From the NCBI RefSeq assembly GCF_022458985.1, contig NC_061783.1, positions 11,708,913 through 11,772,912 on the forward strand: DNA of 64,000 bases, read 5' to 3'. This document shows positions 1 through 64,000 of this stretch, in pieces. Each line of letters opens with the position of its first letter. Positions within the stretch are counted from its first letter, which is position 1. The notes under the pieces were generated by a model. It did no database searches. It worked only from the letters and a program-made list of their open reading frames with translations, and was not told where the DNA came from. Source of the stretch: Mugil cephalus. Taxonomy: Eukaryota; Chordata; Actinopteri; Mugiliformes; Mugilidae. Made by a program: the position numbers and the translations under genes.

Positions 1-2428
1 TAGGCGGGAACAAAGGCCGCGTGTTTTAATGCGTGTCAGGCCGGGGCATGTCGGGACATGTCTGCTTAATCTATACCGGAGTCTTGTGTAAGGGAGCACA
101 TGCATACGAATGGCAAATCTCAAACGCCCACACACATGCACGTTCACACATGGATGAACACTCAGTCCTCGGAGGGGTTGCAGACGAACGGGGAAGCCGT
201 CCAATCAAGGTCTCGCTTATCGATCTCCCTTCTATTAACTGGTTAATGGCCATGACACCGATCATTGATTGACTGTCTGTTGTAATCAAATACAATCTGA
301 ATTTCCATTATGTGTGTGTGTGAGAGAGAGAGGCCTTTTACTGGCCACAGATGAATTCAGTTAATCACAGGGAAGTAATCAGTCAATTGGATCTGGTGAG
401 CCCTGTTATATTAATCTGATATGTTTTTTTATTAATAGTGAAAAATATGAGCTGAGAAAAACTCAGACGAAGATCGACCTCTTTCCACAAAAACATAAAA
501 GACGAGGAGGTGAGACAGTAAAGCCAAATTCACACCACACTATCGCGGGCAACGTACTGTGTGTTTTTCATGTTACTAAACACAAGAAAGCACCGATGCT
601 GCTTCTAAATGCGGGCAAAAATTCAGTTAATAGCCTTTGATTGCTTCGTGAAATCCTGCCTGGGTATGCCCATTTACATAATAGGATTTTAATGGACCAC
701 AGTCCCATTTGTTGACAAAATGTACACCTGGTCCTTCAAGCATGGCTAGATAAGAGGGAGCCAAGCCTTCACCACGGGTCTGGGACCGGTTGCCATGGCA
801 ACAGCTCAGACATGAATTTGGGCGGCGGTGGGGAGCTTTCGCTGAGTCAGCGCTCCTGGAGTAAGAGGACCCTGAACCGCTCTCAAGTCTCTCCGAAGGC
901 CTGTCTGTCAGACGGCGTTCTTCTGTATCTCGGCGCAGTTTTTCACGGTTTACATCCGCGCCGCACTGCCCTAGATAACAGCTGTTTACAACGGCGAGAG
1001 GCAGACAGGCGCAAAAAAACAAGTCAGGCACTCGGGCTCGCTCGCAGTGATGCATTATACATAAACAGCAATGCCAGCGAGAACCTCAATTAATCAAATT
1101 AGCAAAGTAATTAGCCAACAGCGGCAGCATACCTGCAGACACGAGACACACGGGGGATGGAGACGAATATTAATAACGATTTCTAGATAGCGATACCCGA
1201 ACATGAGTCAGTGTTTGTCCTCATGAGGCTCTGACCTGTAAGTAATTTCACCAAATCCAGCCTTGCACTGTGTCAGCAACATGTTCCTGAATAATTGATT
1301 AATTGGTGAATGGCTGAGAGTTACGAGCTAACTTGATAATCACAGTCAAAACATCACAATGTCTTTTTTTTTAACTGTTCTGCAAATCATCAATCAAGTG
1401 TGGATACTTAACATATTACTTATTATGCTATGGGATATTTTATCACACATTCTTAGTGAGTTGTGTCATTTTATCGAAAAATTGCCAAATTAATCAAGTC
1501 TGCAAGTCAGGAAAGCTTTAACACTTGAGTGAAATGTTACTGCCCCCTCAGATTTATCCTGCAGTCACATAAATACAGTAGATAGATTAAGTTTCTACAA
1601 AGTACCTACACACACGTTATACCTCACATACCAACATAATGTCCCGCACTGTGCAATGTATTAGCGGAGTAAAACATAATTGTAGAGTGAAGAAAAAAGG
1701 AAAAAAAAGTAAAAAAGTAAAAAAGTAAAAAAGTAAAAAAAAAAGGCTCCAGTTAACCCACGTTTTGTAGTTTAAAAGGGTAAATTACAGCGAGACTTCC
1801 TTACGGCTGATGTTTTGTAATAAGTGTGCCAGCGGGGTGTCACGTGCTGCAGCTAGCGAGCAGCATCCACCGGTGCTGGTCGTAATGGGTGCACTGGTAG
1901 TCTCCGTGGAGTCCAGATGGAGCCGTAGAAGAGCACAGCACTGCGGAATTCCCCACCAGCTAAGACAAGCTATTTATAGCACACACACACACGCACACAC
2001 ACACAGTTTGCAGAACCCAGAAGTGTTTTACACGTACACACACACACACCAACAAGCGGCTTTGAAGTGCAGAATTAAACACATCATGTGTCGGCAGCGG
2101 CACGTTTGGATGCATCTCCTTCCAACACGCTGTCCCGATATAAATCAGTGAGGATGATGAACACGAGCGAGTGATGTCAGATTTATGGATCATGTGCTGC
2201 TGCTGCTGCTGAGGGGCAAAATATTGGTCTGTAGGTCACACAGTCAGCAGAGCCTCATTTCAGGCGAGTGGCCCGACGCACACGCCACACAACTGGTGAC
2301 AAAACAAACACGCAAGGCCGCTTGGGCTAATGAGTAACCCTGACCGGGGCTCTTTTCCCAGGGTACGTTGTGCGCTTATGTGTGTGTTTATTGGTGTGTA
2401 GGGGGAGGTTCTGTGCTATTAATCTTAC
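1..2428 (-). other. fbxl2: Intron sequence of fbxl2 reaching the left edge
   Basis: No coding exon is seen here. This stretch follows the exon 2 donor of the minus-strand fbxl2 gene, so it should be its second intron. The next expected exon would continue the F-box after the leucine-rich end of exon 2. I looked for its reverse complement and did not find it, so it probably lies beyond position 1. A purine-rich run is present at 1690-1745 and short CA repeats at about 1979-2005 and 2036-2049. The short open frames here are rich in repeat translation and look like chance. Confidence 0.6.
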
Positions 2429-5400
2429 CTAAGAAGAAGCTCTTTGGGGAGCTTCTTGTTAATGGGGGCTTCATCGCTGTTTGAGAACACCTGCGGAGAC
2501 ACAAGACAAACAATAGCAATGAGCATGTGTGTGTGTGTTTGAGGTGCAACGGGACAGCTATTAAATTAAGCACACACACAATCACAAACCTAAACCAGGC
2601 ATCTTTTCATGTCGCCAGCTCAAATGGTATTAACTAGAAATAAACCTTTGAGAAATGAGCTTCCTTGAGCTATATGCTAACAAATACACCAGACCTACAT
2701 TTGGCTTTCCATGTCCCTTCCTTACAAGCTTATAACTCTGTTAGCCTGGTCAGCTTGTTAGCATGCTTATCTCAATTAGTCTACTCACTGGATGTCTGGC
2801 CATCTGCTGAGCGGCACACACACACACACATTCACACACTTGCAGGTGATTCAAGTCAGACCTCTCTGCATGAAGAACAGAGGCAGAACATTCTAGATCA
2901 GGTGGGCTGCATTCAGCCATGAATTTAAATGATGGCAAACACCCACATTCACTGTGCCTCTGCAGACAAACGCATCCTGCCAGTGATACACTCGTCTCCT
3001 CAAAGACTCAGAGGCTGCATCTAATGAGGGAGGGCTCCCCCGCTGTTCCAAACACAAACACGTGAAACGTGGGGAACACAAAGGGGAAGCGGGGACGGGC
3101 AAAAAAGGTTGAGTCTGGGGAGAGAAGAAAAAAAAAGGCTTGGCTCTAGCTAGCTCCACGACAGATGCAAAGCTCCTCGAAAGAGAAAGACGTCGAGGAG
3201 AGGGAAGAGGGAAGTGACTGACACAGGCAAAACAAGAAAGAAAAAAAAAGTGAGACGGAGTGGAAGGAGATGAGGAAGAAGGGAAATAGAGGAAGTGGGG
3301 TCAGAACGAGAGACGAGAGGGAGTTGGTCCGGTCAAAGTGCAGCGAAAGATTAACTGGGATGGTTTGAATTTTAATTTGTAATCTACGCTCCGACTAAAA
3401 ACAAAGCAGACGCAGCGGTTTGAAAGACCTATTGATTAACTGTGTCAAAAAATGGCTCCAGGATGTAGTTAAATTCCTTTCCATCACCAGTCCTCACACA
3501 TCATTAAATAATCATTCAATCATTAACTGAGATATTATTGTTCTTGACTGTACAATAGTGTACGTTCTGAACGGTAGGAAGAGAAGTTGTGCGGTCGACA
3601 GCCTGCAAATTGACCCGGCGTCTCTGTAAAGCCAGAGGTGGCTTAGGATTTAGCACTAAATTTAGACTTAATTCCAAACCACCTCTGTAACACATCACTC
3701 ACCTTTGACCTCTCCGCCAGCAGAGATGTGGTTACACACAGCGTAGACGGGCCGGGGTCTAAACAAGGTGACATGCTGCGGTACTTTTCTGTTTAATTAG
3801 ATCTGATACTTTGCTGCTGAAACGAGTCCAAACCGTCGTAGTCATGAAAACACACATAATCTTTTAGATCTTTTTAAATAATTATGACATTATGGTTCAA
3901 AGCCATATCTGATAAAGCTCGGTTTGTTCATGCATGTACCGATGCCCTCGTTCCTGGCGCCAGAAGAGCAGCATTCCCAAGCAGGGAGCTCCCTTCTGCA
4001 GCCACACTCATGTTCCTAGACAGTGTACGACAGGGCTGACATGCAAACCTGTTCCTGAACTTTTTCTTTTTTTTTTTTTTGCTACATTAAAGTAGCTGTG
4101 AATAAGATAGATCTGGCTCAAACGCAGTGTTTGATTTCCTGCGGTGCAAACGTCTACGACAAGCTGCGTGCATTGTGAGGCGGCATCTCAAGGCTACTCC
4201 AGCCCTTCACGTCCTCCTCTCAATCTGACACGCATAACCAGCTTGCTTCCCACCGCACACTGGTTCCCATCTAAGAAGCTTACACGGCTCTGTTGAGAAA
4301 TCCACTGATATGGCAACACACACCAGCAGCCGGCAACGCCGCCCGCTCCGACTCGCTCGCGCTGTAGACACACATACGTGTTCGCGCCGCAGACAACTTG
4401 TGCACACCTGACCGGGAGTCGTGTACCATCAAGTCAAACCCTGAAGAATCCGAGCAATGTTTCAATAATGACTCCTATGAAGAAAGGAGGGACCTTCAAA
4501 CCAGTCGGACGGGGCACTTTAAGGCTTGTACATAATAATGAAGAAAATAATGGCATATTTTCTTAGAATTATCATTCCACTGGTTTTATGCGTCACACAT
4601 TATGAAAGATCTCTGAACCTGTAGACAGATGTTCTTCGCTGGAAGGCAACCAAATGCTCAGCAACACTCACTTGGCAGCTTTATGCAAATATGCCCTTAG
4701 AAGAGACAATAGATCTAACCGTGCAGCAGCATGCACGGATCAGCCACAACATTAAAACCACTGCCAGGAGACGTACGTAGCGTTGAACATCTCGTGACAA
4801 TACAATGTCCTGCTGGCAAACTTTTGGACCTGGTATTCGTGTGAATGTTACTTCGACGTGCACCACCCACCTACACCAGACGAGACACCCCAACCCAATA
4901 GCAGTGACACAGCCGTCCCCATCAGGATGCAGCCGGACACACACAAAAACAAATTAGGAACAAGTCACTAGATCCCAAACTGGTCAAGTATCTGTAGGAT
5001 GATCCACAGAGGCCCCTCCCCTCAACCCACAGGACCTAAAGACCCCCACTAACAACATCCTGTTTCCAGACACCACTGGACACCCTCAGAAGGCCCGAGT
5101 CCACTCTCTGATGAGTCACAACTGTTTCGGAAGCACAATATTAGGAGGGTGGTCATAATGTTATGCCTGATCGGCGTACGCGTTGTTTATTTCGGCCTGC
5201 TTACAATATTAAGCATTAACACCCAGTAACATAACACCTGCGGGTCATTTTGCTGATACTGCATTGTGTTGTGAACTTGTAAATACAACTGAAAAAAAAC
5301 AACAACTTCAAATTACATAAAAATGTTTGCTCCTTTTTTTTCCTTCTTTTTTATCATCACAGATCTCTGCGTGTTTACCACTTCCCTGCCAAACGATCAC

Positions 5401-6013
5401 GGAGATACGCAAGAAACATGGTAATCTAGCGTATTTACATGCTACACCGAACCATAAAAGGAGCGCCTGTAGTGACAATCGGGGAGGCTACCGAGCCTCC
5501 TGTGGCATCTGTCATTCACAGGTATTACAGGAGGTGTCACAGGTTTTCCAGTGAGATCTGCCAAAGCCAAGTGATGACTAATTGAATGCTGCTACACTGG
5601 CTTGTATTTACAACACTTCTCTCCGTCTGCAGTCCCCCTCTCTCTCCCTCCTGAAAGCCTGTAACCTCAGGCGACAGTGGCAGCCAGGCTCGGCCCTGAT
5701 ATATTGACTCTCCTCAGCCACAGCCCTGCTCTCCTGTCCCGCAGTCCTGAGCTCCATGTTGTCGCTGTCTGTGTGGTGCGCCAGGACAACAACAGGATTT
5801 CGGATTACCCTTGACCAACAAAACGCCTCGGAGCTCCTGGCTAGCGTGTAAAATTAGGAGCAGAACACGGTCCACCGCACACACACACACAAACACACAC
5901 ACGCACACACACTTTGCTTATACAAGCCCACGACTCCCACGTCTGCTGGAAACAGACGCTGGCAGGTCCACTCCCTGTCATACCTCGAACCGGCCCTTGG
6001 TGATACCGTTCAT
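2429..6013 (-). CDS. fbxl2: F-box and leucine-rich repeat protein 2, first two coding exons (partial)
   Basis: Two coding exons are seen. Exon 1 is 6013-5984 and encodes MNGITKGRFE, ending at a GTATG donor. Exon 2 is 2490-2429 and encodes VFSNSDEAPINKKLPKELLL plus two bases of an Arg codon, with a CAG acceptor and GTAAG donor. The intron between them is phase 0, so the frame joins exactly. This is the start of the FBXL2/FBXL20 family, just before and into the F-box that binds Skp1 in SCF ubiquitin ligases; the substrate-binding leucine-rich repeats and C-terminal CaaX box known for FBXL2 lie outside the window. The paralogue FBXL20 has a very similar start. I prefer fbxl2 because its neighbours are susd5 and crtap, as in other vertebrates. 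The first intron (2491-5983) carries a decayed Tc1/mariner element. Confidence 0.88.
4733..5180. mobile_element. Decayed Tc1/mariner-like DNA transposon in fbxl2 intron 1
   Basis: The left end reads GATCAGCCACAACATTAAAA from about 4738. The right end, near 5145-5180, reads as its inverse on the other strand (GATCAGGCATAACATTATGA). These are imperfect terminal inverted repeats. The interior resembles the ends of a common fish element whose transposase carries the IS630/Tc1-type DDE core. Most of the transposase is deleted and no long frame survives, so this copy cannot be autonomous. Family assignment is from memory. Confidence 0.75.
5877..5913. repeat. CA-rich microsatellite
   Basis: An imperfect (CA)n run is interrupted by AAA and CG steps. 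It lies about 70 bases downstream, in transcription sense, of the fbxl2 exon 1 donor, inside the first intron. Confidence 0.8.
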
Positions 6014-6680
6014 GTCTGCGGCGGCTCGTCCCTGCTACACGCCGCTCGCACGCCAGTCGAAAGCCGTAATTGTTTTTGTCGCCGTTTTATTTTTGGTCGG
6101 TCGGAGCGTAGGAGCCGAGCTGAAGCTGGGTCTTCACGCCCTCCCCCCCAGCCGCCAGCTCCGGGCTCCTGTCTCCGGGTGGGTCAGCGGGGCGGCGGTG
6201 AGGGTGGTGTCGGTCCGGGGCGGCCTGCGGTAAACGCTCGTTGTCTCGGAGACCAGCGGCTCCCCAGCCCGTCTCATCACAGGGCTACCAAAATAACAAT
6301 AATAACATGGACGGTCTGTCAAGTGACTTCACTTCCGCCTCTCCCTTCATCGCTCTGCTGTGCGACTCGGCTGGCCTCAAATCTGCGGAGTTTCACAAAG
6401 GAAAACACGGGAAACACGAGGTCAACGTCCGCCCTCACGTCTCACCGCATATTCCCCGCAACGCGCGCGCGTATGGCGGCTGACACGAGCGCTTTTCCTC
6501 GCCGTTTTCTGTTTACTTGCGGGGAAGGGGGAGGGCCGACGTGACGTCATTGCTGCGGGAAAAGCACGCGTGGTCGATTTGTTTTGATTGTGGGGTCTTG
6601 CAGAGATTCGGGGGAAATCGGGACAGAGGGACCCGTTTGACCGGTGCAGCGCCCACTCGTGACCTGACACGAACCCGTGG
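5960..6680 (-). promoter_or_regulatory. fbxl2: CpG-rich promoter and 5' untranslated region of fbxl2
   Basis: CpG dinucleotides are dense here and sparse on either side, as expected for a housekeeping promoter. The fbxl2 start codon (6013-6011) lies at its left end, so the untranslated leader and promoter should occupy the rest, read on the minus strand. A palindromic cAMP-response-type site, TGACGTCA, is at 6542-6549. No clear TATA box is seen. Short open frames on both strands here fit no protein I know and are expected in GC-rich sequence. Confidence 0.65.
6542..6549. promoter_or_regulatory. Full CRE palindrome TGACGTCA
   Basis: The eight bases match the consensus site for CREB/ATF proteins. 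It lies inside the CpG-rich block, about 530 bases upstream of the fbxl2 start codon on the minus strand, a plausible promoter position. Use in the cell is inferred. Confidence 0.4.
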
Positions 6681-6689
6681 TTCTCATTA

Positions 6690-9600
6690 AAAGAAAGAGG
6701 AAAAAAAAAAAAAAAAGCTCGCATCGGTGGACGCCAAGATCTACGCTCGAGGAGTCTGTATCCTGTAGAGATGTGTAACTCCGCCACATTCAGGCTTCAA
6801 CCTGCAGACACGCACTCAAAACAACCTGGGCGGATTCCTCTGACATTTTGTAAATATCAGCTTTGGCGCAGGTCAAATAAAATACGTGCACACTGTGTTA
6901 CATAATTAATACTGAAGCATCCGTTTTTATTAATGGTTAAGTACAGCTAGTTTTCACTATTTTAGGCACTTCTGCCTGTAACCGAGACCTAAAAATGTTT
7001 GGAAATAAAACCTTGTTCTCATTTTATACTCTTTTTTTTTTACTGCAAAGATAGATGTTTTTTTAAGACTCCCAAAGTCTTCAGAACTCAGAAATCTCTT
7101 AATAATATTGAAGAGTTTGCAGCTACAATGTCTTTCGCGTGGTCTAATGCCACTCGCTGTTGTTCACATTGTTTTATTGGTGTTTTTACTTAGATATTAA
7201 GAACTTTTAGAACATATCTTCACAGACCTTCTCTGTATGCACGCTAGAGGGCGCTCGTATGCAGCCAGCCCAAAGTCTCTTGTGCTGTCATTACAAGGAT
7301 AATACTGTATCTGACTTGTACAATAGCAAAGTACAAGGTAGGATGTGATATGCAGCAAATGTCCTGCACAGTAGATGTGCTTCAGTACTTTTAATGTACT
7401 TACTCTCTATTTCTACTACTCTGTCCCTGTCAGAGTAATAAGGGTACTTTTACTCCACATCAATCAGGCAACCATGGTTTGAAGTTATACTTAAAAAACG
7501 TGTACTTAATACTATCTATACGATGGTCAGTGATGAAGCCGGTGCTTTAGTCAAACTGAAAATAAAAATATGCAATACGTTAAAAATAGCAATGATATGC
7601 ATTGGAATATTTTGGTTAATTAACAATCAACATTAATAGGATCCTTTTTAATGTAAAATATGTGAAGTATCAATAAAGTGCATCTTTTAAACACAGTGCA
7701 GTTAAAGATGTAGAAAAGTAGCATATTTTTCACAATAGTTGTTTGCAGACAGTATTTGTGCATTTTTACATTAACGTTACATTAAAGCATTCACTTATAT
7801 TGTGGTATTTTCTGGTAAGTAAACGACCTATCCACTCCAGACACGATAGAGTACATTAGATAATGCTATGACTACCACTCAACCGAAGAGGGCAACTGCC
7901 TCACGCCCCCATATGCTGCTGCAGGTTGACTGAGTGGCATTACAGTCGTTGTATTTTGCACAGATTTGAGTATGTGACTGGTGGAGCTTGTCAGCAGAGC
8001 TATTTCATGCAGCCTGGCAGCTGAGTTTTCTCAAAGTACATTTCCCATGAACGATCCCGTTGGAGGCTCTGACATTTTGGCCCTGTCACATTCTTTCAGC
8101 CACTGATCAAAAAGATTTAGTCCCATGTGTGATATTTTGAAAGGTTTGTTACTCTCCAGCTGTGAGGGAAAGTTAGAGTCAAACTCCTTTCTGGGATTTA
8201 TCTAGTGTGACAGCCTCAGGGTCGGCCTTATCTTCTCTTCTTCGGTTGACTCTTTGTTACAGGAAGTCAGAAGGTGGAGCCGAGACCTTGTCAACGATCC
8301 AGAGCACCTGACTGATCTGGACTCACCGTGGCTAGTTTATGTTGCTCCATAAACATTACAGGCCTTCCTCATAGCCTTATTTTGTATTTCATGCCTTTAA
8401 ATATGACAATGTGCATTATTTAGGAAGTATGTGCGGCCATCCTGGACAAAACTGAAGTAAGATTTTAGAAATATGTGTGATAGTTGTAATCATTAACCAT
8501 ATGACTGATTTTGAAAGCTTTCACAATATATTTTGTGAAGACATGTATACCGACATTATAGGACATACATTTTATAAACCAAAACTCAGTCTTCTGTCTG
8601 CTCGCAGTACATTTTAATCCTGGTTCAATCCAACCTGTCCCACTGCATTGCATAGTAATTAACAATCTCCCATCAACAGTCGAATTAATTAACTCCCGTT
8701 CTTTGAATAGCTCCACGCCCTTCTCCTCCTTACTCGGCTGTGGCTGGCGGCGCAGTGTTGAATGTTTCCTGATGACTGCAGTGACTGCATTCATATTCGG
8801 TAACATCTATGCAGACTCCTTCAAGTGTTTTATGAGGTCATGGAGGGTCTTCATACTTTGTTCATTTCATCTGTGATATTCACAAATGTATTAAATCTGT
8901 ATTCACTGCCTCCTTCTGTTTTGTGTTCATTGAATTTTAACAGAATTTTTAAGGTCTGTCTGTTTTTTTGTTATTCACTTCATGACATATCTTTTTACCT
9001 GTATTGGTGTTTAAATTCCCATGCTTATGGTAAATTGCCACTGTCCAGTTTTGAGTTAATCAAACTCTCTGAAAAACTTTGGGTGTTATGTGAAGAGTGG
9101 ACTGTCCCAAAGCTAAAAACCAAGAAGGTTTCCCTCTGATCTGTAATCTTTTGAGATGACTCTCACCAGAGAAAATCAACCCATCAATTTTTTTGATTTT
9201 GGACCCTCCCCCCAATCTCACTGAGGTTCAGCAGGCTGTTGCCGTGGAGATAAAGTCCTACCTCCCCCTGTCCCCCGCCTCCTCCAGTACGACCACTGAT
9301 TTCCTCTGAGTCAATCACACACCTGCACTACACCTCATTTTGACAGGACACATCTCTCATGGGAAGTCACCGGCCTCACACATACTCAGAGCTATCCTGT
9401 GGTTGTGTATTTCTGGGTGCGTATTTACTTCCGCAGCGCAGATTGCCTAATGGGTGGGTACTGGAAGTCCTGTGAGATTACACACCTGTGTGATGTCTGG
9501 GTGTTTGTCTGTCCTCTAACAGAGCCCCCACCGGACATCTGCGGCAAACATAATTCTCACCAGCCGCTCTCAGATGGTGCAGGTGTGAATCACCGTCTAT

Positions 9601-11150
9601 CTCCCCCCCCTCCCCGTCACTCAGCCCGCTACAGTACGACCCCCTGACTCTCCAGAAATAGCCCCGGTGCATGAGTCAGGATCCCAGTCCACCTGATGTC
9701 CTCGCCAAGCCCTCTGAAGAGGACACGCATGAGGGACTGAGAGATGCACGAAAACATTTGACATGGAAAAACATCCGATGGGGGAATCTCAAGCCAGACG
9801 GTAGCAACAGCGCAGCGGCTCCAATGGGACGAAAAGGAAACATGGACAATTATGAAAATGGGAAGGTGGGCAGTGAGAGATGACTAAGTGTGAATCTACA
9901 ATAAAGGCGTCACTCCTCTAGGAAATTCCCTGTCATTGTTTTTTTTCTCTCTCTTTTTTTTTTCTTCTTATAATAAATATTTATCTGTCTGGACACTGTA
10001 AGAATGAAATATATATATGTTTTGTAGTTTTATGTTAGAAGAACTGTATGCACAGCCCCAACTAAGAAATAGTGAGTATACGTGCTACAACACTATTTAT
10101 TTGTTTTGTATCACTGTTTTAGGTGGATGTCACGTTATGTTTAGTTGTTTAAATGTTTGTAGTACCTATATATAGTCTTATTCGGCAGCATATTTCTCAA
10201 ATTTCCCAGAGCAAATGATAAATTGGTTGAAAGGGAAAACAGTTATTAATCGTATTCTTGTGGGACTCTGTATAAATGTAGCTCAAGCAGCTCAGTAATA
10301 TTAATCTTTTATGATTGTACAGTGTCTTGTTAATATCTGTTATTTGTTTTATTTCACTATAGTGGCAGTTTTACCGTATCATAGTGCATTATATTATATT
10401 ATATTATATTATATTATATTATATTATATTATATTATATTATATTATATTATAGCGTATTGTTCTCACAAGGATTTTGTATGCTGCAGACAGTTGTTTCC
10501 ATTTTTTGAATCTATCAAAGGACTTGTCCAGGAAATGCCAGGAAGCTTCGCTGTCACCATCTGCTGAACAGCCACTACACAGACACTGGTGGTGACTGCT
10601 CATTGGTGACTTTTACAAGATCAAAAATAAATAATTGTCACATGTAGATGTGAAATTGCCTATAGAGGACATCTGCCATGCAGTAAATCCTATTTCTTTC
10701 TCTCTCTCTCTCTGTGTGTGCAGCATTTTTATAGGCTGTGCAGATTTGGGTTTACTAGTGTGGATCCTGCATGTATGTGGGCCGTTATCTTCACCTGCAG
10801 ATACATTTAAACAATGCCTCAGTGCTCCAAAAAGCATTGCACGCGCTGTGGCCGTCTGCCTTTATCTCCCTCACCAAATGGGGCACACGAACACATGCAC
10901 ACTCTCACGTGCACAAACGGAGAGAGAAGTTTTGGCCCGCACCAGAGGGGACAATTCACCTTAATTAAGATTCTTACGCTCTAAGGATCAGCTCCATTGG
11001 GGTGTACTGAACCTGAGGTCCCCTATTAACCACTGGGTCTTACATTGTCTATAAATAGCAGTACAGTGCCATCACCGTGTCCTGCAATGTAAATGAACAC
11101 TGGGTTATGTTTTTAGACATGTTTTAGGACCTTTCAGCTGCCGCCTTTCT
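6690..11150. other. Intergenic region between fbxl2 and susd5
   Basis: I see no exon here that I can support. The two genes point away from each other, so this is the shared upstream region. It holds AT-rich sequence, an A-rich run at 6699-6717, a pentanucleotide repeat at 10388-10453 and a short CT/TG run near 10698-10720. A TATAAATA sequence at 11050-11057 lies about 510 bases before the susd5 start codon and could be a TATA box, but this is weak. Confidence 0.55.
10388..10453. repeat. ATATT pentanucleotide tandem array
   Basis: The unit ATATT repeats without interruption about a dozen times. This is a simple-sequence repeat in the fbxl2-susd5 intergenic region and is likely to vary in length between individuals. 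Confidence 0.95.
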
Positions 11151-11561
11151 TTCACTCTCTCTATCCTTTCCCTGTGTAAAGGAGCACTCCGGCAAGTCTC
11201 TCTGACCGACTTTGCTCGACCTCAAGACTTTGAGTCGTGACGCATTTACCAACGGGGACATGCGAGTTTTCACAAAGGTGCTCCATCTGCTTGCGAGTGC
11301 GACTATTTGGGGAGATAAACTGCGCCTCGCTCCCGAGCCGCTGCAGCCGCTTTCTTTCCGTTAACATCCTCGCTTGTTAACAAGCTCCCCTCACCACTGA
11401 GTCAACCTCTGCCACGGGGAGGGAAGAAAGCAAGAGAGAGCAATCGAGTTCGCTCCCATCACTCACTTTGAACTGAAAGCCTGCGAGCGCACCTGGGAGT
11501 GCCTGGACACGTTTTCGAACACAAAACGACAGATTTGGTGAACAGCCGAGGACCGAAGAAG
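11150..11561 (+). promoter_or_regulatory. susd5: Probable susd5 5' leader and proximal promoter
   Basis: This stretch just upstream of the signal-peptide exon is richer in GC than its surroundings and contains CT-rich tracts. It probably carries the transcription start and untranslated leader. No motif pins the start site. The susd5 start codon was chosen because it opens a good signal peptide followed directly by a GTGAGT donor. Confidence 0.4.
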
Positions 11562-20700
<9,139 letters not shown>

Positions 20701-23230
20701 GTGCGAGAGACGAGGAGCGGGACACTGAGGTTGAGGAGAAAGCGCGGCTCCTACTCTCGTTGGAAACTTTTGAAGATTTTGAATAGGTATGAACCTTTAA
20801 GTTAAAGAGCAAAACCTCACAAACCTTCTGTGGCAGATGATATTTAAAAAGACTCAATATTTAACATAGTGAGAGAAACAACAGTTCTCATGTATCCACC
20901 CTGCATTGTTATACCTATCCATTATTTTCAAACCTCTGGCATCTAGCTGGACACACGTAGGGGCTGTAACTGGACCGGTCTCCAGGAACTATTGTAAAGA
21001 AAAGCCACAACACAAGGCCTGTATATGCCTACAAACTGAGGCTTCAACCACCACGGCTCTTGGACATCGTGGTTAACATTCTCCGTGTTACCTTGCTGTT
21101 GTTTTTGTCGACTTTATTATGTGCGCTTTTTATTGTATTGTTATGGATTTATCAGCCTTAATCTGTTTCAGTTGATCACGTTCATGAAAACTGTTTTCCT
21201 GCAAGAGCAATGAAGTTCAGAACAATTCAGACCAAAGCAGACGACTGGGACGGCTAGTCCCGAATAACAAGGACGATGGTGATAGCGAAAGGAAGGAAAA
21301 GGAGGCTGTGGAAAGTGAGCACGACAGGAGAAACTTTTTAAGACTTTCCCGCCTCTGTTGGTTTTGACAGTCAGCTGGTGAGACGGCATCCAGGCTCTGC
21401 CCCATGTGTCATAAAGAGAGCATGTGAATGTGTCTCAGGTCCGTGCAACTTGCCGGGCAGTGGTACGTTGCCTGTTTGAAGTTTCTGACTGGGAGAGCAG
21501 AGCGAGTGCTGAGAACTAAACCTTGTGTTGCTGCCATGGCAACAGAGGATCCCAAATGTTACAGGTTCTCAAATTTGTCCAGGTCAAATATTAAACATAA
21601 TACTTAATATTTAGTGTTTATGGCCGTCTCAATTTATTAGAAAATTGGCATTTAAGTGATGAGCCATGAGCTGAAGCCCACAGCTGCTAGAAAAAGGAGA
21701 AACTCAGAGGGAGAGAGGGGCATGAACATTTCTGTAAACATTTAATTATTTGCTAAATTAGTATCTGATCATTAGTGCAGGATAAATCATCAACTTTTAA
21801 ATAATTTTCAAGAAAAATGCAGAAACCATCACTTAGAATATTCACTGAATGAATGACTGAATGAATAAATTGATCAATGCTGGGTGAGATGCTGGGACAT
21901 AGGTGATGTGCAGTGCAAGACATGCCTGGTAAAAACACTGAGAAAGACATGAGACAGATGTTATAGCCTCAGATCTAGAAATTCTGTAACTAATAGTCAG
22001 ATTTTAGTGAGACTTCTAGATGTGTCAGTTGTACAAATCTGTTTTGCTCGTGAATTTCTTGAGACTAATTTGTTATGAATTTTTAAAAAAGTGTGAGTTA
22101 ATTTTATTGTCTTTATTGATTCCCTCATGGGGAGCCGCTACTCCACGGCTAAAGCACTCCAGTCTGGCAAAAAGTCTGCAAGAGTGTTGCCATGGAAACG
22201 CAGGTCTTAGTCCTGTGTTAGTCAGGGGAAAAAAAATGGGTTAAGTTTAAAACATGTCAGTGTTTCTCTTTGTGAAACTGACATTTAACACATGTTACTC
22301 AAAAAAAAAAATCTTTGTGTAACGGACTCTTGGACTAGACAGTGATTTTATTTGGTAATTAATTGGTTAATACATTCAGAGGCAATGTGTTCATCCTAAA
22401 AAAAACAACAACTGATGAGTGAAGTAGTCCAGTTCAACTCAACTCTACTAAACTGAGGTGTTAACAGCTCAATGTGTGATTCTGTGAGTATTACCTGCTT
22501 TCAGAAAAAAGAAAATTTTACGAAAGCATGTAAATAGATTCAAATGAAGAATAGAAAATATAAATATTAAAGTGTGTAGAACAATGACCTGTAGGTTAAT
22601 AACTGAACTAAAAAATGATTAATTATGGAGTGGTGCTTAGTAGATGAGGCACTTAACAGTGTAATCAATAATAATTCAATTTTTTTTATATATGTTTCCA
22701 AGTTTGAGTTGATTTAGGTATAAAACATTTTTTTTTATAGTGCGGTTTGTGTTGTACTTGTGAGTGTGAAATTAATTCACGTAGCTAAACATACTTCGAT
22801 TTCAATGTTTTTCATTTCTGTATCTACATGTATGAAACTGAACTCAGTCTAATGTAGCGAGGCCATGGGGAATTACCTGTCTACATGTTACAAATCTGTA
22901 AATATGAATCTGTTGTGTACATACTGCAGCGTTAATGAGGAAAATAAATTCACCTCAGGCACAGCTGACGTTAGACATCACACCCAATTACCTAACTTCC
23001 CTTCACTTCACCTGCTTTGACACTGCTGTTTAAAGACCACATAGATAGATTAAGACCACATTTGTAGGGCATGTGCCACATGATCCACGGCTGGAGACTG
23101 ATCGTAGCAAGTTTAGCGTCATTCACACGGTACAGACAGGAATCCATGTCTTTTGTGTTTGCTTGTATGACAACAACATGTGTACTGTAAATGTGTTTTC
23201 TGAGTCACATTAAACTTCTAAACATTTGGG
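20701..23230 (+). other. susd5: susd5 3' untranslated region (extent uncertain)
   Basis: The sequence after the stop codon is AT-rich with no supported exon. Candidate poly(A) signals are AATAAA at 22943-22948 and ATTAAA at 23209-23214; either would give an untranslated region of more than 2 kb. A CT/TG-poor AT-rich block lies at 22500-22760. The convergent crtap transcript ends near 24.0 kb, leaving well under 1 kb between the two 3' ends. Confidence 0.4.
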
Positions 23231-24020
23231 TCGACCTCTAGTTTCTATTTATTTTTTTAACCTTGCGGTGAAATACTCATGTTGCACCTCTCAAACGGTG
23301 AAGTCCACTGTTTACCAGCCATTGTGCGAGTGTCACACATCTTGAGGTGTGACTTTGACCTGAGACCTTGAGTCCTGACAATCGGCCTTTCAGCAAATCC
23401 TACAGCCAGAGCCCCGTTTATCAGCCCGCTGCATCTGTAACCGCACCGTTCAAAAAGAAGAGAGAAGCGGTAGGCGAGGTGCCGTTTGAGGGAGAAGGAT
23501 TAGTAATAAAGAGGCAGGTAAACAGAAGCAGGGGAGGCGAGCGTGGAGTCGGAGACGCACGGTAACGCAGAGGGAATGTTCCCCTGTGGGCTTTTAACAT
23601 CGCCGTGTGACAAACTGCACAGACGCTCAATGTTCAAACATTATTAAACAACCCAGTGTTTTCTCTGGACGCCTCTCTGCTCGGCTCTCTGTCCTCTTTC
23701 TGTGAACCATTAGGGGTCCTCAGGTCAAAAAATCACTTAAGTAAAACAGCTGATTTATTATTCCATTAACTAATTGTTAAAGCACAGACGCTAAAAATAG
23801 AAGTTCCAGTCCAAATTGCATCAGTTATCTATTGGCTTCTAAATGGTGTAAAGACACTCTTATATATAGTTTTGTCAATACTTTCAAATTTTAATGAATA
23901 CATTTGTGTAAAACATATATAGCTGCAGCCCAGGAGCACAGGTCTGTTATTTTAATCCTGTCCATAAAACTAGCTGCTGTACTTTAAAGCACAGACGTTA
24001 GCGGATTGTTGGAAAGTCAT

Positions 24021-24026
24021 TTTATT
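24021..24026 (-). terminator. crtap: Poly(A) signal of crtap
   Basis: TTTATT on the plus strand reads AATAAA on the minus strand. It lies about 290 bases past the crtap stop codon (24316-24314), a normal distance for a short 3' untranslated region. Confidence 0.6.
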
Positions 24027-24313
24027 GTCAAAAATTCAGACGAAAACAACACAGATGATTCACAGTGGAGGAATGAATTTATAAAACAGTGAGTAAAAAC
24101 ATTTCAGTACTTGTTATCGTTGCCTTTAAGTCATTTAGCCACTGTGCTGTGAGTCCACGTAGCTGGATGCGGAGTGCACGAAAAGTTATAAACATAATAA
24201 GGCTGGCCCTAGAGGTAAAAACACAGTGATCAATCAGAGACTCTTAAAAACATGATAAATATAAAATGCGGGAGCGTTCTGTTTGTTTTTTTCAGTGTTT
24301 CGGTGGCGTTTGG

Positions 24314-27300
24314 TTAATTGTCCTCGTCCAGGAACTCATCTATAAACTCCATCACCTCCCCCTGTGGACACAAGAACACAAAAAAATTAAAAGAATGAGC
24401 CAGAGAAAACTCTGTGGGTCTGTGTTGTTTTAGAGTGGATTACCATAAATCCTCCCACTCACAGGACTAGTGTGATTTCTCTAATCGTGCACCAGTAAAG
24501 TGATTACAGTCAAGAACTGAGTGCTATTCACCACATCCAGCATGTGATCCTGACCACACTGGATGTGCTGCAGCGTGAAGTCTTAAAGAACTGCGGTGTC
24601 CTGCTGCCACCTCATGTCTGTCTGTGGTATTGCAGCCTGATAAACACAGGACACATTGTGCTGCAGGGAGTCATGTGGTCACACTGAAGAATCCGTGGTT
24701 TTTTTTTTCCATAAGTTACACAAGCATAGAGCCTGTAAAAGACTCAAATAGCTCAACTCAAACGTTTTTTTCAGGTAGACTGCGCCTTGTGTTCACCATC
24801 CATCAACCAACGATAACCTGTCAGCTGAAAGCATCCTGGGATACACTGACGCGCGAAAATATGTAAACACATGCACGTACCTCATCATTGCTCGCCAGAT
24901 TCTGTTTGGAGAACTCCAGCATCTGTATCTGCATGGTGGTCTGGTTGTAGTGCCGCACTGCTTCCTGTAGCAAGCGCACATACAAACAAAGAAGAGTTCA
25001 AAAACAACGTGTGTCACACAAAACATGGAAATAAAGCAGAATAAACACATGGCAAACCTTAAAGCGCTCTAGAAGATTAATCATGTTCTTCAACAATGGG
25101 ACAATTTATTATTAAGGAATAGTTCCACACTTACAGAAATACATTAAGTCTTATTTTTTAAGTTTTGAGTGTTATTTCATGGGCTGGTTTGGGATCATCT
25201 TCACCTTTTTAATGTTTTTGTTTTTGAACAGCTTTTGGTCTGGAAATCATCAGCTATATCTGGCAGCACTGATGAAGCTACAGATTAACTTAGTGCAGGG
25301 AAACAGTTAGCCTGGCTCTGTCTCAGTGCAAAAATATTCACCACACAGCAACTCTAAATCAGTGGAGAGTTTTTGGAACAGAGCCCAGTGCTAAGCTAAG
25401 CTAAGTTGAGCTAAGCTAAGCTAAACAGCTGGCTGTAAATTCATATTTGCTGCACTGACATAAAAATGTGTCTCCAGACAAGAAGGAAATGTGCATTTTA
25501 AAACTGTTATTTAGGAAAGCAGGTTGATGACTAAAGCACCACAGGAACTTTATCCAGGTGCTAGGAACTTTCAGAGGCAGGTTACTACAGGTTTCGCAGG
25601 GGTATTATTTTATCCATCAAAAAGTTCCTGCCCGGGACATTACTAGTTAAAAGTACTTTAAAGGAACTTTCCGTTAACTTTTGTGGCTGATGACATGAGT
25701 CTGTTTACTTTTTCTCTTCCTTCCTGCAACTGGTGGTCTTTTTTGCAGGTTAATGTTGCTGCAGTGTCATGGTTTTACAGGAAATTATCCCAGTTGAATA
25801 GTTTTCTGCATTACTACAACAGGATCAGTGGACTAATTCTTTAGACAATCACGGTCCAACCAAGCTCTTAATTCCTTGAATAAAGTTCCTGAGATTAAAA
25901 GGTACTTGGGGTGGAAATGCATCTTAAATAAAAGCTTTTTACATGAATTTCTCCTCGTAAAACATTTTTCACTTAGGGTGCGTAATCGTCACTCACTGAT
26001 CTGGGGAGGAAGTCCTCTTCTGTCAGGTCCCACTGGCTTTTGTGGAACTTGTAATAGGCCACGTTGTTCTTCATGACTTCATCGCTGGGGTCGAACAGCA
26101 AGTAGCTGACTGCACACGGCACCGCGTTCTTCAGGTCATTCACTGAAAACACAACACGGTGAATCTCCAAAAACAAAAAGAGGAGAGCTCTAAACGAAAG
26201 CATATCCGCTACTCACATTTGTAATAGGCAAACTGCAGGTAGTGGTACATGGTGGCCACGAACTTCTCAACGACAAAACCCCCGACAACGGGCGTCAGGT
26301 CGCTTTCACACCTCACCTTCCTCTCGAGGACTTCTATGTAGTGATCTGGAAAGACGAAACAATCTGGATGAACAATTCGTTCGATTGAGGATCGACGTTA
26401 ACACAGTGGAGACGGGCACGAACTGACCAGCTATGGAGGGGTAGAAGTCTTTAAATTCCTTGACGTCCCTCGGACCCTCAGACGCAGCCAGACACTCGTC
26501 GTAGACCTTGAAGAAGTCCCTCAGCGCCAGCTCCATGTCTGACACCGACGTACGGAAGTTTTCTCCATTATATGCCCTCACTGAACGCACAAACAGGGTC
26601 TGCAGCAAACACAAGAAAAAAAAAAACGTAATTGTTGGCACTCTGTTTCAAAATGCCTTCAAGATCTCCAACTCATTATTTCACTGGAACCACTGAACCA
26701 ATGTGAAAGACGCCCGAATGTCACCCCACCAACTTTTGGAAGCTCAGTGGCCTGCAAACCACAGGCCGCCACCACATCAGCGCACCCACAGAGCCAATAA
26801 TAAGACGGCTTTGGTTGTGTGTGTTAACAAAGTCATGTGGGTACGGGTGGGACGCTCACACGCATGCAGCTTTTCCCTCTACGAGAGCCCCGAGAAATCA
26901 GAAATCACTATTTGTACCTCGTAGGATTTGGTCTCCAGGTCTTTGAAGTGTTCGTCGGCTCCGGGCAGACTCTTGTAGTAGGCCATGTTCTTCTGCATCA
27001 TCTCATCATCGGGGTGTTTCAGCAGGAAGGTGTGAGCGGCGGACACCGCCTTGGCCAGCCTGTCCGACTGAGACACACAACACAAACGAGGTCACGATAC
27101 GGATGAAGAGGTGGAACTACAATAAGCAAGGACATGGATGATAAACTGCTGCTAAATTATACGGATACTTAGAGGAAATTAGGCATTAGTGCTTAATCCA
27201 TCAAAGTTAACCCACGTTATTTTTAAAATAATTACTGCAGGAGACATGTTAATTAATCCTGCTGTGTTACATGAAGTTAGGAGACAAATATAAATTAAAC

Positions 27301-28494
27301 ATATTCTCTCACTGTGTTACAGAGTGCCATGCAGTGCATTTTCTTACTTTTCAGTAAGAAACTAAATTTTAGATAACAAATTGCAGTGCAGTTATTTAAT
27401 ATGAAATGAACACTGTTAAGGAGTTGGCCCCATATCATGCCAAGTAGTTGAATTCTGCGATAATGGCCGCGAGTTGAAACATGACAGTCTTATAAAGTTG
27501 TTCCGTCTGGCAAGTGCTGCTGGAGCCTCTACCTGTCTACAGGTAACTGAACCCCGCCTATATTGTTAGATTTCTCACACCATTAACCATGATGTTCCTT
27601 CAAACTGTAATTCCTCTGTTGATATGTTGGGGTGTATAATTTAGAAAATAACACCAAACTTTAACCTGAGTTTTTAACTTTAAATTAACCATTACATAAA
27701 TGGGCTGGAGTCATATGTGCTTATTAGCGTCCCTCCCCTAGTCTAGAGTTTACTTCTGAGGAAGAAGCAAAAGAAAAACAAAAAAACAAACAATAAAGAC
27801 ACATGATTGAACCAGTAAAAGTTCATGATCTCATTTTTTCTGTGCATCCGTGGCACGTAGGTGACGTCAGAGCGTATTTCAGGAGAGATCAGCGCAAAGA
27901 GAAGAGTGGTCCTACAACTCCATGTTTGTCCCAAAAGCTAAGCAATGACCCAAAGTATTAGTTATAAATCACGCGGTTGTTAGTTTTGAGTGATTTGGAG
28001 TGGACTCCCGGACACCCCACCCTGTTGCTTACTTTGAAATAGGCATACTGAAGATATTTGTACGGCTCCCTCCGCTCAAACTCATCTATAGTGTCCCGGC
28101 TGGGCATGGTCTGCCTGAAAGCGGGCAGCCCCTGTTTGCAGCGCTTCAGGCACTGCGCCCTCTTCATAACATTCCCAAACGCACGCAGCTCTGGAAACTC
28201 CGCAAACTTCTCCTCGTCGTCCAGCCTGACGGAGCTGCAGTTGAGGTTGCAGAAGGCCTCGCTGTCACGCAGCAGCCGGTAGAGCCTCAGAGACACCTCC
28301 ATGTACTCCACCGTCTCCTGCCACTTCTCCCCGGTGTATTGATCCAGTGCGTATTTGTACGCGGACTCCAGCGGCATCAGCTCGTGCCTGGGGAAACTCC
28401 TGAAGCTGTATTTTTCATACTGAGAGTCCACGGCGGAGATGAAAACTGCGAGTACCAGCGCAGAGAAGAGTTGCGAAGACGCGGAGGGTGCCAT
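24314..28494 (-). CDS. crtap: Cartilage-associated protein, collagen prolyl 3-hydroxylation cofactor
   Basis: Seven exons join in frame to 396 residues: 28494-28033, 27067-26918, 26599-26428, 26345-26217, 26142-25997, 24964-24881 and 24361-24314. The human protein has 401. CRTAP is the non-catalytic partner of prolyl 3-hydroxylase 1 and cyclophilin B, which modify one proline of fibrillar collagen alpha chains in the endoplasmic reticulum. The start at 28494 opens a signal peptide (cleavage near VDS-QYEKYS). Recognisable family blocks are [71 protein letters not shown] and [15 protein letters not shown]. Tetratricopeptide-like helices and cysteine pairs are kept. The C-terminal acidic tail (EFLDEDN) has no KDEL, as in other CRTAPs. 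It is convergent with susd5 and divergent from fkbp9. Confidence 0.97.
25110..25460. repeat. Interspersed fish repeat with GCTAA array (crtap intron 5)
   Basis: The segment opens with AGGAATAGTTCCACACTTAC and includes a tandem GCTAA/GCTAAGTTGA array at about 25392-25425. Both parts are familiar from a repeat common in percomorph introns. I cannot assign a class. Confidence 0.45.
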
Positions 28495-29589
28495 TTTTGA
28501 GTCTGGTTGATGGTGGAGGCGGTTGGCTGGGGTTCGCGCAAGCCGTCGGTGTGCGTGGGTCTCTAGGACCGCCTCAACTTCCACCACGTATCCGGACAAA
28601 GCCTCCCCTCCCCCGGGCGCAGGGAAGGATCAGTCGCTCCAGCCACTGGGGGCTGCTGAAGCTGCTCCACCCACTAAATCACTGCTGCTGCCCTTTTACA
28701 GCACAAGTAAATGCCTGACAGTAGAAATACCTTTTATAGGCTAAAACAAGCAACTCATGTAAGATGCGCTTTAGTGCATGTATAAAGAAAAAATACATTT
28801 TACAAACTGTTTTGACTTTAGGAAGCGTTACTCTATTGAATTCTACTCTTTAAAGTTTAAACCTTTATCTTCCACTAATTGAGCCCCGGGTGAGAGCGTC
28901 CCTCCCCCTCCCACTGCCACGTAGAAGCATTCCTGCGTGGTCTACCCCCTTCAAAAGCCCCGAATACCACCAACTCATCGGCATCCATGCGTAATATCAA
29001 AAAGCAAACTTTACGCATTCTGCTCATTGTTACAATTTGGCTGTAACTTAGAGGCGTAGCCAGATGTTCTCACTGTTCTTGTTTAAACTGATAGATTCAG
29101 GGGGGCTGTGTCTGCAGACCCTTACGTTACCACGTTGACACATCTTGGAGGCTGCACTGCGCAAGAGCAATACGTGGTGCCAAATATCCCATTCAATCGC
29201 AGAAGACGTCAATTGGACACAAAAAACACAGGAAATGCAGGTTGCAATTTCAAAATAAGAGCACAGCTGGTTGCTTAATCGGCCCATGAATTTTTTTATG
29301 TCTTACGCACACATTGGAACACACATTCCAGCTTTATTTTGTGGTATTTATCAAATAAAACGTACTAGTTTGGTCACCAGTTTGTGTTTTATCTGCAGAG
29401 TGTAACCGGATGTAGTGCACCCTGTCCTCTGACTTGACACGTGATCATTCCTACAGGAGGACCAGGGGCTGGACTTTTCCAAGTCGAAGTGGAGGAAACC
29501 GAAGTACCGGGGAGCACGGAGTCAGCGTACACACATTCAAGCCGTACCCAGAGTTTTCTCCAGCGCCTGAAACTTTGTTTGCGACGAAA
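28495..29589. promoter_or_regulatory. Shared divergent promoter region of crtap and fkbp9
   Basis: The start codons of crtap (minus) and fkbp9 (plus) are 1095 bases apart and point away from each other. This interval therefore holds both promoters and both leaders. GC-rich blocks with CCTCCCC strings, possible Sp1-type sites, lie at about 28604-28622 and 28898-28915. No TATA box stands out near either gene. I looked for an ER-stress element (CCAAT, nine bases, CCACG) and did not find a good one. Confidence 0.6.
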
Positions 29590-32500
29590 ATGATCGAGTG
29601 CGTTCATGGCATGTTGTATTTATCAGTCCTGGTGACGTTCGCCGCCTGCAACGCTCCTCCGGTACCGTTAGACGACATCTTCATTGAGAAAACTTTCGTC
29701 CCAGAGAAGTGTGTGCGCGCAGTTAAAGACGGGGACTATGTTAGGTATCACTACATAGGCATGTTCCCGGACGGCAAGAAGTTCGACTCCAGGTGAGTAG
29801 TTTTACAGTGAAGTTGTTTTACTGCAGGACGGACCGAGAGCACGACCCCAGCAGTGTGCGCGATGCGTAAAAGTGCGCATTCGGTGGGTCGCTCTACAAG
29901 CCACGCAGGCAAGCTGGCAGAGCCCTGCTGCTCAATCCAAGGGCTAAAAGCAATTAAATAACAATGACTATAACATGCAGTTATCAACTGACTCATATCT
30001 TATGGAAGTTTGCCACTAAATAAGTGATTTTAAAACCGCTATTTATGCTGAATGTTAAACCATCCGACTTGATGTACTACTACTACTACTACAAGTAGTA
30101 GTAGTAAGAGCACATCATGCAAAGTGGTCTGCTGGCAATGGCCTAGGACAGGGGTCTTCAACATTTTTCAGGCCAAGGATCCCCAAACTGATGGAGAGAA
30201 GATATTATATGTATTCCATTATCCTTTTACTTAAACATGTTTGATTCATGTTAATGTGTATTTAAAAAAAATAAAATAAATAAATAAAAAATTGTGGGGG
30301 AAACTAAAAAAAAAAAAAAATAGATATGAACAATGTCTATTCAACCAAAGAGTTTACGACCCCGCTGCAGTACCTCTGCGGACCCCCTAGAGGTCGTGGA
30401 TCCCCTGTTAAAGGCCTATGCCCGAGGACCCAAAAAAGGTCCCTGATAAACTGGAAGACAGTTATTTTATGGTCATTTAACTAGCTTTACATTTGAAACC
30501 AAACTTGTAGATGTAGATGTCGACTAAGACAAGCCCTAATATATTACTGATTTAATTTTGTTAAGTGCACATGAATGACATACCTCTCAAAAATATCCCA
30601 CTCCTGCATTGTGACATTCTATACACATTACTCCTCCGCAAGAAATGAAAAAGTGGTTACTGTTAACATCCTTAAGGCCTCAAGGGAGCTGGCATCCTTT
30701 TAATGTTTGATTAACTTTGTAGTTCATGCACATGAGTAAATAAATGCAGTTCTAAATATTAGGATTTTCAAGGATTATTATAACAAATGTGCATCTTTGT
30801 TTATTTTTCAGCTATGACCGTGGTAGCACCTACAACGTGTTTGTCGGCAAGAAGCAGCTCATCCAAGGGATGGACAAAGCCCTGGTGGGGATGTGTGTCA
30901 ACGAGAGAAGTCTGATCAAGATCCCCCCTCACCTCGCCTACGGGTCGAAGGGATACGGTGCGTAAAATACAGCATGAGTGTTTTGTCTGGGCCATTGCTC
31001 CTTGATCCACATATTGCTCATAATAAAACGTGGAGCGTCGCTGCAAGTTTTTGGTGACAGACTGGTGTTTGTTAGCTACTATAAATACACAGATGAGTGA
31101 GCGCGCAGCTGGCACAGCTCACCATAACAATGAGCTAACATTTGGTTAGACACTGGCAGAGGCATGGTGGACAGAAATGACAGTCTTTCCAGAAGGCACC
31201 TCTCTGTGTTGGAGTCAGTAGAAGCTAAGAGGAAGTGGGCTGCTCCCAGACGTCCATGTTTTATGATGTAAGAAGGACATCACAGACCAGGAAGTAGATG
31301 AGAGGAAGCTACGCTGGATCAAGTTTTTGATCTGTCTGTAGCTGATGTTGAGTATGAGCATAAAGAAAAGAGGAAAAAGGTTGAGATCCTGTAGCGCCAC
31401 TAGTGTCATTTGTGTGTACTTGCATGAGATATTTAGACAATGGGGGAGAAAGGAAGAGGGGGCATGTGTGGACAAGTAAACGTTAAAGCCCCATCCTCTG
31501 CCACCGGTCTAGTTTAGAGGGATCGCAAGAGAGAAAAAAAGAAAACAGAGAGGCAGGATAGAAGGAGGGGTTTGAGGACTGACAACTCACCAGCAGTGAA
31601 GGTTTAATGCCTTTCACCCACACAGTCCCTGCTCCCCTCCAGGGTTGGGAGGGTTTAAAAAAACTTTTTTGGATTACTTCGATCCCAAATATGCAAATAA
31701 AAACAAAAGCATCCAGAAGATAAGTCTTCTTAAAAAAAGAGGAGTAAGTGTTTCCCCTAGAAAAACAAACAGTGCAAAATTAGCAGCACACCATCATGAA
31801 TCATGCTAAGTCATTGGTTGTAACATCAATATCTTTAATGATAAGAAAGAAATGGATTATTTTAATAATAATTGTTATTCTTATAATTAGGTGTCATAAA
31901 AAATCAACTGAAAGAGGTGCATAATGCATTAATATGCTTCAGAGTTACCTACAAGTCATTAAATTACCTGTGACATGAAATGCAAAGCTGCTGACTTTAA
32001 TTCCAGGTGTGCCAGACATCATAGTCTGATGGAACCCAGTTCCTTTGCACACAGAAGCAGTTACCCTTAATGGCCTTGTGCCCTTTCTGGCAGAAACTTT
32101 TCTACTATCACTACTATTATTTGTATCCTAATTATGTAACGCTGTTACATGTAATGCATTACTCCCCTCCTCCTCCACCTCAAACAGCCTCTACAGCTTC
32201 ACTTTAACATCATTTAGCTGAGAGGTTTGAAACATATTTTAGTTTCATTAACCTCCTGAGACCCAAGCTTTTATTTGGCCTTCATTTTTAATTTCTCCAA
32301 GGTATTTGGGATTAATAGGACCTAAGATGCATAAAAACTAAGCATCAGAAGTAGATTTTGAAAAAAAAAAAACAATGTCCTGTTATGTGGACACTGAGAT
32401 TATTGCATTATTTACATTATAATAAAGTCACACGATATATATGACAAAATATAGAACTGTTCATTTTAATACCTGAACAAGGCTGTGCAAAGACAGAATT

Positions 32501-35500
32501 GGGAACAACGAGTACTTTATAATTAGCGACGTTGTAGCTCGTTGCTGTTGATAAAATTTGTTAAATTTGTGAGTCACATCGATTAAACAAGTTTTAACCA
32601 TTGCTACCAGTAGATGGCAGACCAAAACATCCACTAACAAGACAATGGGTTTAAATTAAGCAGAATAAGCTGTGATAAAACCTAAAACTTAATGTCCCCA
32701 TATGAGGATGCAGGGTCTCAGGAGGTTAAACATGTAGGTCTGTAGGTCTTCAAACAATAAGCACCAATAACTTGATGAAGATATGTAAAACATACAGCAT
32801 TTTTAATGACTCACTTTTGCTGAATCAACCTCATACGTGTATCCTCAACACATAAAACATAAAAATAATCAAGAATCCAAAAAAAAAAACTTAACTAAAA
32901 CTGGAGAAAGATATCAGGGAATACCTGCACTCTTCTGTTATCTCAACACGTGCTACATTTTCTAGGTCTTGCTGCAGACCTCTGATAACGTAGTGTCAGC
33001 CGCCTGAAAGGGACCTGCTCTGTTTTCCTCTGCAGGCGACATCATCCCTCCCGACTCCATCCTCCACTTTGACGTTCTGCTGCTCGACGTGTGGAACCCG
33101 GAGGACGGCGTCCAGATGAACACCTACCACACGCCCTCCGTCTGCTCCAGGAAGGTGGAGGTTTCTGACTACGTCCGCTACCACTACAACGGCACCCTGC
33201 TGGACGGAACCCTCTTTGACTCCAGGTTTGTTCTGGTGCACTTGCTCTTTGACGCAGTTTTTTTTAAAAAAAAAAAGCACCATCCCACATCTGACTCTCT
33301 GCTCTGTGCTGCAGTCACACCCGCATGCGAACCTACGACACGTACGTCGGGATTGGCTGGCTGATCGCCGGTATGGATCAGGGCCTCCTGGGCATGTGTG
33401 TTGGAGAGAGACGCATCATCACAATGCCCCCGTCACTGGGATATGGAGAGAATGGAGATGGTGAGCCTCTAGTAGATTGTATCATATTGAATAACTGTCC
33501 TTCACTTTCTAATCAAGTAGAACCTAAAACTAAAATTAAAGATGCTGCTAAAATGTGAAAATGGAAAAACCAGAGTTCTGTGCTACAATCTGAAGTGCTC
33601 ATCCTAAGCCAACGAAAAACATGCAGTTGCACGGCCACCCTACTATTGCACGTTTGAAATTTGAACCTGTATTACCTAAACAGCTTAATATTGGGTGCAA
33701 AACGATAATAATAATGATGTATCTATAAAGAGCACTAGGCCGAGCTTAACATAACCGACGGTTCCCGAAGCTAAAGCTAAATTAACTGAACTGCTTGAGA
33801 TTTCTTGACAACGTGTCAAGGTTTTTATTTGGAACTTCTGTGGGTGATTCACCCCTGAAACTCCCACCAGGTCCCCTGTGCCCAAGAAAAGCTGAGCCCC
33901 AGCCCCGAGCACACGCGGACACATTATTCCGTTCTCCAGTTTCTGCACTAAAAGGTCGAGTCACAGAGGTGTGGCCCTAGACACTTCTTAAAAGTTTGTG
34001 TATACATAATTCTGAGATTAGACAAAGCCGCCCCGTAAAGACACCCTGGGATTTTGGTGGTGTTCAGATCCCAGGTTGAGACACATTGTCTTTGAATACA
34101 CACTCACTTGCCAGCTCATTAGGCACACTAGTATAACAGCCCTGCGCTAATTTGCTCGGCCCACTGACTAAAATGGTGGTCACACTGCTCAGTTTTTTTT
34201 TTAACAAACTGCAAAATTTTCTACCTTCCTCATAAAACTTTACAAATATAGCAGTAGTGACAAACAATTAATTTCCTCAAATCAAATTTTTAATATTTTA
34301 TGAGTATACAATAAATAATATAAGTAATATAAGTAAATAATAAGTTATTTCATACTAATGTTTGTAACTTGCAAATAAAAAAAAAATATAAAAAAAAAAT
34401 CATGCAAATACATGTTTATTTGCTTTTTAACTAATCTGATGTTTTTCTCCACTCAAAGGCAGCGACATCCCAGGTCAGGCATCTCTGGTGTTTGATGTGG
34501 TGCTGCTGGACCTCCACAACCCCCGAGACGGGATCACAATTACCAACCTCAACGTGCCCGAGTCCTGCACAAGGAAGTCCGTCGCCGGAGACTTTGTACG
34601 CTACCACTACAACGGCAGCCTCCTTGATGGGACCTTTTTTGATTCCAGGTATGTATTCGTGTTTCCTTTCATCATGTTAAGTACACAGGAAGATATCGAC
34701 TTAATAATTGCAAACTGAATTTAAAGGTGTTTAGTTTCTGCTCTTCCCCGAGTAGCCTCAGGGTGGCAGCATCTCCACGCTCACTGCAAGATTGCACAGA
34801 GAAGAATTGAAACTTAAAAAGTTTCAATTCCATTATAATGCATTGTAATACAGCATCCTCTGACCTTTGTTATTGTGCTGCTGTTCACGACACATGAGCG
34901 GCAGCTTTTTGGTATTTGATTAAAGAAAACAGAAAATCTCAAACAGGTTTTAAGAAAGTTATAATCAGGAAGTTGTGTGTCTTAGGTAATTTTTTCCTGT
35001 TCCTGAGGTTCCCGAGTTATGATGCACTTCCTGTCAGTCGACTTTCTGCCTCTGTGCCTGCTGTTATGTCAGAAATGAGAACTTCCTTATATTCTGGTAC
35101 GTCACCAAACACAAAAGCGCGCAGGCCCTGTAACATTCTGGTGACTGCGGCGGAGTGGTTTTGCTTTTCTTAGAAGTTCATCTACAAAAACGTCACTCTG
35201 GGTATTAGTAATCACCTGAAAGAAGCAACAGGAAACAAAATCACCAAAGTAAATTACAGTAAACTACAGTAAATGAATATGTAATTAAATGTACACTTAG
35301 AAAAAATACACTTAAAATGTGACATATTTCATATTTTATCACTTCTTAAACATTTTATTAATGTGTTTGTTGTCTGTCATTTTCCCTATTTATGACCCAA
35401 AATCTTTTTTATGTATTTTCTTGCTTTCTTTATGTCTCTCTTCTCTATTATTACTCAAATAACAGAGGCGTCATTCAAAAAAAGTACATTTGTCTTTGAA

Positions 35501-38500
35501 TTTTTTCTTTGCTTGTGTGTATTTTGGTGCATTTAACAAAGTTTAAATGCATTAATTGAGTCATTTATTTGTATTTTTTATCTAACTTGTCATTATTCAG
35601 TTCATATTTCGTTCATTTTCCACAGTTATTCCCGTAACCGCACCTACGACACCTACGTGGGTCGGGGCTACGTGATCGCCGGCATGGACGAGGGTCTGAT
35701 CGGTGTCTGCGTCGGGGAGAGACGCACCATCACCATCCCCCCGCATCTCGCCTATGGAGAGGAGGGAACCGGTACGTGTTGAGCGCTCAGACACCCTCAT
35801 CTGTGTCGCGCAACAACGTGTAATACAGTGGAAATCTGATTTATTGCCGTGTTTCTCCGTCAGGCTCTAAGATCCCCGGCTCAGCCGTGCTGGTGTTCGA
35901 CGTTCACATCATCGACTTCCACAACCCTTCAGACAACACTGAGATCAAGGTCATTTTCAAGCCAGAGGAGTGTGAGAAGCAAACCAAGAAGGGAGACTTT
36001 GTCAAGTATCACTACAATGCGTCTCTGATGGATGGCACGTCTATTGACTCTACGTGAGTAAACCGGAGTTGAATACTTTACCAATTCAGACGACTGTACG
36101 TGATGAATTTCGATATAACTCACGCTTTTAAAGCATATTAAGTTATGATAGGTTTTATGGTCGTGTTACAGCCTCACTTCAGCTTTTAGTTTCAAAACAG
36201 ACCATTCCTGGTCCGAAGAAATTAATAAACCAATATAATTCAGCATCTGCAGATGGACTCATGGCACAAACAATGCAGCAAGAGTGGAAAATGAACAAAA
36301 AATACACAGTGAAGATCTGTTTTATTCTTCTTATTGTTGGGTCAAATTGTAGATCTTTGTCAGAGGAGGCCAATTTAGCCTTTGGTGTCTTGAAGAGATC
36401 ATCAGGAGTCAGCGTTCAGAGCTTTGTTACCAGCAGCAGTAAAGGAGAGCAGTCTTATAGTGTTGTTCACCACAATCCTACTCTAAAGTGTAAGGGTCTT
36501 TGTTCTCGTCTTTTATACTGTCGGGACTTCACAGGTCCCACCTTTTGTCCATCCACTACATTTGAGGGTACACCTCTTCACATTAACCAATTACACCGTT
36601 CGTCACTGTTGCTGGGGCTCGTGGCCTCGAGAGCCTGGTGATCTCACTTTCTGTATCATCCAACTACCTTTATTTTTTGTAAGGTCTGTCTGAGGTTACA
36701 TTACACCATTAGCTTGGGAATTCCCCTAGGTTCCCAGTTTTAAAAAGTCACTCCTGCCCATTTTACACCCTTATACTTCCAAGCTTATTTTGTAAAAAAC
36801 TAGTAAACAAACTGTGAATTTTACCAAGGGCATTAAGTACAACTATCTTCTAACTTGACATCACTGTCATCTGCTTGCGTTTTCATTTATCTTCTTCTTA
36901 GCACATCATGGCCTTTAAAATTATACCACATTATCTACTGGGAAAACAATGGCACAAAATGTGCAACTCCTTCAGAAGCTGTGCACTGATAAATCTGTGT
37001 GTTATGTCTCCATGTCTCCCACTGCACGAAAACAAATACTGAGGCTGCAGGCCTCTTTATTTTTACATTTCAACAATTTAATCTGAACCTTCTGAATCGC
37101 CTCTGAGGTCCAAAGAAGAATCTTTACAAAGAGTCAAAAAAGTCACAGACCAAGGTCCAAGTTTGATGCGAGTTTATTCTTAAAATGATGCAGTTTGTTT
37201 CATGTTAACGTAGGCCCTGGAACTGCACCTTTGGTAAAAACTTTAACAAGCGCCTCTGCTTCTCATTAATATGATTTAATTTTAAACTGTCCCAAACTGT
37301 GCTTGATCTTTGCCTTGGTTTGTTAAAGTGTAACCCCAAGTGGACTTAATGAGCATGACTTTACCATGTCCTCACCATGGCCCTATCTTGTTTTCTTCCC
37401 AAAAAGAAGAAGAAGAAGAAAAAAAAAACTTGTCCAAAACCTTGTGAAGCGTGAGCTTTTCTCAACGTCTAAATAGGATGAGACAATAACAAGAATTTCC
37501 ACTTGTCACTTCCTCTGCAGGTGCAGTTAAATTTCCCCTTTTTAATGCACCACCGAATCCTGTCTAATTTAAATCAATCGTCAGCTGTAAGTGTGGAAAA
37601 TAAAGGAAAAGGGCGTCTCTGCAGGTGCAGTGAAACTCAGACAAGGCCTTTATTACAACCAGGTCAAAAAACAGATGATAGCGACAATAGCATAATTGAC
37701 TGTCTTCCACAACATGCTCTACTGAGACATTCACAAAATTAGGATCCATGCATTTATTCTACGCACCTATGGAAGATTACAAGAAGTTTACAAGAGCTAC
37801 TTTGCTTCTGATTCTGACAAATCCCTCATATAACAACCATTATATACAAATATAAAATCATATTCATGGGACATGTTCCAGACATGTATTCTCTCTTGGA
37901 AGTACCGGCGTTTTCCCGTACCATTAATAGGTAAGACAACGACTAAATATACATTTTTGTTTCTGTTTCACATAATTTGTTTCAGGTATAATTACGGGAA
38001 GACGTACAACATTGTCCTGGGGGCCAACCAGGTGGTTCCAGGTATGGAGGACGGGCTGATGGACATGTGTGTGGGAGAGAAGAGGCACCTTGTGATCCCG
38101 CCTCACCAGGGATATGGAGAGAGAGGAGTCAGTGAGTATCACTCATATTTGCATCAGCAGGTTACAAAATGATGCAAGAGGTCTGGATGGTGAGCGTCAG
38201 GTTACAGCCAGTGGCCAATTAGCTTAGCGTTGATATGGAAACACAACGTTTAGCCAAAGAGGTTGAACTAAATTATTCTGTCCCTCCCGAAACCCGAGGA
38301 GGAGGATGGTGCTGGTGAGGCGACCTTGACCAGGGTTTAGCATCTTGGCTTGTTGACTTTTTAACCGATAAATCCCAGAGGGTGAAAGTAAACAGGTTTT
38401 TATCTGATGCACTTCTATCCTCCTCTGGTTCCCCTCATGGCCATGTCCCTTCACCGCTTTTATTCATTTTATATACAAATGAACGTCGTAGTGAGCGCGC

Positions 38501-39444
38501 TGATAGGCACATTATTAAATCTGCCGGCGACTCTGTGGTTGTGTCTCTCTTGAACAGTCAAGGCAGCGGTCATGACGCAGTGGTTGATGATTTTAGTGAA
38601 TGGTGCGAGAGCTCATTTTAAAAAATCGTAGTTCTTAAAACCAAAGAGCTCATTGTTGATTTCAGGAAAAATCCTCCACCACATTCCCCTGTCCCCTGTA
38701 CAGATACTTAGCCACTATTATTGACGGTAACCTCACATTTGAGGTGCAATTTGCACAAAGGCGGGGGAGGGGATATAACATTTAGACCAAGACTAAGGTA
38801 CGTCTCTACCTCTGGACAGGTCAGCTAGTGATGAGCTAGTGATGAGCAGCAAACGACTGGAATCCACTGCCAGCGTCAGGAAAATATAATTCACAGTCTT
38901 TGTATATTAAGTGACTCCAGCTCACGCTAATGCCGTTTGTGTGTTTGTGCAGCTGATGAGGTTCCAGGTAGCGCTGTGCTGCTGTTTGACATCGAGCTGG
39001 TTGAGGTGGAGGAAGGACTCCCCGAAGGCTACATGTTCATCTGGAACGACGACGTGTCCCCCGACCTCTTCTCTGAGATGGACGTCGACGACGACAAGCA
39101 GGTGGAGCCCTCTGAGGTATGTGATAGGGCGACACGATCCAGCCGAGAGAACTCCCTCCCACAGACGTCCCTCGCTGGACCTGCTTTTACTGAGACATTT
39201 TCACACTTTTCTGCCACTTCCTTTTCTAATTCACCCTCCCCCATCTCCCCCCGCGTTTCCACAGTTTACCGACTACATCCTGCGGCAGGTGAACGAGGGC
39301 AAGGGCCGCCTGGCTCCCGGCTTCGATCCCTATCGCATCATTGACAACATGTTCTCCAACCAGGACCGCAACGGAGACGGAAAGATCACAGAGGCAGAGT
39401 TCAAACTGAAAGCGGATGAACCTGCCTCCCATGATGAGCTATGA
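29590..39444 (+). CDS. fkbp9: FKBP9, endoplasmic reticulum peptidyl-prolyl isomerase (FKBP63/60 type)
   Basis: Ten exons join in frame to 566 residues: 29590-29792, 30812-30957, 33036-33225, 33315-33460, 34459-34648, 35626-35771, 35864-36053, 37986-38131, 38953-39116, 39265-39444. Human FKBP9 has about 570. Residues 1-22 are a signal peptide. Four FKBP domains follow at about 48-136, 160-248, 272-360 and 384-472, each with VRYHY/VKYHY, DG-x-x-FDS or equivalent and an [12 protein letters not shown] loop. Domains 2-4 carry YHYN-G/A-T/S, an N-glycosylation sequon. Two EF-hand loops lie near the end ([12 protein letters not shown] and [12 protein letters not shown]). The C-terminus is HDEL, an ER retrieval signal. 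The paralogue FKBP10 is the alternative; TYNVFVG in domain 1, TYNIVLG in domain 4 and HDEL rather than HEEL favour FKBP9. An upstream in-frame ATG at 29434 would bury the signal peptide and was rejected. Confidence 0.94.
30149..30407. mobile_element. hAT-like MITE in fkbp9 intron 1
   Basis: The left end reads CAGGGGTCTTCAACA and the right end reads GGATCCCCTG, imperfect inverted termini starting CAGGGG as in many hAT elements. The inside is AT-rich with a 'ggaccccct' block and no coding capacity. A clean 8-bp target duplication could not be confirmed. Confidence 0.5.
32247..32729. mobile_element. piggyBac-like MITE, copy 2 (fkbp9 intron 2)
   Basis: Perfect termini are seen: TTAACCTCCTGAGACCC at the left and GGGTCTCAGGAGGTTAA at the right. 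TTAA flanks both ends, the piggyBac target. The element is about 480 bases long with no open frame. It is the same family as the copy at 16042-16556 but inserted in the opposite orientation. Confidence 0.75.
36054..37985 (+). other. fkbp9: fkbp9 intron 7, no supported exon
   Basis: The intron between the third-to-fourth FKBP domain exons is 1.9 kb. It contains an open frame at 36261-36641 with a hydrophobic start, but it has no splice logic with fkbp9 and resembles no known domain. The AG/GAA run at about 37406-37428 is simple sequence. Confidence 0.6.
38290..38760 (+). mobile_element. Fossil reverse transcriptase of a non-LTR retrotransposon (fkbp9 intron 8)
   Basis: Translation shows the RT core order: [12 protein letters not shown], then [17 protein letters not shown], then [15 protein letters not shown], then VVDDFSEWC, then [13 protein letters not shown] after a stop and frame change. 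The catalytic FADD-type box reads SAGD here, so it is dead. Rex1/Babar-type LINEs of fish have this layout (from memory). In-frame stops and the lack of an endonuclease mark it as a 5'-truncated remnant. Confidence 0.75.
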
Positions 39445-39850
39445 CGAGACTGAGAATAAGGTTTTGGTCAGGGTGTACGCGGGGGAAGGCCGTGAGAGTT
39501 GGGGTGGCGGGGGGGCGGGTGCTTGTAATAAACAGGTGGGTGGTAGAGTATCAACAGAGTTGAGTGGGTTGTAATGTAAGTGTTTTAATCTTAGTATTAA
39601 GATTTATTTTTTAAAAAAAACACCCAGTTTGAGGACTGTGATGATGGTGAAGGACTTTTTTTTTACCTCCTTTTCTCATCAAGTTCTGTGCGTCTTTTAA
39701 TATGTGACATTTATTTAGATTTTTTTATTTTTATTTGTTTTGAAGGGTATAAAAGCACTCCATTGTGAGAGAGCAACCCAAGGCCTGTCGAAGAGAAATA
39801 AATCAAGGCTTTAATTCAAGGTGTAATCTAGGTTCTCTGATTCTACTGGA
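39445..39850 (+). other. fkbp9: fkbp9 3' untranslated region with poly(A) signal
   Basis: Noncoding sequence follows the HDEL stop. AATAAA occurs at about 39527 and at 39797-39802; the second is the likelier end. A further ATTAAA lies near 40522, so longer transcripts are possible. Confidence 0.5.
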
Positions 39851-40368
39851 ATCTGGAGTACCTGCTTCAGCCTAACTGATGTGGCGTCCAATGTTATAAG
39901 TGAAGTGTGAATTCAGTCGGAGCTTTCACACCATGATTTTTCTCAACGGGCCTCACACCACGCTCTCTGCATTCAAAGTCCTTCTTTGTTGCTGTAGTGT
40001 CACACTTAAATTTTCTTTTCATTGAGTGTTTTTATGAGAGAATATTTTCGTCTTCCAAAAGCATTGAGTTGGTCGACACCTCCTGTAACGCACAGCGATG
40101 GAAGGAAGCTACGGTTGATTCGGAGGCGTTGTCGCCCATTTAAAGGCGAACATAAGCGTGAGTGTAGAATTAGAAAAGCACAATGTCGTTTCCAGTGTTT
40201 CCAGTTGTCACCTTCCACCGTGTTTCCTTTGAAACGTCAAGGCGCCTGCTGTGTTTTTTTTTTTGACTTTTAACGTCTTCCGTACAGGGCGTCAGTCACC
40301 CCCTAACATCCTTTAAACACTTTTGTATTTTGTCTTCTCCCAGTGTCAGTTGCAGTGAAAGATGTAGT

Positions 40369-40397
40369 GTTGTGTGTGTGTGTGTGTGTGTGTGTGT
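40369..40397. repeat. (TG)n microsatellite
   Basis: An uninterrupted TG dinucleotide run is followed by a short AG run at about 40404-40416. It lies downstream of the fkbp9 poly(A) signal. Confidence 0.95.
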
Positions 40398-40781
40398 TAC
40401 ACACAGAGAGAGAGAGGGAGATAATGTGTGAATGCTGTTTTTTTTGTTGTTTTTTTTTTTAACTTCCACTCAGGAGAAGTGAGACTAGTTGGCGATGATG
40501 CCAGCTGAAAATGTTCATTCAATTAAATAACCCGACCTACAAACATCCTTGTGTCTGTCTTTGATGTATTTTTGCTGTCTTTCTAGAATATGTGAGTCAG
40601 CTTCCTGTTCTTCATATGAGTATGCAATCAGGTTCCAGCCCACTTTCAGGGGCAGCCCTAAACACTCCTAAAAATTAAATGAAAAAGCGGTCGTTTGTTT
40701 TTAAACGCTTGTTTAAGATAAAATGACAATATTTCAAATGTATTCCTCCCCTCCCACCCCCCGCCCCTGCATTGCAGTGCA

Positions 40782-41010
40782 ATGATCCACTTCTTAAATT
40801 TACCCCCACAATGCATGCACACACGTTAGTTACCAAACAAAGTTCTATTTTTTTTTCATTAGCAACAGCCCGAACTTTCTGTGGTTGCGGGTGGTATGAT
40901 CCACTTCTTTCGTTCACCCCTCCCTCGCCCACGATGCGTGCACACATGTTAGTTACCAAACAAAGATCTCTTTGTTTAATTAGCAACAGCCCTGACGTTT
41001 ACTGCGATTG
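40782..41010. repeat. Tandem duplication, two copies of about 114 bases
   Basis: Copy one starts ATGATCCACTTCTT at 40782 and copy two starts with the same 14 bases at 40896. Both then contain GTTAGTTACCAAACAAAG and TTAGCAACAGCCC at matching spacing. The copies have diverged by substitutions and small gaps. No coding function is seen. Confidence 0.85.
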
Positions 41011-41339
41011 TTATTATTAAGTAGGAGTTTGCTAGTTGGCATTTTTTCTCTTTCGCTTTTGGAGGGCATGTGTGTGTGTCAAGGTGTAGGACTTATACCG
41101 CCTGCCTGTAAGCTAAACATACTTGGCTGAGTAGAAGGACCAAAGCAGACTCCAGCACCAAGCTGTGATGACCACTGAGAAGGAGGTGGTTGAGAAAGTC
41201 AAAGCATGAAAAAGTCATCGACAGATTTGCCTCTCTCAAGGTGAGGCGGCATAGATTGGAGTCAGCAGGGACCGTTCAGTCCAAAAGGAGAGACAAATAT
41301 ATGAAGGTCAATGAAGATAGGCAACCCCGTCTAAGAGAC

Positions 41340-42110
41340 ATCATTCTTTGGGGATCGATCCGATACCAAGTAAATAGAGGGCTAGTATCGCCGAAACCGA
41401 TACTTACGTCATGATCTTTTCCCTTCAGTTAGTTGATTATGATTATGACAAAATACATGACAAATATTTAGGCAAATAAACCTGTTGTTCTTAACTAATT
41501 ATAATAAAAAACAGTTTATCAGTATGCAATTTAACTGATCACCCTTTTACTAAACACAATGTTTTAGAAAACAAAATTAGAAAAAGGAACAATGAAACAA
41601 AAATATAAATATAACAATGTAAACCACACAACAACAATGGAAAATAAAGTCAGCAACAGTGGTTAGTTGAGCAAAATAAGTAAACAAAAGAAACAATGTA
41701 ACAATGAATATAAAAAATGCTCATAGAGGGAAAATTTGCCTCATTCATTTTTCCCGTGTAATCCCGTGTAGTTGTCTTCTTTTCTCTTCTACTCTCTTCC
41801 GTGTACCGACACGTTTCAATAACGGCATCTGTACCAGCTGTGCGATGCTGCTGTGGTGCAAGGATCAAAATGTCAAACTCTGTCCATAATATACCACATT
41901 TTGCTACAGGTGGGGATGGAGAAACTCCTGCTATACACAGACTTGGAGAGAAGTTGCGCTCGCATGAGCTCTCCGAGGAGTAATTTACTGGCCGCAGAGA
42001 AGAGAAACTGCAACAAAAGTATCGATCTCAATACGCTAGTATCGATTCGATACTGGCATTAGTATTGATACTATCGGTATTCAGCTCGATACGCGCAGCC
42101 CTAACGTTTA
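41340..42110. mobile_element. Probable non-autonomous hAT-like element upstream of the zinc-finger gene
   Basis: The left part has GGGATCGATCCGATACC and GTATCG...CCGATAC motifs at about 41350-41405. The right part has repeated inverted CGATAC/GTATCG motifs at 42018-42095 and ends in GCGCAGCCCTAA. Fish hAT elements often carry such palindromic subterminal GATAC arrays. Exact ends and target duplication were not resolved. Confidence 0.4.
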
Positions 42111-42289
42111 TTTTGAACCAGTGCAACTCATGCACTTTTTTAAATGTAAGTTTAGCAACAGCCTGCACTATTTTCACCGCTTCGCTGAAAAGCATAAAAA
42201 GATATAAAAAAAAACAAACAAAAAAAAAAACACAAAAACAAAAGTAAGCAAACTGCATCGTTGCTGTCACAAACTGCAAAATGATGCAG

Positions 42290-42558
42290 TTTGTGAAAGC
42301 GTGGTGACTGCGAGGAGGGGAGGAGCCGCTCCTCGAGGGGTCCTGGAGACGCGCAACAGCTGCAGCAGCACGTTGAATTCACCAAAACAGGACACGACGA
42401 AGGGGGAGAGTAACACACACTTCTCTTCCGACTGTCGTTTGGACTCGCACTCGATGAAGTGTCCGCGGCGCAGACTTTTTACTCTCCAGCTACGTTGGAT
42501 AAACTGATGACAACTTTCTATCCTTTTCCGTTCGTTTACTCGCATCGACAGTAGTTTT
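42290..42558 (+). promoter_or_regulatory. Probable promoter and leader of the zinc-finger gene
   Basis: This CG-richer block lies just upstream of the first coding exon. A stop codon (TGA, 42508-42510) is in frame with the start at 42559, which supports that ATG as the real start. A second in-frame ATG two codons on (42565) is an alternative. No TATA box is seen. Confidence 0.4.
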
Positions 42559-45371
42559 ATGACCATGACGGGCTTGGCATGTGAGGTGAGGGCACTACTC
42601 AGTATTGGGTCATTTTCATTGTTTTAGTAAAGTAATATTCTTCTGCGTCTGTAATATTATACATCAAATATTCCAAAACAGGCTCCGAAACTTAACATGC
42701 AAGGCATAGGAGTGTTGTTGGTGTTGTTTAATATAATTTAAACCGCCGCTATATTATAGACTACTACAATAATCTGTACCCCTGGAGTGCCAGGGCCAGT
42801 GAGAACAATGGGAGGAATGGGGGTACGGTATTATGTCAGCGTTTGACTGTGGTCAAGCCACACGCAATTTATGCTTCTGGTTGAAATGACGCAGAGGCTC
42901 CTGCGTTAACGCAGAACCCCCGCACGCAAACCACGCTGTGTGTCTGTGTGCGCCCAGAAACGTATAAGCTCTTACCGAAACTAGACACTCCTGCCGCGAC
43001 AGAGCGTCAAAGCTGTGATTGGTCCGCTTGGTAGTAGGCGTTTCCGCGTTAGTATTTCCGCTTTGTCCAACGCTTCCCATTCGCAATCAAAGTCAAGCAA
43101 ACGTGACAAAAACATTGTGATTTCTGTTACTGAGTGATTCAGTAATTAGAATATTTTACAAGAAGGAAATGATTAGTGTTAACCAACCGACATGGCACTG
43201 TTCACAAGAGATTAGACTGAGCATGTCAATGTTTTTGGTAAAAATGTGTATAGACGTGTACGTGTGTATTTTTATATAATATGTGTACACGCCTCTCTTT
43301 GTGAATTTTCTGTGTATTTAAATGTAGCAAGTGTTCTCTGCTTTAGAAGATAGTGTAATTTTAACTAATATTCTAACTCGGTTTTTAATACATAAAATAT
43401 TTTTTTGTTAATGCCTATTTATCTGTCTACCGTTGTGCTTTAAATTCATTCTTACAGCTTTTGTTGAGGATTCCCTATCAATAAATGTAAATAGTATTAT
43501 TATTTATTGCAGATTCTTGAAGGCAGGGTCTTTTTTGGCGTAATCTTGTTTAAATTTGATAATGGCCTGTCAGCATTTTGTTATTCAAGTGTTATGAGAG
43601 AACACTTGACTTCTGTGCCTCCTCCTGGCTGTGGAAAGGCTTTATGAAAAAAAACCAAAAAAAAACGGAAGTTTTCTACCAATCACAGGCCATTTTATGG
43701 AGTGTCGCGGTTCTGGGTGGACCTATTGGTTACTCTACATAAGTTGTGCATGTCCACGTATTGTTTGTTTGTTCATAAATTCAATTTGTTCACGATAGAA
43801 AGGTAAAGTACTTTTTTAATAAAAAAAACGGGAAAATAGCTTTGGATGGTGATTTAATATTAAATATAGATCAATTTAATTTGAGTTTATTTTAAGATTC
43901 CACATCAGAATGGCCTGATATTTCCTGGGTGACATGACTGAGGCTGGAATTAAGTGGAATTAAGCTGTGGAAACAGGTAGTTTCCTTTAAATGTTATATT
44001 TAACTTAAATATTATTGACTAATGGAAAAATGAACAGTCAGTCTCCTCTAAGGTTTGAGGTGCGAATATATTCAAAGCATGAATTCATTCATTCTATCAA
44101 CCTGTGAATGGTGAATGAATAAACACTAAAGGGTTTAAATAATTCAAAAGTAATTACATTGACTGCATGTTAAGTTATAAGAAAAGTTATGTGGGAGGCA
44201 CCCAGATATATCAGAACTTTCTGATGAGGAATTTCAAAATTCCTTGAGATACAGAATCGGCTTCTTTTCTGTGACATACTGTATTGGACATACTGCTGGA
44301 GGTTTCCTTTTTAATATGCACAAATCTTGATTTAGGAAAACAAATGCCCCTTACCTGTCCTATGTCTTGTACCAATACACCTTTTATTTATTTTTTTATT
44401 TTTTTTGTTTCCATGTTTCAGGTCTGCCTCACCAAACATAAAGTGGTCTTCAGTTACAGGCAACACATACAATCATCTGAACATCGCCAGGTGGGCATCA
44501 CACTCCATATATGCGTAACATGTATTTATAACTGGAAATGGCACACCATCCCTACCCTGAATCAAAATATAAACAGGACGTTGGGTGAAATAATGTTTTT
44601 TGTTGTTGGTCACTATGAAAACTGCGTTTATCCTAATCTGCAAATCCCTTCATGTTTAGAGCATGAAAATAAAGAAACTAAATGGTAGTTCAAACCACCT
44701 AATTGTAAATGAACACTCATTAGTTTATGGCAGTGTTTATGTATCTGTCTAAGTAAGCTAAATGTAAGCTTGAAGGCCTGGACCACTGAAATGAAAGATA
44801 AGTTGTGCATTATTAATGTATCTTTGTGTGTCTCCTGTGCTCTTTGCCTACAGAAAATGCAAGATGTTTTCCCAGGCGGTAATGTTAATTTTTTTTTTTT
44901 TTAAATCTTATTTTGTTTTATCTCCTCTTAAGTAGTTTACTAATCTTTGCTTCTTCTTCTGTTTTTTGTTTTTTTAATTTTTAGATATTTCCAAAAAATC
45001 TGGTAAGCCTATTTCTTCTTCTTTCTGTTTCATTGTTGAAGATGGTACTTGTAATCCTTGTTTGTGACCCAAAAGACATGCAAAGTGAATGCAAATACTA
45101 GAAAACTTGAGTTTCCTGGCCCTGTGTCTTTTTCCGTCACCTGTGTCTTTGTGTGTGCGGTGGAGTATGTGTTCATTATGCTCAGTTTTGTCGTAGGAAA
45201 GCCAAGGTCCTTCAGCTATTGGGATACAATGAGACGGGTTCAAACTTACAAATCCACAATCCATGCATTATTGATGTAATGAACATCTTTTCATTTTCTC
45301 CCAAGGCCGTTTACCCTACATTCCTTTAATGTGTCCGCGAAAGAATCATGAAATCGAACAGTACAACATAG
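42559..45371 (+). other. Zinc-finger gene unit 1 (exons 1-5, finger 1)
   Basis: Exons: 42559-42585, 44422-44490, 44854-44878, 44985-45002, 45306-45371. Finger 1 is split by intron 1: exon 1 ends LACE and exon 2 starts VCLTKHK, giving C-EV-C-x12-H-IQSSE-H. The exon lengths after the split (69, 25, 18, 66) are nearly repeated in unit 4 (69, 25, 24, 63). The 18- and 25-base microexons are short but keep phase and have good splice sites. Confidence 0.72.
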
Positions 45372-48300
45372 GTGAGTGAGTGATGTCCTTTTGATTTACA
45401 AATACAGTAGTTTAACATCCACACCCCGGCACAACAGTCTCACCTGAAGGACCGCAGACTAGATTTGGGAAGTATTTCCTTCATGTCCTGGCCTGCATGC
45501 AGCTATGATGGACACGGTGTTCCTGTGTATTTTCGCATGTGTAATGTGGAAGTCATTGTTGTAGGTATTCCTCTACGAAATGAAAAGTTTTTGCTGCATT
45601 AGAATGAATTAACAAATGAAAAATTCTTATTACAATAATTGCACTCTGGCAACAAGACTTAAATATACCAGACTAAAGCTGACTCTTACACAACAAGCTT
45701 TAAATCTGTATTTGTGTTTTTGTATAGATCGTATATCTTGTCATTACAGCTGGGGGAAATGCGTTTTATTTAACATTAATGTAATTTGGAGACGAACACA
45801 ACGTCTATCAGACGATTATGGACCACTGACTGATCACTGCTGAAGATGTAAAAGAAATTGATTTGTATAAAATGTCCTTTCTTCCAGACTTGTCCCGGCT
45901 GACTCTGTGTTTCACTCCGGGGCCACAGGCTGATTTTTATCTGTGCCATATCTGTGAGGGTAAATGTTCTCAAAACGCTATCGTACCACACCTCTTCTCT
46001 GGAGACCATTACTCCAACAGCATTGTGAGTGTTAAATATCATTTAAAAAAAAAAGTGTGTGTATATATATATATATATATAAATTGTCTGAAATTTTAGA
46101 AGTGTAATTTCATTAGTGTTTCGGTTATTATAGAGCTACACAGATCCCAACAAGCTGAGGTTCTCCTGGATCCCTTGCAAGAACGACGAACCGTATCCCT
46201 TGCATGAGGACGTGGATAAAAGAGTGCCCCGACATCTGCAGGTTTGTGCTTTTGCATGATACCATGTTTGTATCAAATTAATAAATGCTCTCTTGAATAC
46301 CTTAAATATGAATAGGTATATTAGTAGGGTTATGGGAAGAATTAGGGAAACATTCCTGTCTGGTTTGCCAGCCCTGCAGAAGAAGCCAAGTCCATTTAAT
46401 GTGTGTTTTATTCTCTTAGCAAAATCTGCACATTAGCACCAATGTTGCCACCAAAGAGACCAACCCTTTTACGGTCGCGTTTTTCTTGTCTGCACACATC
46501 CATTCCACTGCTACACGCTAATAAAATCATTTAAGGTTGAACGGCACTGAAGGAAACGGTTTTCCTTCTTGCAGATGCTGCATTTGCCCCCGAAACTGAT
46601 GAAAAAGCTTGAATCAAGCACCTACTCGGAAGGTAAGATTCATCCGTTTTAGTGTTTGTTTCACAACAATGCGCCTCTGAAAATGATCTATTGTTTTGCA
46701 GTGATGCAAGTCCTGAGTGAGAACGACAAGCTTCTCAAGCTGATGGAAGGTTTGTTCAGAGTTTGACGTCACATTTATTCTTTTTTATTTATCACTTCAG
46801 TCGTTTTTTTTTTTTTTTCTTCCCCCTACTCCAGCCGTCCTGCCCAAAAGAATAATGATTGAAACATACCAAAAAGACAGCAAGAGGAAACACGCACTAC
46901 TTGGTCAGTAACATACCTTGTTTTTAAATGAATTAATTTCTTAGCTCATGTCGAGGGACGCCGCTGTCTGGATAATCGTGCTGCTAATTTCAACAAAGCG
47001 AGCTAGCATTTCTTCCCATTTTTCATCTTTCCCCGCTCTTGGTTTTGCAGGTATGCAGCACATTGTCGAATGCATTTGCGGCGAGAGGCGACACTACCTG
47101 TGCACGCTCTGCAGACTAACAATACCCACGCACATGATCATCAAACACGTCCTGAGCTTTGACCACCTCTTCTGCTATTTTGTAAGAAGCAACATGTAAC
47201 ATGTTGAAGTGCACCAAATCATAAAATGACCACACTACATCACCAGTGATGACCCAGCATAGCCCTGTCCTCTCGTGTAGTGATTTGTTCGTCAGTCAAA
47301 GCTGTGGTTGCCTCTGCAACCGGCTTGTTTGTGTCCATTTCCCACCCTGAATGTTTCTGAGAGAAGCACGAACATAAAGATATTGCTGCTGTATGGATGG
47401 AGCTAGCTCTTCTTGCTGTCACCACTCTGAAGCAAATAGTAAAAGTTATTGGCTCTGATGCTCCATGCCCGCTATAAGCATGGTGACTTTGGTGGTAGGA
47501 TTCGAAGTCGTGGAGGCTGCGGTGAAGGTTCGTTACGTTTCCAAGGCGACTGACGAGCACCAACGGACCAAAGAAGTTTTAACTGTAACAGTAACTGGGA
47601 TTTCATATCTGCAAGGGATGAAAGAGGTTGTTGAAGTAGTTTGAGGGTTAACATTAGCAAATGTTTTTTGTTTTCCTAAATGAAAACAGACTTCTGCTGA
47701 CAAGTAAATCTGTTTGCCATGGCTTAGCCGCATAATTGAAGTCATCCTTTGCTAGATGGTGTTTTGACGCTGTAGAACCCTGTAGAGTCTGACTTTGATT
47801 TGCAATAATTTATTCAGTCAGAACTTTAATTTGTTTTGCTCTACTGCAACCAGTTGTGTTTTTCTCTTTGTGAATTTTGTTTTTATTTATTTATTTATTT
47901 TCATTGCAGAAAGCGTGGCATCCTAATACGTTGCTGTCAAAGGAATGCTACACGAACTACACCACGGCCTTTTCCTCCTTGATGCTTAGTCTCACTGAGC
48001 AGACGCAGAAAATCCACGGAACTGACAACGCTGCTATGAAGGCAAGTATAATCTATGTCGCCAAGATCCAACCTGAATAAAGGGAGGCCTTTTTTTTATC
48101 TATTTATTTTTTATTAAAGCTGCCGATGAGTCAAATGAGGCCGATAAAGGCCACACAACAGAGCCTTTGCAGCGACCAGGTGTTTGTGACAGTGTAGAAC
48201 AGGTGAAACACGTCACAGCAAGATGCACTCGTGCTGCTTTTTTTTTCCACTGGTGCTGGCGAACTCTGTGTTCAGGTTTCCCCCAGATGGCTGAGTTCAT

Positions 48301-51300
48301 TTATGTATGTTTTCTCTGTCACAGCAAGTGATCCTGGAGCCTGCTGAATTCAATTCAATAAATTTCACGTGCTATAAAGAAGGTTGGTGTTTTTTTTGCT
48401 TTTATTTTTTGTTTTTTTTATCTTGTCTGAATGAGCTGCAGATTAAGAGGAGCCTAGAATGACATTTCTCATGTTGTGTCCTATTGTGGCTTTCAGCCTT
48501 GGAGAAACTGGAATCCTTCAAGAAGAGCAGCTTGACAACGACCGTAACACCAGGGAGCAAACTGAGTACATGTGAATTGCTTTTTTTTTTTTAATCACAA
48601 AATACAGAAGATCAGTTGTTTTCATGTGTTTTATCTGCACGCATAAGAACAAAAGAAAACAAAAATAAGCACCCTGAGGGCATTTGAATTGGTTACAGAT
48701 TCATTCTTCAGATTATTTAACATAAAAAAAGCTCATTTAGAACATTTTTCTGTTCTAAATGACTTATTCAAATCTATAAGAGTCTAGTAACTCGTGGATC
48801 ACATTCTGGGCCGCGTTTCAGCCGATACAGGTGCTATTTTGTGGTAAAGAAATTTAACACACAGTTGTGCTCAGAGCACATGAATTAACACCTAAGAAGA
48901 ATTAACACCTAAATATGACTTTCGTGTTTCCTTTTGCAGGTGCTGCGTGGTCTTCAAATCGCGTGGCAATTTGCAAACTCCGCTGTCAAGTGAGAGGCTG
49001 TCATTTCTCTGTGCTAAGTCTGCATGTTATTAACTGTAGTAGCAGCTTTCTGTGTGTGTGCAGAGAATAATGACGCACTTTTGTCTGGGCCTCTGACTGT
49101 TTTGTTAATGCTCATGTCTTTTTGTGGCAGGGCTGCAATATGGTCTTTGACAGGATAATGCAGTTTACAAAACACTTCACAAAACATTCACACCAGCAGG
49201 TACATAAACGTCTTCTTTTCAACAGAAATTCTCACTCTCTTATCACCATTGACAGTGTTGCTCTCAGTAGTGATATTGAATTTATTTATTTTTTTTCCAT
49301 TTTTCCCCCAGAAAATGAGGAAATACTTCAGCGATGGTACTATTAACATTTTGCTTATTTGTCATTTTTTTGTTGTTGGTTTTTTTGTAAAATTGTTAAA
49401 ATTGTTTTTCTTTTCATTCAGCAGATTGTGGTGGTTACAACCAACCAGGTATAATTTTCCTTGTTTTTTAAAAAAAAAAAGAAAAAAAAAATCTACAATA
49501 GTTCTATAACTTTGGTTTTAATATTTTTCTTATCCCTGTATTTTTTTTCCATTTAGTGAGAATTTATCTGAACATATATTCGTACATCGAGTCCAAGAAG
49601 GAAACTCAGCCAGTTGTTGGTGAGGTCCCCCACTTGTCAAAGTATTTAACTGTGATGTTAATATAATATAATATAATAATAAATAAGTCTAATTATTGGT
49701 CGCTCGTTTGTTTGTTTAAGGGGTTCCCCTGGTTGTGACGATCATCACCACAGATGCCGAGGTTGAGTCGGCCCATGTGTGTTTCGCCTGTCGTGAGTGT
49801 TTCTATGACTCCGGTCTGACGCAACACTTTGAGTCTCGGAAACATCTCATAAACACACTGGTGAGAATTAGTTGAAGTTACTGTGATTTCTTTAAATGGT
49901 TTGTATTGGTCACAGTGACATGGACGCAGTTCAAGTGACTTTGGAGCATATGTGTGGCTCCAATAAAGGATCTTGATGTCTTGATGTCAAGTGCAGTACA
50001 TATAGTAAGGAAAAAGAAAGTACAAAGAATATATAAAAAAGTCTGCCACTCAGGCACAGTGGAAATATGCAAAATATGTTTTGGTCCAGATGGACTGCAG
50101 TGTCCTGCAAGCCAAGTTTGTGTCCAGAGTGAGAGGTGCTTGCTGCTATTGTTCCTGTTTTCTTTTCCCCAAAATCTCAGCTGTACCAGAATCCGTGGCG
50201 GCTGCCGTTCGCCTGGGAGAACAATCTGGATGAAGCAAAGCTGAGGTCACTGGCATGGAAGGAGCAGGAGGAAAGGGGAGAAGATCACATAATGCTCAAG
50301 GTAAAATGCAAATTTTATTTCTTTTTCTCAATACGGTGTTTACAACTGTGTGGAAATGTACAGAGTAATGAGAACAATAGTACCGTTACTTTAAACTTGG
50401 GCTTTTTTCTTTGTTTGTTTCTTTCTCAGGTTCTTGATCTTCCATACTCGGTGTTTGCGAGCCTTGATCCTCTTCATTACCCAACAGGTGAAAACTGTTT
50501 TTACATCAATTCGTTGCACCATATCTACATAAAAAAAATTTAAAAAATGTAACATGTTTCAAATAATTGCTTTATCTTGTTCTTGAATTTTCCTGCAGTG
50601 ATGAAGCAACTTGCGCTGCACCTCACTCTCTTAAAGCGAGACGGTTGGTGATGAAGCTATTTATTAGTCTTAAGTAACAGAATTGATCCTTGATCACCTT
50701 CATCTGACATCTGCATTTTTTTTGTCCTTGTGCAGTTCCATATTGTGAAACTTACAGCAAGCTCCAAGAAAATTACAAATTTCCTCAGCTAGGTGAGTGA
50801 GTAGTGAGTAAAACGTGTCTTTGGAATATAATGTATGTTTTAACTTTACTTTATTATTTATTATTTTTATAACTCATTATTTTTATTATAGGAAAACAGT
50901 TTATGGTCATGTACACTGAGCCAGAACATGGGATCGTGAGAGAGAAATTTCTGTGTTTACTTTGTGAGCGGAGACTGTTAGCGGATGAATTTTATGGACA
51001 CGAATTCAGTCGCAAACATGTTGAAAATTTTCTGGTGAGTATCAAACTATTCTTTTAGTCTGTGCATACATACCCATATTAACTTTGGTCCTCAACAGCA
51101 GCCATTGTAGCTCATACAGTAGTATGAGGGTAGGCCATAATGGCCTGAGTCTCGGGTCCGAGAGGATAGAATAACCACATAAATCATTGCTAATGAAGGG
51201 CTGGACAGTAAGGCAGAGTCCATAAGTTGGGACGAAGGAGCTTTTAAAAGGGGAGCACACTAAGGGCCTGTTAGGTTCAGTTTCCAGAGCCGACCACAAC

Positions 51301-53493
51301 CAATCTACTGCATCGAACTTCTGTTTGTATCCTGTTAATTATTTGAGGACAAGGGAAAACATTTTAGGACAAGTTGGGTTAAAATGTTGGAGATATGTAA
51401 GTTTTGTCTGGGTATATTTTGTCATCGCTACAGCAAACTATTACTGCCCCAATAGTTCTATGTCACTATTTCATAATGCAACACAATGCTCAAAATGAAT
51501 GTATTACAGATTTATGTTATATTAATATATTAAAGGTGAAATACATTAGTTGATTGTAAAAAACAAAACACTGTTCTTCTTTAATATGATTTTATTTAAA
51601 ATGAGTTGTTTCAAAGCGCTGGAAAGATTTAGCTAGCACAGAGCATGGTCATGCTAGCTTCGCGGTACCCATGGCAACTTAATTTCAATGTGTATCCAAC
51701 GTCTTTTTGTTAGTTTTAGTTATTTCGGTAAATCATTTCTTATTACACTTTTAGCCCTCTGCTATCTGCTAACAACCTATCAATCAGTCACATTTTTTTC
51801 TTTTTTCTTTTTTGGTAAGTACGATATCATCTGCAGTACTATCAATCCTTGTCATATGATAGCTAGTGTTAGCCGTTTGCTGAATCAAATGCTAAGTTTT
51901 GGTCTGCTGTTTTTTATTTTATTTAATTTATTTTTTTCCAAGCTGATGATAAGCTCTGCATTAGCTTCTCCGTGTATAATGAGTCAAAATGTACGGTTTG
52001 AAATAGGAATAGGTTTATTAATGAGAAAGTATTTTTTTTTTATAGCTTGTTGGCTAGCGCCACAGTGTCAGTGGCTAGCGAAACGGGCTACTTGCTAACT
52101 TAACAGAAACAGGCAGCTAATTAATTGTATAAATAATGACATTGCAAAAAGTACCCCGGTAAATTGTTTATGACTTTACAGTACATAGATCAAGCAAATT
52201 CATTGAGCCTCTTTATTGTGTTATATGTGTATCTAAGTTTCAATCGATTTAATTCGCTAATGTTAGCTTAGCGAAAATGATATCTTATTCGTGGAAACGT
52301 TGTACAATTGTGCTCATTACATTTTCTTTACATTTGTTTAAAGAAAATGTTTCTTCCAAACTAGAAAAGGAAAGGCTTTCAAAAGTCTATATATATTTAT
52401 ATATAAGAAGCTATTTGGTGGAGGAAAATGATTCAAGATGTTAAAGTGGTTCTGGGAGAAACTTTGAAATTAACCCCCACATTCACTGGAAAGAATGGCA
52501 TCTTATCTTACAGTATTTTACATGTGTGTGCAGAACCGTTTACACCCGGGCTCGCTGAATTCCACTACTAATAACGCAGACATCTTACTGGACTTGGCAA
52601 AACAGGCAGGACTGTTCCATCGCACCTTGCACATACAGGTATTCTATACCAGAAATGTGACTTCTGTTCTGTCTTTGGTTAATTTTAGTCATGCATTTGT
52701 GCTTTAAATGTTTTCTGCTTTTTAAGGAGATACATTTGGACACTCCCATTTGGGAGCCATGCACGTATAACAAAAGTAAGTATGTGGATTATTATTGTTA
52801 TTGTTATTGTTATTGAATGTTTCTCATTGGAATCCGTAATTGCAGTGCTTTCTTGACCGTTCCTATGCTTTTCTGTTACAGCAAAATCAATCCTGGCATC
52901 TGTTAAGAAGAGAAAATCCAAAGAAAAGCTTGATCCTCCAATAAAACCGCAAATGAAGTTGGGTAAGCGAAGCCATTTATACACTACTAAAGAAAAATAA
53001 AAGGAACACTTTGAAAACACATCAGATCTCAATGGGGGTAAAGAAATCGCGCTCAGTGTCTTTACTGATTGACTGGGTAATGTGTTAAGAATGAAATAAT
53101 GTTATATCATTTGATAGAAATGAAAATTGCCAACCTACAGAAGGCTGAATTGAAAGACTCTGAAAATCAAAGTGAAAAAAATGCCGTTTGCTAGTCCATT
53201 TTGCAGAAATTTTATTGCAGCAACTCAAAATTATACAGAGTAGTGTCTATGGCCCTTTCTTGCGTGCTTGACATTATCATACATGCTTGACATTATCCAG
53301 TGCATCACTGAGCTCCTGGACTGTCTGAAGTTTTTAAAAAACACATACCCAGTCGTTAGCAGTATTACACATCCATGCATGGTCTGACCAGAGATCTTCC
53401 TGTCCCTAATCTGAGTAAGCATTACTTCCACAGTCAGTCCTGTCCATCCTATGTTGATTTGTCTGTCAGCTGTTTATTTTCAGGTACCTGTAC

Positions 53494-53554
<61 letters not shown>

Positions 53555-56500
53555 AGGTAATTTATCGACCATGATCATACAGCTTCATCCTTTCCCCCGC
53601 CTCTATCCAATTACAGTTTAGTTGCATGATTACAGACATTGTGTTCAACATTATAAATATGGTGTTAATTAATCAGTAGTTTGGGAGAAACTCTGAACCC
53701 ACTGTACCAACATGGTGTCTGACAATGGACTAGCCTGTACAGGTCTGTGTGTCCCTTTATAGATTTGACTCCCTAGACAATCACTGACCCTCCCCCAAAC
53801 CGGTCATGGTGAATGTTACAGGCAGCATAACATTGTTCAAAGCTTCTCCAGACTCTTTCACATATGTCACATGTGCTCAGGGTGAACCTGTTTTCATCCG
53901 TGCAGGGTTTTCCACTAAGGCTCATACTCGCCAGTCATAATAAATAAGTAGCCAACCTCCCTTTGTAACTAATGAAAATACACTCTAATGACTCCGTTTG
54001 GTTTCATTTACAACTAACGGTGTCTTTTGATGTCAGCATGTAATTGAATGCTTGAAGAGAAGACTGGATTACCGGAGACAAAATAAGCATTATCTCTGCT
54101 TCTTTCCCCTACGACGGCCCTGACACACTACTGACTCCGCAGAGTCCACACACACACACACACACACACACCCCCCCGCATGTCAGGACTGCAAATGATT
54201 TTCTCTCCCTTGATCAATGAAGTCTGCGGTGATCACAGTAAGTTGTGGTTATTATCGGTACAAGCAGCGTGAATTACAACTTAAATGAGCGGGGTTCAGT
54301 TCGATATTATTGTCAGTCTGTTAGATAAACATTTAATGTTATTAAAATCGAAAAATTAATATTTAGAGCCTGTGGGATTTAAATATAATAGTCATTAAAG
54401 TAGCCGGCTGGACTTAATTGTGTAGTGGGCTCTATGGCCGGCAGCCGGCGCTTGTGAAAAGCACAGGGCGCCAATTCTGTTGTTCTAAGGCAAATGCCAG
54501 TTAAGCTCTACGGTTCTGGACAATTTGCACAGGGTGCACTAGGGAACACTGGGCCTTCAGGCCACCCTGTTGCCCTTGAGACTGTGACCGGACGCACGGC
54601 AAACCTTCTGGCAACGGCACGTATTGATGTGCCATCTTGGATGAGTTGGACTGCCTGTGCAACCCCTTGAGGGTCCGTGTATTGCCTCATACTACTAGTA
54701 GTGATTCTGACCCTAGCCAAATGCTAGTCATTAAAGATGAGGGAGGAAATGTCAGTAATCAGCACCTATTTTTATAGACGGAGCTCTATTTTGGTGGTTG
54801 TCTCATTGTTGCCCGTTTACTGCACCTGTTGTTAATTTAACACTCAAGCAGCTGAAACAGATTACCAATCCCTTCTGCTACTTAACTGACCAGATCAATA
54901 TCTCAGAAGTTTCATTGACTTGATGCTATACTCTGATGAAGTAGTGTTTGTTTGCTGTGGTTCTCAGAAGTTTTAATTAATACATTGCTTTTTGTTGAGC
55001 AGTGTATTAAAAAAATTCTGAGAACCACAAGATTTCTTGCGTACTATGATATAGTTACCCCATGGAAACCAGTCCTGTTGCCAGCTTTGTTTTTGGATAA
55101 GTTAACTATAATCATTTTAAGACATCTGTTCCTCCCGATGCTTCTTCCTGCAGGAGTTAGCCAGCTCTCATTGCAGGCACTTTTAATCAGACTGTTTTCT
55201 TCTTTCTGTTCCTCAGTTCCCAGAGAAAGTCTAAAAGAGGTGGACCACAAACCCGTGGAAGGCAGTGATCAGCAAAATGACACCAACAAGCTCTGTGTTG
55301 AAAATGAACAACATGAAGAAAAGGAGGATGAGATGCCCACAATAAAGGAAAAAGAACCCCAGGCGGCACCAGAAGAGCTTGGGACTTGTTCAGAAGAGAT
55401 GAAAGATGCTGATGAGACGTGCTCGGTGGAAAAGGAGAAGACGGAAGATACTTCATTGACTAAACCAAGTGGGGAAATGCCAGAAAGCTGCCAGAACACA
55501 GACAAAGAGGAAGAAGCAGATGCTGAAATAGAAAGAGGAAACAGTAATGAAAATGCCTCCACAGATGTGAAGAATCACTCTTCCAAAGTGAATAAAAGAA
55601 AACGGCCAAACAGTGAATCTGAAGCTTCACATGAGAACACAAGTTGTAATAAAGATGTCGAGGCAGAAATTGATCATAAAAGGATGCGTGTCTCCTCCAG
55701 TGAAGACGCATGTTCTGAAGAACCCTCAACAATGCCAAATTGTGAACAAAAGGATGAAAACACAGCAGATGTGAAAGAGACCTGCAAGGCAGAAACTGAT
55801 ACAGGTGTGAAAAGTGTCCTCTCAGAAACACCGAATTATTGCATTGCTGATAGAAAAAAAAAGTTTAAAAATTCAGATTCCTCATAACATTTCGCGACTA
55901 ACCCTTAGTCTCATTTTTTTTCCATTTACATGCAATGTGAACATTACTTGATGGGAGGAAGATGAAGCGATATTGACCGTAATTTTATGTGCTTCAGGTT
56001 TAAGTAAGCTTCTAAAATGCCAGTGTGATAACCACGACCCAATCTACCTCTGTGAATCCTGCACTCTGAGGTTCTCAGAGAAGGACGTCATCAGCCACAT
56101 TACTAGCCTTGACCACCCGAAGATGTGTCTGATGGTGAGTAACTGATTAAGATCTTTTTGTGGGTTACAGAGCAATTTGTTTCAAGATGAAAAAGCCTCA
56201 GGAGGACATCGAGTATACAGTAAATAGTCCTGCTCAACTTATGCTCTGTATGTGTTGTCCTTAAATGGGCTTATGTCCCAAGATGACTTTTCAGAAGCAA
56301 GTCTGTGATTAGGAAACTAATCTGTATGTAATGAAGAACTCTGGAAATCTGGATCCAATCCAGTTGTTCTCTGGAATGAGTTTGTGGCATCTGTGAACCG
56401 TCTCCTCCGATGTGAAGCCTCACTTGGGAGAAGGCCAGGATCTTTTTTCCAAGTGTTTATTCTTAGAGTTTGATTCCTCTGATTTCTTCCTTTCTTTCTA

Positions 56501-59500
56501 GGTTTAGGTATATCAGCTGTTGCTGTTAATCTCTGAAGGCCAATTAGGTGACAGGCCTCTCCTACGTAGTTGTAGGAGTCCACAGTTGTAAATTCCCAAA
56601 GTATGTTATTTTTGGATGCCCCTTAAAAAGCCAGACTGGCCTCAGATGGTGCGAAACTGCCTCCTTGTCATTAATTTTACAAAGAGAAAGATGGTTTTCT
56701 TTCATATTTAATGGAAGAAGTTAATGGATAAATGCCATAAAGCCCTCGACAGTGTCCAATACATCATTGTGAAAAAGCCAAATACTCTTTAGAAGCACTG
56801 TTTGATTTGTCTATTTTGGGAACTGTAGAAACATGGTATTTATGGTGGGCTCTCTGGAAGTGGATCTGCTTCCTGTGTAGATACGTGATAATAAAAAAAG
56901 TACTTTCATTTGGTTGGCCATGGATAGCAGGAAAAGGTTCTAGGCAAATGAGTAGAGGGGAAATATTCAAACTGAATTCAGTAATACATTGTTGCAATTG
57001 TTGTCTGTCTGGACTCCAGGTTGTTGAATTGGATGAAGAGGATTATAGAGAGATCTCAAAACAAAGTCATGCATCGGGTAACACACACACATTTCATTTC
57101 ATTTAGTTGTAGCTGGTTATTTCACAGTCTAGACTAAATTATTACCATGAAGCATCTCTTCATCACTGTCCATTATCTCCACAGCCATACAGAGAGTGAA
57201 GGCGATTCAGGCCCAGCAGGACGGCAGATGTGAGCTCCCTTCAACCTCAGCCTCATGCCGTGTTGAATCTACGGACATTTCAGACGACCACACTGAGGTC
57301 AGTCCTCCCTGTCAGCTCCAAGTAGCTGCAAGCGCCTCACATCAATTAGAACTTACCGTGCTGCAGTCTTTTTAAAGTGGTGATCACATTGCATACTACA
57401 TTTGTTCAGTTACGTTCAACATAAAGACCAGGCAATATTACACTACTTTACTGCATGCTAATATTTTAAACCTCAACTCAGGTTTTTTCACCCTCTGTTA
57501 AAATCTCAAGGTCTCTTCTCCCAGTAAACTCATTTGTAATCTTTTTTTTTTTTCAGAGTTACTGTATTTCATGATTTTCACTCCTTTAAAGAATATTTAA
57601 TCAGATAATATATTTATCTCATTCGCATTGTGAGGCTAAAGATGGTTAATGTAAACACAGAAACCCTGGAAACCAGTGTGGAGATGTTGATTTATCACAT
57701 TTGATCTGACCTGAAAAGCGATATTTCTAAAACTTCCATAAAATACACTTTGTATGTGTTCCCATTGAAAGGTGTTTTGCAAATGAGCTGTAACTCTCCT
57801 AAAGTCTAGTCCCACCATATCCTATAATTCTTTTAAATTTTCTTTGACTTGACTCGACGCTTTGAGGAAGATGGACTTCAAATGAACTGGTCACATGACC
57901 GCCGTCATCTCTGGTGACCCCGGTGATGGGGAATTGTGCTTCCATTGCACTTTGACAATACAGTTTTATATCAATACGTCTAACAAAAAATCTCATGAGT
58001 ATAAAAGTAGTATAAAAGTTTAGCAATATTTGAGAGGTTTTTCGAAATGTAGGCATTTCCATTACCATTTTAGTTTTTATTGCAATATTTAGGTTTTGCG
58101 TGTTTCTAGGGGTAATGGAAACACAGAACGTGGTTGCTAAGAAAATGGCATATAGATTTTAGAGAGTTAAAATAGTAATGCATTTGATGAGCAGGGACTA
58201 GTATGTTGTTTGTCGACTGAAACATCAGCAGTCGTCTAAATAGGTGGTTTTGTTTTAAAGGAGATGAAGATCGATGAAGATCCTGACTCGGAAGCAGCTG
58301 TGGACATGTCCGTGATTCCTGAGACCACCTCCAAAACTGCTCAAGTCCTCTCTGAATTAAAGGAAGAGGACACAGTGACCGACATCCAAGTGCCTGTGTC
58401 AGAAGACAACTCTCCCACCTCTCCGGCTGTTCCCAGCAGTAGAAAAGAAAAACCAAGTGCATGTGCGACCACACGTGGGGTGGATGAAACCTGTTTACCT
58501 CCTGAAAACACGAAAAATGACTCCAAGGCGTGTATTACTCCAACTGTGGAATCATTAAAAATGGCAACCACTTGCACCGTTGAAGAGCCTTCAGCAGCTG
58601 GAGCCTCCATCTCCACTGCAACTACCTCTACATGTGTTTCAACCTCTTCCAAAATGACAGCAACCACTTCTGCCTCAAGTGAGACCGTACTGAGTGCTTC
58701 CAAAGTAAAAGCCACGCTATGTAAGGCAACACCCACCTCTCAAACCGGACCCTCGGTGGTACATGATGTGCCTTCCTGCACAATGGAAAATCATCCTAAA
58801 TATTTTCAATCTGCATCAAAAGCTACCGTTCAGTCTCAGACTGTGGCAACATCTGTCGAAGTGAAGCATCTTCCTGAAACATCCGTTAAAAGTGTAAATA
58901 CCGAGGCTTCTGCCAAGACTGCACATGCGAGCAATTCAGTTTGCGCAACGCCCAGTGTTGGACCTCATGTTCATAAGAGTATCCCACCCAGGGCCCCCCC
59001 TCTGACCACGGACATGCCTGCCCAATCTGAACACAAGAAGTTATCTCATTCGTCCACAACCGACACAAAGCCGAGTACAATCTCTCCGAATGTTGGCGCC
59101 AGTCAGCTCATTATAGTGACGTGCAACGGAAAGCAGCAAGTCTACTGTCGGCTGTGTTCGCTCAGGATGAAAACTTCCGGACACCTGAGGGACATTAGAC
59201 ACCAGCAGAAATATGTGGTGCGTCCTTGATAAGATTCCTTATAAAACACTGTTATTCCACGCAGTTACACAGATGTTAACCTCCTTCGTCTGTTCTTACT
59301 AGTTACACAGGTACCCTGGATGGACCGCAGAACCATCAGAATGGGAGAGCAAATTGAACAGCACTGTGGCCCACTTGGCTAAGGTTGAAAAAAGATCTAC
59401 AAGCAGTCAGGTGAACTACACAAGTCTCCTTACACTCAAATGAACTTTAATATGATGGATAAATATGTAAATTGTCATGCATATTACAAAAGTGTCACAC

Positions 59501-62500
59501 CTTCAAAGCATCGGGATGAGTAAGTTGGATACACTAGTGAAAACGAATGCATTAACTATTCCAGCTCCGTGAAGGTTACGGTTTTCAGTATTAGTCCACT
59601 GTGTTTGCATTGTGGAGGCTGTGGTTTGTAGAACCGTCGAATTTACTTTGCCACCTTTTCAACGCTATTTCAACACGAACTTGACATTCGGGAAATCGTG
59701 AAGCCAAGATTTAGAGCAGGACTGTTAAAGGTGATACGTGGATACATTGTATTAATGTTAGAAAAATGATATGGAAGGAAGGTTGGGTTCACTGAAACAA
59801 CAAAGAGTTGTGGACCTGAGACAGCTGTATTTTAACAAATGTTAATTTTGTGTTTGTTTTCTAGATGATAGAAGTGAAGAGTGACTTGTACAAAGCGTTA
59901 TCTGAGCTCCCAGAGGACAAAGGTAAAGATATTTGCATACTTCATATATTCTGGAATGGATATGTTTTTTTAATTGTATTAATACATTACTCACCTAGAA
60001 AGCACAAGTAACAGGAAAACTAAAACCGTAATCTGAGGGTTGTGCAGTTACTACTCGATGCATTGCAATGTGTCATGTAGCTCCTGACATCTGGATTTGG
60101 ACGGTTTACTCAGTTCTTCCTGGCAAATCTTCAGATAATTGTATGTCTTAAATTTTCAGCTGTGGAAAAACTGAAAACAATGGTGAGACCAAACTCCACA
60201 AACAGTACTGCGTGTCAAGGCTTTGGCATGAGCAGTCCATGTGAAGTTTCAAGCTCAGATGACGGTAAGTTAAAGCGTCAGTTTGCACAGTTGAATTATA
60301 GGTTGACCTTCAATGTTCAGTTTCTCTCTGTTCATCCTTACTTGCGTCTGGGTCATCACTCATTTACACATATTTTCTTCTTCCCAGGAATCACCGTGGG
60401 GAATCCTTCAGCAGATCCTCAGGACACTGACTCGACCTACGAACTGATCGACCTGTTTGCCCAAATCCCCGATAGATTCTTTCGAGATACAGAACAACAG
60501 AACCAGTTAAGCCACAGCGAAGACCGTGGTCCAGAACCAGGAAATCACAATGCATTACAGGCACCCCCAAGAATTTTAAAAGGTTGGTGTTGAGCGTTCA
60601 TGTGCTTTTGCGTTTTGTGATTAAATGTTCTAACTTGTCATCATTTCTGGCTACCACAGGGGAACCGACTTCCGTCTCCAATCGTTTGTCGTCGTTCCTG
60701 AGCGTAAATAAAATGGACTCTTTGCCCATCATTGGTGGGTGTGCGTATTGTTCATGCCCGTTATTGCCTGTCATATCACAAATGTGTGCAATTTGTTAAA
60801 GGCAGTGTATCCTCCACAGGTTTGAACTCTATGTGGGAGTGCAGAGGAATATCTCTGAATCCATTCTACTTATGTGAGAGCTGCAGGACGACGCTCTCAC
60901 TGAGTGAAATCTGCGATCACCTGGTCAGCGCTTATCACCACCTCCATTACATGGTATGTGTTAATTCTCGTTTGGATTCATTTGTTTAATTAGTAGCTAT
61001 GAGGACTGCTTCCAAAGGCTCTCTACAAATAAACAGACGGCACCTTTTAGGAACTTTTCCCATTTCTGTTTCATGTAAATGGACCTTGCTAAATGTAGCT
61101 TCTTTATATTCCCATACTTGATCATGAAAAGCCCAAAAGTTACTTCCTACGCGAGCTCCATAGATTACTTTTACTTCCTGCGTTTCAAAGGCCTATATAG
61201 TGGCACACTTGAAAAAGTCAGTATATGTCATAGCCATGTGTGTCTGTGTGTGTTTTGCAGCTGCAGCATTACCCTCAGTTCATGGAGTGGATTAAGGACA
61301 AGGATCTACTCCTGGAGATGAAATATGAAATTCTGTATGACGTCGCCCGGAAGGTTTCACTGCGAGAACGTTCCTACAAGTATGATGTTCAGGTAACCTG
61401 CTCAGTTCATACATGTTAATTATTCATTTAAATGTTTGCACATCAAAACGGTTTGTATGCATAGTTGCACAATATCTTTTTTCTTTCTTATGAAGGGTAT
61501 AATGCTGGAACCAGTGTTGTATGAAAGAGTCCGGACAGCTCCATTCATTGAAGGTGACTTTTCTTTTTAATCCTGTCTTTGTCTAATGAGTTTATGTGCC
61601 AGGGGGATGTGAAGTAGTTGGTATCAAACATATGTTTTTCTCTTTGTAGCTTTAAAAACGGTGCGTAGGATCAAGAACCAAGAGAAACTCACCGCCCACT
61701 ATCTACCCATCAGTAACCCACAACAAAAGAGTGCGTCCCCGCAGTTCAGCTGCTAGTTTTTCCTCATTTTTTCCACCGCTTCGACTAAAGAGGAAGACTA
61801 TGGTCATGAACCATGAATTTTTGTTTCTGTTGCACAGACTCTCAGCCTAAGAAGAACCGAGACAAATCACTGTCCACAGAAACACAGTCAGTGCAAGCAC
61901 CAAAAACAAACCAGAGACATGGCAAAGGTAAAATAATTTGTATTGACAACATTTTCCTCACAGGCTCAGAACCGCTAAATGAAAAAGAAACGGGGTCTTG
62001 TTGCTCTGTAGTTTATGTTCAAAGATGTTGTCAGTTGAACAGTTAAAATATATTTAACAACTGAACTAGTTGCTAAGTAACTAGTGAGTCTATATTTCAC
62101 TCTTTTCAGACACGAGAGGAATGCAAAGATAATCATTTCCTGGGCAAACAGCGACCAGGTTCATCAGCAGTACTAAACTTTTTTTTTTTCTTTTTTTTTT
62201 TTGTTCTCGTTTGTTGCTTCTTGTCTGTTACTTCTCTTAGAAGTTGAACAAAAATCTAATTTAGAAGAGACTGCAATGGTTGGAGGAAGAAGAGCCGTGA
62301 GTCCTCTGGATGTGAACGTTTCCTCATCCATGGCTGCGTCTGATCTCTCTCAGTTTCCTAGAGCCGGCACAAGTCTTCTTTCTGCACAGGCAGAATTCAC
62401 ACCCATACAGACACAATCTCAGTTTTCTACCGTAAATACTCCAGTCGGTCCCGGAGACGAAAGCCTCTCAGCCAGAAAGCGTCCAGCTGATAAATCTGTT

Positions 62501-63607
62501 GAAACACGGGTCAGACCTTGCGTCACCAACCCGCTTGAAGACAGTTTGCCAGCCAAACGGAGTGACTACATGCTGCAGCCCGTTAATGAGCACAGCTCTG
62601 GATCAGCCGCATCAGAGTTCACTGTTGTTCCCCCTGCTGTGACCCCCACCCCGCTGTCTCTTCAGGTCAAAGACGCAGAAACTGAATGTGAAGAGCACAA
62701 CGCACACGCTGTGGACTTGTTATTGCGTCTAATATCTGTGGTCAGAAAGGAAAGAGCCAGCTCCTGTGCTAACACTTCATCTCATGGTGTGGAAGGAAAC
62801 TTGGATTCAGAATCTAAAACTCAAATCAATAACACAAGATGGGAGTCTCAGGTTTTTCCGACCACTACAAAAGAAGATATAAGCCTCTGTAACTCTTCTG
62901 AAGGCATGTTTTTGACAGAATCCTCTGTTCACCAACACATCGCGCCCAGCGCCAGGACTGCTTCCTCGGCCATCAGTTCATCTTTTGAGGACGGCTTGAT
63001 CGGTGGCAACTCTTTGTGCACAACGACAGCAGGTGAGTCTGTTGTTGCCACAGTACCCGTCACCACCACCGCTGCCGAGCCCAGTGTTGCTCTTCAAAAC
63101 GTCCCAGGAAATGTGAGCCCATCTGGGTCTGTTTGTGCTGCCACGACCTTTCACCCAGAGCAGATGCAAAGGTCACAAGCTGACACAGTGATTTACGGGA
63201 CACCTATTAACACCATAACAAGAGCCAGGACACACGCTGTACAACGGGTCCACACTGAGGTGAACACACTTAAAACGGGAAGCTCCAGTGACGCCTCGTT
63301 TGAAGGGTGTAGTCAATACAACCAAATGTCTCATGCTCCAAGTCAACACACAGGTTGTTTTCCTCCTTATGTTGCACCCAACATCACACCTGTCTACACT
63401 TGGGATTTAAATCCGCATGTGGTGTCTCCTTCAGCCGGGCTCTATTCTGGCCAGATTTACCCACAGCAGGGAGTCAATTACTACGGACTCCAAACATTTT
63501 GCCACAGTTTAGCAGCTCCCCGGCCCCCACAATGTGAGAGTCTGGAAATGCAGCAGCAGCATCAGCAGCAACAACATCAGCCGTTCTTATGGAGAGGTGA
63601 TGTGTGA
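42559..63607 (+). CDS. Large multi-zinc-finger protein with nine U1/matrin-like fingers (unrecognised)
   Basis: I do not recognise this gene. I inferred 44 coding exons; their lengths sum to 6300 bases, which is 2099 codons plus a stop, and every junction keeps phase. Nine fingers fit C-x2-C-x(8-12)-H-x5-H, the spacing of U1-type and matrin-type fingers. Cysteine pairs start at residues 8, 88, 226, 354, 436, 577, 896, 1276 and 1498. After most fingers the chain runs into a hydrophobic-x3-P motif (NPW, HPG, YPG, YPQ), and a conserved 58-nt exon follows. Long low-complexity exons encode residues 682-877 (acidic, Lys-rich), 981-1299 (Ser/Thr-rich) and 1645-2099 (Ser/Thr, then Gln/His-rich). A KKRKSKEK patch in exon 28 could be a nuclear signal. 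By analogy with U1/JAZ-type fingers, RNA binding in the nucleus is possible; this is inference. Exon coordinates are given under the unit entries. Confidence 0.82.
45888..46903 (+). other. Zinc-finger gene unit 2 (exons 6-10, finger 2)
   Basis: Exons: 45888-46024, 46134-46241, 46575-46632, 46702-46749, 46835-46903. Finger 2 is C-HI-C-x11-H-LFSGD-H, encoded in one exon that opens in phase 1 and closes in phase 0. The next exon (108 nt) is phase 0 at both ends, and the third is the recurring 58-nt exon. Lengths 137/108/58/48/69 parallel unit 5 (140/120/58/45/57). Confidence 0.8.
47051..48565 (+). other. Zinc-finger gene unit 3 (exons 11-14, finger 3)
   Basis: Exons: 47051-47181, 47910-48041, 48325-48382, 48497-48565. 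Finger 3 is C-TL-C-x11-H-VLSFD-H, preceded by GMQHIVECICGERRHYL. Exon 12 ends at a GC donor (AAG then GCAAGT) rather than GT. Exon 13 is again 58 nt. The 131/132/58 series is close to unit 9 (134/132/58). Confidence 0.8.
48940..49619 (+). other. Zinc-finger gene unit 4 (exons 15-19, finger 4)
   Basis: Exons: 48940-48989, 49131-49199, 49312-49336, 49425-49448, 49557-49619. Finger 4 is split by an intron after CQ, at the same place within the finger as finger 1: C-QG-C-x12-H-FTKHS-H. The following 25-nt exon encodes KMRKYFSDG-like sequence, matching KMQDVFPGG of unit 1. Exon 18 has a tandem CAGCAG acceptor at 49419-49424, so one residue may vary. Confidence 0.75.
49721..50792 (+). other. Zinc-finger gene unit 5 (exons 20-24, finger 5)
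   Basis: Exons: 49721-49860, 50181-50300, 50430-50487, 50599-50643, 50736-50792. Finger 5 is C-FA-C-x11-H-FESRK-H. The next exon opens LYQNPWRLPF, the post-finger proline motif, and the third is the 58-nt exon (VLDLPYSVFASLD), which resembles MLHLPPKLMKKLE of unit 2. Confidence 0.82.
52976..55006 (-). mobile_element. Decayed Tc1/mariner-like transposon in intron 28 of the zinc-finger gene
   Basis: The ends read TACACTACT at about 52979 and GAGCAGTGTA at about 54995-55005, imperfect inverted termini flanked by TA. On the minus strand, 54720-54508 encodes the N-terminal helix-turn-helix of a Tc1-type transposase (DGTSIRAVARRFAVRPVTVS), after which the frame breaks. Other pieces of the same transposase are seen in sequence between 53700 and 53900. 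A stretch at about 53904-54456, starting CAGGGTTTTCC, does not fit the element and looks like a later nested insertion. Two microsatellites lie inside. The copy is dead. Confidence 0.75.
53498..53550. repeat. (TG)n microsatellite
   Basis: An unbroken TG run of about 26 units lies inside the intron 28 transposon. It is the longest dinucleotide array in the window. Confidence 0.95.
55998..57297 (+). other. Zinc-finger gene unit 7 (exons 30-32, finger 7)
   Basis: Exons: 55998-56134, 57020-57077, 57185-57297. Finger 7 is C-ES-C-x11-H-ITSLD-H, preceded by GLSKLLKCQC, close to the pre-finger part of finger 9. The usual 105-132-nt post-finger exon is missing and the 58-nt exon follows directly. Since that missing exon is phase 0 at both ends, its loss would not disturb the frame. 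Confidence 0.8.
58261..60734 (+). other. Zinc-finger gene unit 8 (exons 33-38, Ser/Thr-rich exon and finger 8)
   Basis: Exons: 58261-59217, 59303-59410, 59865-59922, 60160-60264, 60388-60582, 60660-60734. Exon 33 is 957 nt, mostly Ser, Thr, Ala, Val and Pro, and ends with finger 8. This finger is shorter than the rest: C-RL-C-x8-H-LRDIR-H. Exon 34 opens LHRYPGW, the post-finger motif, and exon 35 is the 58-nt exon. The phase-0 intron that normally precedes only the post-finger exon here also precedes exon 33. Confidence 0.78.
60820..63607 (+). other. Zinc-finger gene unit 9 (exons 39-44, finger 9 and C-terminal exon)
   Basis: Exons: 60820-60953, 61261-61392, 61496-61553, 61650-61730, 61838-61927, 62241-63607. 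Finger 9 is C-ES-C-x11-H-LVSAY-H. Exon 40 opens LQHYPQF; exon 41 is the 58-nt exon. The last exon encodes 454 residues, Ser/Thr-rich, then a Tyr/Pro/Gly stretch, then a Gln/His run (QQQHQQQQHQ) just before the stop. No known domain is seen in this tail. Confidence 0.82.
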
Positions 63608-64000
63608 CCAGTGATGTAAGAGGAGATATTCAGTTCTACCACAAAGATCTGTTTAAATGTCCAGTTTTATTTCCACACGTTCAGAATGTGAAAACGTTAC
63701 ATTGTTCTATTTGTTAAGCTTTTTGTATGTTTGTTTTTCATCATACATTTGTGTTCACTCAAGTGTTTTTTTATTTTATTTTTTTAAAATGACTCTTAGC
63801 AACTCTGTGAATGTGGGAATTGTGTTAAAACTGATGTTTGCATTAAAGTTTGTCAGTATTTGTGAAACAGCATATTAAGCTACCGTGGGCTGTCTCCATT
63901 TATAGCAGCAGTCATTTGCTGTAGTTTCTGGAGCAGTTTTATATTGTCATTTTAATGACATTGTAAATTTGAGATATGATTTGTTTGTTTTTTCTCGCTA
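63608..64000 (+). other. 3' untranslated region of the zinc-finger gene with poly(A) signal
   Basis: Noncoding AT-rich sequence follows the stop. ATTAAA at 63842-63847 is a fitting poly(A) signal about 240 bases after the stop. Beyond it nothing coding is seen up to the right edge. Confidence 0.6.

Follow-up and report, generated by a model that had tools for sequence, protein, structure and literature searches.

The locus LOC125020411 of Mugil cephalus, contained within a 64,000-nucleotide stretch of forward-strand DNA (the window), is one protein-coding gene model of the teleost family carrying the placeholder name si:ch211-199g17.2, a gene family built through repeated internal duplication of a module of about 130 residues (B module), present in seven copies in mullet. 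Homology to the family extends over most of the length of the protein and includes a shared array of units. The database annotation of LOC125020411 is only 'uncharacterized'.

The 44 exons listed in Table 1, read from the letters of the window, encode all 2101 residues of the LOC125020411 predicted protein, with zero mismatches and without internal stops. The preliminary description, made from the sequence alone, had proposed 44 exons, a start at 42559 and a stop at 63607, all of which proved right; its single long frame is indeed unbroken, and is 2101 residues long instead of the 2099 codons reported. Since the deposited protein was also predicted from this species, it confirms the model without being, by itself, transcript evidence. 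A gene finder based on splice sites and codon usage, run over positions 42000-63900 with the previously described exons withheld, retrieved most of them, among them the finger exons and those of 58 nt. It placed the start at the ATG at 42559 with intron penalties of at least 7, and at 42281 with lower ones; on its own, it fragmented the two longest exons and set the stop at 63614 or 63691. Fragments and stop were joined by hand, with the earlier exon list known, into a draft model of 43 exons (2088 aa), whose first 1633 residues had isoform X2 of LOC125020411 [Mugil cephalus] as top match (97%). The final model was obtained by adding 46702-46749 and 50599-50643, shifting one acceptor by 3 nt and removing 54187-54237, a 51-nt exon rejected because it is not part of the deposited Mugil protein. 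Support by tblastn with ten fish proteins (E 0.01) was found for 31 of the 44 exons, the other 13 being each of 90 nt or less. The long intron separating exons 28 and 29 contains a GT-repeat tract (about 53490-53560), which shows as CVCV runs.

Elsewhere in the window are a plus-strand ORF with sushi domains and a His/Asp-rich exon (18158-20700), which we take to be susd5-like, the cartilage-associated protein gene crtap on the minus strand (26306-28629; PDB match E 1e-63) and a plus-strand FKBP gene (33008-39444), with an EF-hand match slightly under the cut-off.

Table 1. Exons of LOC125020411, with positions in the window and phases at the two exon ends; a slash marks the intron that splits an A finger
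Exon	Position	Strand	Length (nt)	Phases	Content
1	42559..42585	+			ATG; first half of A finger 1 (C-x/)
2	44422..44490	+	69	0-0	remainder of A finger 1; opens 13-exon block copy 1
3	44854..44878	+	25	0-1	
4	44985..45002	+	18	1-1	
5	45306..45371	+	66	1-1	
6	45888..46024	+	137	1-0	B unit 1 finger
7	46134..46241	+	108	0-0	B unit 1 post-finger
8	46575..46632	+	58	0-1	B unit 1
9	46702..46749	+	48	1-1	
10	46835..46903	+	69	1-1	
11	47051..47181	+	131	1-0	B unit 2 finger (most conserved unit)
12	47910..48041	+	132	0-0	post-finger; GC donor
13	48325..48382	+	58	0-1	B unit 2
14	48497..48571	+	75	1-1	closes 13-exon block copy 1
15	48940..48989	+	50	1-0	first half of A finger 2 (C-x/)
16	49131..49199	+	69	0-0	remainder of A finger 2; opens 13-exon block copy 2
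17	49312..49336	+	25	0-1	
18	49425..49448	+	24	1-1	
19	49557..49619	+	63	1-1	
20	49721..49860	+	140	1-0	B unit 3 finger
21	50181..50300	+	120	0-0	post-finger
22	50430..50487	+	58	0-1	
23	50599..50643	+	45	1-1	
24	50736..50792	+	57	1-1	
25	50892..51034	+	143	1-0	B unit 4 finger
26	52534..52638	+	105	0-0	post-finger
27	52727..52775	+	49	0-1	short variant of 58-nt exon
28	52882..52962	+	81	1-1	closes 13-exon block copy 2
29	55217..55804	+	588	1-1	acidic linker with KRKR
30	55998..56134	+	137	1-0	B unit 5 finger
31	57020..57077	+	58	0-1	B unit 5 (without post-finger exon)
32	57185..57297	+	113	1-0	
33	58261..59217	+	957	0-0	Ser/Thr-rich linker and B unit 6 finger
34	59303..59410	+	108	0-0	post-finger
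35	59865..59922	+	58	0-1	
36	60160..60264	+	105	1-1	
37	60388..60582	+	195	1-1	
38	60660..60734	+	75	1-1	
39	60820..60953	+	134	1-0	B unit 7 finger
40	61261..61392	+	132	0-0	post-finger
41	61496..61553	+	58	0-1	
42	61650..61730	+	81	1-1	
43	61838..61927	+	90	1-1	
44	62241..63607	+	1367 with stop		Ser/Thr-rich tail

The nine fingers originally noticed are present in the mullet protein with the spacing C-x2-C-x(8-13)-H-x5-H, typical of U1/matrin fingers, and consist of two A-type fingers, each over two exons, and seven of B type. The regular exon pattern described around them holds for most B units: finger exons of 131-143 nt, phase 1-0, are found in six of seven, the finger of unit 6 ending a 957-nt exon, and post-finger exons of 105-132 nt, phase 0-0, again in six of seven, unit 5 having none. 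No trace of a post-finger exon of unit 5 was found in the mullet intron by using Chaetodon and Myripristis exon peptides as queries. Proline, reported to open the post-finger exons, is the fifth residue in each of the six, and all the 58-nt exons located at 46575, 48325, 50430, 57020, 59865 and 61496 are there, together with the 49-nt variant at 52727.

Units were compared by a module HMM seeded with 42 finger regions from five other fish, mullet being excluded. B units 1 to 7 of mullet scored 63.7, 104.0, 81.1, 54.6, 35.8, 47.1 and 89.3 bits, against background maxima of 5.9 bits in 124 shuffled proteins and 3.9 bits in 124 reversed ones, a similarity beyond chance; the second part of unit 5 gave a separate match of 6.8 bits, and the A finger 1 region one of 2.2 bits. 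When junctions were placed on the HMM columns, 24 of the 25 scored fell on the same column and all 25 had the same phase. The intron entering the finger exon is at column 11, phase 1, in all five units where it is aligned, the count omitting unit 1, whose alignment begins one residue later, and unit 6, where the intron is absent. The intron after the finger exon is at column 58, phase 0, in six of six units (unit 5 has no post-finger exon), and the following one at column 99, phase 0, in all seven; the exit intron is always in phase 1, at column 118 in six units and 115 in unit 4. Intron positions common to the copies are what duplication of exon cassettes predicts, and the recurring columns and phases, together with the HMM scores, strongly support the repeated in-gene duplication initially suggested. 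Since most modules are bounded by phase-1 introns, copies could be gained or lost without frameshift. All four zinc ligands are kept, according to a loose pattern, in 1039 of 1042 family units.

A larger duplication, not observed in the preliminary description, involves a 13-exon A-B-B' block, of which at least one complete copy was made. Between exons 2-14 and 16-28, phases agree at 13 of 13 positions and lengths at 3 of 13. Both A fingers are split by an intron between residues 2 and 3 of C-x2-C (C-E/V-C and C-Q/G-C), the remainder lying on a 69-nt exon followed by one of 25 nt. Identity between the two blocks is 54% in Megalops (E 3e-133) and 23% in mullet (E 8e-9); Scleropages, the sole osteoglossomorph found, has one block only. 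First and second blocks cluster in a tree of 33 blocks, where the second blocks form one group in 0% of 200 bootstrap trees and the first blocks in 18%. Because the second blocks are not recovered as a group, the tree does not establish a single block duplication, and its pattern could stem from long branches, from gene conversion or from repeated copying of the block. AU tests on the 33 blocks rejected neither the tree with first blocks together (p 0.22) nor that with Scleropages among them (p 0.08), and the trees do not decide whether the single block of Scleropages reflects a later origin or a loss. In the Megalops protein P0121, units 2 and 4 (residues 203-335 and 612-744) are identical over a long stretch surrounding the finger, which suggests recent gene conversion between its two blocks.

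Three protein searches, the first run against 5.8 billion proteins, gave 93 matches (E 1e-3), 128 matches (120 listed) and 89 matches; all the named ones listed are from what we take to be teleosts, ranging from Scleropages and elopomorphs to catfishes, characins, salmonids, cod and percomorphs. No zebrafish, gar, sturgeon, shark or tetrapod protein is among the matches listed, in a search that needs shared words and similar length. As the preliminary description had supposed, no named vertebrate gene emerged: relatives bear LOC numbers, the label si:ch211-199g17.2 (in several catfishes and Electrophorus) or, in a few cases, wrong names ('mucin-4-like' and 'serine-rich adhesin for platelets-like', for P0095 and P0052). 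Among the papers searched, no publication was found under 17 of the LOC numbers or under the si:ch211-199g17.2 label, nor by broader topic searches. An earlier candidate for the zebrafish relative, si:ch211-13c6.2, was dropped, the relatives being labelled si:ch211-199g17.2. A single mention of si:ch211-13c6.2 was found, among genes tabulated as predictors of egg quality (PMC6631549).

The number of B units varies from 3 to 10 across 151 proteins, partial ones included, and unit order is similar in other teleosts. When 110 units from 13 species were placed in a tree, they mostly grouped by position, with varying support, exceptions being elopomorph units 1 and 3 and some placements of units 2 and 4; since positions mostly form their own groups, the array is old and not the product of a recent burst. 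An extra unit 6 found in Centroberyx, Myripristis and Polymixia is absent from mullet, where a weak match (E 0.63) at 58255-58338 corresponds to the stretch following the extra unit of Centroberyx.

Single members show further peculiarities. Two Dicentrarchus labrax proteins, P0002 and P0006, have neighbouring LOC numbers, equally long contigs and 75-85% identity, and derive from a recent whole-gene duplication. P0151 has an extra PF04818 domain, and is perhaps a fused gene model. The linkers of P0119 (Esox lucius) are enlarged by short tandem repeats (for example SGPGAKTGKEPC, LTEYAAGDR and EPVGAQALQNY) that mullet does not have. A C-terminal tail motif, YENRQF, mostly WNYENRQF, occurs in 24 of 151 family proteins (P0147 and P0119, for example), from Scleropages, elopomorphs, characins, catfishes, Esox, Centroberyx and Myripristis; absent from mullet and salmonid proteins, it is perhaps a lost binding motif.

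The assignment of the fingers to the U1/matrin family agrees with the ligand spacing, but the mullet protein matches no Pfam family at E 1. Single ORFs and exons of the gene, too short as fragments, gave no Pfam match above cut-off. The zf-met family (PF12874) is not matched in mullet (P0001) and was passed by one of 15 members scanned (P0008, 25.0 bits, cut-off 21.2), the other 14 missing it at E 0.05. No match reached the zf-C2H2_jaz cut-off of 22.6 (PF12171), the best being 17.1 bits in P0008, 14.0 in P0037, 15.8 in P0119 and 16.2 in P0130, all in A fingers, with none in P0001. Weak matches to zf-C2H2_ZN292 (15.4 bits, Megalops B unit 2, below cut-off), to LNP1, Prothymosin and others in single members, and to Spectrin_3 for the module consensus (E 2.9), were set aside.

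The fold predicted for the B module (pLDDT 91) consists of a beta-hairpin and the C-x2-C...H-x5-H finger, followed by a mostly helical second half. The best Foldseek match of the module had an E of 4.3. Its first half weakly matches (low Z, 14% identity, finger half only) a spliceosomal matrin-type finger, which, from entry titles, is presumably SF3A2/Prp11 of the U2 snRNP. Within the module, the helical half matched no solved structure; modelled alone (pLDDT 81.8, pTM 0.60), it lost the strand, and produced one Foldseek match at E 6 and no VIA-align row among 9 chains, which speaks neither for a new fold nor for a known one. A PDB profile search with the module had the RNA-editing complex protein MP42 as best match (whole-chain E 0.0023, with only the finger part aligned).

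Whole B units have a mean net charge of +0.9 (n=1024, sd 4.3), reaching at least +5 in 20% of cases and ranging from -6 to +8 in mullet; for B fingers and the next six residues the mean is 0.04 (n=922). A fingers are basic (A finger 1), and JAZ-like below threshold. Mean identity of mullet to ten percomorphs is 65.5% for unit 2, 44-54% for the other B units, 38% for A fingers and 32-40% for linkers and tail: the zinc ligands persist across the family while the remaining sequence evolves fast.

Judging from sequence and predicted fold, we would give about even chances to the gene encoding a multivalent nuclear scaffold, stabilised by zinc, on which RNA-protein complexes are assembled. Each B module would be a zinc-stabilised interaction domain, on a plan related to the SF3A2/Prp11 matrin-type finger, and would mostly hold proteins; the array would form the scaffold together with linkers and a tail that are long and apparently disordered, and the two basic JAZ-like A fingers would be the likeliest contacts with nucleic acid, possibly RNA. 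Such a scaffold is favoured by the conservation of the ligands, the near-neutral average of B units and the basic A fingers, nearest to JAZ/zf-met, its nuclear location being proposed from basic clusters. As B-unit charge varies, some B units may bind RNA, and A fingers only 38% identical, little above the linkers, argue against a fixed binding surface. Weak points are the faint structural match, limited to the finger half, and the absence of Pfam families in mullet.

Most fingers, beyond the A type, might instead hold structured RNA, in a double-stranded-RNA-binding platform like ZNF346/JAZ or ZFR. This rather unlikely arrangement, in line with the guess made in the preliminary description, would suit the C-x2-C-x(8-13)-H-x5-H spacing, the below-threshold zf-C2H2_jaz matches in the A fingers of P0008, P0037, P0119 and P0130, the one member passing zf-met, the 20% of B units with a charge of at least +5 and the profile match to MP42 (finger part only), but not the average charges of B fingers with six residues (0.04) and of whole units (+0.9), the curated jaz cut-off never reached or the 14 of 15 members missing zf-met. 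Improbable, in our opinion, is a fast-evolving germline or antiviral factor, with modules recognising foreign or selfish nucleic acid or proteins: the identities to percomorph orthologs (44-66% in B units, 32-40% in linkers, tail and A fingers), the variable unit number and the two Dicentrarchus genes point in this direction, but fast change may merely reflect weak constraint, partial proteins account for some low unit counts, and, across teleosts, the zinc ligands are conserved, as are most unit positions. It would be bolder, and quite improbable, to see in the B module a new zinc-dependent, teleost-only domain, whose arrays, multiplied as phase-1 exon cassettes and as the 13-exon block, would constitute a fast-evolving nuclear recognition system (germline or antiviral) with no counterpart in other vertebrates.

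Against a sequence-specific DNA-binding transcription factor, which many C2H2-like fingers and basic clusters within one protein could recall, stand single fingers, most of them with module or linker stretches of about 80 residues or more in between, and an H-x5-H spacing and hairpin-plus-helical module unlike tandem fingers with short linkers; we consider it very unlikely. A fusion by prediction of several genes, or of one decayed gene, is hardly credible: tblastn support is lacking for 13 exons, none of them longer than 90 nt, and the deposited protein is a prediction too, but the 2101 codons have no stop, unit order is comparable in other teleosts, and P0110, closest to goby proteins (about 40-49% identity), combines two A fingers with seven B units in a single uninterrupted frame of 2401 residues. 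Its longest contig (7399 nt) leaves no room for introns, as expected of a spliced mRNA, and could also be a retrocopy.

As far as sequence can tell, these are U1/matrin-type finger proteins with an undescribed composite domain in array, encoded by a fish gene of about 2000-3500 codons so far missed by naming and by Pfam. Their exon cassettes are a clear record of modular protein growth via duplication of phase-1 exon blocks. The si:ch211-199g17.2 label, for its part, indicates a zebrafish relative, where function is open to direct test.

Within the family, catfishes with the placeholder name have a unit array homologous to that of mullet, which has 7 B units against the 9-10 of the catfish, characins and elopomorphs counted, and whose unit 5, unlike in si:ch211-199g17.2 relatives, is without a post-finger exon. 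Similarity to the SF3A2/Prp11 finger leaves the helical second half of the module uncovered, and the family differs from it also in repeating the module 7-10 times in most relatives listed by name. With JAZ/ZNF346 and ZFR, presumably the proteins behind zf-C2H2_jaz and zf-met, the A fingers have their spacing in common, and it is they that yield the best Pfam finger matches; the family differs from them in staying below the jaz cut-off and in having B units that are larger domains, near-neutral in average charge.
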